From Bacteroidota bacterium (GTDB lineage Bacteria; Bacteroidota; Bacteroidia; B-17B0; Aurantibacillaceae), in assembly GCA_947450025.1 (NCBI GenBank), contig CANFTW010000010.1:62001-126000 (forward strand): a DNA stretch of 64,000 bases, given 5' to 3'. This document shows, in pieces, positions 1 to 64,000 of the stretch. Positions within the stretch are counted from its first letter, which is position 1; each line of letters opens with the position of its first letter. Below the pieces are notes generated by a model. The model was not told the DNA's origin. It did no database searches and saw only the letters and a program-made list of their open reading frames with translations. Both the position numbers and the translations under genes were made by a program.

Positions 1-368
1 GACAAAATGGTTTGTTTAATGAAATTTTAAAATGTAATATGGATGGAGATTTTTTTGCCAGATTATGTAAAAATGCTAAAGTAAAACAAATAAATATGGC
101 TTTAGCTAATTTTAGAAAACAACCTTATACTAAGGCATCTGAAAACAATCCAAAATGGAATGAACTGGTTAAAGAAGAAATTAATATGGAAAGAATAATG
201 ACCTATAATACTTTATATATCTCAAAATATATTCCATTTAAATACTCCTATTTTATAAAATTACCATTTCAAATTATGAGAGTTTTGAAAAGAAGTTTGT
301 TGTTTCACTTTTATAAAAAAAGAAAAGAAATTTCATTTTATAAAAAAACATTTAATTCTAACTTTTGA
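1..368 (+). CDS. Glycosyltransferase family 2, C-terminal fragment (5' end outside window)
   Basis: The reading frame is open from the first complete codon (position 3) and ends at a stop at 366-368, so this is the tail of a gene that begins upstream, not a small complete gene. The segment NMDGDFFARLCK resembles the acceptor-side part of family 2 glycosyltransferases, where an acidic D-x-D/W-x-R-L motif follows the catalytic region. A basic, aromatic C-terminal tail (many Lys, Phe, Tyr) could contact the membrane. Its stop overlaps the start of the next glycosyltransferase by 4 bp, so they are probably translated together. It most likely adds one sugar of the repeat unit made by this locus. 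Family assignment rests on about 120 residues and is moderate. Confidence 0.6.
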   Translation, partial: QNGLFNEILKCNMDGDFFARLCKNAKVKQINMALANFRKQPYTKASENNPKWNELVKEEINMERIMTYNTLYISKYIPFKYSYFIKLPFQIMRVLKRSLLFHFYKKRKEISFYKKTFNSNF

Positions 369-1429
369 AAACAGTAATAATAACAAGCATTCCGTCTCCT
401 TATAGGGTAACTGTATTTGATGAACTTAATACAATATTAGGTAAAGATTTTTTAGTAATCTATTTGTCTGAAACTCATGTCGCCTTCAAATGGAAGAAAT
501 GTTTATTGAAACATAACCATGTATTTTTAAATGAACAAACAAAATCTAATATAAACAGTAAGGAAGGTATCTATTACAAACTTAAAAAGTTAAACCCTGA
601 TGTTGTGATTACTTGTGGATTTAATCCAACCATGCTAAAAGCTATGGTATTTAGCATTATAAATAAAAAAAAGCTAATTGCAAATACAGATGCCTGGGAA
701 CTAAATGAACGTTCCTACTCAATATTTCATATTCTGATAAGAAAAATATTATATAAAAAGATGCAGGCATTTATTCCTGTAAGCCATAAAGGATATTTAA
801 ACTTTTTAAGATATAATCTTAAAAAAGAACAAATATTTATTTCACATTACGCTATAGATAATGAATATAGCGCACAATTTATTAATACAGAAAAAAATTA
901 TGATATATTGTTTTCGGGTCAATTTATTGATAGAAAAATGCCATTTTTCTTTTGTGATGTTGTTGAAGAATTGAGTAAAATTAATAAAAGTTTAAAGGTT
1001 TTACTCTTAGGTGATGGAGAATTAAGACCTCAAGTAATTGAAAGACTAAAACTTAAGAATATTAATTACACCTATTTAGGATTTGTTCAAAAAGAAGACC
1101 TGCCCAGACATTATGCCTCAGCTCGACTATTTTTATTTCCAACAAAATTAGATTCATGGGGAGTCGTAGCGAATGATGCATGTTCTGTGGGAACACCTGT
1201 TGTAACTTGTGAAAATGCTGGATCAGCAAATGATTTAATTATCCATAATTACAATGGATACGTTTTACCATTAGATATTAAAATATGGGTAAACCATATT
1301 AATACACTCTTAAACAATAATAATTTGTACACTACTTTTTCCGAAAACTGTTTGAGTCAAATACAAAAATTCAATCCTAAAGAAGCTTCAGAAGGAATTA
1401 TAAACGCAATAAATTTCGCAATTAAATGA
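365..1429 (+). CDS. GT4-type (GT-B fold) glycosyltransferase
   Basis: A 354-residue protein starting at a TTG that overlaps the preceding stop; no ATG fits better, and the N-terminus (MKTVIITSIPSPYR) is that expected of a GT-B enzyme. The C-terminal half carries the nucleotide-sugar-binding region: LLLGDGELR, then LGFVQKEDLPRHYASA and FPTKLDSWGVVANDA near residues 255-275, followed by GTPVV and NGYVL. In this family the acidic E-x7-E motif contacts the donor; here the first Glu is Asp. The family transfers a sugar from a nucleotide donor to a lipid-linked oligosaccharide at the cytoplasmic face of the inner membrane. Donor and acceptor cannot be read from sequence. The gene overlaps both neighbours by 4 bp, indicating a polycistronic message. 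Confidence 0.85.
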   Translation: MKTVIITSIPSPYRVTVFDELNTILGKDFLVIYLSETHVAFKWKKCLLKHNHVFLNEQTKSNINSKEGIYYKLKKLNPDVVITCGFNPTMLKAMVFSIINKKKLIANTDAWELNERSYSIFHILIRKILYKKMQAFIPVSHKGYLNFLRYNLKKEQIFISHYAIDNEYSAQFINTEKNYDILFSGQFIDRKMPFFFCDVVEELSKINKSLKVLLLGDGELRPQVIERLKLKNINYTYLGFVQKEDLPRHYASARLFLFPTKLDSWGVVANDACSVGTPVVTCENAGSANDLIIHNYNGYVLPLDIKIWVNHINTLLNNNNLYTTFSENCLSQIQKFNPKEASEGIINAINFAIK

Positions 1430-2289
1430 GCACTATATCAATATATTATTCTATAAATCATATTTTAAAAAACAACCATGTTAACAGAATAATTGCTTTA
1501 TTTAAGTATGTTAAGTGGCAATTAATAAAAGCATTTAATCTATTTCCATTAAAAATAAAAATCTCTAACTCTATAATTGAAATACAAGATAAATTAATAG
1601 CACTAGAAGGTGGGACTAAAATGTATACACAAGGTATGTACGATTATAATAATATGAATTTAATAAAACATATCCTTAAGATTAAGCCAGGAATATTCTT
1701 TGACATTGGCACTAACATCGGAGTATACAGTTTAATTGCATCAGAATCAAATGAATCTAAAATAATTTCTTTTGAACCACATCCTTATACATTTCAAATT
1801 TTAAATAATCAAATTAAATTAAATCAACGAATTAATATAACTACTATTAATAAAGCAGTTAGCAATAAAAATGGAAAAGTTATGTTTACTAACCAAGGTG
1901 GGAGTTCAGTAAACAAAGTTGCTTCAAACGAAGAGGCGAATACTATTGAGGTAGATTGCATCACAATGAATAGTTTTTGCAATTACAATAATCTCTTGCC
2001 GGAAATAGTAAAATTAGATGTAGAAGGTTATGAATTAGAAGTTCTTGAAGGATTTGAAAATTCTTTAAACCAAGTTAACGTTTTATTAATAGAAATTAGT
2101 AAGAATAAAGAAGTAATTCATCAAATGCTTACTGATAAAAATTTTATAGGCCCATTATCATTTGATTATAAAAATTTAAAATTTAAAAAATTTAATACTA
2201 CAGATTCTATTGAAGATCCTATTTACGTATTAAATGAATATAAATCTAAATTAATTTCAACCTATTCAATTACTTTTAGTGAATCATAA
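1426..2289 (+). CDS. FkbM-family SAM-dependent methyltransferase
   Basis: A 287-residue class I methyltransferase. The SAM-binding glycine motif FFDIGTNIGVYSLIA lies near residues 90-104, an acidic SAM-ribose residue follows in IISFEPHPY, and the FkbM hallmark KLDVEGYELEVLEGF is near residues 195-210. FkbM enzymes in polysaccharide loci usually O-methylate a sugar hydroxyl. The first 60 residues are basic and hydrophobic and may dock to the membrane or a partner. Its ATG overlaps the preceding stop (ATGA), and its own end overlaps the next gene by 11 bp. The family call is firm; the methylated sugar is unknown. Confidence 0.85.
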   Translation: MSTISIYYSINHILKNNHVNRIIALFKYVKWQLIKAFNLFPLKIKISNSIIEIQDKLIALEGGTKMYTQGMYDYNNMNLIKHILKIKPGIFFDIGTNIGVYSLIASESNESKIISFEPHPYTFQILNNQIKLNQRINITTINKAVSNKNGKVMFTNQGGSSVNKVASNEEANTIEVDCITMNSFCNYNNLLPEIVKLDVEGYELEVLEGFENSLNQVNVLLIEISKNKEVIHQMLTDKNFIGPLSFDYKNLKFKKFNTTDSIEDPIYVLNEYKSKLISTYSITFSES

Positions 2290-3397
2290 AAACAATTTAT
2301 TATTTCTATTGAAGCTTCCACCTCCTAAAACAGGAGCTACTTTCATGAATCAAATTATTCATGAAAATGAAGCTATAAACAAATTGTACCATATAGAAAA
2401 AATTGACATTAGTTATGCAACTTCCGTTAATAATCTTGGTCGTTTTCGATTAAAAAAATTATACATATTTATTAAAGTCATTTTTAAACTATTATACTAT
2501 TTAATTAAAAAAAACATTCATATAATTTATTTTCAACCATCTATAAATGGAGTAAGCTATTTTAGAGATGTGATATTGATTTTAATAGGAAAACTTTTTG
2601 GAAAAAAATTTATCTTGCACCTACATGGCAAAGGTATATATAGCTATTCAAAAAAAAGTCTGATGCATAGATGGCTATATAAAATAGGTTTTAAAAATCA
2701 ATACCTCATTGTGCTATCAGAAAATCAAATTACCGATGTGTCATTTTTAAATCCAAAGAAAATCTTTGTTGTCAATAATGGTATTCCGTCATTACAATCT
2801 AATTCAACTTCTTTGTCAGAAAAAACAAATGACTCCACTCGATTACGATTTTTATACTTATCAAACCTACTGAAAAGCAAGGGTGTTTTAGATCTACTTG
2901 ATTCAGCAATTGAACTAAAAAAAAACGCATTAGATTTCTGCATTGACATCGTTGGTAGCGAAGGAGATATTAGTGAAACTGAACTATTAAAAAAAATTAA
3001 TGATCTACAATTAAATGACCATGTATATTATCATGGCCCAAAATATGATGACGAGAAAATTGAATTTTTAAAGCAAGCGAATGCTTTTGTATTTCCAACT
3101 CAAAATGAAGCGTTTGGGATAGTGCTTTTAGAAGCAATGCAATTTGGACTTGCTATTATAGCTTCTGATGAAGGAGCGATACCTGAAATTATTGAAAACG
3201 GAAAATCTGGCTATATTTATCCTAAAAAAGAAAAGCAGGAACTTTTTAATTATATGGCATACTTAATTAAACATCCAGATCTATGCATAAAATTAGGCAA
3301 AAGAGGGAAAGAAATTTACTTTGAAAAATTTACTATCAAAATATTAGAAAAAAATATGATTAATGTATTTAATACATGCTTAAAAGAACAAAAATAA
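2279..3397 (+). CDS. GT4-type glycosyltransferase
   Basis: A 372-residue GT-B glycosyltransferase starting at a GTG inside the end of the methyltransferase gene. It has the N-terminal PPPKTGATF loop typical of GT4 enzymes, FILHLHGKG, the donor-domain FLYLSNLLKSKGVLDLL, and the hallmark FPTQNEAFGIVLLEAMQFG with the E-x7-E pair (EAFGIVLLE), followed by NGKSGYIYP. It should transfer a sugar, retaining configuration, onto the growing lipid-linked unit at the cytoplasmic membrane face. It is a different subgroup from the GT4 gene at 365, with a complete E-x7-E motif. Its TAA stop shares a base with the ATG of fnlA (TAATG). Confidence 0.88.
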   Translation: MNHKNNLLFLLKLPPPKTGATFMNQIIHENEAINKLYHIEKIDISYATSVNNLGRFRLKKLYIFIKVIFKLLYYLIKKNIHIIYFQPSINGVSYFRDVILILIGKLFGKKFILHLHGKGIYSYSKKSLMHRWLYKIGFKNQYLIVLSENQITDVSFLNPKKIFVVNNGIPSLQSNSTSLSEKTNDSTRLRFLYLSNLLKSKGVLDLLDSAIELKKNALDFCIDIVGSEGDISETELLKKINDLQLNDHVYYHGPKYDDEKIEFLKQANAFVFPTQNEAFGIVLLEAMQFGLAIIASDEGAIPEIIENGKSGYIYPKKEKQELFNYMAYLIKHPDLCIKLGKRGKEIYFEKFTIKILEKNMINVFNTCLKEQK

Positions 3398-4413
3398 TGA
3401 CAACAACAAACAAAAAACTATTAATAACAGGGGGGACAGGTTCTTTTGGATATACTGTTTTGAAAAGATTTTTACAAACTGAAGAATTTAATGAAATTAG
3501 AATTTTCAGTCGTGATGAAAAAAAACAGGACGATATGCGTAAAACTTTAAATAATGGTAAGATTAAGTTTTATATAGGTGATGTCCGTGATCAAAGAAGT
3601 GTAGATGAGGCGGTAAAAGGTGTAGACTATATTTTCCATGCTGCAGCTTTAAAACAAGTTCCTTCTTGTGAATTTTTTCCTATGGAAGCTGTAAAAACAA
3701 ACATTATTGGAACTTATAATGTATTAAATGCAGCTGAACGATATGATGTAAAACGAGTTGTTGTTCTTAGCACTGATAAAGCGGCTTACCCAATTAATGC
3801 AATGGGAATGTCAAAAGCGTTAATGGAAAAGGTTATGGTAGCTAAATCGAGAAATCTAGATCCAGACAAAACCATTTTCTGCGGAACTCGTTATGGAAAT
3901 GTCATGGCATCAAGAGGTTCTGTTATTCCATTATTCATCGAGCAATTAAAAAAAGGGAAATCTTTAACAATAACAGATCCTAATATGTCTAGATTTATGA
4001 TGACATTAGAAGATGCTGTAGATTTAGTCCTATTCGCCTTTAACCATGGCCAACCTGGTGATATTTTTGTACAAAAAGCACCTGCAACAACCATCGGTGT
4101 TTTAGCAAAAGCGTTAATGGAATTATACAAAATAAATACAGATATACAAATTATTGGAACACGCCATGGCGAAAAACTATATGAAACGTTGGTTAATAGA
4201 GAAGATATGGTGAAAGCCATAGATATGGGGGATTATTATAGAATACCAGCAGATAGTAGAGATTTGAACTATGAATCTTATTTCTCAGAAGGCCTTAAAG
4301 AACTTTCGGAAATTGAGGAATACCACTCTCACAATACCAAAATTTTAGACCTAGAAGAGACTAAAAAATTACTTCTTAAATTAGACCTAATTCGTGATGA
4401 TTTAAAATTATAA
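3397..4413 (+). CDS. fnlA: UDP-GlcNAc 4,6-dehydratase (5-inverting)/3-epimerase, FnlA/WbjB/CapE type
   Basis: A 338-residue extended SDR enzyme. The Rossmann motif GGTGSFG is near residues 12-18, followed by FYIGDVRD and FHAAALKQVP, both typical of the FlaA1/CapE dehydratases. Where most SDR enzymes have YxxxK, this one has Met136-x-x-x-Lys140 (MGMSK); a Met there is, as I recall, characteristic of the CapE group and separates it from PseB. The family converts UDP-GlcNAc to the 4-keto-6-deoxy-L-talo/arabino intermediate, the first step to UDP-L-FucNAc. I chose the ATG at 3397, which overlaps the preceding stop, over an in-frame ATG at 3376 that would add seven unlikely residues. fnlB and fnlC follow directly and complete the pathway. 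Confidence 0.9.
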   Translation: MTTTNKKLLITGGTGSFGYTVLKRFLQTEEFNEIRIFSRDEKKQDDMRKTLNNGKIKFYIGDVRDQRSVDEAVKGVDYIFHAAALKQVPSCEFFPMEAVKTNIIGTYNVLNAAERYDVKRVVVLSTDKAAYPINAMGMSKALMEKVMVAKSRNLDPDKTIFCGTRYGNVMASRGSVIPLFIEQLKKGKSLTITDPNMSRFMMTLEDAVDLVLFAFNHGQPGDIFVQKAPATTIGVLAKALMELYKINTDIQIIGTRHGEKLYETLVNREDMVKAIDMGDYYRIPADSRDLNYESYFSEGLKELSEIEEYHSHNTKILDLEETKKLLLKLDLIRDDLKL

Positions 4414-4419
4414 TAAAAA

Positions 4420-5559
4420 ATGACAACATCTTCTCAAAAAATAAAAATCGGAATTACTGGTCAAAATGGATTTATTGGGTCTCATTTATATAATACTTTA
4501 AAACTATACCCTGACAATTATGAAATAATAGAATTTCAAAAAAACTATTTTGACAATCCAACCCTACTTGATGAGTTTGTAAAGTATTGTGATGTTATAG
4601 TTCACTTAGCAGGTATGAATAGACATCACGATGCAGATGTAATTTATCAAACAAATATATTATTAGCTGGCCAACTTATTGGTTCATGTGAACGTACAAA
4701 ATCTAAACCACATATTATCTTTTCTTCCTCAACTCAAGAAGAAAAGGATAATAAATATGGCGCCTCAAAAAAAGAAAGCAGAAAACTATTAGAGAACTGG
4801 GCTAAAAAAAATTCAACAGCATTTACAGGTCTTATTATTCCAAATGTCTTTGGTTCATTTGGTAATCCTTATTACAATTCAGTAGTTGCCACATTTTGTT
4901 ATCAATTAACTCATGGAGAGACGCCGAAAATCGACGTAAATGGTAACATGCAGTTGATTTACATTGAAGAATTGATAAAAGAAATTATCCCTTTTATCAA
5001 TTCAGATAATTCATTAATACAGGAAATAAAAATCAATTATAACTATGAGCTATTGGTTAGTGAATTATTAGCAAAAGTAACCCTATTTAAAACAAGTTAT
5101 TTCGAGCAAGGCATTATTCCTGACCTAAGTGATACATTTGATAAAAATTTATTTATTACGTTTTTAACTTATATTGATCACAAAAGTTTTTTTCCATTTA
5201 AATTAAAAAAACATACCGATGAAAGAGGTTCATTTATTGAAATGGTGAAACTCAACAGTGGCGGGCAAATATCCTTCTCAACGACTACTCAAGGAATTAC
5301 AAGGGGCAACCACTATCACACTAGAAAAGCTGAACGGTTTGCTGTGATTAAAGGAAAAGCATTAATTGAACTTCGTAAAATAAATACAAACAATATTCTT
5401 TCCTTTGAACTTGATGGAGATGAACCATCTTTTGTTGACATGCCAATATGGTATACTCATAATATTAAAAACATTGGAGAAGAAGATTTATATACTATAT
5501 TTTGGATAAATGAGTTTTTTAATGCGTCAGACCCCGATACATACTTTGAAAAAGTATAA
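4420..5559 (+). CDS. fnlB: Bifunctional reductase/epimerase with C-terminal cupin, FnlB/WbjC/CapF type
   Basis: A 379-residue, two-domain protein. Residues 1 to about 255 are an SDR domain with the glycine motif GITGQNGFIGSHL and the catalytic YGASK (YxxxK). Residues from about 265 form a cupin domain with HTDERGSF and RGNHYHTRKAERF, whose histidines form the expected metal site. In the characterised CapF/WbjC family the cupin domain epimerises C3 of the 4-keto sugar and the SDR domain reduces C4 with NADPH, giving UDP-L-PneNAc/6-deoxy-talose-type product. It starts 6 bp after fnlA and precedes fnlC, so all three steps to UDP-L-FucNAc are present. The length and domain order match the family. 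Confidence 0.9.
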   Translation: MTTSSQKIKIGITGQNGFIGSHLYNTLKLYPDNYEIIEFQKNYFDNPTLLDEFVKYCDVIVHLAGMNRHHDADVIYQTNILLAGQLIGSCERTKSKPHIIFSSSTQEEKDNKYGASKKESRKLLENWAKKNSTAFTGLIIPNVFGSFGNPYYNSVVATFCYQLTHGETPKIDVNGNMQLIYIEELIKEIIPFINSDNSLIQEIKINYNYELLVSELLAKVTLFKTSYFEQGIIPDLSDTFDKNLFITFLTYIDHKSFFPFKLKKHTDERGSFIEMVKLNSGGQISFSTTTQGITRGNHYHTRKAERFAVIKGKALIELRKINTNNILSFELDGDEPSFVDMPIWYTHNIKNIGEEDLYTIFWINEFFNASDPDTYFEKV

Positions 5560-5592
5560 TTTAATTATCTTTATTTACTAATTATTATTTAC

Positions 5593-6732
5593 ATGCATAC
5601 CAAAGCAAAATTAAAAGTAGTAACTGTTGTTGGAACTAGACCTGAAATCATTCGATTATCAAGGGTCATGAGTTTATTAGATGAACATCTACAGCACGTT
5701 ATCGTACATACTGGCCAAAATTATGATTATGAGCTTAATCAAGTGTTTTTTGACGAGTTAGAAATTAGAAAGCCTGATTATTTCATGAATGTAGATGTTT
5801 CTTCTTTAGGATCATCTGTTGGTGATATCATGAAAAAAACAGAAGAGATTTTAAAAATAGAAAAGCCTGATGCTTTTTTAGTATTAGGTGACACTAATTC
5901 TTGTCTGGCATCATACATTGCAAAACGTTTACATATTCCTATTTTTCATATGGAAGCTGGTAACAGATGTTTTGACTTTAATGTTCCTGAAGAAACTAAT
6001 AGAAGAGTTGTTGATCATATTTCTGATTTTAATTTAGTGTATACGGAACATGCGCGAAGACATTTATTAGCTGAAGGATTGCCGCATAGACGAATCTATT
6101 TAACTGGCAGTCCAATGAAAGAAGTTTTGGAATATTACATGCCAAAAATTAAGAAATCAAACGCGTTAGATAGCTTAAATTTAGATGCAAAAAAATATTT
6201 TGTCATATCTACTCATCGCGAGGAAAATGTTGATAATCCTGAAAACTTAAAAAAAATAATAAGTCTCCTAAATGCATTAGCAGAAAGATATAGTCTTCCA
6301 ATTATCGTTTCGACTCACCCAAGAACCAAAAAAAGATTAGAAGAAATACAAGATATTGGACGGAATAATTTAATTCATTTTATGAAGCCATTTGGGTTCC
6401 TAGATTACGTTAATCTTCAGATGAATGCTACTTGTACCATTTCAGATTCAGGAACCATCAGTGAGGAATCGTCGATTTTAAATTTTCCAGCCATATCTTT
6501 ACGACAATCGATGGAACGTCCAGAAGCTCAGGATGTAGGAAGTATTATATTAACTGGATTTGATCCACAAGTTGTAGCGGATTCAATTGAATTAGTTATT
6601 AATGAATTCGAAAAAAACAAAGGTTATAAAACAATAGCAGAAGATTATACCATTAGCAATACTTCTTGGAGAGTATTAAAATTGATAATGGGTAATGCAA
6701 AATTAAGTAATCTTTGGAATGGTATAAAGTAA
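5593..6732 (+). CDS. fnlC: UDP-N-acetylglucosamine 2-epimerase family, FnlC/WbjD/CapG type
   Basis: A 379-residue, non-hydrolysing UDP-GlcNAc 2-epimerase family protein. Visible motifs are VVGTRPEIIRL at the N-terminus, HTGQNYDYEL, LGDTNS, HMEAGNRCFD, VPEETNRRVVDH and, toward the C-terminus, SDSGTISEESS and RPEAQDVG. The general family includes WecB (UDP-GlcNAc to UDP-ManNAc). Because it directly follows fnlA and fnlB, it is more likely the FnlC/CapG enzyme that epimerises C2 of the talose/pneumosamine intermediate to UDP-L-FucNAc. The sequence alone does not exclude WecB activity; context decides the call. Its stop overlaps the next ATG (TAATG at 6730-6734). Confidence 0.85.
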   Translation: MHTKAKLKVVTVVGTRPEIIRLSRVMSLLDEHLQHVIVHTGQNYDYELNQVFFDELEIRKPDYFMNVDVSSLGSSVGDIMKKTEEILKIEKPDAFLVLGDTNSCLASYIAKRLHIPIFHMEAGNRCFDFNVPEETNRRVVDHISDFNLVYTEHARRHLLAEGLPHRRIYLTGSPMKEVLEYYMPKIKKSNALDSLNLDAKKYFVISTHREENVDNPENLKKIISLLNALAERYSLPIIVSTHPRTKKRLEEIQDIGRNNLIHFMKPFGFLDYVNLQMNATCTISDSGTISEESSILNFPAISLRQSMERPEAQDVGSIILTGFDPQVVADSIELVINEFEKNKGYKTIAEDYTISNTSWRVLKLIMGNAKLSNLWNGIK

Positions 6733-7523
6733 TGATTCAGCAACTTGATGTATTTGGATTAAAAGTTAGTGATTTTGAATTAAATGATGTGAGAGCCCTT
6801 TATAATAAAACCATAAAGGAAGATCAGTCCATTGTTATTTTTGGTCACTCATTAGGTTATATCACTCTTTTTAAAAAGTATCCTGAACTATACAAAATTA
6901 TTAATTCTTTTGACCTACTAGTTTGTGATGGAACACAATTTAATTGGTATTGTAAACAAAATAATTTCAAACTAAAAACCGTTATTTCAATTCCCGATAT
7001 TACAATTAGTTCATTAGATTACGCAAATACAAATCATTTAAAAATACTTTTGTTTGGCGCTAAAGAAAGCATTAACAATAAGGCATGTGAAAACCTAAAA
7101 TTACAATATCCTAATATCACAATACTACCTGGTATTAATGGTTATTTTAATGAATCACAAGAACTAGATATTGTATCAAAAATAAGTGAATTAAAACCTC
7201 ATATATTATTAATAGGAATTTCAACTCCAATTAAAGAGCAATTTGTTTACAAGTACAAAGATCAATTAAATACCAATATTATCATCCCGTGTGGAGGTAT
7301 GATTGATGTGCTTTCTGGATACACAAAACAAAGTCCTGAATGGGTAAAAAAGATGGGATTTGCAACTCCTTATCGAATCATTCAAGAACCAAAAAGACTT
7401 TTTTGGTTGCACACTTGGATGATTTATGAAATTATATTCAAGATACTTCCTATTACAATGTTCAATAAAATTATTCTTCGAAAAAAAGAATTTAACCTAG
7501 TTCAAAAATATCTTAAGAAATAA
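6732..7523 (+). CDS. WecG/TagA/CpsF-family glycosyltransferase (GT26)
   Basis: A 263-residue soluble or peripheral membrane glycosyltransferase. It begins at the ATG overlapping the fnlC stop; an upstream in-frame ATG at 6714 would lie within fnlC and is less likely. Family motifs are VCDGTQFNW (the conserved acidic D-G region), LLFGAKESINNKA, LLIGISTPIKEQF (usually G-x-P-x-Q-E) and CGGMIDVLSGYTKQSPEW followed by the C-terminal EPKRLFWL segment. Characterised members add the second sugar (ManNAc or ManNAcA) to a polyprenyl-PP-linked amino sugar. Here it probably acts just after the initiating transferase at 9625. The C-terminal basic/hydrophobic appendage matches the membrane-targeting tail of TagA enzymes. 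Confidence 0.88.
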   Translation: MIQQLDVFGLKVSDFELNDVRALYNKTIKEDQSIVIFGHSLGYITLFKKYPELYKIINSFDLLVCDGTQFNWYCKQNNFKLKTVISIPDITISSLDYANTNHLKILLFGAKESINNKACENLKLQYPNITILPGINGYFNESQELDIVSKISELKPHILLIGISTPIKEQFVYKYKDQLNTNIIIPCGGMIDVLSGYTKQSPEWVKKMGFATPYRIIQEPKRLFWLHTWMIYEIIFKILPITMFNKIILRKKEFNLVQKYLKK

Positions 7524-9541
7524 TGTGTGGCATTTTCGGAATTATAGTTAAATCAGAAGCAAAGTTAAATAACGAGTTTATAACAAACTGCCTGCACAAC
7601 ATTGCCGCTTTATCAATGGCCAGAGGAAAGGATTCTTCTGGAATGGTATTTAAAAATAGTCATTTAAAAACATTTGACTTAGTAAAGGGAGATGTTCCTA
7701 TTCCTAAATTATTAGTCTCAAAAGAATATCAATCAATATTACAGAATGCTTTAAAAAACTACCATAACGGATTGCCTTTGCAGGCTATGGGGCATGCCAG
7801 ATTAGTCACCAATGGGTCTCAACTAAATGAACAAAACAATCAACCCGTAGTAAAAGACAATGTCATTGGTATTCATAATGGCATCATAGTTAATGATAAG
7901 ATGCTTTGGGAATCAAACCCTGACCTAACGAGAAGTTTTGAAATTGATACAGAAATTTTATTAAGTTTAATTAAAAAAGAACTAAACACTCATCAAAATT
8001 TACCTAATGCAATTATAAATACTCTTAATCAAATCGAAGGGACCGTATCAAGTGCCCTATTATTTGAAGACAGAAATGAACTGGCTTTATTTACAAATAA
8101 TGGATCCCTCTATTATATAGCCACCGAAGAATGGTTATTATTTGCTTCAGAGAATTATTTTTTAGAACAAGTTCAAAAAAAAATAAACACCTCTCTCCCT
8201 GTCTTTCAAATCAAAGCGTTTGAAGGAATGGTTATTAACACGAACACTTTTAATGTTATACCATTTTTTCAACATCAGCGTTTCACAAAGCCATATGAAT
8301 CTAAAACTCATTTGCCATACCATACCAATATCTCAAATTTAAAAGGGAATTTTGATAAAGAAGTGGTGATTGATCCGATGGAATTTATAGATCGCAAAAA
8401 AGAAGGTGATTTCATGAAATTGCTTGAAAATAATATTTCCTCAATTTCTAAATTAAAGCGTTGCTCTAAATGTGTATTACCGGAAACTTTTCCATTTATT
8501 GAATTTGATGAAAAAGGAGAATGTAATTATTGCAAGCATCATACACCTAAAAAACAGATTCAAGATTTTAATCAATTAAAAGAATTGGTCAAACCTTATA
8601 AACGTGGTAATGGGCAACCAGATTGTATTGTACCATTTAGCGGCGGCAGAGATAGTACGTATACCCTTCATATTGTAAAAAAAGAATTAGGATTGAATCC
8701 TATTGCCTTTACCTATGATTGGGGAATGGTTACAGATTTAGCCAGAAGAAATATAGCAAGAGTTTGCGGTAAATTAGGCGTTGAAAACATCATTGTTTCT
8801 GCAGATATTAATTGGAAAAGAGAGAATATTAGAAAAAATATAGAGGCTTGGTTAAAAAACCCTCACTTAGGAATGATTCCTTTATTTATGGCAGGAGACA
8901 AATATTTTTTTTACTACTGCAACGAATTAAAAAAACAAACAGGTATTGATTTGAATATATGGGGAATTAATAATTTAGAAAACACAAATTTTAAAACTGG
9001 TTTCGCTGGCCTTCCTCCTCAGTTCAATAAAAAGCGAATCTATTCACTTAGTATCGTCAATCAACTTAAGTTATTTGGATTTGTAGGTAAAAATATCGTA
9101 CAAAGTCCAGGATATATTAATCAATCCATGATAGATAGTATTGGCTCTTTTGCCGTAAGGTATTTTTCACCCAAAAAAGATTACTATCATTTATTTGATT
9201 ATTATAAATGGGACGAACAAGAGCTAGAATCATTGATTAAAAATGAATACCATTGGGAAAAAGCCATCGATACCGATTCTACATGGAGAATTGGCGATGG
9301 CACAGCAAGTTTCTATAATTATATTTACTATACTGTAGCTGGTTTTACAGAAAACGACACCTTTAGAAGCAATCAAATTCGAGAAGGCTTAATTAGCAGG
9401 GAAGAAGCGCTCTTGAAAGTTAATAAAGAAAATGAAGTGCGCTACGAAACCATGAGATGGTATTTAGAAATCATTGGTATTGATTTCAAAAAAGCTGTGC
9501 AAATAATCAACCAAATACCAAAACTATATCCTGTCCTGTAA
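7523..9541 (+). CDS. Fused class II glutaminase / N-acetyl-sugar amidotransferase (WbpG/WbuX-like)
   Basis: A 672-residue, two-domain enzyme. The N-terminus is MCGIFGIIV, placing the Ntn-type catalytic Cys at position 2; MGHARLVTNGS and IGIHNGIIVN are class II glutamine-amidotransferase motifs, and this domain spans about residues 1-285. From about residue 313 a WbpG/WbuX-type domain begins with RCSKCVLPE and, 14 residues on, GECNYC (a likely four-Cys zinc site), followed by the ATP-pyrophosphatase loop PFSGGRDSTYTLH near residue 370. WbpG-type enzymes convert a sugar N-acetyl group to an acetamidino group and normally take ammonia from separate HisH/HisF-like partners. None is seen here, so the fused glutaminase probably supplies it. 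Next to fnlABC, the likely product is an L-FucNAm residue. Domain calls are firm; the substrate is inferred. Confidence 0.85.
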   Translation: MCGIFGIIVKSEAKLNNEFITNCLHNIAALSMARGKDSSGMVFKNSHLKTFDLVKGDVPIPKLLVSKEYQSILQNALKNYHNGLPLQAMGHARLVTNGSQLNEQNNQPVVKDNVIGIHNGIIVNDKMLWESNPDLTRSFEIDTEILLSLIKKELNTHQNLPNAIINTLNQIEGTVSSALLFEDRNELALFTNNGSLYYIATEEWLLFASENYFLEQVQKKINTSLPVFQIKAFEGMVINTNTFNVIPFFQHQRFTKPYESKTHLPYHTNISNLKGNFDKEVVIDPMEFIDRKKEGDFMKLLENNISSISKLKRCSKCVLPETFPFIEFDEKGECNYCKHHTPKKQIQDFNQLKELVKPYKRGNGQPDCIVPFSGGRDSTYTLHIVKKELGLNPIAFTYDWGMVTDLARRNIARVCGKLGVENIIVSADINWKRENIRKNIEAWLKNPHLGMIPLFMAGDKYFFYYCNELKKQTGIDLNIWGINNLENTNFKTGFAGLPPQFNKKRIYSLSIVNQLKLFGFVGKNIVQSPGYINQSMIDSIGSFAVRYFSPKKDYYHLFDYYKWDEQELESLIKNEYHWEKAIDTDSTWRIGDGTASFYNYIYYTVAGFTENDTFRSNQIREGLISREEALLKVNKENEVRYETMRWYLEIIGIDFKKAVQIINQIPKLYPVL

Positions 9542-9624
9542 CCCATACAAAAGGGAAACAAATAGATGATTTGTATTTATAAAAAAAATAGTAAATTAGC
9601 TTATTAATCGTAATCAATTAACTA

Positions 9625-10659
9625 TTGAAGTCTTTTTTAATAGATAAAGTCGGAGAAAAAGCCTATGCTTTTTTAAACAAATATATTCCAACGGAATCTA
9701 AAAATTCATTTGTAATAAGCACTACTGATGAATTTAATATCCTCAATAATTCATCCGAATTTAATGCCATTATTAATTTAAGTAAGGTTAATAATATACG
9801 ATTCATTAATAAATTTTTTGAGGCAGTTAATCGTAAATTAAAAAACGATGAACTTTTTATTGTCTGTTGCGAAACCATTACTGCCCGAAAAGAAAGACAT
9901 CGTATGGGACATATTCCTGTCATCAAAAACATATATTTTATTATTGAATTTATTTTTTTAAGAGTGTTTCCGAAATTATGGGGTTTTAAAAAAATCTATT
10001 TCTTAATTACCAAAGGCCGAAATCGATTATTATCGAAAGCAGAAGTGATGGGCCGTTTGGTAAGTTGTGGTTTTAAAATTGAAGCCAGCGAGGTTTTTGA
10101 TGGACTCACGTATATTGTTGTTAAAAAAGTTGGAGAACCCTTCTTTAACATGAATGTAAGTTACGGGCCTTTATTTAAAATGGAGCGAATTGGAAAACAT
10201 GGCAAAATCATCGGAGTATATAAATTCAGAACCATGCATCCTTATGCCGAATATCTGCAAGATTACGTATTACAACTCAACGGCTATGCCACAAACGGAA
10301 AACCTAAAGACGATTTTAGATTAACGCCATGGGGTCGCGTGTTACGAAAATACTGGTTAGATGAACTCCCACAATTAATTAATTTATTAAAAGGAGATAT
10401 TAAATTAGTAGGTGTACGCCCTATATCTAAACGTTATTCACAAGATATCCCTGAGGCGCTTCAAGCTCTGCGTATAAAATTTAAGCCTGGTTGCATCCCT
10501 CCATACGTCGCTTTAAATCGCATGGGCGATGTGGAATCGGTGTTACAAGCAGAACGAGAGTACTTATTTGAAAAAATAAAACGTCCCTATACCACCGATA
10601 CAAGCTATTTTTTTAGAGCCATGTACAATATTGTCATTAAGTCTAAAAGAAGTGCATAG
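9625..10659 (+). CDS. Initiating sugar-phosphate transferase (WcaJ/WbaP/PglC catalytic domain) with unusual N-terminus
   Basis: A 344-residue protein whose last 170 residues are a bacterial sugar transferase (polyprenyl-phosphate hexose/HexNAc-1-phosphate transferase). Visible motifs are the KFRTM segment, TPWGRVLRKYWLDELPQ, and NLLKGDIKLVGVRPIS. It should start repeat-unit assembly on undecaprenyl phosphate. The usual membrane helix before the domain is replaced by about 170 residues resembling the second half of a SAM-methyltransferase fold (FINKFFEAVNRKL, then SKAEVMGRLVSCGFKI) with a hydrophobic stretch (YFIIEFIFLRVFPKLWGF). No SAM-binding glycine loop is visible, so this region is probably structural or a membrane anchor. 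The start is a TTG; no nearby ATG is suitable. Confidence 0.82.
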   Translation: MKSFLIDKVGEKAYAFLNKYIPTESKNSFVISTTDEFNILNNSSEFNAIINLSKVNNIRFINKFFEAVNRKLKNDELFIVCCETITARKERHRMGHIPVIKNIYFIIEFIFLRVFPKLWGFKKIYFLITKGRNRLLSKAEVMGRLVSCGFKIEASEVFDGLTYIVVKKVGEPFFNMNVSYGPLFKMERIGKHGKIIGVYKFRTMHPYAEYLQDYVLQLNGYATNGKPKDDFRLTPWGRVLRKYWLDELPQLINLLKGDIKLVGVRPISKRYSQDIPEALQALRIKFKPGCIPPYVALNRMGDVESVLQAEREYLFEKIKRPYTTDTSYFFRAMYNIVIKSKRSA

Positions 10660-10703
10660 ATCCATTATCTATTTATATAAACAAACTATATTATTAACTA
10701 AAA

Positions 10704-10735
10704 CTTGTCCATCTCTTGCCTAATAAGTAACTTTA
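10704..10735 (+). promoter_or_regulatory. Candidate Bacteroidota promoter for the export/autokinase pair
   Basis: CTTG at 10704-10707 and TAACTTTA at 10728-10735 are separated by 20 bp, close to the Bacteroidota sigma consensus TTTG-N19-TAnnTTTG. The site lies 26 bp before the Wza-like ATG in the 101-bp gap after the sugar transferase. It suggests the export genes can be transcribed on their own. Two mismatches make this tentative. Confidence 0.4.
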
Positions 10736-10760
10736 TCAGTTTACCTTTCACTCCCTAATT

Positions 10761-11543
10761 ATGAAATTAATCAATAACACTAAGCGTTATATAGGTATTT
10801 TATTAATAAGTATATTTGTTTTTTCTTGCACAAGTAAAAAGAAAATGATTTATTTTCAAGGAGGCATGCCTTCTGCTGAAAATAACAAAAACTATACCCC
10901 CTTATTTCGTACAGATGATTTTTTATATATCACTGTACTTTCAATTGATGGGGAAGCTGTTAAGCCTTTTAATCTGCCACCACCAAGCTTAACATCTCAA
11001 CAAGGTGGTTATACACAAGGTGCTCCTAGCACTTCTGGATATCTAGTTGATAGTGATGGAAATATTGATTTTCCAGTAATCGGTAAAATTAAATTAGCTG
11101 GGCTAAATCGTATGCAAGCTATTGAATTATTAAAAAATAAACTTCAAGTATATATTAATAATCCAACTGTGCAAATTAGAATACTAAATTATAAGGTAAC
11201 GGTATTGGGAGAGGTAAGAAATCCTGGTTCATTTAATATTCCAAACGAACGCATTACAATTTTAGAAGCTTTAGGCGTAGCAGGTGATTTAAACATAACA
11301 GCAACAAGAAAAAATATATTAGTAATTAGAGATGTCGATGGTAAAAAAACAGAAACCAAAATAGATTTAACATCAAAAGAATTATTTGCCTCTCCAGTAT
11401 ACTACCTCCAACAAAATGATGTTGTTTACGTTGAACCAAATCGTGCAAAAATAAATTCTGCCGTAGTTAATGCTTCTAATGTCGGTATAGTTATTTCTGT
11501 AATTTCATTATTAACTACCCTAACAGTATTATTATCTCGCTAA
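10761..11543 (+). CDS. Polysaccharide export outer-membrane lipoprotein (Wza/BexD-like)
   Basis: A 260-residue lipoprotein. The signal peptide ends in a lipobox with Cys23 (FVFSC), so it should be lipidated and sorted to the outer membrane. The polysaccharide-export domain follows with FRTDDFLYITV and SGYLVDSDGNIDFPVIGKI, then an SLBB-type domain beginning VTVLGEVRNPGSF. A C-terminal hydrophobic segment (VGIVISVISLLTTLTVLL) is common in Bacteroidota homologues and may act like the amphipathic barrel helix of Wza. The protein should form the outer-membrane exit channel for the polymer. It is followed 6 bp later by its expected partner, the Wzc-like co-polymerase. Confidence 0.92.
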   Translation: MKLINNTKRYIGILLISIFVFSCTSKKKMIYFQGGMPSAENNKNYTPLFRTDDFLYITVLSIDGEAVKPFNLPPPSLTSQQGGYTQGAPSTSGYLVDSDGNIDFPVIGKIKLAGLNRMQAIELLKNKLQVYINNPTVQIRILNYKVTVLGEVRNPGSFNIPNERITILEALGVAGDLNITATRKNILVIRDVDGKKTETKIDLTSKELFASPVYYLQQNDVVYVEPNRAKINSAVVNASNVGIVISVISLLTTLTVLLSR

Positions 11544-11549
11544 TAAATC

Positions 11550-13949
<2,400 letters not shown>

Positions 13950-13972
13950 TCTAATCACTTGATACTTGAAAT

Positions 13973-14003
13973 AAAAACGGGCTTACAATGTAAGCCCGTT
14001 TTT
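13973..14003. terminator. Bidirectional intrinsic terminator ending the polysaccharide locus
   Basis: A 14-bp perfect stem (13973-13986 with 13990-14003) with a 3-nt loop and a GC-rich core (ACGGGCTTAC), flanked by an A run on the left and a T run on the right. It can therefore serve both the autokinase gene on the + strand and the convergent OmpA-family gene on the - strand. Confidence 0.92.
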
Positions 14004-14025
14004 TTATTTACTGTTGATATCATCT

Positions 14026-15111
14026 TTAATCTCTTTTCACTCTAATCTCCACGCGTCTGTTTTGTGAACGACCTTCCTCTGTATCATTTGGAGCAAATGG
14101 CTTGGTAGACCCAAACCACTCTGTGGAGAAATTAGCTGTTTTCATACCTTTAGAAATTAAATAGGTTTTTACAGCCATCGCTCTATTTTTAGACAAAGCC
14201 ACATTCACCGAATCTGTTCCAGAATTATCGGCATGACCTACCACATTAAATTTAATTGTTTTGTAGGCCTTCATTTGGCTAACTAAACCATCTAAAGCAA
14301 TCATCGCTTTTTCATCTAATGAAGCATTGTCAACAAGAAAACGAATAGTTTTAATGTATCTTGAATGTTGCGTCGAATCTTTTAATAAGTCATCCGAGGT
14401 AGCATCCGCTTCACCTCCCATGGCCACATTTGCTTTTAAATCAATATACTTTTTCTCTAACTCATTATACTTTTCTTGCAGCACATCATAATCCGCTTTA
14501 CAAGTTTTAGCGACCACTAATTCGTCTTGCACTTTTTTATAATTTTCTTTTAAGGTTTTTACTTTCATCACTGGATCAGAATCACTCAAATCTCCACCAA
14601 CCATGTTTAATTGAGATTTTTCAAGTTCTAACACTTTATATTCAAAAAATCCACCGTCATTTTTTGTTAAGGTCATAATCGTTTTTCCTAAACAATCTGT
14701 GATTAAGATTCGATCGGCTTGAATAATTTTAGCTGCCTCTTCATTTAATCGTAAGGTATAATTTTCTGCTGCCGAAATTCCAGTGAATTTAAAATACCCA
14801 TTGTTCGCTGTCTTTTCAGTAATCACCTCACCATTTTCTTTTATTAAATCCATATTTACATCCGTAATTGGAAACTGTGTTTTATTAATGCCAATCACTT
14901 TCCCGCAAACAATCACTGAATTAGCCGCAACATCTGAGTTTAATGCTGTTTGATCAATGCTAGCTAATTCAGCTCTTAAAGAAGAATCTCTTTTCTCTAA
15001 TTGATAAAGGTAATCTGATATTTTAATAACCTGGTCATCACTATAAACCGTTTGAGCAAATGATACTGTAGCAGTTAAAAGCGCGATTAAAATAATAATA
15101 GTTGATTTCAT
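14026..15111 (-). CDS. OmpA-family outer-membrane/peptidoglycan-binding protein
   Basis: A 361-residue exported protein. Residues 1-20 form a signal peptide ending SFAQ. Residues about 65-145 resemble a carboxypeptidase-regulatory-like fold (VICGKVIGINKTQFPITDV, then NGYFKFTGI). A predicted coiled coil lies near residues 185-225. The C-terminal 110 residues are an OmpA-C domain with FNVVGHADNSGTDSVNVALS, NRAMAVKTYLISKG and GRSQNRRVEI, which bind peptidoglycan diaminopimelate in the family. No beta barrel is visible, so it is probably periplasmic or lies on the outer-membrane inner face, linked to the wall. It starts at an ATG directly downstream of a duplicated A-rich leader and ends at the shared terminator. 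Confidence 0.88.
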   Translation of the reverse strand: MKSTIIILIALLTATVSFAQTVYSDDQVIKISDYLYQLEKRDSSLRAELASIDQTALNSDVAANSVIVCGKVIGINKTQFPITDVNMDLIKENGEVITEKTANNGYFKFTGISAAENYTLRLNEEAAKIIQADRILITDCLGKTIMTLTKNDGGFFEYKVLELEKSQLNMVGGDLSDSDPVMKVKTLKENYKKVQDELVVAKTCKADYDVLQEKYNELEKKYIDLKANVAMGGEADATSDDLLKDSTQHSRYIKTIRFLVDNASLDEKAMIALDGLVSQMKAYKTIKFNVVGHADNSGTDSVNVALSKNRAMAVKTYLISKGMKTANFSTEWFGSTKPFAPNDTEEGRSQNRRVEIRVKRD

Positions 15112-15231
15112 ATGTTTAAATTATTTGTTTTCAATTGCCATATGGTTTAGCCAGTTCTTCATTTTTGTTTGAGTTTTAGAAAACATGGCTATTTCATAAG
15201 TTTAAATTATTTGTTTTTAATTGTTATAAGG
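15106..15231 (-). repeat. Duplicated translation leader upstream of the OmpA-family gene
   Basis: Two imperfect direct copies of a roughly 40-bp block occupy 15106-15145 and 15192-15231. On the - strand each reads as an A-rich leader (AAACAAATAATTTAAAC) ending in ATGAAA. The proximal copy supplies the real start of the OmpA-family gene. The distal copy reads ATG AAA TAG (15197-15189) and stops after two codons. The arrangement suggests duplication of a promoter/leader block or the scar of a lost gene. Confidence 0.8.
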
Positions 15232-15232
15232 A

Positions 15233-15919
15233 TTAAAACATTTTTTTTAAATGAGCACGGGCTAATTTTAAACGCTTTCCATTTCCGGTAAATTTGTAAA
15301 CAACACCTATAGAATGTTGCAAATAGTTGGAGCCTGTTTTGATGACAGGAGCTTGTAATCCGAATTTACCAGAACCTTGTAAAATGATTCCCCATTTATT
15401 ATCCACGATCCACGAGGTGAAACCAATCCCAGCATTTAAGGTAGCTGCCGATTGATATTTAGCTGTTGTGCGCTGAGTATAGCCTAATCCAATTAATAAA
15501 TAAGGCTCGATACGGTATTTTTTGGTTAACAAATATTTTCCATTCACATCAATTGAAAAAAACGGCTTGTTCGTGGTCATCACATCACCATTAATAGTTT
15601 TGCCTGGCTTGTAATTGTTATAGGCCAAAGCTAATTCCAAATTCCAATGACGAGTACATTCTTTTTCAATGGCAATTTTAGTAGGGTATGGAGGGAAATT
15701 CCATGTTTTTTTAATATTGAGTAAATCATTAAATGGTTTGCCATCATCATCCACCATGGTCCAAGCTAATTGAACTCGCCAAGGTGTTTTGCTAATAAAG
15801 TGCTTGAATCCAAGTCTTTCATTACAAGGCACCAATAAGGAATGCTTTTTTTGTGCATTCAACTGAAAAAAAGCCAAGAAACATAAAAAAAGAAACACAC
15901 GACTCTTTAAAAATCTCAT
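15233..15919 (-). CDS. Predicted outer-membrane beta-barrel protein (paralogue 1 of a tandem pair)
   Basis: A 228-residue protein with a signal peptide ending QLNAQ. The mature part has alternating hydrophobic/aromatic strands consistent with an eight-stranded outer-membrane barrel (WNLELALAYN, FFSIDVNGKYLL, YLLIGLGYTQR, HSIGVVYKFTG). It shares with the next gene upstream the blocks KTPWRVQL, DDDGKPFND, KKTW, PYPTK and NYLQHS, so the two are tandem paralogues. The C-terminal tail is basic (KRLKLARAHLKKMF). No specific function is recognisable; related small barrels in Bacteroidota are surface proteins of unknown role. The barrel inference is moderate, the gene call strong. Confidence 0.75.
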   Translation of the reverse strand: MRFLKSRVFLFLCFLAFFQLNAQKKHSLLVPCNERLGFKHFISKTPWRVQLAWTMVDDDGKPFNDLLNIKKTWNFPPYPTKIAIEKECTRHWNLELALAYNNYKPGKTINGDVMTTNKPFFSIDVNGKYLLTKKYRIEPYLLIGLGYTQRTTAKYQSAATLNAGIGFTSWIVDNKWGIILQGSGKFGLQAPVIKTGSNYLQHSIGVVYKFTGNGKRLKLARAHLKKMF

Positions 15920-16061
15920 AAGGTTTTATATTGTTATAAAACACTAATATATAGGTATTATTCAAAACGTACAAGTTTTGCTATTGAATAAAGGGGATTA
16001 TTCAAAGAATTAATCTTTTCATAAAAACACTAGGAAAGACTAAAAAAATTTAGAATTCAAA

Positions 16062-16790
16062 TTAGTTCAACTTTCCTCCTAATGGTTTTCTGTTTTTGAA
16101 GAATTTATATCTTGCTCCAACTTTACCAGCTTTTAAGCCGCCGTTTAAACCACCAAATTTAAATACAATACCTGCTGAGTGTTGTAAATAATTAGCGCCA
16201 GTTTTAAACAATGGAGAGGTTAAACCAAATTTAGCCATGGTTTGAACATTAATTCCTAAAATTGAACTATACACCCAAACGGTTGCTCCGAAAGCCAAAT
16301 TAGTAGTAACCACATTTTTGTATTTAGGCGCATCACGCAAAGTATAACCAAAACCATGCATCATATAAGCATCTAACCAATTTTGTTCTTGAAAAAAGTG
16401 GTTAAAATTATATTTCATAGCTAAATCAAAACAAAAATAATTGCCAGTATAGGTTCTTAAATCACCATTAATGATTTTACCATTTTTAATGTAATTATAC
16501 GAGAAAGTAAACTCTGTGCTCCAGCTACGTAATAATATTTTTTCGCAAGTTACTTTTGTTGGATATGGACGCACTAACCATGTTTTTTTAGTATCAAATA
16601 CATCCTTAAAGGGTTTCCCATCATCATCAATCACATTGCCACCAAGACCTACAACCCATGGAGTTTTAGATAAGTTTAATTTGGTGTTATGTAAAAAACG
16701 TTTAAAATCTTCTTTTTTAGATTGAGCATTTACTTGAGAGGTAGCAGCAAAAAATAAAATAATCAAAAGGAAAGGTATAATTTTTTTCAT
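16062..16790 (-). CDS. Predicted outer-membrane beta-barrel protein (paralogue 2 of a tandem pair)
   Basis: A 242-residue protein. I chose the ATG at 16790 because it gives a clean signal peptide (MKKIIPFLLIILFFAATSQVNAQ); an earlier in-frame ATG at 16844 adds 18 residues ahead of it. The mature region parallels its neighbour: KTPWVVGLGGNVIDDDGKPFKD, KKTWLVRPYPTK, LDAYMMHGFGYTLRDAPKY and NYLQHSAGIVFKFGG. The fold is likely a small outer-membrane barrel. The central DDDGKPF segment is the most conserved block between the paralogues and probably a surface or periplasmic loop. Function is unknown. The 142-bp gap to the paralogue contains inverted TATTCAA/TTGAATA sequences but no clear terminator. 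Confidence 0.75.
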   Translation of the reverse strand: MKKIIPFLLIILFFAATSQVNAQSKKEDFKRFLHNTKLNLSKTPWVVGLGGNVIDDDGKPFKDVFDTKKTWLVRPYPTKVTCEKILLRSWSTEFTFSYNYIKNGKIINGDLRTYTGNYFCFDLAMKYNFNHFFQEQNWLDAYMMHGFGYTLRDAPKYKNVVTTNLAFGATVWVYSSILGINVQTMAKFGLTSPLFKTGANYLQHSAGIVFKFGGLNGGLKAGKVGARYKFFKNRKPLGGKLN

Positions 16791-16921
16791 ATAAATAGCT
16801 ATAAAAATGCCTAACAAAAATAATGATTTATAGCAAAAAAACAAATAAAACTAATAAATAATGGTTACAAAGAGCAAATTCTTCTGGGGAAGCTTTAAAA
16901 CTTAGCTTTTCGTATACCATA

Positions 16922-16959
16922 TAACCATCAAAGCCCGTTCAACAGAGCTTAGATGGTTA
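16922..16959 (-). terminator. Hairpin downstream of icmF
   Basis: TAACCATC (16922-16929) pairs with GATGGTTA (16952-16959), and after one mismatch AAGC (16931-16934) pairs with GCTT (16947-16950). It lies 13 bp past the icmF stop in the gap before the barrel gene. There is no strong T run on the - strand, so it is a 3'-end stabilising hairpin or weak terminator. Confidence 0.5.
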
Positions 16960-16971
16960 ATTTTATTGGGA

Positions 16972-19900
16972 TTACATGTTTCTGCGGTACTGACCTCCAA
17001 CCTCAAATAAGCAATTGGTGACTTCGCCTAAGCTCATAAACTTAGCAGCGTCCATTAATTCAGCAAAAATATTTTTATTATGAATTGCTGCAGTTTGTAA
17101 ACGTTTTACCATATCATCATGCTTATCCGCATGTGTTTTATGTAACTCTGCTAGCATGGTAATTTGATATTCTTTTTCTTCGGTAGTAGAACGAATTACT
17201 TCGCGAGGTAATACCGTTGGACTTCCTTTACTTGATAAGAATGTATTGACACCAATGATTGGATACTCTCCTGTATGTTTTAAGGTTTCGTAGTATAAAC
17301 TTTCTTCTTGTATTTGTCCGCGTTGGTACATGGTTTCCATAGCGCCCAACACACCGCCACGTTCTGAAATTCTATCAAACTCAGTTAATACAGCTTCTTC
17401 TACCAAGTCGGTTAATTCTTCAATAATAAAAGAACCTTGTAATGGATTTTCGTTTTTAGCTAAACCTAATTCACGGTTAATGATTAATTGAATCGCCATT
17501 GCTCTACGAACCGACTCTTCAGTAGGTGTTGTGATGGCCTCATCATATGCGTTTGTATGTAATGAATTACAGTTATCGTAAATGGCATACAATGCTTGTA
17601 AGGTTGTACGAATATCATTAAAATCAATTTCTTGAGCATGTAACGAACGACCTGACGTTTGAATATGGTATTTCAACATTTGACTTCTTTCGTTTCCACC
17701 GTAACGTAATTTCATGGCCTTCGCCCAAATACGTCGACTTACACGGCCAATCACACTGTACTCAGGATCGATACCGTTACTAAAGAAGAATGATAAGTTT
17801 GGTGCAAAATCATCAATGTGCATTCCACGACTTAAGTAGTATTCTACAAACGTGAAACCGTTAGCTAAAGTAAATGCTAATTGAGAAATAGGATTTGCTC
17901 CAGCTTCTGCAATGTGATAACCAGAAATAGAAACCGAATAGAAGTTGCGTACTTTTTGATCGATGAAGTATTGTTGCACATCACCCATCACACGTAAGCT
18001 AAACTCTGTACTAAAAATACACGTGTTTTGCGCTTGATCTTCTTTTAAAATATCGGCTTGCACGGTACCACGCACTTGTGATAATGTCGTTGCTTTAATT
18101 TTTTCGTAAACATCTTTAGGCAATACTTGATCTCCTGTAACGCCTAATAACATTAAGCCTAAGCCATTATTACCTTCTGGTAATTCCCCTTGGTAAGTAG
18201 GACGAACAGTTCCTTTTGCCTTATAAATAGCGGCAATTTTTGCTTCGACTTCTTTTTCTAATTTGTTTTCTTTGATGTATAATTCACATTGTTGGTCAAT
18301 CGCCGCATTCATAAAAAATGCTGCCATCGTTGGCGCTGGACCATTAATCGTCATCGAAACCGATGTTTTAGGATCTGCCAAATTGAAACCAGAATATAAT
18401 TTCTTCGCATCATCTAAACAACAAATACTCACACCCGAGTTTCCAATTTTTCCATAAATATCCGGACGATAATCAGGATCGTTACCATATAAAGTCACGC
18501 TATCAAACGCTGTACTTAAACGAGCAGCAGGTAATCCTTTACTTACGTAATGGAAACGTTTATTAGTTCTCTCTGGTCCACCTTCTCCAGCAAACATACG
18601 AGTTGGATCTTCGCCCTCACGCTTGAAAGGATAAATACCAGCCGTATAAGGAAAATCTCCAGGGAAGTTTTCTTGTAAGGTCCATTTTAAAATATCCCCC
18701 CAAGAGGTATATTTTGGAGAAGCAATTTTTGGAATTTTTGAATGCGATAATGATTCGTAATGCGTTTCAATTTTTAAAACTTTATCGCGTACTTTAAATT
18801 CATAGAACTCGCTGCTGTATAATTTCTTCTTTGCTTCCCAACCTTCAATCACTAATAAATGACGAGGATCTAAATCTAGTTTTGTTTTTTCAAATGCTTC
18901 TTGTAAACCTTTCACCAAACGATCTTTGTCGTCCATTTTAGATTCAGAAATCGTTTCGATGGTTTTTTGAATACCATATAATTTTTGAGCAACCTCTGCT
19001 TGTGCATTGGCTCTCTTATCGTAGTTACGGTTGTTTTCAGAGATCTCTGATAAGTAACGTGTTTTTGAAGGAGGAATGATGTAAATTTTTTCGCTCATTT
19101 CTTCCGTAATATGAAACTGAGAAGCTAAAGCATTATTACCTGTTTTCTCAACCATGGTATTCATCACCGCCTTGTATAAACGGTTCATTCCTGGGTCGTT
19201 GAATTGAGAAGCAATGGTGCCAAATACTGGAATATCTTCATCTGCAATTTCCCATAAGTTATGATTACGTTTGTATTGTTTCTTTACATCACGAATAGCA
19301 TCTAAAGCACCGCGTTTATCAAATTTGTTCAAAGCAATAATGTCAGCAAAATCTAACATGTCAATTTTCTCTAACTGAGTGGCTGCACCGTATTCTGGAG
19401 TCATCACGTACAAGCTCATATTAGAGTGTTCGATAATTTCAGTATCTGATTGTCCGATACCAGACGTTTCTAAAATAATTAAATCGAAATTAGCTGCTTT
19501 ACAAATGTTAACTGCATCTTGCACATATTTGCTTAATGCTAAATTACTTTGACGAGTAGCTAATGAACGCATATACACGCGATCATTTTTAATTGCATTC
19601 ATACGAATACGATCTCCTAATAAAGCACCGCCCGTTTTACGTTTTGAAGGGTCAACCGAAATAATCACAATTTGTTTGTCTTTGAAATCAATTAAAAAAC
19701 GACGAACCAATTCATCTACTAAGCTTGATTTACCAGCTCCACCTGTACCAGTAATCCCTAACACAGGAGTTGCTGATTTTTCCGCTTTTGCTTTTAGTTC
19801 GTTTAATAAACCAATATTTTCATCATTAAAATTTTCGGCAGCAGAGATAATACGAGCAATTGATTTGAAGTCTCTCTCAGCAATTTTAGCCACATCATTT

Positions 19901-20352
19901 TTAATATTAGTCCCAGTTGCATAATCACACTGACGCAACAAGTCATTGATCATTCCTTGCAATCCCATCGCGCGGCCATCATCTGGCGCATAAATACGAG
20001 CAATCCCATAGTTATGTAATTCTTGAATTTCTTCAGGAAGAATGACACCACCACCACCACCAAATAATTTGATGTGCTCGCAGCCTTTCTCTTTCAACAA
20101 ATCATACATATATTTAAAATACTCCACATGTCCGCCTTGGTAACTCGTTACAGCAATAGCATTCGCATCTTCTTGAATAGCACAGTTCACAACCTCTTGC
20201 GCGCTTCTATCGTGACCCAAGTGAATAACCTCCGCTCCACTTGATTGAATGATACGGCGCATAATATTAATAGCGGCATCATGCCCATCAAATAATGCGG
20301 CAGCAGTAACAATACGAATTTTATGTTTTGATTGATATGGTATAGTTTCCAT
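16972..20352 (-). CDS. icmF: Fused isobutyryl-CoA mutase IcmF (B12-dependent, with G-protein chaperone)
   Basis: A 1126-residue fusion in the IcmF order. Residues about 12-140 are a cobalamin-binding domain with D22-G-H24 (DGHDAAIN; His24 the likely lower cobalt ligand) and a GGGGG turn. Residues about 195-420 are a MeaB-like GTPase with P-loop GTGGAGKSS (202-210), [27 protein letters not shown] and NKFD. The rest is a methylmalonyl-CoA-mutase-type TIM barrel ([56 protein letters not shown]). The family interconverts isobutyryl-CoA and n-butyryl-CoA, or pivalyl- and isovaleryl-CoA, and the GTPase protects and reloads adenosylcobalamin. The gene stands alone. It is not the two-subunit methylmalonyl-CoA mutase because all three domains are in one chain. 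Confidence 0.93.
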
Positions 20353-20438
20353 AGGAAAATGATTTAAAAATGAAGTGTCTAATATAATAGTTTTTATGCG
20401 TTTGACACAAGAAATTAGACGAGTTTTAGAGCAAAAAA

Positions 20439-20789
20439 TTATTTTATCGGAGAGTGCTTAAAAATAAGCGTTTTGTAGTAATAAATACCAACAAAAATAA
20501 ACCCAAATCCAAATGGAATAGATGCCCATAATTTTAGCTCGCCTGTGGTAAAAAATTCCACGTACATCCAAAAACTATTTGCACAAATCCAAAAGAAAAT
20601 GGCTAAATTCAAATGAACATCTTCTGTCTTTCGGGTAATATAGACAATCCTTAAGGCAATCGATAAAGTGGGAATCACCATCAGGATTCCTAACCATTTT
20701 AGCTGGAGCATCCAACAACTGTCTTTAATAAGCCAAAAAACAATATGCACACTTTCATATGACTTTATTTTTTGTATGTCTATAGCCAT
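20439..20789 (-). CDS. Small multi-spanning membrane protein, unknown function
   Basis: A 116-residue protein that I do not recognise functionally. Hydrophobic segments near residues 27-50, 60-80 and 86-107 suggest three membrane helices, with conserved-looking aromatic residues ([26 protein letters not shown]). The pattern WLIKDxxWM recurs in uncharacterised Bacteroidota membrane proteins as I recall, but no function follows. It has its own ATG and lies 86 bp upstream of icmF on the same strand, so co-transcription is possible. The opposite-strand peptidase gene diverges from it across 123 bp. Confidence 0.65.
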
Positions 20790-20912
20790 TATGTTTTTTC
20801 TTAATTTTTAAATTTTTTGAAGCTTTATAATTCCGAATTTAAAAATAAGCTTTTTTACAACTATTAATCCCCTTTTTACTATCTTTAAACATAAATTAGT
20901 TCCCGAAAATAT

Positions 20913-22151
20913 ATGATTCAGTTCGAAAAATTTAAACTTAAAAATAATCTTACCGTCATTGTTCACCAAGATAAAAGTACGCCAATGGCCTGCTTAAATA
21001 TTATTTATGATGTTGGCGCACGTGATGAGGATGAAAATAAAACAGGATTTGCGCATTTATTTGAGCATTTAATGTTTGGGGGCAGTATCAATATTCCTAA
21101 CTACGACGAACCCTTGCAATTAGTGGGGGGAGAAAATAATGCTTTTACTACAAACGATATTACGAATTACTACTGCACCGTTCCTGCCGAAAATTTAGAA
21201 ACCGCATTTTGGTTAGAAAGTGATCGCATGTTGAGCTTAGCCTTTGATAAAAAAAGCTTAGAAGTTCAACGCAGTGTGGTGATTGAAGAATTTAAACAAC
21301 GATACTTAAATCAACCATATGGTGATGTGTGGTTATTATTACGTCCACTGATTTATACCGTGCATCCATACAAATGGGCAACAATAGGTAAAGAAATTAA
21401 GCATATTGAAGATGCGACTATGGAGGATGTGAAAGCGTTTTTTAAAGAACATTATAATCCTAGCAATGCCGTATTAGTAGTAGCAGGTGATGTAGAAATT
21501 GAACAAGTGAAAGCATTAGCAGAGAAATGGTTTGAACCCATTGATGCAGGTGTAAAACCAAACCGTAACTTGCCAGTGGAACCTCCTCAAACAGAGTATA
21601 GAAGTTTAATCGTTGAGCGTGATGTGCCTATTAGCAGTATTTACAGAGCCTATCGCATGTGTGCTCGAACAGATGCAGAATATCACACCATAGATTTAAT
21701 GTCGGATATTTTGTCTCGCGGCAATTCATCTCGTTTGTATAAAAACTTAATTAAAGACAAACAATTGTTCTCTGACATTAACGCCTATGTGATGGGCGAT
21801 TTTGATAAAGGTTTATTTGTGATCTCTGGCAAAATAAATGATGGAATAAGCATTGAAGACGCAGAAGCTGGCATTGATGCAGAAATTGCAAAATTACAAA
21901 ATGAATTAGTGGCGGCTGATGAATTACAAAAGTGCAAAAACAAAGTAGAATCTACAGTAACTTACAGCGAAACCGATGTCTTAAATAAAGCCACAAACTT
22001 GGCGATATCTGAATTGCTAGGTGACGCCAATTTAATTAACTTAGAAATTGAGAACTATCAGAAAGTAACAGCAGAAGGTATTAAAGAACAAGCCAACAAA
22101 ATTTTACAGAAAACAAATTGCAGTACATTGTTTTATTTAAAGAAAAAATAA
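20913..22151 (+). CDS. M16-family zinc metallopeptidase
   Basis: A 412-residue, single-module M16 peptidase. The inverted zinc motif is His48-x-x-Glu51-His52 (HLFEH) in GFAHLFEHLMFGGS, and a downstream acidic stretch (VVIEEFKQRYLNQPYGD) supplies the expected third ligand. The C-terminal half carries the non-catalytic M16 fold, including the SSRLYKNL segment (R/Y-x-L pattern) seen in M16B proteins. There is no signal peptide, so it is probably cytoplasmic, as are many short M16B enzymes that pair with a second subunit. No inactive partner subunit is adjacent, so it may act as a homodimer. It is followed 25 bp later by the CoaD-like gene. Confidence 0.9.
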   Translation: MIQFEKFKLKNNLTVIVHQDKSTPMACLNIIYDVGARDEDENKTGFAHLFEHLMFGGSINIPNYDEPLQLVGGENNAFTTNDITNYYCTVPAENLETAFWLESDRMLSLAFDKKSLEVQRSVVIEEFKQRYLNQPYGDVWLLLRPLIYTVHPYKWATIGKEIKHIEDATMEDVKAFFKEHYNPSNAVLVVAGDVEIEQVKALAEKWFEPIDAGVKPNRNLPVEPPQTEYRSLIVERDVPISSIYRAYRMCARTDAEYHTIDLMSDILSRGNSSRLYKNLIKDKQLFSDINAYVMGDFDKGLFVISGKINDGISIEDAEAGIDAEIAKLQNELVAADELQKCKNKVESTVTYSETDVLNKATNLAISELLGDANLINLEIENYQKVTAEGIKEQANKILQKTNCSTLFYLKKK

Positions 22152-22176
22152 AAACTTCAATTAGACATAAGAAAAG

Positions 22177-22782
22177 ATGATACAATTTTCATCCATAAAC
22201 CCAAATAGCTCATTTGCTGAGATTCTAGAGCTAGAACGAAAAGAATTTGCTTTATACCAACATCATGATTTTTTGGATTATCAAAAACAACGTTTGGCAT
22301 TTTTAGAAAAGCAGTTAAGCAGTGCTTCCATAAAAGCCCTTCACGATTACGTTAAAACCAATAAACCAAAAATCGGTGTGTTTGCTGGGAGTTTCAGCCC
22401 ATTTCACAAAGGACATTACAACGTCTTACAAAAAGCCGAGAAATTATTTGATAAAGTCATTATTGCATTTGGTAAAAATCTAGCAAAAGATATTCATGCT
22501 TGGCCAGTTCCTAAAACTATTTCAAACAGACAAATTACAGTCTATAACAGTTTATTAACGGATCATATAGAATCGTTTGGCTATGATGTCACTGTTGTGA
22601 GAGGACTTAGGAATTCAACTGATTTTCAATACGAACAAAACCAATACCGTTATATCCAAGAGTTAAAACCAGACATCAAGATCATTAATATTTTTTGTGA
22701 TAAAGAATTTGAGCACATTAGCTCGTCGGGCATTCGCACGCTTGAAAAATATGATAAACACCATAATTATTTATTAGACTAA
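22177..22782 (+). CDS. CoaD-like adenylyltransferase with N-terminal extension
   Basis: A 201-residue protein. Residues 64-201 are a nucleotidyltransferase of the pantetheine-phosphate adenylyltransferase type: GVFAGSFSPFHKGH with His77-x-x-His80 (HxGH), VVRGLRNSTDFQYE, and the C-terminal ISSSGIR (ISSTxxR) motif. CoaD joins ATP and 4'-phosphopantetheine to form dephospho-CoA. The first 63 residues (an acidic, helical stretch, ELERKEFALYQHHDFLDYQKQR) are absent from standard CoaD of about 160 residues. It could be the organism's CoaD with an added domain or a related adenylyltransferase. Lack of a second coaD elsewhere would favour the former. Confidence 0.78.
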   Translation: MIQFSSINPNSSFAEILELERKEFALYQHHDFLDYQKQRLAFLEKQLSSASIKALHDYVKTNKPKIGVFAGSFSPFHKGHYNVLQKAEKLFDKVIIAFGKNLAKDIHAWPVPKTISNRQITVYNSLLTDHIESFGYDVTVVRGLRNSTDFQYEQNQYRYIQELKPDIKIINIFCDKEFEHISSSGIRTLEKYDKHHNYLLD

Positions 22783-22792
22783 ATTATATTCT

Positions 22793-25594
22793 ATGAAATA
22801 TTTCACTCTCATCTTTTTATGTTTCATTGCTGCAACAAAGATGCAAGCGCAGAAAGCATATCAAATGCCTGCTAATATCACGAGCCATGATTATATTCCA
22901 AAAACAATCATTCTTAAAGTGAAACCTACCTTTGCAAATAATTGCACTGTCGATAAAATTGAACATCCTAGCTTTCAATCTTTAGCTTCGGCAATAGGCG
23001 TTTCGCAATTACACAAAAAATTCCCATTGGATAAAAGTCCAGCTAAGGCATTTAATGAAGCTGGATTACCATATGCGGATTTATCGTTAATTTATGAGTT
23101 AAAGTATACAGGAGATATCAATCTTGAAAAGGCAATTAGTAAACTGTTACTATCTAATATTTTAGTATACGCTGAGCCACATTTTATTCCAACTGTCAAT
23201 TATACACCTAACGATCCTTTAGCTAACCCTACAGATCAGTATCACTTACAAACGATTAATGCCTTTAATGGTTGGAACGTTGACCGAGGGGATTCGTCCA
23301 TTGTAATTGGTATTACTGATACAGGGACTGATCCAACACATCCTGATTTATTTAATAACATGAAACGTAATTATGCCGATATACCAGATGGAATTGATAA
23401 TGATATGGATGGTTACGTTGATAATTATATGGGTTGGGACTTAGGAACAAACGACAATGATGCGACATGGCAAGCCAATGCTCACGGCGTTCACGTTTCT
23501 GGTTTGGCAGCAGCCACAGCAAACAATAATTTAGGAGGCGCAGGAGTAGGATTTAATTGCAAATTTTTACCTGTAAAAATAGGAGATGCTAACGGTTCTC
23601 TGATTGCGGCATACGAAGGAATAAAATATGCGGCTGATCATGGCTGTCAAATTATTAATTGTTCATGGGGCGGCGGAGGTTCTAGTCAATATGGACAAGA
23701 TATTATCGATTATGCAACCATTAATAAAAATTGCCTAGTGGTATGCGCTGCCGGCAATAATGGCGTGGAAGGTGATTTTTATCCTGCTGCTTATAACTAT
23801 GTATTATGTGTTGCCAACACTACAATCTCAGATACTCGTCATGCCTCTTCTAATTTTGGTTATATGGTAGATGTTTGCGCACCTGGTGATAATGTAAATT
23901 CTACCTGGCCCGGAAGTTTTTACCTGACCTTAACTGGAACTTCCATGGCGTCTCCAATTGTAGCTGGTGCAGCGGGAATCGTTAAAAATCATTTTCCTTC
24001 ATACACTGGACTTCAAGTTGCTGAGCGCTTAAAAGTTACTGCTGATGATATTTATTTAGCTAACCCAACTTATTTAAACAAATTAGGATCTGGAAGAATA
24101 AACTTATACCGCGCTTTAACAGACCCTGCAACACCAAGTGTTGTGATGACCAGCAAAGCAGTAACCGATCATAACGATTTATCTTTTATAAATGGTGACA
24201 CATTATTTATCACTGGAACCTTTATTAATTATTTAAACCCAACCTCTGCCTTAAATGTAACAGTAACTCCACTCTCTTCATTCGCCCAAACGGTTGATAA
24301 TACAACCTCTCTGGGTATTATCAATACTTTAGCTAGTAAGACTAATTCATTAGATCCATTTTCATTTAAATTAACTGGCGCCATTCCTATTAACCAAGGA
24401 ATAGATTTTGAAGTAACGATGAGTGATGGGACGTATCAAGCTAAACAATTTTTTACAGTTTATATAAATGTAGACTATATTAATATTGATATTAATGATG
24501 TGAGCACCACTGCAACGAGTAAAGGAAAAATTGGATATAACCAAGATGCACAAGTACAAGGGCTAGGATTTAAATACAACTCCACTGACTTATTATATGA
24601 AGCTGGCTTAATGGTTGGAAACGATACCACTAAAGTATCTGATTGTGTAAGAGGAGGAAGCGGCGCAACCTCTGATGTTGATTTTAGTACGATTAATCGT
24701 ATCGCCTTGCAAGTACCATCCATGAGATCTGATTTTGATACCAAAGCAAAACTTAATGACAATCTCTCTATTTCTCCATTACCAATCACGATTGAACAAA
24801 ATACCTATGCCTGGGCCACTGTGCCAAATACTCAGTTTGTTATTTGGGAGTATGTGCTAACCAATACACATCCCACCGATACGATTCAGAAATTATATGC
24901 AGGTATTTTTGCAGATTGGGATATTGATGGCGGTACCTACTCACAAAATAGAAGTGCTTATGACCCCACTACAAAGATGGGCTATAGTTATTACACTGGA
25001 GCTGCCGGAAAATATGGAGGCATCAAATTATTAACCAATACAGCACCTCCTAATTTTTATGCAGTTGATCATATTTCGGGCGGCAATGGGGGATTAGACC
25101 TAGCCAATGGATTTGATACAAAAGAAAAATACCTAAGTTTATCAACTCAACGACTAGCTGCAGGTGTTGCGGGAACTGGTGTTGATGTGATTAATGTAAT
25201 GAGCAGCGGGCCATTTAAATTAGGCCCTAGTCAATCTGTAACGGTTGCCTTTGCTATTATTGGTGGAGATAGTTTGCAAAATTTAATAACTGGCGCTCAA
25301 CAAGCACAAATTAAATATGATGGCACTCCAACGAATGTCCATGTGACAGAGTCATCAAACTACGAATGGAGAATTTTTCCTAACCCTGCAAAAAACAGTA
25401 TCACCATTTCACAAACAGAACCAACATTTAACAAATACGAAATTTATGATTTAAACGGACGTTTAGTTTCAGAAAATAAAATTCAAAGTATTTTACAAAA
25501 GGTGGATTTATTAAGCTATCCTGAAGGCATGTATATTGTAAAATTAATTGGTAATCAAAAAGTGGAGTTTAAGAAAATTGTTGTAGTTGAATAG
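22793..25594 (+). CDS. Secreted subtilisin-like serine peptidase (S8) with T9SS sorting domain
   Basis: A 933-residue exported peptidase. The signal peptide ends KMQAQ. An N-terminal propeptide-like region (about 40-130) precedes the S8 domain with the catalytic triad: Asp in ITDTGTDPTHP (about 175), His in NAHGVHVSGLAAA (about 231) and Ser in GTSMASPIVAGAAG (about 384). About 400 residues of beta-rich accessory domains follow. The last 80 residues (WRIFPNPAKNSITISQ, YEIYDLNGRLV, GMYIVKLIG) are a type A T9SS sorting domain, so the protein should cross the outer membrane and be anchored or released. It is likely a surface or extracellular protease. It starts 10 bp after the CoaD-like gene, but the functions are unrelated. 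Confidence 0.93.
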   Translation: MKYFTLIFLCFIAATKMQAQKAYQMPANITSHDYIPKTIILKVKPTFANNCTVDKIEHPSFQSLASAIGVSQLHKKFPLDKSPAKAFNEAGLPYADLSLIYELKYTGDINLEKAISKLLLSNILVYAEPHFIPTVNYTPNDPLANPTDQYHLQTINAFNGWNVDRGDSSIVIGITDTGTDPTHPDLFNNMKRNYADIPDGIDNDMDGYVDNYMGWDLGTNDNDATWQANAHGVHVSGLAAATANNNLGGAGVGFNCKFLPVKIGDANGSLIAAYEGIKYAADHGCQIINCSWGGGGSSQYGQDIIDYATINKNCLVVCAAGNNGVEGDFYPAAYNYVLCVANTTISDTRHASSNFGYMVDVCAPGDNVNSTWPGSFYLTLTGTSMASPIVAGAAGIVKNHFPSYTGLQVAERLKVTADDIYLANPTYLNKLGSGRINLYRALTDPATPSVVMTSKAVTDHNDLSFINGDTLFITGTFINYLNPTSALNVTVTPLSSFAQTVDNTTSLGIINTLASKTNSLDPFSFKLTGAIPINQGIDFEVTMSDGTYQAKQFFTVYINVDYINIDINDVSTTATSKGKIGYNQDAQVQGLGFKYNSTDLLYEAGLMVGNDTTKVSDCVRGGSGATSDVDFSTINRIALQVPSMRSDFDTKAKLNDNLSISPLPITIEQNTYAWATVPNTQFVIWEYVLTNTHPTDTIQKLYAGIFADWDIDGGTYSQNRSAYDPTTKMGYSYYTGAAGKYGGIKLLTNTAPPNFYAVDHISGGNGGLDLANGFDTKEKYLSLSTQRLAAGVAGTGVDVINVMSSGPFKLGPSQSVTVAFAIIGGDSLQNLITGAQQAQIKYDGTPTNVHVTESSNYEWRIFPNPAKNSITISQTEPTFNKYEIYDLNGRLVSENKIQSILQKVDLLSYPEGMYIVKLIGNQKVEFKKIVVVE

Positions 25595-25618
25595 TTTTAA
25601 TCCATAATAGGATTAAAA
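25595..25618 (+). terminator. Hairpin after the S8 peptidase gene
   Basis: TTTTAATCC (25595-25603) pairs perfectly with GGATTAAAA (25610-25618) around a 6-nt loop, starting directly after the stop codon. There is no downstream T run, so termination may be partial. The region between here and purB also has a TATATTTG match (25647-25654) to the -7 element but no good -33 box. Confidence 0.55.
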
Positions 25619-25673
25619 ACCTATCACATAATTCTTTAAAATTCCCTATATTTGCCCTTTATTTTTAAAATAT

Positions 25674-27029
25674 ATGGAATTAAATACTTTAACTGCTATT
25701 TCTCCTGTTGATGGACGTTACCGCCGAGTAACGAACGAATTAGCAGCCTACTTTTCTGAGTTCGGATTAATTAGATACCGTGTGCAAGTAGAAATCGATT
25801 ATTTCATCTTGTTATCACAACAAGGGTTACCTCAATTACCAAAATTAAATGAAAGTCAAGTCACGAACTTAAAAGCGGTGTACCAAAATTTTTCGTTTGC
25901 GGATGCAGAGGTGATTAAAGAAACTGAAAAGACAACGAATCATGATGTAAAAGCGGTTGAGTATTTCATTAAAGAAAAATTAAAAGCACAAGGTTTAGAA
26001 AACTATTTAGAGTTTGTACATTTTGGTTTAACATCTCAAGATATTAATAATACTTCTATTCCATTATCATTGAAACAAGCAAACAATGAAGTGGTATTGC
26101 CAAACTTAAAACTAGTAACCGATAAATTAACTGGCCTAGCGAAGGAATGGAAAAACATTTCATTATTAGCACGTACTCACGGTCAGCCTGCTTCCCCTAC
26201 TCGTTTAGGAAAAGAAATTTATGTGTTTGTGGAGCGTTTGCAAATTCAAATCAATCAATTAAATGCCATTCCTTTCTCGGCTAAGTTTGGTGGAGCAACT
26301 GGTAACTTCAACGCACATTATGTAGCGTATCCAAAAAATGATTGGATTAAGTTTGGAAATGAATTCGTTAATAATACTTTAGGTTTAAGCAGAAGTCAGT
26401 TTACGACACAAATTGAGCATTACGATAACATTGCAGCCTACTGCGATGCCTTAAAACGCATCAATACCATTTTATTAGATTTATGCCGCGACATTTGGAC
26501 CTACGTGAGCATGGATTACTTTAAACAAAAATTAAAAGCTGGAGAAATTGGTTCTTCGGCAATGCCTCACAAAGTAAATCCTATTGATTTCGAAAATGCT
26601 GAAGGTAACTTAGGAATGGCGAATGCTATTTTAGAGCATTTATCAGCGAAACTTCCAGTGTCGCGTTTACAGCGTGATTTGACGGACAGTACGGTTTTAA
26701 GAAACTTAGGAGTGCCAGTAGCTCATATTTTAATTTCTTACAAAAGCATCTTAAAAGGCTTAGATAAATTAATATTAAATGAAGAAACATTTAATAAAGA
26801 TTTAGAAAACAACTGGGCTGTAGTTGCTGAAGCTGTTCAAACTATTTTACGCAGAGAAGGTTATCCAAAGCCATACGAAGCATTAAAAGATTTAACTCGT
26901 ACAAATACACATATTACAAAAGACTCCATGCATACATTCATTAATGGATTAAATGTGAGTGCAGACGTAAAAGCAGAGTTATTAAACATTACACCGCAAA
27001 ACTTTGTAGGACAAAATCCAGAGTTTTAA
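25674..27029 (+). CDS. purB: Adenylosuccinate lyase
   Basis: A 451-residue fumarase/aspartase-superfamily lyase of the PurB type. The N-terminus (LTAISPVDGRYRRVT) is diagnostic of the E. coli-like class, TTNHDVKAVEYF and ARTHGQPASPTRLGKE supply the active-site residues, and the signature GSSAMPHKVNPIDFENAEGN is complete. It cleaves adenylosuccinate to AMP and SAICAR to AICAR, both with release of fumarate, in purine synthesis. Length matches the family. A start at 25674 gives the conserved N-terminus. It is followed within 10 bp by a glycosyltransferase gene with no obvious link. Confidence 0.97.
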   Translation: MELNTLTAISPVDGRYRRVTNELAAYFSEFGLIRYRVQVEIDYFILLSQQGLPQLPKLNESQVTNLKAVYQNFSFADAEVIKETEKTTNHDVKAVEYFIKEKLKAQGLENYLEFVHFGLTSQDINNTSIPLSLKQANNEVVLPNLKLVTDKLTGLAKEWKNISLLARTHGQPASPTRLGKEIYVFVERLQIQINQLNAIPFSAKFGGATGNFNAHYVAYPKNDWIKFGNEFVNNTLGLSRSQFTTQIEHYDNIAAYCDALKRINTILLDLCRDIWTYVSMDYFKQKLKAGEIGSSAMPHKVNPIDFENAEGNLGMANAILEHLSAKLPVSRLQRDLTDSTVLRNLGVPVAHILISYKSILKGLDKLILNEETFNKDLENNWAVVAEAVQTILRREGYPKPYEALKDLTRTNTHITKDSMHTFINGLNVSADVKAELLNITPQNFVGQNPEF

Positions 27030-27038
27030 ACATTGTAG

Positions 27039-27911
27039 ATGAAAGTAGCAGGCTTCACCATTATACGAAATGCGATTAAGTTCGACTATCCTGTGGTAGA
27101 AGCGATTACTTCTATATTGCCAATTTGTGATGAATTTATTGTAGCGGTTGGTAATAGCGAAGATGAAACTTTGCAATTGATTAAGGGCATTAACTCACCC
27201 AAAATCAAAATCATTGAAACCGTTTGGAATGATCATTTAAGGGAAGGTGGACAAGTGCTAGCCATGGAAACTAATAAAGCCTTTGATGCCATTAGTGAAG
27301 ATGTGGATTGGTGTTTTTATATTCAAAGCGATGAGTGCGTTCATGAAAAACATTTAGCTTCGATTAAAGAAGCGATGATGAAATACAAAAATGATAAACA
27401 GGTGGATGGTTTATTATTTAACTACGTTCATTTTTACGGCACTTACAATTACGTTGGCAATTCACGTCGTTGGTACAGAAAAGAAATTCGTGTGATTAAA
27501 AACGATAAATCTATTCGCTCTTATAAAGACGCACAAGGCTTTAGAAAAACTGATAACACCAAACTAAATGTCAAGCCAATTAGTGCAGAGATTTTTCATT
27601 ACGGCTGGGTAAAGCCTCCAAAGGCACAACAAGCTAAGCAAGAACATTTTCACAAGATGTGGCATGATGATGAGTGGATGAAAAAAAACATTGCTCAGGT
27701 AGAAGAGTTTGATTACTCACAAATTGATAGCTTAGAAGACTTTAAAGGCACGCATCCTCAAGTATTTCAAGCTCGCGTAAAAGCGGCAGATTGGAATTTT
27801 AAATTCGATCCATCACAAATTAACTTAAGCATAAAAGATAAATTCTTATTATTGATTGAAAAAACTACTGGCTGGAAAGTTGGGGAGTATAAGAATTATA
27901 AAGTGATTTAG
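27039..27911 (+). CDS. Family 2-like glycosyltransferase
   Basis: A 290-residue protein with the GT-A fold pattern of family 2: GFTIIRNAIKFDYPVVEAI at the N-terminus, CDEFIVAVGNSEDETLQLI, and DWCFYIQSDECVHEKH, where QSDE takes the place of the metal-binding DxD. The C-terminal half has FHYGWVKPP and an HFHKMWHDDEW segment with clustered His/Trp. There are no transmembrane helices, so it is likely cytoplasmic or peripheral. Its acceptor is unknown; it is not part of a polysaccharide locus but sits after purB and before convergent glycan-acylation genes, so a role in surface-glycan synthesis is only a suggestion. Confidence 0.8.
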   Translation: MKVAGFTIIRNAIKFDYPVVEAITSILPICDEFIVAVGNSEDETLQLIKGINSPKIKIIETVWNDHLREGGQVLAMETNKAFDAISEDVDWCFYIQSDECVHEKHLASIKEAMMKYKNDKQVDGLLFNYVHFYGTYNYVGNSRRWYRKEIRVIKNDKSIRSYKDAQGFRKTDNTKLNVKPISAEIFHYGWVKPPKAQQAKQEHFHKMWHDDEWMKKNIAQVEEFDYSQIDSLEDFKGTHPQVFQARVKAADWNFKFDPSQINLSIKDKFLLLIEKTTGWKVGEYKNYKVI

Positions 27912-27923
27912 TTAATTTTAAAT

Positions 27924-28001
27924 GCGTGAGGGATGCAAACGGAAATCCTTTTGCCTGCCTCTTGCAAAAGATTGGAGTGACAGCCCGACCGAAGGGCACG
28001 C
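27924..28001. ncRNA. GC-rich structured element, predicted three-way junction
   Basis: A 78-nt stretch between two convergent stop codons. By hand count 44 of 78 bases are G or C, far above its surroundings. GCGTG (27924-27928) can pair with CACGC (27997-28001). Inside, AATCCTTTTG (27944-27953) pairs with CAAAAGATT (27965-27973) with one bulge, and GCCC (27983-27986) pairs with GGGC (27994-27997). The last C is shared, so two of the helices may compete. It resembles the structured, repeated intergenic elements I recall from flavobacteria, with paired CCTTTTG/CAAAAG blocks. It could be an RNA, a dispersed repeat or a bidirectional 3'-end element. Orientation is not settled. Confidence 0.55.
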
Positions 28002-28006
28002 CAAAA

Positions 28007-29674
28007 TTAAAACTGAAAATAAATAAACGGTTGCATCTCGCCACTCACCAGCTGATAAATGCAAAACACAAAAATGATTGCTACTAGGCTCATCAGTGGT
28101 AAAGGTAATTCAGCAAATTTTAATCGGTATTTTTCCTTAATTGTTTCTGGAATCCAGTGTATTAAATAGCCCAATAAAATTACTGAAAATACTAAAGCAT
28201 AACCTTGAATAATATGAAAGGTTAAGGCGGCTCCAAAATGATTAGTAATTCTATCAAAAATTAAACTAACGGTATCCAAACTATCGCTTCTAAAAAAGAT
28301 ACGAGTAAAGCTAATAAACGTTAGGGTGAAAAATACCATAACTGCTCTAATAATAAATGAATTAGAACCTTTGAACGGAGAAATTTTTTGCCAAAGTTTA
28401 TGTACAACTAAACCTAATCCATTTAATCCACCCCAAATAATAAACAACCAAGAACTTCCATGCCAAAAACCTCCTAGCAGCATGGTGACTAATAAATTGA
28501 TATTGGTATTCACACTTTGTTTTACTTTAGGGAAGAAATAAGCCAATAACACTAATATAATGGCAATGAATAGCAACACTAAGAGTAGCCAAATTTTACC
28601 AGTAAGCATTACCAATACAAACGATAAAAAAGCAATGCAAATGTATGAGCCAATGGTACCTGATTTATTGCCACCTAAAGGGATATATAAATAATCTTTT
28701 AACCAAGTTGATAATGAAATATGCCAACGTTTCCAAAACTCACTCACGTCCTGTGCCTTATAGGGCGATTTAAAATTGGTTTTTAAACGGTACCCTAGCA
28801 ATAATGCTACACCAATAGCAATATCTGTATAACCGCTGAAATCGGCATAAATTTGTAAGGAGTATCCAAAAATACCAAATACCGTTTCAACTCCTGAATA
28901 GTAATTAGGATTATCAAATATTCGATCAATATAATTGACGGCTATATAATCTGCTAATATTTTTTTTCCTAAACCATTTAATATCCAAAACACCGCATAA
29001 CCAAATTCTTTTCGTGATAAATTATAAGGCTGATATATTTGATACAAAAACTCATTGGCCTTAACAATCGGTCCTGCCACTAAATGCGGGAAAAAGCAAA
29101 CAAAGAAACCATAGTCAAAAATGGATTTAACAGGCGTCACCTTTCCTCTATACATATCAATGGTATAAGAGATTGACTGAAACGTGAAGAATGAAATACC
29201 GACTGGTAAAATTAATTTATCTACTGGGTCTGATGTTCCAAAAAAGGTATTACTAAATTGAGTGAAGTGATTAAAGAATGAAATGTCTGTACCTGCCAGT
29301 TGATTAACACTCTCAGTAAAAAAGTATGCATATTTAAAATAACACAATAAAGTTAAATTAAGCAGTAAGCTAATTGTTAGATAAGTTTTTTTGCGAGTAA
29401 CTGATTTACTCTGATAAATAAGCCTTCCCCAATTATAATCACTGATGATGGTAAAAATAAGTAAGATGAGAAAGACGCCACTCGTTTTATAATAAAAGAA
29501 AAGGCTAACCAATAATAAGTAAAAGGTACGCAGGGTGTTCTTTTTATAAATCATGGAATAGATTCCAAGAACAACGGCAAAAAATCCCCAAAAATACAAT
29601 TGAGTAAAAATCACTGGTTGTCCTTTGACATAAAGGAAACAGGATTTGAGATATGTTGTTATGTCGCTATTCAA
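28007..29674 (-). CDS. MBOAT-family membrane O-acyltransferase (AlgI/DltB-like)
   Basis: A 555-residue polytopic membrane protein with ten or more predicted helices. MBOAT hallmarks are clear: DFSGYTDIAIGVALLLGY, SEFWKRWHISLSTWLKDYLYIPLGGN and the invariant His in GGFWHGSSWLFIIWGGLNG. The family moves acyl (usually acetyl) groups across the inner membrane onto periplasmic glycans, as AlgI does in alginate or PatA in peptidoglycan O-acetylation. Two SGNH hydrolase-type proteins lie directly upstream on the same strand, the usual partners that complete transfer or trim acyl groups. Substrate is unknown; a surface polysaccharide is most likely. Confidence 0.92.
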   Translation of the reverse strand: MNSDITTYLKSCFLYVKGQPVIFTQLYFWGFFAVVLGIYSMIYKKNTLRTFYLLLVSLFFYYKTSGVFLILLIFTIISDYNWGRLIYQSKSVTRKKTYLTISLLLNLTLLCYFKYAYFFTESVNQLAGTDISFFNHFTQFSNTFFGTSDPVDKLILPVGISFFTFQSISYTIDMYRGKVTPVKSIFDYGFFVCFFPHLVAGPIVKANEFLYQIYQPYNLSRKEFGYAVFWILNGLGKKILADYIAVNYIDRIFDNPNYYSGVETVFGIFGYSLQIYADFSGYTDIAIGVALLLGYRLKTNFKSPYKAQDVSEFWKRWHISLSTWLKDYLYIPLGGNKSGTIGSYICIAFLSFVLVMLTGKIWLLLVLLFIAIILVLLAYFFPKVKQSVNTNINLLVTMLLGGFWHGSSWLFIIWGGLNGLGLVVHKLWQKISPFKGSNSFIIRAVMVFFTLTFISFTRIFFRSDSLDTVSLIFDRITNHFGAALTFHIIQGYALVFSVILLGYLIHWIPETIKEKYRLKFAELPLPLMSLVAIIFVFCIYQLVSGEMQPFIYFQF

Positions 29675-29777
29675 TGCCTAATTTATATAATTAATGACTA
29701 AAGGGAGTCAGGACTATACAAGCTCTTGCATCTATTCAAGCTCTTATGCCCATTAAATCTCTTTTCGTCTCTTCTGT

Positions 29778-31034
29778 CTATTTAGTCTCTTTCACTTTAC
29801 TATTGTACTTATAGCTTCTATTAATGGCATCAAACATTAAATTAGCTAAAATGGTGTATCCCCTTCCATTAAAATGCACTTTGTCTTTTGCTGCTAAACC
29901 TGCTTTTTGCCATTTGTATATAGACTTATATCCTCCCATCACGGCATACAAATCATACACTGCAGCTTTGTGTTTTTCCATTAAAAGAAACATGGCCTCT
30001 TCTGCTTTAATAGGTCTTTTATTGGCTGTCCGTTTAGTCATGTAGTTATCTGTTACAGTCGTAAATAAAATAGCACAGTTAGGCGAAACTTGTTGAACTA
30101 AAGAAATTAAACTATCATAATTTGCAATAAATTGATCTTTAGAAAAACTTGTGCTATGGGTATCGTTTACTCCTAATGAAAAAATAACTAAATCAGGAGG
30201 GATGGTGTTTAACTCATGCACAAATTCCTGACATTTTAAATACGAAGAAGTACTCGCGCCATTTACGCCGATGGCCGCATAATAAAAACCCGGCTTGTCG
30301 TTCTCAATACTAAATCCGCGCAACATAAAGTTAGGGATGATGGAATCTTTTTTTATCAAATTAAAATTCACAGAATCAATATAAGTTTCGAAAGAAAACT
30401 CTGTATACCCTAATTTTATAAAATCTTTTCTACTATACTTTACGCCGATTTGTTGATCTAAAGAAAATTCAAAACTTGGATTAAAATTATGATACACTCT
30501 AAGAGAATTAAATGTTTGATGATGGTTATTTTTTAATAAATTAAATCCAAAGGTATTAGCGCTATCGTTCGTAATACCTGCCATTCCTGCCATTCCTAAA
30601 TTATCACACATTTCTTTTGCTAAAGCACTTCGTTTACGAATCCACTTACCCGTTGTATAAGATTTAAAAAAATGTGGGCTATTTGTTTTCACTATTTTGA
30701 AAGGAAAAATAAACGTTCCACCTCCTTTAAAATTTCCCATGCTTTGAAACCCATCCATTAGCACTTCAGTCCAAAAACCAGCTTGAATATGAGATCCTCC
30801 AAAATGCACAACCGTTACTTTTTCACGTTTACCTTCTCTCATCTCATCAATTTTTTTATAAAAACTCATGATTTGTGAGCTATCTTTAGCTAAATACAAT
30901 TTACTTTCCTGATAGTTAATAAAAGGATATTGTTGCGCTTTCGAGTGATTTGATAAAATAAAAAAGACACAAGTTAAAAGACCAGTGAAAATAAAATTTA
31001 TTTTTTTTGTATACCTATTACTAATTATTGTCAT
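29778..31034 (-). CDS. SGNH/GDSL-type hydrolase or acyltransferase, periplasmic
   Basis: A 418-residue exported protein; the N-terminus has a hydrophobic signal/anchor (FIFTGLLTCVFFILSNHSKAQ). SGNH blocks are recognisable: VVHFGGSHIQAGFW (block I, Ser in GGSH), SLGVNDTHS (block III, with Asn) and KDKVHFNGRGY (block V, the catalytic Asp-x-x-His). It is 20 bp downstream of a second SGNH gene and upstream of the MBOAT gene, so the three probably form an operon. In such modules SGNH proteins receive acyl groups from the MBOAT or remove them from the glycan. Which of the two roles applies cannot be told from sequence. Confidence 0.82.
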   Translation of the reverse strand: MTIISNRYTKKINFIFTGLLTCVFFILSNHSKAQQYPFINYQESKLYLAKDSSQIMSFYKKIDEMREGKREKVTVVHFGGSHIQAGFWTEVLMDGFQSMGNFKGGGTFIFPFKIVKTNSPHFFKSYTTGKWIRKRSALAKEMCDNLGMAGMAGITNDSANTFGFNLLKNNHHQTFNSLRVYHNFNPSFEFSLDQQIGVKYSRKDFIKLGYTEFSFETYIDSVNFNLIKKDSIIPNFMLRGFSIENDKPGFYYAAIGVNGASTSSYLKCQEFVHELNTIPPDLVIFSLGVNDTHSTSFSKDQFIANYDSLISLVQQVSPNCAILFTTVTDNYMTKRTANKRPIKAEEAMFLLMEKHKAAVYDLYAVMGGYKSIYKWQKAGLAAKDKVHFNGRGYTILANLMFDAINRSYKYNSKVKETK

Positions 31035-31054
31035 TAATCTTTTCTCCTAAATCC

Positions 31055-32530
31055 CTATTTATTTTTTACAAATTCATTATAATCACTCATCAACGATGAA
31101 TACAATAACACCGCTATTTTACGAGCACCACCAGAGCTAAAATGAATATAATCTTTAGCGCCAATGCCTTGTTCTACCCAAGTTAACATACTGTTTTTAC
31201 CTCCCATACAACTATACATATCAAAAAAAGCACAATCTGTATCAAAAGCTGCTTTCTTAATAGCGTCACGCAAATCTTCTAATTGAGGGTGAGTTTCATA
31301 ATCAGTTCCAACCTTCACGCTCATGTCGGCAGGACCAATGACTAAAATAGAAGCTTGTGGAGCTAATTTTTTTACTATTAAGATTTGTGCTTTTAAATAC
31401 GAACCAAAAGCAATTGCTTGTTCTTTAGTGGTCATATAAGGTAAAGCATTACCACCAAACTGAAGAATAATCAATTTTGTATTGAGGTATTCATAAAATT
31501 GTTTTAATTGGTTGCCATTAATTAAATTAAAAAATGTTCCTGAGCTTCCTCTTAAACCAAAATTATCTACCATCACGCCTTTTCCTCCTTCTAATGAAAC
31601 GCCATAAAAATCAGGACTGTCTTTCCCTTTAAATTTGAACTCTTGTAAGAGTGCTCCTTGATTTAAATTAAATTCTTTGACATTAAAATTTCCGCCAATA
31701 GCTAACGAATCCGAATTATTTAAAGTCCCATTTTCATATAACTCCACATAGGTTTTTGCTTGAGCACCTCCATAAAATAGTTTAATTTTTTTATAGGCCG
31801 CTGCCTTTTGTCCTCCATTTTTACTGGTAACTACTTTTACCCATGCCGATTTATATTGTGTGGTATCAGTAAGTGCGGTGTAATTATAGAATCTTGTAAT
31901 ATGAGCTAATACCCCAAAATTATTATGTTTTACACGCTTATCTTTTCCTGCAAAAACCGCATAACGGTCCCAGCTATTACTCCACGATATTTTATTAATA
32001 ACACTTGGTGTAACTGGAACAAATGAGATGAGGCCTGGACCCTCTCCACCAAATTCACCTTGTAATTTTAATCTTAAATAATCACTAATTCGATCGCCTT
32101 CAATTTGCGAATCCCCATAATGCAAGATCCGCACACTCTTCTCTTCAAGACTAATATTTGCTAGTGAATTAAAAAAAGAGGCTAAGGCTGATTTCGTTTC
32201 ATTTTTATATTGAATACTGGTAATGAGTTTTAAAGAGGTGTCGACATTTACTAATTTTGCAACTGCCGAACCCACTTTTTCATTTTTACTAACTGATGCG
32301 GTATCCTCAGATTCAATCACTTTATCCTCGGCATCTGCTAAGGCAATAATATTTGAAATATCTGTTTTGGCTGAGGGTTTTTCGAGAAACAAAGAAGCAA
32401 AAGTCGGATAATGTATCTCGATGTTTTCAGTAATACGAATTCCTTTTTCAGGAAATACCAAACTTATTAAGCCCAACACAAGGAAAGTGAAAGCCAAAAA
32501 CAAAATAGTATGTAAAGGTTTATGCAACAA
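31055..32530 (-). CDS. SGNH/GDSL-type hydrolase or acyltransferase with N-terminal membrane anchor
   Basis: A 491-residue protein with one hydrophobic segment near residues 9-27 (LFLAFTFLVLGLISLVF) that is probably an uncleaved anchor. An acidic, Ser-rich linker follows to about residue 115. The SGNH blocks are RILHYGDSQIEGDR (block I, GDS), LQFGGNAL (block III) and AKDYIHFSSGGARK (block V, Asp-x-x-His). A beta-rich insertion separates blocks I and III (about 170-310) and may be a carbohydrate-binding module, as in AlgX/PatB-like proteins. The start is a TTG because no ATG precedes the anchor. It is first in the likely three-gene acylation operon. Confidence 0.8.
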   Translation of the reverse strand: MLHKPLHTILFLAFTFLVLGLISLVFPEKGIRITENIEIHYPTFASLFLEKPSAKTDISNIIALADAEDKVIESEDTASVSKNEKVGSAVAKLVNVDTSLKLITSIQYKNETKSALASFFNSLANISLEEKSVRILHYGDSQIEGDRISDYLRLKLQGEFGGEGPGLISFVPVTPSVINKISWSNSWDRYAVFAGKDKRVKHNNFGVLAHITRFYNYTALTDTTQYKSAWVKVVTSKNGGQKAAAYKKIKLFYGGAQAKTYVELYENGTLNNSDSLAIGGNFNVKEFNLNQGALLQEFKFKGKDSPDFYGVSLEGGKGVMVDNFGLRGSSGTFFNLINGNQLKQFYEYLNTKLIILQFGGNALPYMTTKEQAIAFGSYLKAQILIVKKLAPQASILVIGPADMSVKVGTDYETHPQLEDLRDAIKKAAFDTDCAFFDMYSCMGGKNSMLTWVEQGIGAKDYIHFSSGGARKIAVLLYSSLMSDYNEFVKNK

Positions 32531-32859
32531 AGATGAATTAGATATAGCAATATCTAAAATACTTTGTCAAAAGATTAAATGAATCCAATTAGTTTTTCAC
32601 AAAAGCCTTGTAAATAACCGATTTCGAATATTATTAGGTCATTTAGGCTAATGATTTTAGCCAATTTATAGAATTTAAAAACTACAAAGTATGGTGTTTT
32701 AATATTAAATCACTGAATATCAAATATTTATAAATTTTTAAAGGATATAAACAATGAATGAGTTGAATCAAGAGATTTTGTATTTTTTTAGGTAAATCGT
32801 TGATTTTTAGCTAAAATCAGTTATTTTTGCACCCCTTATATTTATTTAAGAAAACTATC
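32531..32859. other. Intergenic region between divergent SGNH and tig genes
   Basis: About 330 bp without a gene. It holds the tig promoter (32800-32829) at its right end and a small hairpin near 32647-32664 (GGCTAA...TTAGCC). The left part must contain the promoter of the acylation operon on the - strand, but I see no convincing consensus match there. The rest is AT-rich and unremarkable. Confidence 0.6.
32800..32829 (+). promoter_or_regulatory. Promoter of tig, overlapped by a palindrome
   Basis: TTGA (32800-32803) and TATTTTTG (32822-32829) are separated by 18 bp, matching the Bacteroidota -33/-7 arrangement; the -7 box matches TAnnTTTG fully. The transcript would start about 25 nt before the tig ATG. 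The spacer contains the near-palindrome GATTTTTAGCTAAAATC (32802-32818), which could be an operator or chance AT-rich symmetry. Confidence 0.65.
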
Positions 32860-34200
32860 ATGAACATATCAAAAAAAGACCTTAACGCATTAACTGCAGA
32901 ATTAAGCATTACATTATCTCCAGCTGACTACGAAACAAAAGTAGAAAATGCGATTAAAAAAGTACAAAAACAAGCGGCATTGCCCGGATTCAGACCAGGT
33001 AAAGTTCCTGTTGGTTTAATAAAAAAACAACATGGTAAATCTATTTTAGTAGATGAAATCAATAAAATATTAAACGAAACTTTATATAATTACATAAATG
33101 ATAATAAAATCGAAATTTTAGGAAATCCAATGCCTAAAGAAGATAGTAACATCGATTTTGATCATCAAACAGAGTGGACCTTTAACTACGAATTAGGTTT
33201 AACTCCGCAGTTTGATGTAACATTAGATAACTCTCAATCATTTGTATATAACACTGTAAAAATTGATGATGAGTTAGTAGAGAAATATTTAAAAGATGTA
33301 AAACGTAATTACGGAAAACCATCTAATCCAGAAGTTGCAGAAGGAAAAGATGTGTTATACATCGATATCGTAGAATTAGATGCGGATAATAATGTGGTTG
33401 CAGGAGGTATTTTTAAATCAACTAGTATTGGAATTGATCGTTTAAAAAATGAATCTGCAAAAGCAAAATTAACTGGTGCTAAAAAAGAAGATAAAATCAT
33501 CATCAACGCAAATGAATTATATGATTCAGCAGTTGACAAATCAATCTCTTTAGGTATTGATAAAGAAGTAGCTGAAAGCTTTAGCTCTAATTTACAATTA
33601 ACAGTGCGCAACATTGCCCGTATGGAAGATGCTGAGTTAAACCAAGAGTTATTTGATAAATTATATGGAGCAGGAACAATTAACTCTTTAGAGGAATTTA
33701 AAGATAAAATCAAAGGTGAATTAGCCTTAATGTTTGCTCAGGATACAGACCGTAAATTTGTTGAAGGTGTTGAAAAAACTTTAGTTGAAAAATTAAACAT
33801 TACTTTACCAGATGAGTTCTTAAAGCGTTGGTTAATGGCGGTTAACGAAAAGCCGTTAACAAAAGAGCAATTAGAAGCTGAATATCCAGCCTATGCAAAA
33901 TCGATGCAATGGAAACTGATTGAAAATAAAATTATTAAAAATAATAATATTGCAGTGACTATTGACGAAGCAAAAGAAGAAGCAAGTAATTACGTGCGTT
34001 CACAATTCGCTCGTTATGGCCAAGCTCCTGAAGAAACTGAAGTGGCTAAAATTGTTGATGGTATTCTAGGAAAACAAGAAGAAGCTCAAAAAATATTTGA
34101 AGGATTATACAGCAAAAAAGTATTAGATGTTTTAAAAACTTCTTGTAAATTAGATACTAAAGAAGTAAGCTACAACGAGTTTTTTGGAATAGCTGAATAA
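32860..34200 (+). CDS. tig: Trigger factor (ribosome-associated chaperone/PPIase)
   Basis: A 446-residue trigger factor. The ribosome-binding N-terminal domain includes LPGFRPGKVP, the signature loop that contacts protein L23. A divergent FKBP-type PPIase domain lies near residues 150-235 (GKDVLYIDIVELDADNNVV), and the C-terminal half is the helical SurA-like chaperone body. The ATG at 32860 is chosen over an upstream in-frame TTG at 32827 because the TTG lies within the -7 promoter element. Trigger factor binds nascent chains at the tunnel exit. In many bacteria clpP-clpX follow tig; here they do not. Confidence 0.95.
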   Translation: MNISKKDLNALTAELSITLSPADYETKVENAIKKVQKQAALPGFRPGKVPVGLIKKQHGKSILVDEINKILNETLYNYINDNKIEILGNPMPKEDSNIDFDHQTEWTFNYELGLTPQFDVTLDNSQSFVYNTVKIDDELVEKYLKDVKRNYGKPSNPEVAEGKDVLYIDIVELDADNNVVAGGIFKSTSIGIDRLKNESAKAKLTGAKKEDKIIINANELYDSAVDKSISLGIDKEVAESFSSNLQLTVRNIARMEDAELNQELFDKLYGAGTINSLEEFKDKIKGELALMFAQDTDRKFVEGVEKTLVEKLNITLPDEFLKRWLMAVNEKPLTKEQLEAEYPAYAKSMQWKLIENKIIKNNNIAVTIDEAKEEASNYVRSQFARYGQAPEETEVAKIVDGILGKQEEAQKIFEGLYSKKVLDVLKTSCKLDTKEVSYNEFFGIAE

Positions 34201-34253
34201 ACAAAACATTTTAATCAGTGTTTATATAATACATTTAATTGTTTACTAAAAGA

Positions 34254-35393
34254 ATGCAAGGAGTTTATATAACAAAATCATCTAAATTTTTACCTAATCA
34301 TCCCATTTCAAATGATGAAATGGAAGAGTATTTAGGAATGATAGATGGCATTCCTTCAAAAGGTAAACGATTAACGCTTCGTAATAATGGAATAAAAACA
34401 CGTTATTATTCCCTTGATAAAAATGGTCATTCCACACACTCTAATGCGCAAATGGCAGCATTAGCCATAGAAAAATTAACGGACGATCATTTTAAAATAC
34501 AAGATATTGAACTTTTAGCTTGTGGAACAGCCTCTCCTGACAATCACATGCCTTCTCATGCAGTGATGGTTCATGGAGAATTAAAAGGCGGAGCTCCCCT
34601 CGAATTAATATCTCCTTCTGGCTCATGTTGTGCAAGTATGCAGAGTTTAAAATCTGCCTACTTGTCAATATTAGCAGGTAATACATCTAATGCAGTAGTT
34701 ACGGGTTCTGAGAAATTATCATCCTTTATGCTGGCTTCTCATTTTGAAAAAGAAACAGAGCGCTTAGCAGAAATGGAGCAGAATCCTATCATTGCTTTTG
34801 AAAAAGATTTTTTACGTTGGATGCTTTCAGATGGTGCCGCTGCTTTGTTATTAGAAAACAAACCACGTCCTCATTCTACTAACTTAAAAATTGAATGGAT
34901 AGATATTCGATCTTACGCTAATGAATTAGATACCTGTATGTATGTGGGCTCTGAAAAAAATGAAGATGGAAGTACTAAAGGTTGGAAAGAATTTACACCA
35001 CAGGAGTGGTTACAGAAATCGATTTTTTCCTTTAAACAAGATACTAAGCTATTAGGTAAAGAGATTGTTCCAACAGGTACTAAATATTTAAAAGAAATAC
35101 TTGACAAAAGAGGTTTTGATGTCACAACGATAGACTATTTTCTTCCTCATTTGTCCTCTGAATTCTTTAGAGCAAAAATTGCCGAAGAAATTTTAAAATA
35201 CAATATTGATATACCTCAAGAAAAATGGTTTACTAATTTATCCACTACCGGAAATATTGGCTCGGCTTCTATTTTTATAATGGTAGAAGAATTAATGAAT
35301 TCAGGAAAATTAATATCCGGACAAAAAATTTTACTAATGGTTCCCGAAAGCGCTCGTTTTACATATGCCTACTGCTTGCTAACTGTTTGCTAA
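34254..35393 (+). CDS. 3-oxoacyl-ACP synthase III (KAS III/FabH)-like condensing enzyme
   Basis: A 379-residue thiolase-fold enzyme. I start it at ATG 34254, which gives MQGVYITKSSKFLPN, typical of KAS III-like enzymes; a TTG at 34239 is possible. The nucleophile is in PSGSCCASMQ (Cys125/126), the His in DYFLPHLSSEFF (about 294) and the Asn in NLSTTGNIGSAS (about 328). It is longer than housekeeping FabH (about 320) and lacks its typical active-site sequence, so it is probably a specialised enzyme that condenses or transfers an acyl group on an ACP. It overlaps or nearly abuts the next two genes, forming a cassette with a BtrH-like protein. No ACP gene is present in the cassette. Confidence 0.85.
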   Translation: MQGVYITKSSKFLPNHPISNDEMEEYLGMIDGIPSKGKRLTLRNNGIKTRYYSLDKNGHSTHSNAQMAALAIEKLTDDHFKIQDIELLACGTASPDNHMPSHAVMVHGELKGGAPLELISPSGSCCASMQSLKSAYLSILAGNTSNAVVTGSEKLSSFMLASHFEKETERLAEMEQNPIIAFEKDFLRWMLSDGAAALLLENKPRPHSTNLKIEWIDIRSYANELDTCMYVGSEKNEDGSTKGWKEFTPQEWLQKSIFSFKQDTKLLGKEIVPTGTKYLKEILDKRGFDVTTIDYFLPHLSSEFFRAKIAEEILKYNIDIPQEKWFTNLSTTGNIGSASIFIMVEELMNSGKLISGQKILLMVPESARFTYAYCLLTVC

Positions 35394-35413
35394 TTACTCT
35401 TAAAACTTTTCGA

Positions 35414-35812
35414 ATGAAAAAAGAAGATGTGCCTCAAGATCCCTCTGCCTTGACTGGTGTCACTCGCGACGTTTGTTACGTGAAAGACAAAGATGGAAAG
35501 TATACAACAGATTTAAGTATTGGTTGGGACGTCAAAAAACAAGCGTTGGATAATGCTTGGGAGGATATTCATGAACGAGTAACAGAAGCTGCTCATCAAG
35601 TTGAAAAGGGGGAGATTAGTCCAATCTTTTATTTCATGGAAAAAAAATTAATGGACTTAACGTTATTATCTGGTTACACAGGATTTTGGAAATGGACCAT
35701 TAAAAGACATTTTAAACCTTCTGTTTTTAAAAACTTAAGTGAATCTAAATTAAACATCTACGCCAAGGCATTTGATATTAGCGTAAAAGAATTAAAAGAA
35801 TTTAATGGATAA
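35414..35812 (+). CDS. Conserved-looking 132-residue protein of unknown function
   Basis: A small soluble protein that I do not recognise. I start it at ATG 35414 (MKKEDVPQDPS), 21 bp after the KAS III-like stop; an upstream start at 35387 would overlap that gene. It is rich in charged and aromatic residues (DLSIGWDVKKQALDNAWEDIHER, FWKWTIKRHFKP) and looks mainly alpha-helical. There is no signal peptide, membrane helix, or Ser in a DSL motif, so it is not an ACP. Its last 8 bp overlap the BtrH-like gene, implying translational coupling. It may be a partner or scaffold in the cassette. Confidence 0.7.
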   Translation: MKKEDVPQDPSALTGVTRDVCYVKDKDGKYTTDLSIGWDVKKQALDNAWEDIHERVTEAAHQVEKGEISPIFYFMEKKLMDLTLLSGYTGFWKWTIKRHFKPSVFKNLSESKLNIYAKAFDISVKELKEFNG

Positions 35813-36824
35813 AATTATACCCCTATACCAACATATACAAACTGCACATTGTGAAAATGGTGTCGCTACAGGCCTTTTAAAACATCATGGCTTAGACTTT
35901 ATGACAGAGCCGCTTATGTTTGGATTAGGTTCTGGCATCTTTTACATTCATATTCCATTTTTAATGGTAAATGGTGGGCCTGCTATTTCATACAGAAGTA
36001 TGCCGGGTTGGATTTTTAGTAGAGCAAGTAAAGCTTTAGGTATAAAAGTGAATCGTAAGAAATTTAATAATGAAAAAGATGCTTACGATTATTTAAATCA
36101 ACAAATTAGCACAGGAAATCCAGTGGGCTGTCAAGTTGGGGTTTACAATTTACCATACTTTCCTGCCGAATACCGTTTTCATTTCAATGCACACAATTTA
36201 GTAGTTTACGGAAAAGAAAATGGCGAGTATTTAGTGAGTGATCCCGTAATGGAAACCGTAACAAAGCTAACTGAAGAAGACATGCTTAAAGTGCGTTTTG
36301 CAAAAGGACCTCTGGCTCCCAAGGGTCATGTGTACTATCCAGAAAATGTAAAACCAGTTTCAAAAGAACAATTGCAAAAAGCCATTTTCAAAGCTATTCA
36401 TCGAACAGCTTTTGAAATGATGTATTTGCCAGGGCCTATTGTGGGCGTTAAAGGCATTAACTATACTGCCAATCAAATTCGTAAATGGCGAGAAAAATTA
36501 GGGCCAAGAAAAGCAGGATTGTACATGGGTCAAATTGTGAGAATGCAAGAAGAAATTGGGACAGGTGGCGGAGGCTTTCGTTTTTTATATGCAGCGTTTT
36601 TAGAACAAGCAAGCGAAATTACTGGTAATCAAAAACTACTGACTTTATCAGATGAATTTACGAAAGCAGGCGATTTATGGCGCACAAGTGCTATAAACAT
36701 GGGCAGAATATTTAAGGGCAGATTGAATGAACAAAAAGATTTTTTAGAGAGTGCTGACATGCTAGATCATATTGCTTCTATCGAAAAGGCTGCTTATAAA
36801 GAGTTAAGAAAAATAAAGATGTAA
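35805..36824 (+). CDS. BtrH-like acyltransferase (C39-type cysteine-protease fold)
   Basis: A 339-residue protein with an N-terminal BtrH-type domain. The likely catalytic triad is Cys16 (HCENGVATGLL), His130 (FNAHNLVVYGK) and Asp146 (GEYLVSDP), arranged as in C39-like papain-fold enzymes. In butirosin synthesis BtrH uses this fold to move an acyl chain from an ACP to an aminoglycoside. The C-terminal 170 residues are helical (PIVGVKGINYTANQIRKW, GGGGFRFLYAAFLEQAS). With the adjacent KAS III-like enzyme the simplest role is transfer of an acyl group made or loaded there onto an amine. The substrate is unknown. It overlaps the preceding gene by 8 bp. Confidence 0.8.
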   Translation: MDKIIPLYQHIQTAHCENGVATGLLKHHGLDFMTEPLMFGLGSGIFYIHIPFLMVNGGPAISYRSMPGWIFSRASKALGIKVNRKKFNNEKDAYDYLNQQISTGNPVGCQVGVYNLPYFPAEYRFHFNAHNLVVYGKENGEYLVSDPVMETVTKLTEEDMLKVRFAKGPLAPKGHVYYPENVKPVSKEQLQKAIFKAIHRTAFEMMYLPGPIVGVKGINYTANQIRKWREKLGPRKAGLYMGQIVRMQEEIGTGGGGFRFLYAAFLEQASEITGNQKLLTLSDEFTKAGDLWRTSAINMGRIFKGRLNEQKDFLESADMLDHIASIEKAAYKELRKIKM

Positions 36825-36926
36825 TTCCAATTTCTCGCTCGACATAATCCCTTAAAATATGTTAATGATGGGTTACAAAATTGTATGGCATGTCATCAAT
36901 TATTAAACCATCTAAAATTTTTTATC

Positions 36927-37406
36927 ATGAAAACTCAATCCATCATCATCAACAGTATTCTTGTATTAACTATGTGTTTCACTTCATGCAAGGAAGATTT
37001 CTCAGCGTTAATTCAAAAAATTGAAACCACCCAAGTTCAATTGCATCAATACGATTCTACATTAATCTCACAGCGCAATGAACTATCCATGATTCTTTTT
37101 ACTGATACAACAAGGCAGTCGCAAAAAATGAATCCAAGCGACACAACGTTTGTAAATTTGGTAAGCCACCAAAATACCCTCATTACACGCTTAGAAATCA
37201 TCTCTCAAAAAAATAAAGAATTGATAAATCAATTAAATGAACATTCAGCTGACCCCGAAAAAATTTTTAAAGAATATACGACGCATGCAGATGAGTTAGA
37301 ATTAATGAAACCAGAAATCAATTCAACTAAAGAAAGCTATGAAAAACTAGTAAAAAAAGTAGGTGAGGCATTTAAAAACCCTGGGGACATTACAAAAACT
37401 AAATAA
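36927..37406 (+). CDS. Small predicted lipoprotein, unknown function
   Basis: A 159-residue protein with a lipoprotein signal ending CFTSC, so it should be lipid-anchored. I use the ATG at 36927, which places the charged-hydrophobic signal (MKTQSIIINSILVLTM) at the N-terminus; an in-frame ATG at 36885 adds 14 non-signal residues. The mature part is polar and predicted helical with probable coiled-coil stretches (LIQKIETTQVQLHQYDS, NKELINQLNEHSADPEK). No domain is recognised. It ends at a strong shared terminator and lies about 100 bp after the BtrH-like gene, so it may or may not belong to that cassette. Confidence 0.7.
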   Translation: MKTQSIIINSILVLTMCFTSCKEDFSALIQKIETTQVQLHQYDSTLISQRNELSMILFTDTTRQSQKMNPSDTTFVNLVSHQNTLITRLEIISQKNKELINQLNEHSADPEKIFKEYTTHADELELMKPEINSTKESYEKLVKKVGEAFKNPGDITKTK

Positions 37407-37418
37407 GCATTAAATTAA

Positions 37419-37446
37419 AAAGCCTCAATGAAAACATTGAGGCTTT
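37419..37446. terminator. Bidirectional intrinsic terminator
   Basis: AAAGCCTCAATG (37419-37430) pairs perfectly with CATTGAGGCTTT (37435-37446) around an AAAA loop, with A-rich sequence to the left and TTT to the right. It lies between the convergent lipoprotein and T9SS-protein genes. Confidence 0.9.
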
Positions 37447-37449
37447 ATA

Positions 37450-38415
37450 CTATTTATTCAGCACTACCTTCTCTCGCTTTACAATGCAATTGTTTTGATA
37501 TAGATTAACGAAGTAAATGCCATTAGCAAAATTATCTAGCTGCAATGTGTGCGACACGTTAGTTGGAACCTCACTTAATAACACTTGCCCTGTAATAGCA
37601 ACAATCTCTATTTTTTTTAATTCTGTTCTTGAGTTGATAGTTAATGAACCATTTGTGGGGTTCGGATATATATTACCTTTAAATTCAGGGGTTATTTCAG
37701 AAACACTGGTGGCCACACCATTCAAATAATAAAAGTTTTTTGTAATATAATAAACAACAATTCCTGAAACTTTATGAGGGAACCATAAATTTATTGATTT
37801 TGCTATTGGAAAATGAGTATTTGGTAGATACCAAAAATAGGTCGTGTCGTGAGTGTACCCTATGAATTCATTATTTATTCCGCCACCAAGAATACCTCGA
37901 ACTGAAGAGCTAGATATCGATTTTATCCTAACCACATTATTAAATGTTCCTTGAGGTAATTGCAAAGTGCCAAACGCATCATAAGTTGAAAAACCGCAAA
38001 CATTGTAATATAAATCACCTAACGCAAATGGATATTTTAAGGGTGTACTAACATAACCTTCAACACAAAGAATTTCATCTGAGTGACCATAAGCGGAATC
38101 ATTGAAAAATGAATAATAATACTTTCTGATATTTGTGGAATCAAATAATTCAATATTTAGAGCAGCAGAAGAAGAAGCGAAAGAGATTGTAGTGGCTTGA
38201 GTTGTCCATATTTGGGTATCTATTGGTGTTACACTGCTAAAATTCCAGAGTTGATTCGCCCCGTTTAACCCCGGATTTTGATAATTACATTTTAAAACAG
38301 AAAATAATTCGCCAACCTGATAGGCATTATTTGAATATGTAAGAACAGGCTGTGCACTACAAATGTTACCAATAAGGACTAATGAAACTAAACATAAGAT
38401 TTTACTAATCTTCAT
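37450..38415 (-). CDS. Secreted protein with T9SS type A sorting domain, otherwise unknown
   Basis: A 321-residue exported protein. The ATG at 38415 gives a signal peptide (MKISKILCLVSLVLIGNICSA); an in-frame ATG at 38439 adds eight residues before it. Residues about 22-225 form a beta-rich domain without recognised catalytic motifs (NPGLNGANQLWNFSSV, FPFALGDLYYN-like segments). The last 75 residues (GNIYPNPTNGSLTINSR, GQVLLSEVP, FANGIYFVNLYQN) are a type A T9SS sorting domain, so the protein should reach the cell surface. Function unknown. It ends at the shared terminator. Confidence 0.8.
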   Translation of the reverse strand: MKISKILCLVSLVLIGNICSAQPVLTYSNNAYQVGELFSVLKCNYQNPGLNGANQLWNFSSVTPIDTQIWTTQATTISFASSSAALNIELFDSTNIRKYYYSFFNDSAYGHSDEILCVEGYVSTPLKYPFALGDLYYNVCGFSTYDAFGTLQLPQGTFNNVVRIKSISSSSVRGILGGGINNEFIGYTHDTTYFWYLPNTHFPIAKSINLWFPHKVSGIVVYYITKNFYYLNGVATSVSEITPEFKGNIYPNPTNGSLTINSRTELKKIEIVAITGQVLLSEVPTNVSHTLQLDNFANGIYFVNLYQNNCIVKREKVVLNK

Positions 38416-38548
38416 TGAAAAAGAACGTAAAAACCACAAAATTATTGTATAATATCTTTTTCATAGATTAGATTTTACCCTTAATATAACTTCATTATTC
38501 CTTAATGTCCTGCAATTAAAAGGCTTTTAGCAGACTTTTGAAAAAACA

Positions 38549-38578
38549 AAAAGCCCCGATATTACTATCGGGGCTTTT
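38549..38578 (-). terminator. Intrinsic terminator of the rpoBC transcription unit
   Basis: AAAAGCCCCGATA (38549-38561) pairs perfectly with TATCGGGGCTTTT (38566-38578) around a 4-nt loop. Read on the - strand, the stem is followed by a T-rich run (TTTTTGTTTTTT). It lies 28 bp past the rpoC stop and ends the long cluster. Confidence 0.93.
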
Positions 38579-38605
38579 ATTTATCTATAAAGCTGTTTTA
38601 GAAAA

Positions 38606-41600
38606 TTATGCTTCTTCTTCAACTTCTTCTTTACTTGCCATTAAACGCTCGTACTCTTCTTTACTACCAACTACGATTTTTTCGTATTGACGTAAACCTG
38701 TACCTGCTGGAATTAAGTGACCAACAATAACGTTTTCTTTTAAGCCTTGTAACGTATCTATTTTTCCGTTTACAGCTGCCTCGTTTAACACTTTTGTTGT
38801 TTCTTGGAACGATGCCGCAGAAATCCAAGAGTTTGTTTGTAACGATGCACGTGTAATACCTTGTAAAATTGGAGTTGCTGTTGCAGGAACTGCATCACGA
38901 GCTTCAACTAACTTCATGTCTTTACGACGTAAAACCGAGTTCTCATCACGTAACTTACGAGCTGTTACAATTTGTCCACGTTTCAAGTTTTCAGAATCAC
39001 CTGGCTCAACAACTACTTTCTTACCATATAAGTTGTCGTTCTCTTCCATGAAGGTAATTTTGTTAATTAACTGCAATTCTAAGAATGTTGTATCACCTGG
39101 ATCCTCAATTTGAACTTTACGCATCATCTGACGAACAATCGTTTCGAAATGCTTATCATTCAATTTCTGACCTTGTAAACGGTAAACCTCTTGAATCTCA
39201 TTTACTAAGTATTCTTGAACCGCTGTAGGGCCTTTAATTGCTAAGATATCGCCAGGAGAAGTTGCGCCATCAGATAATTGCTCACCAGCTTTCACGAAAT
39301 CATTCTCTTGTACTAAGATATGTTTAGATAAAGACACCAAATAACGATGTTGTTCACCTGTTTTAGCTTCAACAATTACCTCACGGTTACCACGTTTAAT
39401 TTTACCGAAAGTAACGATACCGTCAATTTCAGAAACTACTGCTGGATTACTTGGGTTACGTGCTTCGAATAACTCAGTTACACGTGGTAAACCACCTGTA
39501 ATATCTCCCGTTTTACCAGTAACACGAGGAATCTTCACTAAAATTTGTCCTAATTCAACTTTCACACCTTCATTCACAACAATGTGCGCACTGATAGGTA
39601 AGTTATAAGTTTTTAAAGGCTCGCCTTTTTTGTCAACGATTCTGATTAATGGTGATAATGTTTTATCTCTACTTTCAATAATTACTTTCTCACGGAAACC
39701 TGTTTGTTCATCAGATTCTTCACGGTAAGTTACATTTTCTTTTATTCCCTCGTACTCTACAGCACCAGCAAATTCAGAAACGATAACCGCGTTATATGGA
39801 TCCCAATCACAAATCATATCTCCTTTTTTCACTTTCGAACTAGGTTTGATATATAATTGAGAACCGTAAGGAATATTTCCAGTAGTTAATGTAATACCTG
39901 TGTTTGCATCAACAATACGAACTTCAGTAGAACGACCAATTACAACATTAGCTTTAGTTCCGTCAGCATTAATACGCTCAACAGTACGTAACTCATCAAT
40001 TTCAGCAATACCATCGTATTTAGCAATATAACTAGAAGATGCTGCTGTGTTAGATGCTGTACCACCAACGTGGAACGTACGTAATGTTAACTGAGTACCT
40101 GGCTCACCAATTGATTGTGCGGCGATTACACCTACTGCCTCACCTAATTGAACTTGACGTCCGTTAGATAAGTTACGTCCGTAACATTTAGCACAAACAC
40201 CCAATTTAGATTCGCAAGTTAATACTGAACGAATTTCAACTGATTCGATTGGAGATTTTTCAATCACTGCTGCTACATCTTCATCAATCATTTCACCACC
40301 AGTCACGATTAAATCGCCTGTAGTTGGATGATATAAATCGTTTAATGAAATACGACCTAAAATTCTATCTGATAATGATTCAACCACATCGTCATTGTTT
40401 TTCAATGCCATCGCAGTTAAACCACGTAATGTACCACAATCTTCTTCGTTAATAATTACATCTTGAGCAACGTCAACTAAACGACGAGTTAAGTAACCCG
40501 CATCCGCTGTTTTTAACGCCGTATCCGCTAAACCTTTACGAGCACCATGGGTTGAAATAAAGTATTCTAAGATGGATAAACCTTCACGGAAGTTAGATAA
40601 TACAGGATTCTCAATAATGGAAGCCGTTGTATCACCTGCTTTTTGTGGTTTAGCCATCAAACCACGCATACCTGATAACTGTTTAATTTGTTCTTTAGAT
40701 CCACGCGCACCTGAATCAAGCATCATGTAAACAGAGTTGAAACCTTGTTTATCTGTGCTTAATACATCCATTACTTTTTTAGTAACTTTTGAGTTAGCAT
40801 GTGTCCAAATATCAATTACCTGGTTGTAACGTTCGTTATTTGTAATGAAACCCATTGAGTAGTTATTCATCACTTCATCAACTTGCGCACGTGCATCTTT
40901 AATAATTTTAAATTTCTCAGCTGGAGTTTCAATATCACCTAAGTTAAATGATAATCCACCTTTGAATGCTGTTTTAAATCCTAAGTCTTTAATATCATCT
41001 AAGAACTTAGCTGTTTTAGCCATACCTGTTTTCTTAACAACCATTCCAATGATATCACGAAGTGATTTTTTAGTCAACAATTCATTGATGAAACCTACTT
41101 CATGCGGAACAACTTGATTAAACATAACACGACCAGCAGTAGTTTCAATTACTTTCGTAACTAAATTAACACCGTCTAATGAGTTAGTAACACGGATTTT
41201 AATTTGAGCGTGGATGTCGATTTTCTTTTCGTTTAAAGCGATATTAACCTCTTCTGCACTATAGAAAATTTTTCCTTCACCTCTTACTAAATCGTTAGGT
41301 AAATTCTTTTTAGATTTAGTTAAATAATATAAACCTAAAACCATATCCTGAGATGGAACCGCAACTGGGGCACCGTTAGATGGATTTAAAATGTTGTGAG
41401 AAGCTAACATTAAAATTTGTGCTTCTAATACTGCGGCATGTCCTAATGGAACGTGCACCGCCATTTGATCACCATCAAAATCGGCGTTGAATGCAGAACA
41501 CACTAATGGGTGTAACTGAATTGCTTTTCCTTCAATTAATTTTGGCTGGAATGCTTGAATACCTAATCTGTGTAATGTTGGTGCACGGTTTAACATTACC

Positions 41601-42901
41601 GGATGTCCTTTCAATACATTTTCTAAAATATCCCAAACAATTGGTTCTTTTTTATCGACTATTTTTTTAGCTGATTTTACTGTTTTAACAATACCACGCT
41701 CAATCATCTTGCGAATGATAAATGGTTTGAATAATTCAGCAGCCATTTCTTTTGGTAAACCACACTCATGTAATTTCATTTCTGGCCCAACAACAATTAC
41801 CGAACGAGCAGAATAATCAACACGTTTACCTAATAAGTTTTGACGGAAACGTCCTTGTTTACCTTTTAATGAATCAGATAATGATTTTAAAGCTCTGTTA
41901 GATTCAGTTTTAACAGCATTTGATTTACGAGAGTTATCAAATAATGAATCTACTGATTCTTGTAACATACGTTTTTCATTACGTAAGATAACATCTGGTG
42001 CTTTAATTTCAATTAAACGCTTTAAACGGTTGTTACGAATAATAACACGACGGTATAAATCATTTAAATCTGAAGTTGCAAAACGACCTCCATCCAATGG
42101 AACTAAAGGACGTAATTCTGGTGGAATAACCGGAACAGTTTTGATAATCATCCATTCAGGACGGTTTTCAATATGACTTTGTGCTGAACGGAAAGCTTCA
42201 ATTACTTGTAAACGTTTTAATGCTTCGTTTTTACGTTGTTGAGAAGTTTCAGTATTTGCTTTGTGACGTAACTCATAAGATAACTCATCTAATTGTAAAC
42301 GAGATAATAAATCTTGAAGAGCTTCAGCACCCATCTTAGCGATAAATTTATTAGGATCTGAATCGTCTAATAAATGATTTTCTTTTGGTAAAGTATCAAC
42401 TAAGTTTAAGTATTCTTCTTCTGTTAAGAAATCTAAATATTGTGTGCCACCTTGAGCAGCAACACCTGCATTAATTACTACATAACGTTCGTAGTAAATA
42501 ATCATATCTAATTTTTTTGTAGGTAATCCTAATAAGTAACCAATTTTGTTTGGTAATGAACGGAAATACCAAATATGAGCAACAGGAACCACTAAGTTAA
42601 TATGACCCATACGCTCACGACGAACTTTTTTCTCAGTTACTTCAACACCACAACGGTCGCAGATAATACCTTTGTAACGAATCCGCTTGTATTTACCACA
42701 GTGACATTCATAATCTTTAACTGGTCCGAAAATACGCTCGCAAAACAAACCGTCTCTTTCTGGTTTGTAAGTACGATAATTAATCGTTTCTGGTTTCAAA
42801 ACCTCTCCACTACTACGTTGTAGAATAGTTTCCGGAGACGCTAAACTAATAGTGATTTTTGAGAAGTTTGATTTTACTTTGTTATCTTTTCTTAAAGCCA
42901 T
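38606..42901 (-). CDS. rpoC: DNA-directed RNA polymerase subunit beta'
   Basis: A 1431-residue beta' subunit with both zinc sites and the active centre. The N-terminal zinc ribbon is [19 protein letters not shown], the Mg-binding active site is [15 protein letters not shown], and the second zinc site is [19 protein letters not shown]. The trigger loop region near [18 protein letters not shown] is intact. Together with rpoB and other subunits it forms the core polymerase. It follows rpoB by 88 bp across a strong hairpin and is the last gene of the cluster. The length matches Bacteroidota RpoC. The acidic C-terminus ends SKEEVEEEA. Confidence 0.98.
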
Positions 42902-42948
42902 TTTTTTGCTTTTTGGTTTTAGTGATAATAAAAATTCTTTTACTTATT

Positions 42949-42977
42949 CACTGGTAGTTGAAATTCAACTACCAGTG
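42949..42977 (-). other. Perfect hairpin between rpoB and rpoC
   Basis: A 12-bp perfect stem (42949-42960 with 42966-42977) around a 5-nt loop, sequence CACTGGTAGTTG on one arm. It fills much of the 88-nt gap and starts 12 nt after the rpoB stop. On the - strand it is not followed directly by a T run, so a processing or stabilising role fits better than termination. Confidence 0.75.
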
Positions 42978-42989
42978 TTAAGAGTAATA

Positions 42990-45900
42990 TTAGTCAAGTG
43001 TTACATCTAACGCTAATCCACGTAATTCGTGCATTAAAACATTAAACGACTCTGGTATACCAGGAGCTGGAATATTTTCGCCTTTTACAATTGCTTCATA
43101 AGCTTTTGCACGACCCATTACATCATCCGATTTAATAGTTAACAATTCTTGTAACACGTTAGCTGCACCGTATGCTTCTAGTGCCCAAACCTCCATCTCA
43201 CCAAAACGCTGACCACCGAACTGTGCTTTACCACCTAAAGGTTGTTGCGTAATTAATGAATATGGTCCGATTGAACGAGCATGCATCTTATCATCAACCA
43301 TGTGTCCTAATTTTAACATGTAAATGATACCTACAGTAGCCGGTTGGTCAAATTTCTCACCAGTTCCACCATCAATTAAGTAAGTACGGCCATATTGAGG
43401 TACACCAGCTTTTGTAGTATACTCGTCAATTTGTTCCATAGTTGCTCCATCAAAAATTGGCGTTGAGAATTTCAATCCTAATTCTTTACCAGCCCAAGCT
43501 AAAACTGTTTCATAAATCTGTCCGATGTTCATACGAGATGGCACACCTAATGGATTTAATACGATATCAACTGGAGTTCCATCATCTAAGAACGGCATAT
43601 CTTCGTCTTTTACAATACGAGCAACAATACCCTTGTTACCATGACGACCTGCCATCTTATCACCTACTCTTAACTTACGTTTTTGAGCAATGTAAACCTT
43701 AGCTAATTGAACAATACCATTTGGTAACTCATCACCAACAGTAATTTGGAATTTCTCACGCTTGTATTGTCCTAAATGATCATTATACTTAATCATGAAG
43801 TTATGTAACAAACGCTCAATTTGCTCATTCTTATCTTTATCAGTTGTCCAGTTTCCTGGATTCACTTCAGAGAAATCAATTTTCTCTAATAATTTTTGAG
43901 TAAACTTAGTTCCTTTTGTAATTACTTCTTCACCTAAGATATTATGAACACCTTGAGATGTGCGGCCATTAACTAGTTCAAATAATTTTTCAATTAATTG
44001 ATACTTGATATTAGCAATTGCTTTGTGGTGATCTGCATCTAATTTTTCAATTAATGGTTTTTCATCCGCTTTTTGCTTTTTATCTTTAATAGCACGAGAG
44101 AATAATTTTTTATCAACGATAACACCTTTTAATGAAGGAGAAACACGTAAAGACGCATCTTTCACATCACCAGCTTTATCACCGAAGATTGCACGTAATA
44201 ATTTTTCTTCTGGAGATGGGTCAGTTTCACCTTTTGGAGTAATTTTTCCAATTAAGATATCACCTTCTTTAACCTCAGCACCAACACGAATAATACCTTT
44301 CTCATCTAAGTCTTTAGTTGCTTCTTCACTAACGTTAGGAATATCTGGAGTTAACTCTTCCATTCCACGTTTTGTGTCACGCACTTCTAAAGAATATTCA
44401 TCAATATGAATCGATGTAAAGATATCATCACGAATGATACGTTCAGAGATTACGATCGCATCCTCAAAGTTATAACCTTTCCAAGGCATGAACGCTACTT
44501 TTAAGTTACGTCCTAATGCTAATTCACCTTTATCGGTAGCATAACCATCACATAATACTTGTCCTTTTACAACTTTATCACCTTTCTTAACGATTGGTTT
44601 TAAGTTCATACAAGTACTTTGATTAGTTTTTTGGAATTTAGTTAATTTATACGTTCTAACATCACCTTCGAAGCTTACTAACTGCTCATCTTTAGTTCTG
44701 TTGTAACGAATAACAATTTCACGAGCATCAACATATTCTACAATTCCTTCACCTTCTGCATTAATTAATACACGGCTATCTTCAGCTACACGAGCTTCGA
44801 TACCAGTACCAACAATTGGTGCTTCTGGACGCATTAACGGAACTGCTTGACGTTGCATGTTCGATCCCATCAAGGCACGGTTAGCATCATCATGCTCTAG
44901 AAACGGAATTAAAGAAGCCGCAATAGAAGCAATTTGATTTGGCGCTACATCCATTAAATGAATTTGTTTTGGTTCCAAAACTGGGAAGTCACCTTCGTAA
45001 CGAGCAGTCACTTTATCGTTTACGAAATTTCCTTTTTCATCTAATTCTGCACTTGTTTGAGCAATATTTTTTTGATCTTCTTCTTCAGCAGTTAAATAAG
45101 TAATGCCTTTATTTACGTCTACTTTACCGTTGTTTACAGAACGGAAAGGAGTTTCAATAAATCCTAATTTATTTACTTTTGCGAAAACGCATAATGAAGA
45201 AATTAATCCAATGTTTGGTCCTTCTGGTGTTTCAATAGTACATAAACGACCATAGTGAGTGTAGTGAACGTCACGTACCTCGAAACCTGCACGCTCACGA
45301 GATAAACCTCCTGGCCCTAGTGCCGAAAGACGACGCTTATGCGTAATCTCCGATAAAGGGTTGGTTTGATCCATGAACTGAGATAACTGATTCGTTCCAA
45401 AGAATGAATTAATTACAGAAGATAATGTTTTAGCATTAATCAAATCGGTTGGTGTAAATACCTCGTTATCACGAACGTTCATGCGCTCACGAATAGTACG
45501 AGCCATACGAGCTAAACCAACACCGAATTGAGAAAATAATTGTTCACCTACAGTACGTACACGACGGTTAGATAAGTGATCAATATCATCCACATCCGTT
45601 TTAGAATTAATTAATTCGATCAAATATTTCATGATCAAAATAATATCTTCTTTCGTTAAAACACGGATATTCATAGGAATATCTATACCTAACTTCTTGT
45701 TGATACGGAAACGACCTACTTCACCTAAATCATAACGTTTGTCAGAGAAAAATAACTTGTCGATTACTCCACGAGCAGTTTCTTCATCTGGTGGCTCAGC
45801 ATTACGAAGTAAACGGTAGATATACTCGATTGCTTCTTTTTCTGAGTTAGTTGAATCTTTTTGTAAAGTATTGTAGATAATAGCAAAATCTGCTGTATTG

Positions 45901-46802
45901 ACGTCTTCTTTGTGCAAGATGATTGATTTAACACCAGCATCAGCAATTAAGTCGATATGTGCATCATCTAAAACCGTTTCACGATCTAAGATCACTTCGT
46001 TACGCTCAATTGATACAACTTCCCCGGTATCCTCATCTACGAAATCTTCAATCCATGTTTTTAAAACACGAGCCGCTAGTCTACGACCAACCTCACGTTT
46101 TAAACCAGCTTTCGAAACTTTCACTTCATCAGCTAAACCAAAAATTTCTAAAATTTGTTTATCACTTTCAAAACCAATAGCACGTAATAACGTTGTTACT
46201 GGTAACTTTTTCTTACGATCAATGTATGCATACATCACATTATTGATGTCTGTTGCAAACTCAATCCAAGAACCTTTGAAAGGAATAACACGAGCACTAT
46301 ATAATTTAGTTCCATTGGCGTGACGGCTTTGGCCGAAGAAAACGCCTGGCGAACGATGTAATTGAGATACAATAACACGTTCAGCACCATTGATTACGAA
46401 AGAACCTTTTGGTGTCATGTACGGGATTGTTCCCAAATAAACGTCCTGCACAATGGTTTCAAAATCTTCATGTTCAGGATCAGTACAATAAAGCTTTAAT
46501 TTAGCTTTTAAAGGTACTGAATAAGTTAAACCACGGCTAATACACTCTTCAAGTGCGTAGCGTGGTGGATCTACGAAATAATCCAAAAATTCTAATACGA
46601 AATTATTTCTCGCATCAGAGATAGGAAAATTTTCGGCAAATACACGGAACAAACCTTCATTTTTACGGTTATCCGGCGTTGTTTCTAACTGAAAGAAATC
46701 TTGAAAAGATTTCACTTGTATATCCAAAAAGTCTGGATATTCAATTGGAAATTTGTTTGAAGAGAAATTAATTCTCTGTGTTTTTTTAATTGCTGTAGCC
46801 AA
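42990..46802 (-). CDS. rpoB: DNA-directed RNA polymerase subunit beta
   Basis: A 1270-residue beta subunit. The rifampicin-binding region is visible as [20 protein letters not shown] followed by [12 protein letters not shown], with the usual drug-sensitive residues. Later motifs include [32 protein letters not shown], and the C-terminal [28 protein letters not shown]-type clamp region. With RpoC it forms the catalytic core. It lies 120 bp downstream of rplL across a hairpin that may reduce read-through. Length is normal for the phylum. Confidence 0.98.
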
Positions 46803-46866
46803 TGTAATTAAGTTTATTAGTTAGTATTCTAAAAGAGTTACGCCAATTACTAAAAGCAGAAAAAGG

Positions 46867-46902
46867 GTTAAGGTCTTTTGCCGAGGCAAGAAAGACCTTA
46901 AC
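46867..46902 (-). terminator. Attenuator-like hairpin between rplL and rpoB
   Basis: GTTAAGGTCTT (46867-46877) pairs with AAGACCTTAAC (46892-46902), extended inside by GC pairs closing a CGAG-type loop. On the - strand the stem is followed by CCCTTTTTCTG, a short T run. It lies 21 bp after the rplL stop. In E. coli a partial terminator at the same place sets the ratio of L7/L12 to polymerase; a similar role is inferred here. Confidence 0.75.
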
Positions 46903-46922
46903 GCCTAGTTTTATCAGTAAAA

Positions 46923-47291
46923 TTATTTTACTTCTACTTTTGCACCAGCTTCTTCTAAAGCCTTTTTAATAGACTCAGCTTCTTCTTTTGCAATACCTTC
47001 TTTAACTGGTTTTGGAGCACCATCAACTAAATCTTTAGCTTCTTTTAAGCCTAATCCAGTTAAGTCTTTTACAACTTTAACTACACCTAATTTAGCTGCG
47101 CCTGCTTCAACTAAAATTACATCAAATGATGTTTTAGCTGCTGCTGCGTCTCCACCGCCACCTGCAGATACAACTACTGCTGCTGCTGCTGGTTCGATTC
47201 CATACTCATCTTTTAATACTGTTGCTAATTCTTGAACTTCTTTTACTGTCAAGTTTACTAATGTTTCAGCGATTGCTTTTACGTCTGCCAT
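46923..47291 (-). CDS. rplL: 50S ribosomal protein L7/L12
   Basis: A 122-residue acidic stalk protein. The N-terminal dimerisation domain ([22 protein letters not shown]) is followed by the Ala/Gly-rich hinge and the C-terminal factor-binding domain ([20 protein letters not shown]). It recruits translational GTPases such as EF-Tu and EF-G to the ribosome. The gene follows rplJ as usual; the 89-nt gap carries a 22-bp tandem repeat in its leader. High expression is expected, and the hairpin after it probably lowers read-through into rpoB. Confidence 0.98.
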
Positions 47292-47293
47292 TT

Positions 47294-47337
47294 TATTATT
47301 AGTTTAATTTGTTTTTATTATTAATTTAATTTGTTTT
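47294..47337 (-). repeat. 22-bp tandem repeat in the rplL leader
   Basis: Two adjacent 22-bp copies (47294-47315 and 47316-47337) differ at one base. On the - strand each reads AAAACAAATTAAAyTAATAATA and the proximal copy ends at the rplL ATG. A-rich leaders of this type are favoured for translation in Bacteroidota, so the duplication may raise rplL initiation. Confidence 0.85.
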
Positions 47338-47380
47338 GCTTACCTGATGCAAGCTTGATTATTCTTTGATTCAGTTACAA

Positions 47381-47884
47381 TTAAGCTGCTGCTTCTTCGC
47401 CACCTTTGGTTTTGTTTTCTAAACCACCGATTACACGTTGAATTGGAGATTGAAGTAATCCGATGATGTCGCCGATTAACTCGTTTTTCGATTTTAATCC
47501 TGCTAATGCATCTAATTTATCGTCACCGATAAAGATCATATCTTCAACATACGCTGCTTTTAATTGAGGTTTATCACCACCTTTGCGAAACTCTTTAATT
47601 AATTTAGCAGGAACATTAGATGTTTCTGTTAAAATTAAAGCTGTTTGGCCTTTTAATGCTGGGATTAATTGAGCAAGATTGCTATCGTTTGCACGCTCTA
47701 AAGCTTTCGCTAATAACGTGTTTTTAACAACAGACATACTTACTTTTTTATCATAGCAAGAACGGCGTAATTGATTTACCTTTTCTACTGACAAAGAAGA
47801 ACAATCAGCTAAATAGATTTTGTTGTTAGCATTTAAAATGCTAAGTAATCTGTCTATTTCCTGTGTTTTTTCTTGTTTGTTCAT
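47381..47884 (-). CDS. rplJ: 50S ribosomal protein L10
   Basis: A 167-residue L10 with the N-terminal rRNA-binding region (IYLADCSSLSVEKVNQLRR, then VVKNTLLAKALERAN) and a C-terminal helix that binds L7/L12 dimers. It forms the base of the ribosomal stalk. In E. coli a long structured leader before rplJ mediates L10 autoregulation; here only 19 nt separate it from rplA, so that leader is absent. Ala- and Gly-rich C-terminus (GGEEAAA) is a short extension. Confidence 0.97.
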   Translation of the reverse strand: MNKQEKTQEIDRLLSILNANNKIYLADCSSLSVEKVNQLRRSCYDKKVSMSVVKNTLLAKALERANDSNLAQLIPALKGQTALILTETSNVPAKLIKEFRKGGDKPQLKAAYVEDMIFIGDDKLDALAGLKSKNELIGDIIGLLQSPIQRVIGGLENKTKGGEEAAA

Positions 47885-47903
47885 ACTAAAAGAGTTTTTT
47901 TAA

Positions 47904-48596
47904 TTAATTAAAAGATTTGGTGTCGATTTGAATACCTGCACTCATTGTGCTGCTCATGTATACAGACTTAACGTAAGTACCTCTTGCAGACGACGGTTTT
48001 AACTTTACAATTGCATTTAAAACTTCCATCGCATTCTCAGTTAATTTTTGAGCGTCAAAAGATGCTCTTCCAATTCCTGTGTGAACGATACCTGCTTTAT
48101 CTACTTTAAAGTCAATTTTACCACCTTTTGAATCAGCAACTGCTTTACCAACTTCCATTGTTACAGTTCCTGTTTTTGGGTTAGGCATTAATCCACGAGG
48201 ACCTAATACACGACCTAATGCACCTACTTTACCCATTACTGAAGGCATAGTGATGATTACGTCTACATCTGTCCATCCGTTTTTAATTTTTTCGATGTAT
48301 TCGTCTAATCCAACGTAGTCAGCACCTGCTGCTTTAGCTTCCGCTTCCTTATCAGGAGTTACGATTGCTAATACACGCAAAGTTTTACCTGTACCGTGAG
48401 GTAAGGTAACAGTGCCACGTACCATTTGATTAGCTTTACGAGGATCAACTCCTAAACGGATAGCGATATCCACGGATGCATCAAATTTAGTAGTGGTAAT
48501 TTCTTTCACTACTTTTGAAGCTTCAGCAACAGTGTGTGCTTTGTTCACATCGAACTTAGCATCTGCTACTTTTCTTTTTTTAGTTAACGTTGCCAT
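47904..48596 (-). CDS. rplA: 50S ribosomal protein L1
   Basis: A 230-residue L1 protein with [20 protein letters not shown], the conserved RNA-binding segment, [10 protein letters not shown] and the C-terminal [18 protein letters not shown]. It binds the 23S rRNA L1 stalk and in many bacteria represses its own operon by binding the rplK leader. The rplK-rplA order is standard and a structured leader precedes rplK, so the same control is plausible. It lies 38 bp after rplK. Confidence 0.98.
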
Positions 48597-48634
48597 TTTT
48601 TAAAAAGCTTGTTTTTGGTTTATAATTAATTGAA

Positions 48635-49078
48635 TTAAGGCTTTACAGGTGCCTCGCCTGTTGTTGTGATTCCCATACTACGAGCAGTACCGGCCACCAT
48701 TAACATCGCAGATTCGATTGTAAAACAGTTCATGTCTACAATTTTATCTTGTGCAATAGTGCGAATTTGATCCCATGAAATAGAACCAACTTTTTTACGG
48801 TTGCTTTCGCCAGAACCTTGCTTAACTTTAGTAACCTCTAAAATTTGAACAGCTACTGGTGTACGTTTGATAATGAAATCGAACGTTTTGTCAACATAAA
48901 CATTAATTAAAACTGGTAATACTTTACCTGCTTGTTCTTGAGTTCTAGCATTGAATTGCTTACAGAACTCCATAATGTTTACACCTTTAGCACCTAATGC
49001 TGGACCAATTGGAGGCGACGGGTTAGCAGCTCCACCTTTAATTTGAAGCTTTACAATTGCTGATAACTCTTTTGCCAT
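48635..49078 (-). CDS. rplK: 50S ribosomal protein L11
   Basis: A 147-residue L11 with the N-terminal proline-rich [20 protein letters not shown] and the C-terminal 23S-binding [10 protein letters not shown]. It forms the GTPase-associated centre with L10/L12 and is the target of thiostrepton-type antibiotics and of the stringent response. It follows nusG across a 118-nt structured leader and precedes rplA, as in most bacteria. Confidence 0.98.
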
Positions 49079-49110
49079 TTTTTTGTTTTTATTTATTTGT
49101 TACACATTGT

Positions 49111-49186
49111 TGGTATAAACCGAAGAAGTTAATTTGACTTTGAGTTGGAAGCAGCAAAGCGGCTCATTTTAACTTGATTTATACCA
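49111..49186 (-). promoter_or_regulatory. Structured leader of rplK-rplA, candidate L1 autoregulatory site
   Basis: The 118-nt nusG-rplK gap can form a long, interrupted hairpin: TGGTATAAA (49111-49119) with TTTATACCA (49178-49186), AAGTTAA (49126-49132) with TTAACTT (49169-49175), and TGAG (49141-49144) with CTCA (49163-49166), topped by a GC-rich loop. Asymmetric internal loops lie between helices. L1 repression through a leader at this position is well known in bacteria; the specific site is inferred. Confidence 0.6.
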
Positions 49187-49196
49187 TTCAATTTTT

Positions 49197-49769
49197 TTAT
49201 TCTCTTTCTACTTCTCCAAAACTTAATTCTACTGGAGTTTTACGGCCAAAAATCTTAACCGTCACTTTAATTTTTTTCTTTTCATCGTTAATTTCTTCAA
49301 TCGTTCCATTAAATCCATTGAATGGCCCATTGATGACTTTAACTGATTCGCCAACCACATAATTACTTGTAACAACGCTTTCAGCTTCTGTTAATTCATC
49401 TACTTTACCTAAAATACGATTAACTTCAGATAAACGCATTGGAACAGCTTCTCCACGTTTTGTTTCTCCTAAGAAACCAATAACACCTGTGATGTTTTTG
49501 ATAATATGTGTAATCTCTCCTACTAATGCAGCTTCGATTAAAACATATCCAGGATAGAACGAACGTTCTTTTTGGATTTTTTTTCCGTTACGTATTTGAA
49601 TAAATTTCTCCGTAGGGATTAAAACTTGAGACACATAATCATTTAATTTTAAACGATTAATCTCAACTTCAATATATTGCTTTACTTTTTTCTCTTGTCC
49701 ACTAATTGCACGTACAACGTACCATTTTTTTACAATAGAAGAAGATTCTTTATTAACTGTTTCCGCCAT
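49197..49769 (-). CDS. nusG: Transcription elongation/antitermination factor NusG
   Basis: A 190-residue NusG. The N-terminal NGN domain begins WYVVRAISGQEKKVKQYIE and contains PGYVLIEAAL; the C-terminal KOW domain is VGESVKVINGPFNGFNGTIEEI. It binds the polymerase clamp and couples to ribosomal S10 or to Rho. It lies between secE and rplK, its usual place. The link region (about 105-135) is of normal length with no large insert, unlike NusG paralogues of polysaccharide loci. Confidence 0.97.
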   Translation of the reverse strand: MAETVNKESSSIVKKWYVVRAISGQEKKVKQYIEVEINRLKLNDYVSQVLIPTEKFIQIRNGKKIQKERSFYPGYVLIEAALVGEITHIIKNITGVIGFLGETKRGEAVPMRLSEVNRILGKVDELTEAESVVTSNYVVGESVKVINGPFNGFNGTIEEINDEKKKIKVTVKIFGRKTPVELSFGEVERE

Positions 49770-49785
49770 TTTAGTAAGTGTAAAA

Positions 49786-49986
49786 TTATAAACTATTCAC
49801 CATTTGGTAAGCTAATTCCATTAATTTGCTAAATCCCAAATCCATTCCCCAAACCACTAAGCCAATAATTGTAGAGGCCACCATTACTAAAATAGCACTA
49901 CTTTGTAGCTCAGGCCATGTTGGCCAAGTTACTTTATTAAATAACTCGTCTTTTGTTTCTTCTATATATGTTCCAAACTTACTCAT
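49786..49986 (-). CDS. secE: Preprotein translocase subunit SecE
   Basis: A 66-residue, single-helix SecE. A cytoplasmic amphipathic segment (ELFNKVTWPTWPELQSSA) contains the conserved KVTWPT motif, followed by one transmembrane helix (ILVMVASTIIGLVVWGMDL). It clamps SecY in the SecYEG channel. The short one-helix form is typical outside gammaproteobacteria. It lies between trnW and nusG. Confidence 0.96.
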   Translation of the reverse strand: MSKFGTYIEETKDELFNKVTWPTWPELQSSAILVMVASTIIGLVVWGMDLGFSKLMELAYQMVNSL

Positions 49987-50005
49987 AATATCATTTTTTT
50001 AGTTG

Positions 50006-50076
50006 CACGGGCGGAGAGATTCGAACTCCCATCTGCGGTTTTGGAGACCGTAATTCTACCCTTGAACTACGCCCGT
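50006..50076 (-). tRNA. trnW: tRNA-Trp (CCA anticodon)
   Basis: A 71-nt cloverleaf on the - strand. The acceptor stem ACGGGCG pairs with CGCCCGT, the anticodon loop reads CTCCAAA, and the T arm holds GTTCGAAT. The 3' CCA is not encoded. It sits between tuf and secE, a placement shared by many bacteria. Confidence 0.95.
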
Positions 50077-50096
50077 AAGACCATTATCTTTTAAAC

Positions 50097-50133
50097 AGCA
50101 AAATGGCTAAGCCTTTCGGCAAGCCATTTTGCT
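50097..50133 (-). terminator. Hairpin after tuf
   Basis: AGCAAAATGGCT (50097-50108) pairs perfectly with AGCCATTTTGCT (50122-50133), with an inner GCC/GGC helix. It lies 17 bp past the tuf stop and 21 bp before trnW. The - strand sequence after it is only moderately T-rich (GTTTAAAAG), so a partial terminator or RNA-processing site fits best. Confidence 0.65.
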
Positions 50134-50149
50134 AAATTAAACGTCAGTA

Positions 50150-51337
50150 TTATTCTAATATTTCAGTTACTTGACCAGCACCTACAGTACGTCCACCTTC
50201 ACGCATCGCGAAACGTAAACCTTTATCCATAGCTACAGCTGAATGTAATTCAACAGTAATTGTAACGTTATCACCTGGCATAACCATTTCACGTCCTGCT
50301 TCTAAAGTAATCTCTCCAGTTACGTCAGTTGTACGTAAATAGAATTGAGGACGGTATTTGTTATGGAATGGAGTGTGACGTCCACCTTCTTCTTTTTTCA
50401 AGATATACACCTCAGCTTTGAATTTTTTGTGAGCTTTGATAGAACCTGGTTTAACGATAACCATACCACGACGGATATCAGCTTTGTCAATACCACGTAA
50501 TAATAAACCTACGTTATCTCCAGCCTCACCGTAATCTAAAATTTTACGGAACATCTCAACACCTGTTACAGTAGAAGTTAATTTAACATCTCCCATACCA
50601 ATGATCTCAACTGGATCGTTAGAGTTGATTACACCTGTTTCGATACGACCTGTAGCAACAGTTCCACGACCAGTAATTGTAAACACGTCCTCAACTGGCA
50701 TTAAGAATGGTTTTTCTTTTTCACGTGGAGGTAATGGAATAAAGCTATCAACAGCATCCATTAATTCCATAATTTTATCAACCCATTTTGGATCGTTATT
50801 TAATCCACCTAAAGCAGAACCTTTAATGATTGGAGTGTTATCACCATCAAATTTGTAGAATGATAATAATTCACGGATTTCCATTTCAACTAATTCTAAT
50901 AACTCAGCATCTTCAACCATATCCACTTTATTCATGAATACAACGATAGCAGGAACACCTACTTGACGAGCTAATAAGATATGCTCACGAGTTTGAGGCA
51001 TAGGACCATCAGTTGAAGCAACAACTAAAATCGCACCGTCCATTTGAGCAGCACCAGTAATCATATTCTTCACATAATCCGCGTGACCTGGACAGTCAAC
51101 GTGAGCATAGTGACGAGTTGCAGTTTGATACTCTACGTGAGAAGTATTGATTGTGATACCACGCTCTTTTTCTTCTGGAGCGTTATCAATAGAAGAGAAA
51201 TCTCTTACTTCTGATAAACCTTTAGATGCTAATACAGTAGTAATTGCAGCTGTTAATGTAGTTTTACCGTGATCTACGTGACCAATTGTTCCAATGTTTA
51301 CGTGTGGTTTGGAACGGTCGAATTTTTCTTTAGCCAT
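50150..51337 (-). CDS. tuf: Elongation factor Tu
   Basis: A 395-residue EF-Tu. The GTPase motifs are [13 protein letters not shown] (P-loop), [12 protein letters not shown] (switch I), [12 protein letters not shown] (G3) and NKVD (G4). Domains 2 and 3 are intact and end [13 protein letters not shown]. It carries aminoacyl-tRNA to the ribosome. It follows four tRNA genes and precedes trnW-secE, the ancestral arrangement also found as thrU-tyrU-glyT-thrT-tufB in E. coli. Confidence 0.99.
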
Positions 51338-51399
51338 TGTTATTTTGTTTATTTGTTATTATTTATATTATAATTATTAATCTATTTTCAATCTTTTTG

Positions 51400-51471
51400 A
51401 GCTGTTGAGCGGGATTGAACCGCCGACCTCCTCCTTACCAAGGAGGTGCTCTACCACTGAGCTACAACAGC
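51400..51471 (-). tRNA. trnT: tRNA-Thr (GGT anticodon)
   Basis: A 72-nt cloverleaf on the - strand. Acceptor GCTGTTG pairs with CAACAGC, the anticodon loop is TTGGTAA, and the T arm holds GTTCAAT. CCA is not encoded. It is the tRNA nearest to tuf. Confidence 0.95.
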
Positions 51472-51496
51472 TTATTTACTCTGCTGCTCGCTTTAT

Positions 51497-51507
51497 TTTT
51501 AAAGAAC
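51497..51507 (-). promoter_or_regulatory. boxA-like element, copy 2
   Basis: The - strand reads GTTCTTTAAAA, 25 nt upstream of tRNA-Thr(GGT). It is identical over 11 bases to a second copy at 51934-51944 and close to the E. coli rrn boxA (GCTCTTTAACA). A downstream hairpin (51527-51552) lies in the same leader. An antitermination role is inferred. Confidence 0.5.
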
Positions 51508-51640
51508 TTACTTTTTGTATGCACGAAAAGTCCCTCTATTTTTGGGGACTTTCAAAAGGCTTTGGACCGCATACGCAAGTCTTTCCTGTCTTTTGTCCGT
51601 ATATACGGTTATTCATCAACTTCTCTTCCTTTCAATTCTT

Positions 51641-51716
51641 TGGAGCGAAAGACGGGTCTCGAACCCGCAACCTCCAGCTTGGAAGGCTGGAGCTCTACCA
51701 ATTGAGCTACTTTCGC
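51641..51716 (-). tRNA. trnG: tRNA-Gly (TCC anticodon)
   Basis: A 76-nt cloverleaf on the - strand with acceptor GCGAAAG/CTTTCGC, anticodon loop CTTCCAA and T arm GTTCGAG. It is the only one of the five tRNAs here whose 3' CCA is encoded (51641-51643). Confidence 0.96.
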
Positions 51717-51756
51717 TTAATCTTACTCTTAACAATGCGACAACCATCGTTCAATG

Positions 51757-51837
51757 TGGGGACAGGAGGATTCGAACCTCCGAAGTCGAAACAACAGATT
51801 TACAGTCTGTCCCATTTGGCCACTCTGGTATATCCCC
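51757..51837 (-). tRNA. trnY: tRNA-Tyr (GTA anticodon)
   Basis: An 81-nt class II tRNA on the - strand with a long variable arm. Acceptor GGGGATA pairs with TGTCCCC (one wobble) and the anticodon loop is CTGTAAA. CCA is not encoded. Confidence 0.95.
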
Positions 51838-51848
51838 ATTTTAAAAAG

Positions 51849-51921
51849 AGCCGAAGAAGGGACTCGAACCCCCGACCTACTGATTACAAATCAGTGGCTC
51901 TACCAGCTGAGCTACTTCGGC
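51849..51921 (-). tRNA. trnT: tRNA-Thr (TGT anticodon)
   Basis: A 73-nt cloverleaf on the - strand. Acceptor GCCGAAG pairs with CTTCGGC, the anticodon loop is TTTGTAA and the T arm holds GTTCGAG. CCA is not encoded. It is the first gene of the cluster. Confidence 0.95.
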
Positions 51922-51933
51922 TTATTTTTTTGA

Positions 51934-51944
51934 TTTTAAAGAAC
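51934..51944 (-). promoter_or_regulatory. boxA-like element, copy 1
   Basis: The - strand reads GTTCTTTAAAA between the cluster promoter and the first tRNA. It matches the copy at 51497-51507 exactly and resembles bacterial boxA, which loads NusB/S10 for antitermination. Its position at the start of a long untranslated tRNA leader fits that role. Confidence 0.55.
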
Positions 51945-51964
51945 GTCCCTTTTTAATGGGGTTG

Positions 51965-51995
51965 CAAATTTAATAACAATTTCTGTTGTTGCAAA
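51965..51995 (-). promoter_or_regulatory. Strong promoter of the tRNA-tuf-rpl-rpo cluster
   Basis: On the - strand TTTG (51995-51992) and TAAATTTG (51972-51965) are separated by exactly 19 bp, a full match to the Bacteroidota consensus TTTG-N19-TAnnTTTG. Transcription would begin about 35-40 nt before the first tRNA. Upstream lies a T-rich tract that may help polymerase binding. Confidence 0.88.
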
Positions 51996-52060
51996 AAAAA
52001 ATATAACTTTTTTTGGTTTTTTTCAAAAATAATTATTTTGATGACTTATTCAAACAAAAC

Positions 52061-52083
52061 AAAGGAGGGTTGAACCCTCCTTT
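52061..52083 (-). terminator. Intrinsic terminator of ahpC
   Basis: AAAGGAGGGT pairs with ACCCTCCTTT across a 3-nt loop (52061-52083). On the - strand the stem is followed by GTTTTGTTTG, a T-rich run. It separates ahpC from the promoter of the tRNA cluster just downstream. Confidence 0.88.
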
Positions 52084-52103
52084 ATTCATTGTATATCAAT
52101 CAT

Positions 52104-52733
52104 TTAGTGGTTACTTAAGTAATCAGCAACGCCTTTATGATCGGCTTTCATGCCATCTTTACCTTTAGACCAGTTTGCGGGACAAACTTCTCCTTTTTCT
52201 TCAAAGTATTGTAATGCATCTACCATACGCAAAGCCTCATCAACATTGCGTCCTAAAGGTAAATCATTGATTAATTGATGACGAACAACACCTGATTTAT
52301 CAATTAAAAATAAACCACGGAAAGCAATCATATCACCTGTTGCAATTAAATCTCCATTCTCATTAACATCATAATCGCCTAATAACGTATCGAAGTTAAT
52401 TGAAATGATTTTAGTTGTATCGGCTACCAATGGGTATGTAATTCCTTTGATACCACCTTGTTTCTTATCTAATTGTAGCCAACCCCAGTGACTTTGCTCT
52501 GTATCAGTACTGCAACCCACAATTGCCACACCACGTTTTTCAAACTCTGCTAATTTTTCTTGGAAAGCGTGTAACTCCGTTGGACAAACAAAGGTGAAAT
52601 CTTTTGGGTAAAAGAAAAACACTACGTGTTTTTTCCCAATGTATTGTTCTAATGAAAAGTTATCGACGATTTCTTCTCCATTAATAACTGCTGATGCCTT
52701 GAATAAGGGCGCTTTTTTTCCTACTAATGCCAT
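52104..52733 (-). CDS. ahpC: 2-Cys peroxiredoxin (AhpC/Prx1 type)
   Basis: A 209-residue typical 2-Cys peroxiredoxin. The peroxidatic Cys50 is in DFTFVCPTEL and the resolving Cys near residue 170 is in EVCPANWSKG; Arg in the active site is present in the GLFLIDKSGVVRHQL region. It reduces hydrogen peroxide and organic hydroperoxides in the cytoplasm. No reductase partner (AhpF) is adjacent, so thioredoxin may recycle it. It diverges from a second peroxiredoxin gene. Confidence 0.93.
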   Translation of the reverse strand: MALVGKKAPLFKASAVINGEEIVDNFSLEQYIGKKHVVFFFYPKDFTFVCPTELHAFQEKLAEFEKRGVAIVGCSTDTEQSHWGWLQLDKKQGGIKGITYPLVADTTKIISINFDTLLGDYDVNENGDLIATGDMIAFRGLFLIDKSGVVRHQLINDLPLGRNVDEALRMVDALQYFEEKGEVCPANWSKGKDGMKADHKGVADYLSNH

Positions 52734-52767
52734 ATGATTTTATTTTTAGGTTTATTAAATTTTTGTG

Positions 52768-52775
52768 CAAAATTA
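52768..52775 (-). promoter_or_regulatory. Candidate -7 element for ahpC
   Basis: On the - strand TAATTTTG matches TAnnTTTG fully and lies 35 nt before the ahpC ATG. No good TTTG is found 19 bp upstream, so an activator may be needed. The intergenic region (135 bp) is shared with the divergent peroxiredoxin gene. Confidence 0.45.
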
Positions 52776-52868
52776 TCATTTACTTTGTTTAAACAGTTCT
52801 AAATTAGGATTGTTTAACTAACAATTAATAACCAGTTTACTCACAAGTAAGCATAAAACATAAAAATT

Positions 52869-53339
52869 ATGTCAATTACAGTAGGTCAAGCAGCTCCGGA
52901 TTTTAAATTATTTAATACCGAGAAAAAAGAAATTTCATTAGCAGATTATAACGGGAAAAATTTAGTGATTTTATTTTTTCCATTAGCATTTACAGGCGTA
53001 TGTACCGCTGAGCTTTGTAACATTAGAGATAATTATAATATTTATACTTCATTAAATGCAGAAGTAGTTGGTGTTTCTATTGACTCACTATTTAGTTTAG
53101 GAGCTTTTAAAAAAGAACAAAACTATAACTTCCATTTATTATCTGATTTCAATAAATCAGTATCAAAAGCATATGACTCTTTATACGAAATATTTGGATT
53201 TGGAATGGTTGGAGTAACAAAACGTTCGGCTTTTGTGATTGATAAAAATGGGATGATCCAGTATGCTGAAATACTTGAAGATGCGGGAAAACAACCCAAT
53301 TTTGATGCAATTAAAGCTTGTTTAGAAGGATTAAAATAA
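52869..53339 (+). CDS. Peroxiredoxin of the PrxQ/BCP-like type
   Basis: A 156-residue thioredoxin-fold peroxiredoxin. FTGVCTAELC places two cysteines, Cys45 and Cys50, with four residues between them, the spacing of PrxQ-type enzymes with an intramolecular disulfide. The LFFPLAFTGVCTAE motif and GMVGVTKRSAFVID (with active-site Arg) match the AhpC/TSA family. It should reduce peroxides using thioredoxin. It diverges from ahpC, so both may be induced by oxidative stress. It is 3 bp upstream of rnhB and probably co-transcribed. Confidence 0.88.
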   Translation: MSITVGQAAPDFKLFNTEKKEISLADYNGKNLVILFFPLAFTGVCTAELCNIRDNYNIYTSLNAEVVGVSIDSLFSLGAFKKEQNYNFHLLSDFNKSVSKAYDSLYEIFGFGMVGVTKRSAFVIDKNGMIQYAEILEDAGKQPNFDAIKACLEGLK

Positions 53340-53342
53340 ACA

Positions 53343-53942
53343 TTGCTTAAATCATATTTCGATAAAAAATTAATTGAAGCGGGTTGCGACGAAGCAGGGC
53401 GAGGTTGTTTAGCTGGTCCTGTTTACGCGGCTTCTGTTATTTTACCAAAAAATTATAAAAATAAATGGTTAGATGACAGTAAAAAATTAAGTGATAAAGA
53501 TCGCTATGAACTGCGGCCAGAAATAGAAGAAAAAACAATTACTTGGGCAGTTGGTGTGGTTGATAATTTAGAAATTGATGAAATTAATATTTTAAAAGCT
53601 TCATTTTTAGCCATGCATCGAGCCATAGACCAACTCAAGCAAAAACCTGAATTGTTATTGATTGATGGGAACCGCTTTACACCTTACAAAAAAACACCTC
53701 ATCAATGTATTATAAAAGGTGACGCGAAATTTTTAAGCATTGCAGCCGCTAGTATATTAGCAAAAACCTATCGTGATGATTATATGAAAGAAGTTGCAAT
53801 TAAACATCCGCAGTATTTTTGGGAACAAAATATGGGCTATCCTACTAAAAAACATCGTGATGCTATCAGAATTCATGGCACTTCCCCGCTTCATCGATTA
53901 ACGTTTCAGTTGTTGCCAAAACAATTATCCTTAGATTTGTAG
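53343..53942 (+). CDS. rnhB: Ribonuclease HII
   Basis: A 199-residue RNase HII. The active-site Asp16-Glu17 is in [18 protein letters not shown], a third acidic residue is in LLIDGNRF, and [15 protein letters not shown] holds the fourth (DxxM region). It cuts RNA-DNA hybrids and single ribonucleotides in DNA. The start is a TTG giving [14 protein letters not shown], an N-terminus shared by Bacteroidota homologues; there is no suitable ATG. The peroxiredoxin and O-methyltransferase genes flank it with gaps of 1-3 bp. Confidence 0.95.
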
Positions 53943-53943
53943 C

Positions 53944-54585
53944 ATGGAATTTATCAGCAAAGACCTTAGTGATTATTGCGAAAACAATACATCGCCCGAA
54001 TCAGAATTATTAGCAAAACTAAACAGAGAAACGCATCTGAAAGTAGTTTCACCGCGTATGTTAAGCGGACACTTACAAGGTCGTTTTTTAAGTTTTATTT
54101 CGAAATTGCAACAACCAAAACTGATTGTTGAAATTGGCACGTATACTGGTTATTCAGCGCTATGTTTAGCAGAAGGGCTTCATCCAGATGGAAAATTAAT
54201 TAGTATTGATGTAAATGAAGAAACCTCCTCCTTTGCAAAAACCTTTATATCGAAAACAGAATATTATAATAAAACTGAGTTGATATTAGCGGATGCTAAA
54301 GAATACATTAAAAACATTCATGAGCCAATTGATTTGGTATTTATTGATGCAGATAAAAAAAATTATTTAACCTACTACAACCTTATCATTGATAAACTTA
54401 TTTCAGGCGGATTAATTATTGCTGATAATGTGCTATGGAGCGGGAAAATAACCATGCCTGAAAAAGACATGGACAAAGAAACTCTTGCTCTTCATCAATT
54501 CAATCAATTTGTGCAACAGGATGCTAGAGTTGAAAACATTTTATTGCCGATCAGAGATGGATTGATGGTTGTAAGAAAAAAATAA
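53944..54585 (+). CDS. SAM-dependent O-methyltransferase (family 3, caffeoyl-CoA type)
   Basis: A 213-residue class I methyltransferase. SAM-binding motif I is LIVEIGTYTGYSALCLAEG, the adenine/ribose region is ISIDVNE, and the metal-binding catalytic segment is LVFIDADKKNYLTYYN followed by GGLIIADNVLWSG. This is the Mg-dependent catechol/caffeoyl-CoA-type fold. Small bacterial members methylate assorted catechols or have unknown substrates. It starts 1 bp after the rnhB stop. Confidence 0.9.
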   Translation: MEFISKDLSDYCENNTSPESELLAKLNRETHLKVVSPRMLSGHLQGRFLSFISKLQQPKLIVEIGTYTGYSALCLAEGLHPDGKLISIDVNEETSSFAKTFISKTEYYNKTELILADAKEYIKNIHEPIDLVFIDADKKNYLTYYNLIIDKLISGGLIIADNVLWSGKITMPEKDMDKETLALHQFNQFVQQDARVENILLPIRDGLMVVRKK

Positions 54586-54695
54586 ATGATGAATTTCTGG
54601 TATCAGAATAATCAAAATGAAGGTTTATCAAATTATAAAACAACATTAATTATTTCTCAAAAAATACTTTACATTAGTTACTTATTAATTAAATT

Positions 54696-56000
54696 ATGAA
54701 AACCCTTTTTACAATTATTGTATTTTCTTTTTATACATTTTGTTCAAAATCCCAAACAAGCGAAGAATTATCGATTTCTTTTATTAAAAAACTTGAACGT
54801 CAAAAGTTTGATAGTTGTTATGCGATGTTTGATACATCCATGACTAGTAAATTCTCAGTTGACATGTTAGAACAAATGTGGGGAAGCATTCCAAGATATA
54901 TGGGAGAATATAAATCCTACTCATCTATCACGATCGAAAAAAAAGATAGTTTAGAGATTGTATTTGTTCGCTGTGATTTTGAAAAAACTAAAATGGATTT
55001 ACAATTAGTATATCATAATCCGCCTCAAAAAATTATTGGCATGTTTTTTACACCGCCTAAAAATAAAACAGCCTATGTTGCTCCCGAATACGCGCAACCA
55101 TCTAGCTATTATGAAACAAAAATCGCTTTAAAAACGAGCACGATGTCTTTGCCAGGTGCATTATGCGTGCCTAATACTGTGAAAAATCCTCCGGTAGTTG
55201 TTTTACTAGCAGGCTCTGGTCCTAATGATAAAGATGAGACCATTGGGCCAAATAAACCTTTAAAAGATTTAGCAGTTGGATTAGCCTCCAATGGTATCGC
55301 CACATACAGGTACGACAAGAGAACTTTAACATATGGCAAAGATCTAAAGCAAATTGATTTAAATACTGAAGTGATTGATGATGCCATCAACGCTGTAAAC
55401 ATGCTGAAGAAAAATCCAATGTTTAAAGAATCTAAAATATATGTGCTTGGTCATAGTTTGGGCGCTATGTGCGCGCCTTTGGTTGCCAAAAAATGTAAAG
55501 CGGTTGATGGAATTATTTTGTTAGCAGGCAATTCTAGGTCTTTAGAAGATGTCATATTAGATCAATATATCTATCTATATGGTATAGATAGTCTTGATGC
55601 TGAAGAAAAAAAAGAAATTTTAGAGTATAAACGTAAAATGAACAACGTAAAAGATGTAAAGTTTTTAAAAACAGCCAAAGCGGAAGATTTACCTCTTAAT
55701 ATTGAATCAACCTATTGGCAATCATTAAATAATTACAATCAAGTGCAAGTTGCTAAAAAACTAAAACAACCTATATTGTTTATTCAAGGTGAAAGAGACT
55801 ATCAAGTAACCATGAAAGATTTTGATATTTGGAAACAAAGTTTAAGTTCTCAAACAAAAAATCAATTTATTTCATACCCCGCCCTAAATCACCTATTAAT
55901 AAAAGGGGAAGGAAAATCGATGCCTTTAGAATACGATATACAAGGGCATGTTGATGAACAAGTTATCAAAGACCTTTTGAATTGGATAAAAAGTAAATAA
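54696..56000 (+). CDS. Exported alpha/beta hydrolase with N-terminal DUF3887-like domain
   Basis: A 434-residue exported protein with signal peptide MKTLFTIIVFSFYTFCSKSQ. Residues 25 to about 115 are a DUF3887-like alpha+beta domain (SISFIKKLERQKFDSCYAMFD). The hydrolase domain has the oxyanion HG-like VVVLLAGSGPNDKDE, the nucleophile Ser254 in GHSLGAMCAP, and probable Asp (FIQGERDYQV) and His (ALNHLL). These two domains are often fused in Bacteroidota secreted esterases or peptidases. Substrate unknown; it should act in the periplasm. Confidence 0.85.
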   Translation: MKTLFTIIVFSFYTFCSKSQTSEELSISFIKKLERQKFDSCYAMFDTSMTSKFSVDMLEQMWGSIPRYMGEYKSYSSITIEKKDSLEIVFVRCDFEKTKMDLQLVYHNPPQKIIGMFFTPPKNKTAYVAPEYAQPSSYYETKIALKTSTMSLPGALCVPNTVKNPPVVVLLAGSGPNDKDETIGPNKPLKDLAVGLASNGIATYRYDKRTLTYGKDLKQIDLNTEVIDDAINAVNMLKKNPMFKESKIYVLGHSLGAMCAPLVAKKCKAVDGIILLAGNSRSLEDVILDQYIYLYGIDSLDAEEKKEILEYKRKMNNVKDVKFLKTAKAEDLPLNIESTYWQSLNNYNQVQVAKKLKQPILFIQGERDYQVTMKDFDIWKQSLSSQTKNQFISYPALNHLLIKGEGKSMPLEYDIQGHVDEQVIKDLLNWIKSK

Positions 56001-56125
56001 ATTAAAAGGGCTATCTCTGAAGCCTATTTATTTTTATTAAATAATCATCCTTCTGTAACTTTTACGGAAGCATGTTCGTCTTATGTATAAAATCTGCAGA
56101 AAAGATTCATTAAATTTTTAAAATC

Positions 56126-57556
56126 ATGAAAAAAATAATACTACCCTTAATTATTTTAGCAAGTTCACTTGTTATTAAAGGACAAACTACACAAACAAGA
56201 GAGAGTAAACCGTTTCGTAAAATTGAAATTTCTGGTGCAGCAAATGTCTCTTATATACAAAGCGACACTTTATCATTGAAAGTGGAAGGCGATGATAAAG
56301 AAATACAAAATATCATGACTGAATTTGAAGGTGATGTACTAGTGATTAAAGCAAAAGGTAGTTTTAATCATCCTTATAAAATAGTTATCAGTGGCAATTC
56401 ACTAACAAAAATAACATGTAATGGCGCCTCAAAAATTACCACACGTAATTGTTTAGTAAGTGATAGCCTATCCATTGACGTGTCGGGAGCGAGTGATGTA
56501 AATTTAACTTTACAAACAAAAATAACGGATGTTATGTTAAGTGGAGCGTCTAGTGTAGTGTTAGAAGGTCAATCACAAACCTTATATGGAAACGTGAGTG
56601 GCGCCTCTTCTTTAAAAACATATAAATTAAATGCGTCTACTTCAAATATTACAGCTTCTGGAGCTTCTACCGCTAAAGTATTTGCTAGTGAGAAGATCAA
56701 TGCTAATGCCACTGGATCAAGCACTATAAAATTTAAAGGTGAACCTAAAGAAGTGAGTGCTGAAGCGTCAAACTCATCATCCATTGCAAAGGTTGTGGGT
56801 GATGATATTTCGAAAAAATCAGGGGACAAAAAAGATTCAACAACTATAAACTTCAGAAACAAACAATACGTTATTATTAATAAAGATAAAAACTCCGATT
56901 CATACATTGCCAATAAAAACAATGATGATTTCCATCACTGGGGAGGTTTTGGAATGGGAATAAATGGGTGGTTATCACAAGGAAATTTAGGAATGCCTAA
57001 AGGTCAAGAGTATATGAGATTAAACTATGGAAAATCGTTAAACTTTCAATTAAATCCCTTTGAAAAAAACATACACCTTTACAAAAATTACATCAACTTA
57101 GTTACTGGTATTGGATTTGAATGGAGTCAATATGAATTTAGTAACAAAACCCGCTTAAATCCTGACTCTAATTATACCTATGGAGTGATTGACACCACTG
57201 AAAATTTTAATTACAAAAAAAATAGATTTAAAAGTACTTTTGTAAATGTGCCTATACTCTTAGAGTTTAATACACATAAAAATCCGACAAAGTCTTTTCA
57301 TATTGCTCTTGGTGTCATTGGTGGATACAAATTAGGTTCTCGCACTCGCCAAATTTTAGAACAAAATGGTAATGATATTAAAATCATTAGAAGAGATGAT
57401 TATAACTTAAATCCATTTCGAGTAAATGCTCACGCTAGCATCGGATATCACAACTTTACTTTATATGCTGATTATGCATTAACCCCACTGTTTGAAAATG
57501 GAAAAGGTCCGGAATTATACCCATTTACTCTTGGGGTTAAGTTAATTTCATTCTAA
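56126..57556 (+). CDS. GIN-domain protein fused to an outer-membrane beta barrel
   Basis: A 476-residue exported protein (signal peptide ending IKGQ). Residues about 28-225 are a GIN domain (DUF2807), a right-handed beta-helix/putative auto-transporter adhesin fold, seen as FRKIEISGAANVSYIQ and repeated Ser/Gly-Ala-Ser blocks (VSGASDVNLTL, LSGASSVVLEG, VSGASSLKTYK, ASGASTAKVFA). Residues about 270-476 show alternating strands of an outer-membrane barrel ending with an aromatic C-terminus (GVKLISF). The combination suggests a surface-exposed or periplasmic beta-helix anchored by the barrel. Function is unknown. Confidence 0.8.
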   Translation: MKKIILPLIILASSLVIKGQTTQTRESKPFRKIEISGAANVSYIQSDTLSLKVEGDDKEIQNIMTEFEGDVLVIKAKGSFNHPYKIVISGNSLTKITCNGASKITTRNCLVSDSLSIDVSGASDVNLTLQTKITDVMLSGASSVVLEGQSQTLYGNVSGASSLKTYKLNASTSNITASGASTAKVFASEKINANATGSSTIKFKGEPKEVSAEASNSSSIAKVVGDDISKKSGDKKDSTTINFRNKQYVIINKDKNSDSYIANKNNDDFHHWGGFGMGINGWLSQGNLGMPKGQEYMRLNYGKSLNFQLNPFEKNIHLYKNYINLVTGIGFEWSQYEFSNKTRLNPDSNYTYGVIDTTENFNYKKNRFKSTFVNVPILLEFNTHKNPTKSFHIALGVIGGYKLGSRTRQILEQNGNDIKIIRRDDYNLNPFRVNAHASIGYHNFTLYADYALTPLFENGKGPELYPFTLGVKLISF

Positions 57557-57610
57557 TAGTCCTTGATTAATACGAGCAAACATTAAACAATGCCCGTTTT
57601 CAAACATATG

Positions 57611-57640
57611 AACCCCTTCTGATTGATAGCAGAGGGGGTT
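57611..57640 (+). terminator. Hairpin after the GIN-barrel gene
   Basis: AACCCCTT (57611-57618) pairs with AGGGGGTT (57633-57640), one G-T wobble, around a 14-nt loop, 54 bp past the stop. The following sequence is only moderately T-rich. It is a likely 3'-end hairpin. Confidence 0.55.
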
Positions 57641-57786
57641 TATATTTCCATTTATACCAAGTTTTATAACCACTTATCAATTAAATGCTGCCACTTATGA
57701 GTTAGCTATTTTTTATGGTTGGTTTAGAGATTAACTTTATACTAGTTCTTTTTCATAGGTTTTGTTTAGTTTAAACCAATACAAGA

Positions 57787-57830
57787 AAGCTGCTGTGCTT
57801 TAAACGGGGATGGGTATAGCAGCTTTTTTT
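57787..57830 (+). terminator. Terminator-like stem with a long GC-rich loop
   Basis: AAGCTGCT (57787-57794) pairs with AGCAGCTT (57818-57825), followed by a seven-T run (57824-57830). The 23-nt loop contains CGGGGATGGG, unusually GC-rich for this region. It could terminate the + strand transcript; the loop may have another role. The - strand reading has an A run and TTTC after it, so it may also serve asd in the opposite direction. Confidence 0.6.
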
Positions 57831-57850
57831 ATGAAAAAATCTCTAGAAAG

Positions 57851-58840
57851 CTAGACCAATTTTGCTTGTAGTAAATACTCAGCAATTTGAACAGCATTAG
57901 TAGCAGCACCTTTACGTAAATTATCTGATACAATCCACATATTTAATGTATTTGGTTGAGATTCATCTCGTCGAATTCGACCAACAAACACCTCGTCTTT
58001 ATTATGGGCATTAATCGGCATTGGATACACTTGATGTTTGACATCATCCTGCAAAACAACACCTTTGGTGTTAATCATCATTTCAAAAATATCTTTTATA
58101 TCAAAATCATTTTCAAATTCAATGTTTATACTTTCACTATGGCCTCCTATTACAGGAATACGAACAGTAGTTGCCGTTAATCGAATAGAATCATCTCCCA
58201 TTATTTTTTTGGTTTCATTAACCATTTTCATTTCCTCTTTGGTATAGCCATTATCCGTAAATACATCTATTTGAGGAATCACATTTAAATCAATTTTATA
58301 ATTATAAGCCATCTCACCTTCTATACCAGCGCGCTCATTCATTAATTGATTCACAGCTTTTACTCCTGTGCCAGTAACAGATTGGTATGTGGACACCACC
58401 ACCCGTTTGATTTTATATTTTTTATGCAAAGGGTTCAATACCACAACCATTTGAATAGTTGAGCAATTAGGGTTAGCAATGATTTTATCGGATATACTTA
58501 ATTGGCAAGAATTAATCTCCGGGACAACTAATTTTTTAGAATCATCCATTCGCCAAGCGCTTGAATTATCAATTACTGTAATTCCAGCTTCAGCAAATTT
58601 TGGAGCCCACTCTAAAGATGTGCTTCCTCCTGCCGAAAATAAAGCAATTTGTGGTTTCGCAGCAATGGCATCAGCCATTGAATGAACTTTATATTGCTTG
58701 CCCTTAAATGTAATTTCCTTTCCTACAGATTTTTCTGAGGCTACTGGAATTAAGTCTGTTAGTGGAAAATTTCTTTCTTCTAATACTTCTAACATTTTTG
58801 TGCCTACAAGACCTGTAGCGCCAACAACTGCAATTTTCAT
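57851..58840 (-). CDS. asd: Aspartate-semialdehyde dehydrogenase
   Basis: A 329-residue enzyme. NADP-binding motif VVGATGLVG is at the N-terminus, the nucleophile is Cys126 in ANPNCSTIQ, and the substrate-binding GGHSESINIEF carries the catalytic His. It reduces aspartyl phosphate to the semialdehyde for lysine/diaminopimelate, threonine and methionine synthesis. I use the ATG at 58840 because it gives MKIAVVGATG; an upstream in-frame start at 58897 adds 19 unlikely residues and would overlap the divergent neighbour. Confidence 0.95.
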   Translation of the reverse strand: MKIAVVGATGLVGTKMLEVLEERNFPLTDLIPVASEKSVGKEITFKGKQYKVHSMADAIAAKPQIALFSAGGSTSLEWAPKFAEAGITVIDNSSAWRMDDSKKLVVPEINSCQLSISDKIIANPNCSTIQMVVVLNPLHKKYKIKRVVVSTYQSVTGTGVKAVNQLMNERAGIEGEMAYNYKIDLNVIPQIDVFTDNGYTKEEMKMVNETKKIMGDDSIRLTATTVRIPVIGGHSESINIEFENDFDIKDIFEMMINTKGVVLQDDVKHQVYPMPINAHNKDEVFVGRIRRDESQPNTLNMWIVSDNLRKGAATNAVQIAEYLLQAKLV

Positions 58841-58938
58841 TTTATTAAATATATAGTTTAATACGAGTAACAAAGTTGTAAATTTATTTGATATCAAAAA
58901 AATTTCTTATTTTAGTTTTTCATAACTTTTCGCAGAAG

Positions 58939-61900
58939 ATGACCCATTTTTATACTACTGTAGTATTCTTATTGTTACTATTTGCTTCAAAAGCTCAAAT
59001 TAACGAGAGCTTTACTGATGGAGAATATCTTACTAACCCTTCATGGATTAGTGGCACAATATCAGATTTTAGTGTAAGTGCCGGCCAACTAAAATCAACG
59101 AACACAACTACCAATACCTCGTTTTACATAAGTACCACTAATACATTAACTTCTAATTGCACTTGGGAGTTTTGGATAAACCTTCAATTTGCAACTTCTG
59201 GAGCGAACTATGTTGACGCTTATTTAATTTCCGATAATTCAAATCTATTAGCTTCGAATATCAATGGCTACTTTGTTCGAATAGGTAACACCTCCGATGA
59301 CATCTGTTTGTATAAAACTACTAATGGCACTCCTGCCATTTTAATCGACGGTGTCAATTCTAGCATTACGAGTGCAACTAATAATATTATCAAAATAAAA
59401 GTCACCAGAACTAGCGCAAACTCATTTACCTTAGAAAGAGACATTACAGGAACAGGTTTAAATTATATATCAGAAGGAACCATAACTGATGCGAGTTTTA
59501 CAACTTCAACCACTTTTGGCTTTTTAGTCAAACAATCCACGGCTAGTTTTTTTGGCAAGCATCTTTTTGATGATATTAATGTTGCAAACATTATTTTAGA
59601 TGTCACTCCACCAAGTATTATTAGTAATACGGTAATTTCTAGCACTCAAGTCGATGTGCTATTTAGTGAAGCTATTGAAATAACCTCTGCTGAAACTTTA
59701 AATAATTATTTTGTCAACAACGGTATTGGAAATCCCAATAATGCAACAAGAGATGCCTCCAACTTTGCTTTAGTTCATTTATCATTTACAACAGCATTTA
59801 CCAATACTGTTGTAAATACTTTAACAGTCAATGGGGTTCAAGATAATTCATTAAATACTCTTGCTGCTGGAACAACTAATTTTACTTATTTGGCACCTAT
59901 TACTTTAGGATATCATGATATTGTTATTAATGAGATTTTTGCAGATCCGTCCCCAGTGATTAATTTAACAAATGCAGAATTTGTTGAATTATACAATCGT
60001 AGTAGCAATACACTAAATTTAAATGGGCTAAAATTAGCAGATAGTTATACCGCAACAGGAGCCACATTAGGTAATTATACTATGCCGCCAAATAGTTATA
60101 TTATAATTTGTCCCGTTTCGGATACGGCTCAATTTACAGCATTAGGGTATCTAAATAAATTAGGCGTAAGTTCTTTTCCCTCGTTAAATAATACAGGTGA
60201 TAATATTTATTTAAAAACAAATGCGGGAATATTTATAGACAGTGTAAGTTATAAAGATACTTGGTACAAAGATGCTGTGAAAAAAAACGGGGGCTATTCC
60301 TTAGAACTTATAAATCCCAATTTAAATTTTAATTGCTCTCTTGTAAATAACTGGATAGCTTCAAATGATGCTAATGGCGGTACACCTGGTTTTATGAACT
60401 CGGTGTATTCTATAGCTCCTGATGTGACTGCGCCAAAATTATTATCTGTCACTGTATTAGACTCATTGCATATTTCCGTATGTTTTGATGATGCCATTTC
60501 TGTAACTCAACTTACCGTTGCTGCTAACTACGTTATTAATGGTGGTATAGGAACGCCAACCTTGGCAATTCATTCCTCGGATAATATGTGTGTGACTCTC
60601 TCGTTATCAAACAAATTCATTAATGCAACCAACTACACTATTGCTATAAATGGCATAACAGATTGCAATGCGAATGCTCTATTACCGAATACAAAATCTT
60701 TTTCATGTTATAAAGCCCAACCTAATGATGTGGTCATTAACGAATTAATGCCTGATCCTGATCCTGCCATTAACTTACCTAATGAAGAGTATGTTGAATT
60801 AAAAAACAGAACTAATTTTAGTATTAATTTGAAAAATTGGAATTTTTCAAACTTAACTAGCTCAAAGAAAATACCAGACATTACTATTGTTCCAAATGGA
60901 TACGTTCTTTTGGTTGGCTCTGGCGTTGCAGGTCAGTTTTTAAGCAATTTTGGAATTATTGCCTATGAAGTACCAAGTTTTCCTTCGCTATTAAATAGTG
61001 GAACAACCATCACCCTGAGAGATAGTAATGATGTTATGATAAGTTCCGTAACATATTCATCAAGTTGGTATAACGATGTCAATAAGGCAGATGGTGGTTG
61101 GAGCTTAGAACAAATTGATGCTAATAATCCTTGTGGTGGGCAAAATAATTGGCATGCGAGCGCACATCCAAATGGAGGTACACCAAATTCTGTAAACTCT
61201 GTTGCTGCTAATAACCCCGATATAACATCTCCTGCATTAGATAGAGCTATCGTTGTTGATGCAGATACAATCGCCTTATTATTTAATGAACCATTGGATA
61301 GTATCACCTTATCAAACTCTTTAAATTATGTTTTTGATAATGGCTTAATAACGCCGCCTTATTTAAAAGCAATTGGGCCAGAGTTTAAAAAAGTCATTAT
61401 AAAATTATCCTCACCTATGCAACTAGGCATTATATATCATGTTACTGTTCAAAATGGAATAACCGATTGTGTTGGAAATCCAATAATCAATGGCTCAACC
61501 TCTTTTGCATTACCCGAAACTGCTTTGCCAAATGATGTGGTTATTAACGAAGTTTTATTTGACCCAAACACAGGTGGGGTTGATTTTGTAGAATTATATA
61601 ATAAAAGTAAAAAAACAATCAATTTAAAAGATTTGAGAATAGGATCAATGGATACTTTGAACAATGTTTTAAAAGACACCGAAATTATTACAGATGAGGG
61701 TTATTTGTTATTTCCAGAAAACTATTTAGTTATCAGTGAAAACGGTTCCTTAATAAAACAACAGTATTTGACTCCTAACCCAAAAGGGTTTTTAAATATC
61801 ATTGATTTGCCTAGTATGAATGCCGATAATGATGTGGTTACATTAAGTGATAAGGCCTTTAATGTGATTGATAATTTTAAGTACACAAGCAAAATGCATT

Positions 61901-62370
61901 TTCCTTTATTAGTCAATACAAAAGGTGTATCTCTTGAACGTATAGATTTTAATAGATCAACTAACGATAAAACAAATTGGAATAGTGCTGCCGAGTCAGT
62001 AGGTTTTGCAACACCAGCCTATCGTAATTCTCAATATTTACAAGCTGATGGAGGAAGTGGAGTATCTCTTTCAAATCCTATATTCTCTCCTGATAATGAC
62101 GGATATAATGATGTTTTAAATATTAACTACAAATTAAATGAACCTGGAAATGCAGCCAATATTTTTATATATGATAGCAAAGGAAGACAGGTCAGGCATT
62201 TAGTAAGAAATGAGCAATTAGCTTCGGATGGTGTGATTAGTTGGAATGGCATTAATGATGAAAATGAAAAATCCCCTATTGGAATTTACGTGGTTTATAT
62301 AGAAATATTTAATTTATCTGGTAAAGTAAATAAATATAAACTTAGTTGCACCCTAGCCGGAAAATTATAA
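58939..62370 (+). CDS. Large exported lamin-tail/Ig-like repeat protein with gliding-type C-terminus
   Basis: A 1143-residue exported protein; the ATG at 58939 gives a signal peptide ending FASKAQ, whereas an upstream TTG at 58888 would add a poor N-terminus. An N-terminal LamG-like domain (about 20-220) is followed by three tandem modules of about 270 residues, starting near 223, 495 and 762. Each has an Ig-like/Big_5 domain (DxTxPxLLS...) and a lamin-tail domain (for example DVVINELMPDPDPAINLP and FVELYNKSK). The C-terminus (about 1049-1143) has SPDNDGYNDVLNINY and an FlgD-like fold, as in gliding-motility-associated C-terminal domains, which suggests T9SS export. Likely a surface or adhesive protein. 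The next gene begins at the base shared with its stop. Confidence 0.85.
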   Translation: MTHFYTTVVFLLLLFASKAQINESFTDGEYLTNPSWISGTISDFSVSAGQLKSTNTTTNTSFYISTTNTLTSNCTWEFWINLQFATSGANYVDAYLISDNSNLLASNINGYFVRIGNTSDDICLYKTTNGTPAILIDGVNSSITSATNNIIKIKVTRTSANSFTLERDITGTGLNYISEGTITDASFTTSTTFGFLVKQSTASFFGKHLFDDINVANIILDVTPPSIISNTVISSTQVDVLFSEAIEITSAETLNNYFVNNGIGNPNNATRDASNFALVHLSFTTAFTNTVVNTLTVNGVQDNSLNTLAAGTTNFTYLAPITLGYHDIVINEIFADPSPVINLTNAEFVELYNRSSNTLNLNGLKLADSYTATGATLGNYTMPPNSYIIICPVSDTAQFTALGYLNKLGVSSFPSLNNTGDNIYLKTNAGIFIDSVSYKDTWYKDAVKKNGGYSLELINPNLNFNCSLVNNWIASNDANGGTPGFMNSVYSIAPDVTAPKLLSVTVLDSLHISVCFDDAISVTQLTVAANYVINGGIGTPTLAIHSSDNMCVTLSLSNKFINATNYTIAINGITDCNANALLPNTKSFSCYKAQPNDVVINELMPDPDPAINLPNEEYVELKNRTNFSINLKNWNFSNLTSSKKIPDITIVPNGYVLLVGSGVAGQFLSNFGIIAYEVPSFPSLLNSGTTITLRDSNDVMISSVTYSSSWYNDVNKADGGWSLEQIDANNPCGGQNNWHASAHPNGGTPNSVNSVAANNPDITSPALDRAIVVDADTIALLFNEPLDSITLSNSLNYVFDNGLITPPYLKAIGPEFKKVIIKLSSPMQLGIIYHVTVQNGITDCVGNPIINGSTSFALPETALPNDVVINEVLFDPNTGGVDFVELYNKSKKTINLKDLRIGSMDTLNNVLKDTEIITDEGYLLFPENYLVISENGSLIKQQYLTPNPKGFLNIIDLPSMNADNDVVTLSDKAFNVIDNFKYTSKMHFPLLVNTKGVSLERIDFNRSTNDKTNWNSAAESVGFATPAYRNSQYLQADGGSGVSLSNPIFSPDNDGYNDVLNINYKLNEPGNAANIFIYDSKGRQVRHLVRNEQLASDGVISWNGINDENEKSPIGIYVVYIEIFNLSGKVNKYKLSCTLAGKL

Positions 62371-63053
62371 TGTTTCAAGATTTTCTAGCTCTCATATATC
62401 CTCGCAACTGTGTATCATGCGGAAACTCACTTTACAAACACGAAGACCAAATTTGTCATTATTGCTTCTCTCATTTGCCAAAAACAAATTTTCATAAATT
62501 ACCGCGTAATCCTGTGGATGCACTATTTTATGGGAGAACGCCGCTTCAAATAGCTAGCAGTTTTTATTTGTTTCAAAAAAAGGGAGGTATTCAAAAAATA
62601 TTACATGCCATCAAGTACAAGCACAATAAAGAATTAGCTGTATTAGTAGGACAATGGTATGCCAAAGATTTGAAAACAAACACCATAATTAGTCATGCAG
62701 ATTTTATTATTCCGGTTCCTTTACATTCTAAAAAATATAAAATGCGAGGCTATAACCAAAGTGAAGAATTTGCTAAAGGCCTATCAGAAGGTTTAAAAAT
62801 AGTTTTAAATACAAGTGTTTTAAAACGAAGAGAGTTTACACAAACGCAAACTAAAAAAAGTAAATTTGAACGTTGGGAAAACGTAGAGGACGTTTTTGAA
62901 TTAAATGAACCTGAAATTTTTAAGAATAAACATATTGTTCTAGTCGATGATGTCATCACTACAGGCGCTACTATTGAAGCCTGCTGTCAGTTATTACAAC
63001 AAATAGATGGCATAAAAATAAGTGTGTTAAGTATTGCCTACGCAGATAAATAA
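62370..63053 (+). CDS. ComF-family phosphoribosyltransferase-like protein
   Basis: A 227-residue protein. The N-terminal zinc ribbon has Cys14, Cys17, Cys29 and Cys32 (CVSC...CHYC). The C-terminal half is a PRTase fold with the PRPP-binding loop IVLVDDVITTGATIEAC and upstream RGYNQSEEFAKGL. ComF proteins are linked to DNA uptake/transformation, but many species keep them without competence. I use the ATG overlapping the previous stop (TAATG at 62368-62372). Confidence 0.9.
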   Translation: MFQDFLALIYPRNCVSCGNSLYKHEDQICHYCFSHLPKTNFHKLPRNPVDALFYGRTPLQIASSFYLFQKKGGIQKILHAIKYKHNKELAVLVGQWYAKDLKTNTIISHADFIIPVPLHSKKYKMRGYNQSEEFAKGLSEGLKIVLNTSVLKRREFTQTQTKKSKFERWENVEDVFELNEPEIFKNKHIVLVDDVITTGATIEACCQLLQQIDGIKISVLSIAYADK

Positions 63054-63677
63054 TTAAACAGCTTCGCTCACAACTTCTTTAACAGCATCTGGCAATAATC
63101 GCTTCAATAAAGCTTCAATACCAGCTTTTAAAGTCATGGTGCTACTTGGGCAACCGCTACATGCTCCTCGCATTTGAACAGTCACTACACCGTCGTTTAA
63201 CTCTTTAAAAGTAATTAATCCCCCGTCTTGCTCTACAGCTGGACGAATATATTGATCTAATACTTCAATAATTTTTGCCTCAACTTCATCTTTTGCAGCA
63301 ACGTGTTGCGTACTAATGACTGTTTTTTCGGTAAAGGTATTATCAACAGCCACCTCTTGCTTAGGAAGAGCAGTAATAATTAAATTACCTGCGTTTAAAT
63401 ACTCTGTCAAAAACACTCTCAATTCTACGGTAATATCATCCCATTCAACTGCATCCGTTTTAGTAATGGTTATAAAATTAGCCGATACAAATACTGTTTT
63501 AACAAACGGAAACTGGAACAATTGTTTGGCGATAGGAGCCGTTAATGTTTCTGCCGAGCTTTTATACTCAGCACTTGCCCCTTTTTCGCTAATTAGTAAT
63601 TTATTAACTACAAATTTCATTGAAGAAGGATTTGGCGTCGCTTCAATATATATGGTATAAGGAATAATCGTTTCCAT
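63054..63677 (-). CDS. NifU-like iron-sulfur scaffold/carrier protein (Nfu)
   Basis: A 207-residue protein with an N-terminal Nfu_N domain (YIEATPNPSSMKFVVN) and a C-terminal NifU-type domain with the Cys-x-x-Cys in RGACSGCPSSTMTL. The CxxC motifs of two subunits hold a [4Fe-4S] cluster for delivery to target proteins. No isc or suf genes are adjacent. It converges on comF and the stop codons abut. Confidence 0.93.
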   Translation of the reverse strand: METIIPYTIYIEATPNPSSMKFVVNKLLISEKGASAEYKSSAETLTAPIAKQLFQFPFVKTVFVSANFITITKTDAVEWDDITVELRVFLTEYLNAGNLIITALPKQEVAVDNTFTEKTVISTQHVAAKDEVEAKIIEVLDQYIRPAVEQDGGLITFKELNDGVVTVQMRGACSGCPSSTMTLKAGIEALLKRLLPDAVKEVVSEAV

Positions 63678-63837
63678 GTAAAATATTTTTTGACAAAGAT
63701 ATAACTTAAAATCTTGTTTTAACTAAACAGATAGATTTAAAAAGTGTTCAGGAATCCCCAATCTTTCTTAAAAATCAAGGTAAAAATTTCAAAAAATTTC
63801 TAACTTCACATCCTCAAATAATTAGCTATGACTACTC

Positions 63838-64000
63838 GTACAAAAATTAAAGACGTTTTAAAAGGAAACTTAATCGATCAAACAGTTAATGTAAAGGGCT
63901 GGGTTCGTACATTTCGTAACAACTCATTTATTGCTATCAATGATGGCTCTAGCATCAATAATATTCAAGCAGTCGTAAATTTTGAAAATACAAATCCTGA
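63838..64000 (+). CDS. asnS: Asparagine-tRNA ligase, N-terminal fragment (cut by window end)
   Basis: The ATG at 63838 opens a reading frame running off the window: [20 protein letters not shown] and [20 protein letters not shown] form the N-terminal OB-fold anticodon-binding domain of class IIb asparaginyl-tRNA synthetase. VKGWVRTFR is the typical entry strand. AspS shares this fold, but the sequence [14 protein letters not shown] favours AsnS. Only about 54 residues are visible. Confidence 0.85.

Follow-up and report, generated by a model that had tools for sequence, protein, structure and literature searches.

A flexirubin consists of an aryl-polyene acid joined to a dialkylresorcinol (DAR) by an ester bond (PMC3992019). 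Co-expression of darA and darB from Chitinophaga pinensis yields dialkylresorcinol, a darB mutant of Flavobacterium johnsoniae makes no flexirubin, and a ligase-like protein, FlxW, has been proposed for the ester step that joins the polyene to the DAR (PMC3992019). The dar cluster of Azoarcus sp. BH72 (arcuflavin) is arranged as darA ('aromatase'), darB ('cyclase'), a gene for a conserved hypothetical protein (darD), a 'BtrH-like peptidase' gene (darE) and an ABC ATPase gene (darF) (PMC3949708, Table 1), and free DAR was undetectable in Azoarcus extracts (PMC3949708). This cluster is proteobacterial, with a xanthomonadin-type polyene, and the names darG and darH there denote different genes from those treated here (PMC3949708). 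Among acyltransferases, CcbD is a carrier-protein-dependent Cys-His-Glu ping-pong enzyme that takes the acyl group from the carrier onto its own cysteine and then passes it to an amine (PMC12945683), carrier-protein-dependent transfer of hydroxybenzoate has been proposed for CtaG (PMC6772006), and the BtrH_N domain has been described as close to the C39 and C70 families (PMC10318531).

A stretch of 64,000 nucleotides of Bacteroidota DNA (the window) was used for the analysis. Comparison with the flexirubin/dialkylresorcinol clusters of Chitinophaga pinensis, Flavobacterium johnsoniae and Dyadobacter (PMC3992019, PMC9606717) revealed that the DarB, DarG and DarH families are common to both. As in those clusters, homologues of DarA, aryl lyase, ketoreductase, ketosynthase, ACP, polysaccharide deacetylase and ABC transporter are present in the window's own genome. 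Unlike those clusters, the genes are split over at least five places, and the three genes studied here (the trio) lie behind the trigger factor gene with neither darA nor ABC genes beside them. Azoarcus darD and darE are equivalent to the NCBIfam families DarG and DarH by order, the homology of darD with DarG being suggested by this order alone.

Three genes behind the trigger factor gene

All three open reading frames of the trio are intact and lie head to tail on the + strand (Table 1). The tight packing described in an earlier note on this DNA was found, with 20 bp between darB and darG and an 8-bp overlap of darG and darH; darB begins 53 bp downstream of the trigger factor gene. No ACP, adenylation enzyme or transporter gene adjoins the trio within the window, as the note had also said. 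Each of the three proteins scored above the cut-off of its curated NCBIfam model (DarB, DarG or DarH), and by these family assignments the trio is the already named darB-darG-darH of the pathway for dialkylresorcinol/flexirubin, an orange bacterial pigment. The note knew of no described function for the trio, but one exists, given the curated names and the matching order of the Azoarcus cluster (PMC3949708). Since all three genes already have names in a well-known pigment pathway, there is no new pathway to invent.

Analysis of DarB revealed 598.7 bits with NCBIfam NF053539 (resorcinol_DarB; cut-off 550) and 574 bits with NF005293 (StlD/DarB family; cut-off 450), together with the Pfam domain ACP_syn_III_C. 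Housekeeping FabH was rejected as the identity of this gene, FabH-type models giving 76-92 bits against 599 for DarB; the note had likewise set the gene apart from FabH and had seen in it a condensing-enzyme site. The residues of this site are Cys125 (with Cys126 adjacent), His299 and Asn334. The closest solved structure is the Photorhabdus ketosynthase StlD (PDB 5gk0; full-length match, E 1.1e-125), in which the catalytic cysteine occupies the same position, and His299 (in FLPHLSS) and Asn334 (in TGNIGSAS) align with StlD as the Cys/His/Asn site of the thiolase fold. Cys125 was conserved in all 89 sequences and Cys126 in 88 of them. StlD belongs to the dialkylstilbene pathway, whereas the window DarB scores higher with the specific DarB model than with the joint StlD/DarB model. 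DarB-like domains of 380-405 bits were also found within longer frames of 617-675 aa (Table 1), which suggests fusion of a DarB relative with a further domain.

Several other features of the window were recorded. The gene immediately 3' of darH, for a small putative lipoprotein, is kept there in several genus members and was not seen in dar clusters outside the genus. Upstream of the trigger factor gene, a divergent block with, as named by eye, a membrane-bound O-acyltransferase-like gene and two SGNH-type genes is conserved beside tig-darBGH in most genus members. The window also holds an exopolysaccharide/capsule-type block (glycosyltransferases, epimerases, export proteins), assigned by eye only, and a gene for what appears by eye to be a fused, IcmF-like acyl-CoA mutase with B12-binding, G-protein and mutase domains. 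Two + strand open reading frames were rejected as spurious because four tRNA genes on the - strand occupy their region.

Table 1. Positions of the features discussed, in the window, in the window's own genome (G000, by contig) and in other genomes and loci
Feature	Position	Strand	Size or score	Basis
darB, StlD/DarB-type KAS III-like ketosynthase/cyclase	window 34254-35393	+	379 aa	NCBIfam, StlD match, active site
darG, protein with HTH-fold C-terminal domain	window 35414-35812	+	132 aa	NCBIfam, AlphaFold2 fold
darH, probably carrier-dependent, BtrH-like acyltransferase (BtrH_N + DUF4872)	window 35805-36824	+	339 aa	
Trigger factor gene	window 32827-34200			
Small putative lipoprotein gene	window 36885-37406			
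Divergent block upstream of trigger factor	window 28007-32530			
Exopolysaccharide/capsule-type block	window 12-13949			by eye
Putative fused acyl-CoA mutase, IcmF-like	window 16972-20352		1126 aa	by eye
Four tRNA genes	window 51399-51921	-		
Spurious open reading frames	window 51405-51956; 51515-51844	+		
darA	C6:30265-31191 (match 30274-31191)		381 bits	
Aromatic lyase, ketoreductase, ketosynthase, ACP (LDSL motif), LipA-type acyltransferase	C9:73640-78422			
Hotdog-type dehydratase, ABC ATPase, ABC permease	C9:94562-97058			
Polysaccharide deacetylase, two ketosynthases, ACP (LDSI), two more ketosynthase-like genes	C10:5590-10697			deacetylase by eye
DarB-like domains in longer frames	G029:C15:120692-121795; G310:C390:646-1770; G284:C42:17966-19087; G212:C12:543156-544262			
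DUF1702/halogenase-like genes beside dar genes	L015:11132-11935; L064:5553-8105; L023:3982-6554; L082:6739-8430; L013:15555-18104			

Gene order and co-occurrence across Bacteroidota

A set of 80 loci from named genomes was collected with the DarH profile and then subjected to clustering of open reading frames. The usual order in Bacteroidota is small protein, darA, darB, darG, darH, ABC ATPase, ABC permease and ketosynthases, often adjoining polyene genes. With each locus counted once, darG and darH were immediate neighbours in all 86 loci that had calls for the two genes, their overlap having a median of 8 bp, and the other adjacencies amounted to 72/81 for darB-darG, 64/67 for darA-darB and 66/73 for darH-ABC ATPase. 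In three further loci, where darG had been masked by the filter for open reading frames, it lies directly before darH. The sole split of darG and darH was seen in one genome (G014), where darG accompanies darB and darH lies on a different contig. The earlier note had said that its idea of a functional unit would fail if the three genes were rarely adjacent in relatives; the darG-darH and darB-darG adjacencies bear the idea out.

Across an even sample of 296 genomes of the phylum, DarG and DarH were above their cut-offs in exactly the same 23 genomes, and DarB reached at least 500 bits in all 23. One of the 296 (G268) has a DarB relative (499 bits) and neither DarG nor DarH.

A DUF1702 protein and an FAD-dependent halogenase/monooxygenase-like protein recur beside dar genes in several relatives (Table 1), and in one member of the window's genus (L015) the DUF1702 gene lies between darB and darG. 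A tailoring role is possible for these genes, since chlorinated flexirubins are known. DUF1702 was rejected as a fixed dar component: it was present between darB and darG in that one genus member and gave no match in the window's own genome, an absence that is only tentative because the control genomes of this search gave no match either. An open frame beside darB in another locus (L013) was rejected as DarA; it encodes an ion-channel protein, and darA of this relative lies elsewhere in its genome.

The scattered pathway in the window's genus

Comparison of the loci read from genus members revealed darB directly after the trigger factor gene, with darG and darH following at once in most of them; throughout the genus, neither darA nor an ABC transporter gene adjoins the trio. 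DarB is 73-92% identical between congeners that share this gene order. The presence of DarB among 31 relatives was defined by a match of at least 500 bits. By this measure 18 relatives have DarA and DarB together with DarG and a second aromatic lyase that is not HutH, and all four are absent in the other 13, which include four members of the window's genus. DarH was above its cut-off in 17 of the 18. In one genus member (G001, an assembly of 560 contigs) darB, darG, darA and the lyase are kept and darH was not detected, another gene following darG.

The flexirubin genes of the window's own genome, which comprises 28 contigs, are distributed over the places listed in Table 1, and no contiguous cluster was found. 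The block with the polysaccharide deacetylase shares the contig of the trio and lies about 85 kb upstream of it, and two ACP-like genes, one with an LDSL and one with an LDSI motif, are present in the genome, neither of them beside the trio. In other genus members, too, darA is distant from the trio. The spacing of the genes within contigs C9 and C10 shows that the scattering is real and not the product of assembly breaks. Outside the genus, DarB, DarA, the lyase, a ketosynthase and the ABC ATPase have their closest homologues in two loci (L035 and L107), and since both loci have these genes clustered together, the scattering probably arose in or near the window's genus. The pathway as such is ordinary; its scattered layout is uncommon.

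Proposed roles of DarH and DarG

DarH scored 455 bits with NCBIfam NF053550 (DarH_acyl, 'BtrH-related acyltransferase DarH'; cut-off 300), and Pfam analysis revealed BtrH_N (161.5 bits) and DUF4872 (186.2 bits). The BtrH_N domain and a conserved Cys/His/Asp are also those of the butirosin acyltransferase BtrH; compared with BtrH, DarH has its own equivalog model and the DUF4872 domain at its C-terminus. The earlier note had recognised the likeness to BtrH and had said beforehand that its idea would fail if the triad were not conserved among homologues; Cys16, His130 and Asp146 proved invariant in 71 of 71. A search of PDB sequences with the DarH profile found no useful relative, a plasmid search found only distant BtrH-like proteins, all below 60% identity (22-29% among the matches listed), and none of the papers found gives an experimental function for DarH or DarG.

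The predicted structure of DarH (pLDDT 92.7) consists of a papain/C39-like domain and a helical domain, as in CtaG and CcbD. It matched over its full length CtaG (Z 24.4, 295 residues), AziU3 (Z 23.8) and CcbD (Z 22.2, 305 residues), at a sequence identity of 11-15%, and the next-best fold family reached Z 13.8. A role as peptidase was rejected: C39/PCAT domains align with the N-terminal half only, at Z about 13. CtaG and CcbD have Cys-His-acid catalytic residues as DarH has, AziU3 shares the same full-length fold, and the CtaG mutants C11A/H128A/D144N (PDB titles) indicate the same His-Asp spacing as in His130/Asp146 of DarH. Because of this fold and the invariant triad, DarH is most likely the acyltransferase that esterifies the resorcinol with the ACP-bound polyene.

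We consider it highly probable that the trio forms the darB-darG-darH part of a flexirubin-type pathway (dialkylresorcinol and aryl-polyene ester) with its other genes scattered, and that the pathway would operate as follows. From its family and its similarity to StlD, DarB would convert two acyl thioesters into a 2,5-dialkyl-cyclohexane-1,3-dione, which DarA, encoded on another contig and with a role taken from the literature, would aromatise to the dialkylresorcinol. Homology suggests that the aryl-lyase, ketoreductase, ketosynthase and ACP genes located elsewhere make an ACP-bound aryl-polyene acid. Fold and triad point to DarH as the protein that would receive the polyene acyl group from the ACP on Cys16 and, with His130/Asp146 as base, would pass it from Cys16 to a resorcinol hydroxyl, giving the flexirubin ester. 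DarG, a small HTH-fold protein beside DarH, would most likely work together with DarH, or would regulate the block, and this is the weakest step. Family identities, gene co-occurrence, conserved catalytic residues and predicted folds support the explanation as a whole. Among the points against it, CtaG and CcbD act on amine acceptors and their products are amides, not phenol esters, whereas the expected acceptor of DarH is a phenol; and G001 is without a detected darH despite having darB, darG, darA and the lyase.

DarG scored 192.1 bits with NCBIfam NF053545 (flexirubin_DarG; cut-off 170), so that the middle protein, unrecognised in the earlier note, does belong to a named family, although Pfam searched with DarG alone gave no significant family match; a search of PDB sequences with the DarG profile found no useful relative. 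Structure prediction, the check proposed for this protein, gave a Cro/C1-type HTH fold (AlphaFold2, mean pLDDT 82, above 90 at residues about 51-130, the HTH part), with a pair of strands at the N-terminus, followed by a long helix and, at residues about 62-132, the domain of five helices. The model matched DdrO (Z 8.8) and SinR (Z 8.4; 1.5 A rmsd over 61 residues); the HTH fold is also present in enzymes such as HppE and MPnS, and AziU2 was absent among the fold matches listed. Pfam HTH_26 matched 24 of 69 DarG homologues, all weakly (best E 3e-4). The invariant residues are Ser69, Met80, Tyr88, His99, Tyr116 and Phe120, and Lys97/Arg98 are nearly so. Because of the Cro/C1-type fold and the position beside DarH in nearly every genome, DarG is probably either a partner of DarH or a regulator of the dar block.

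A serious possibility, though one that we do not favour, is that DarG acts on the dar genes as their local DNA-binding regulator and does not work as a partner of DarH. The HTH fold of its C-terminal half fits a DNA-binding regulator as well, which counts against the partner role; the HTH_26 matches lend it weak sequence backing, and Lys97 and Arg98 are conserved within the would-be recognition helix. However, operator-reading helices are usually variable, and the stretch with Tyr88, Lys97, Arg98 and His99 is almost unchanged across the phylum. The constant adjacency of darG and darH (86/86 loci), mostly with overlapping ends, against a looser tie to DarB, also speaks against a regulator, as do the occurrence of the fold in HppE and MPnS and the structure of AziU3, which contains another protein, AziU2, in complex with it (PDB title). 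The linkage to DarH, the small size and the two-protein complex of the related AziU3 favour the partner role. The stronger form of this role is offered only tentatively and is rather doubtful: DarG and DarH would be an obligate two-part acyltransferase forming a phenol ester, not an amide, with DarG as partner or ACP-docking subunit and its Cro/C1 fold borrowed from DNA-binding regulators.

The ester role of DarH competes with the published proposal for FlxW (PMC3992019), and a further candidate for this step might be the LipA-type acyltransferase encoded in the polyene block. It is unlikely, in our estimation, that the trio serves flexirubin biosynthesis with the ester formed by either of these two, DarH then catalysing some other reaction through its cysteine, for instance the editing, hydrolysis or loading of precursor chains for DAR. 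FlxW has been put forward for polyene-DAR joining (PMC3992019), a LipA-type gene accompanies the lyase/ketosynthase/ACP block here and in other genomes, and the papain/C39 fold of DarH serves peptidases too; yet DarH matches CtaG, AziU3 and CcbD over its full length at Z 22-24, where peptidase domains reach 13.8, two of the three matched enzymes are described as carrier-dependent acyltransferases (PMC6772006, PMC12945683), and DarH is tied to the DAR genes.

The earlier note had read the trio as a compact stand-alone pathway of undescribed function, loading and transferring acyl groups from the cell's own ACP to make an amide or ester. Acyl condensation and transfer from ACP to ester are very probable, whereas the self-contained part of this reading is very unlikely. 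The absence of darA and a transporter gene beside the trio, in the window and in the whole genus, agrees with it, but all three proteins are named DAR/flexirubin proteins, and DarA, the lyase and polyene genes, ketosynthases, two dedicated ACP-like genes and the ABC transporter are encoded elsewhere in the same genome; moreover, genus members without the trio are also without darA and the second lyase. The broken cluster and G001 without detected darH might suggest that the trio is left over from a pigment cluster that has been lost and is itself decaying, but this is hardly credible against intact reading frames, an invariant DarH triad, DarB identities and gene order maintained between congeners, and the retention of the other pathway genes searched wherever darB is kept.

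This study offers testable roles for DarH as an ester-forming, carrier-dependent acyltransferase and for DarG as an HTH-fold partner or regulator. What is unusual here is only that a pigment cluster lies in at least five pieces around the genome of an uncultured Bacteroidota genus. Where annotation seeks only contiguous clusters, flexirubin pathways split in this way will be overlooked or misinterpreted.
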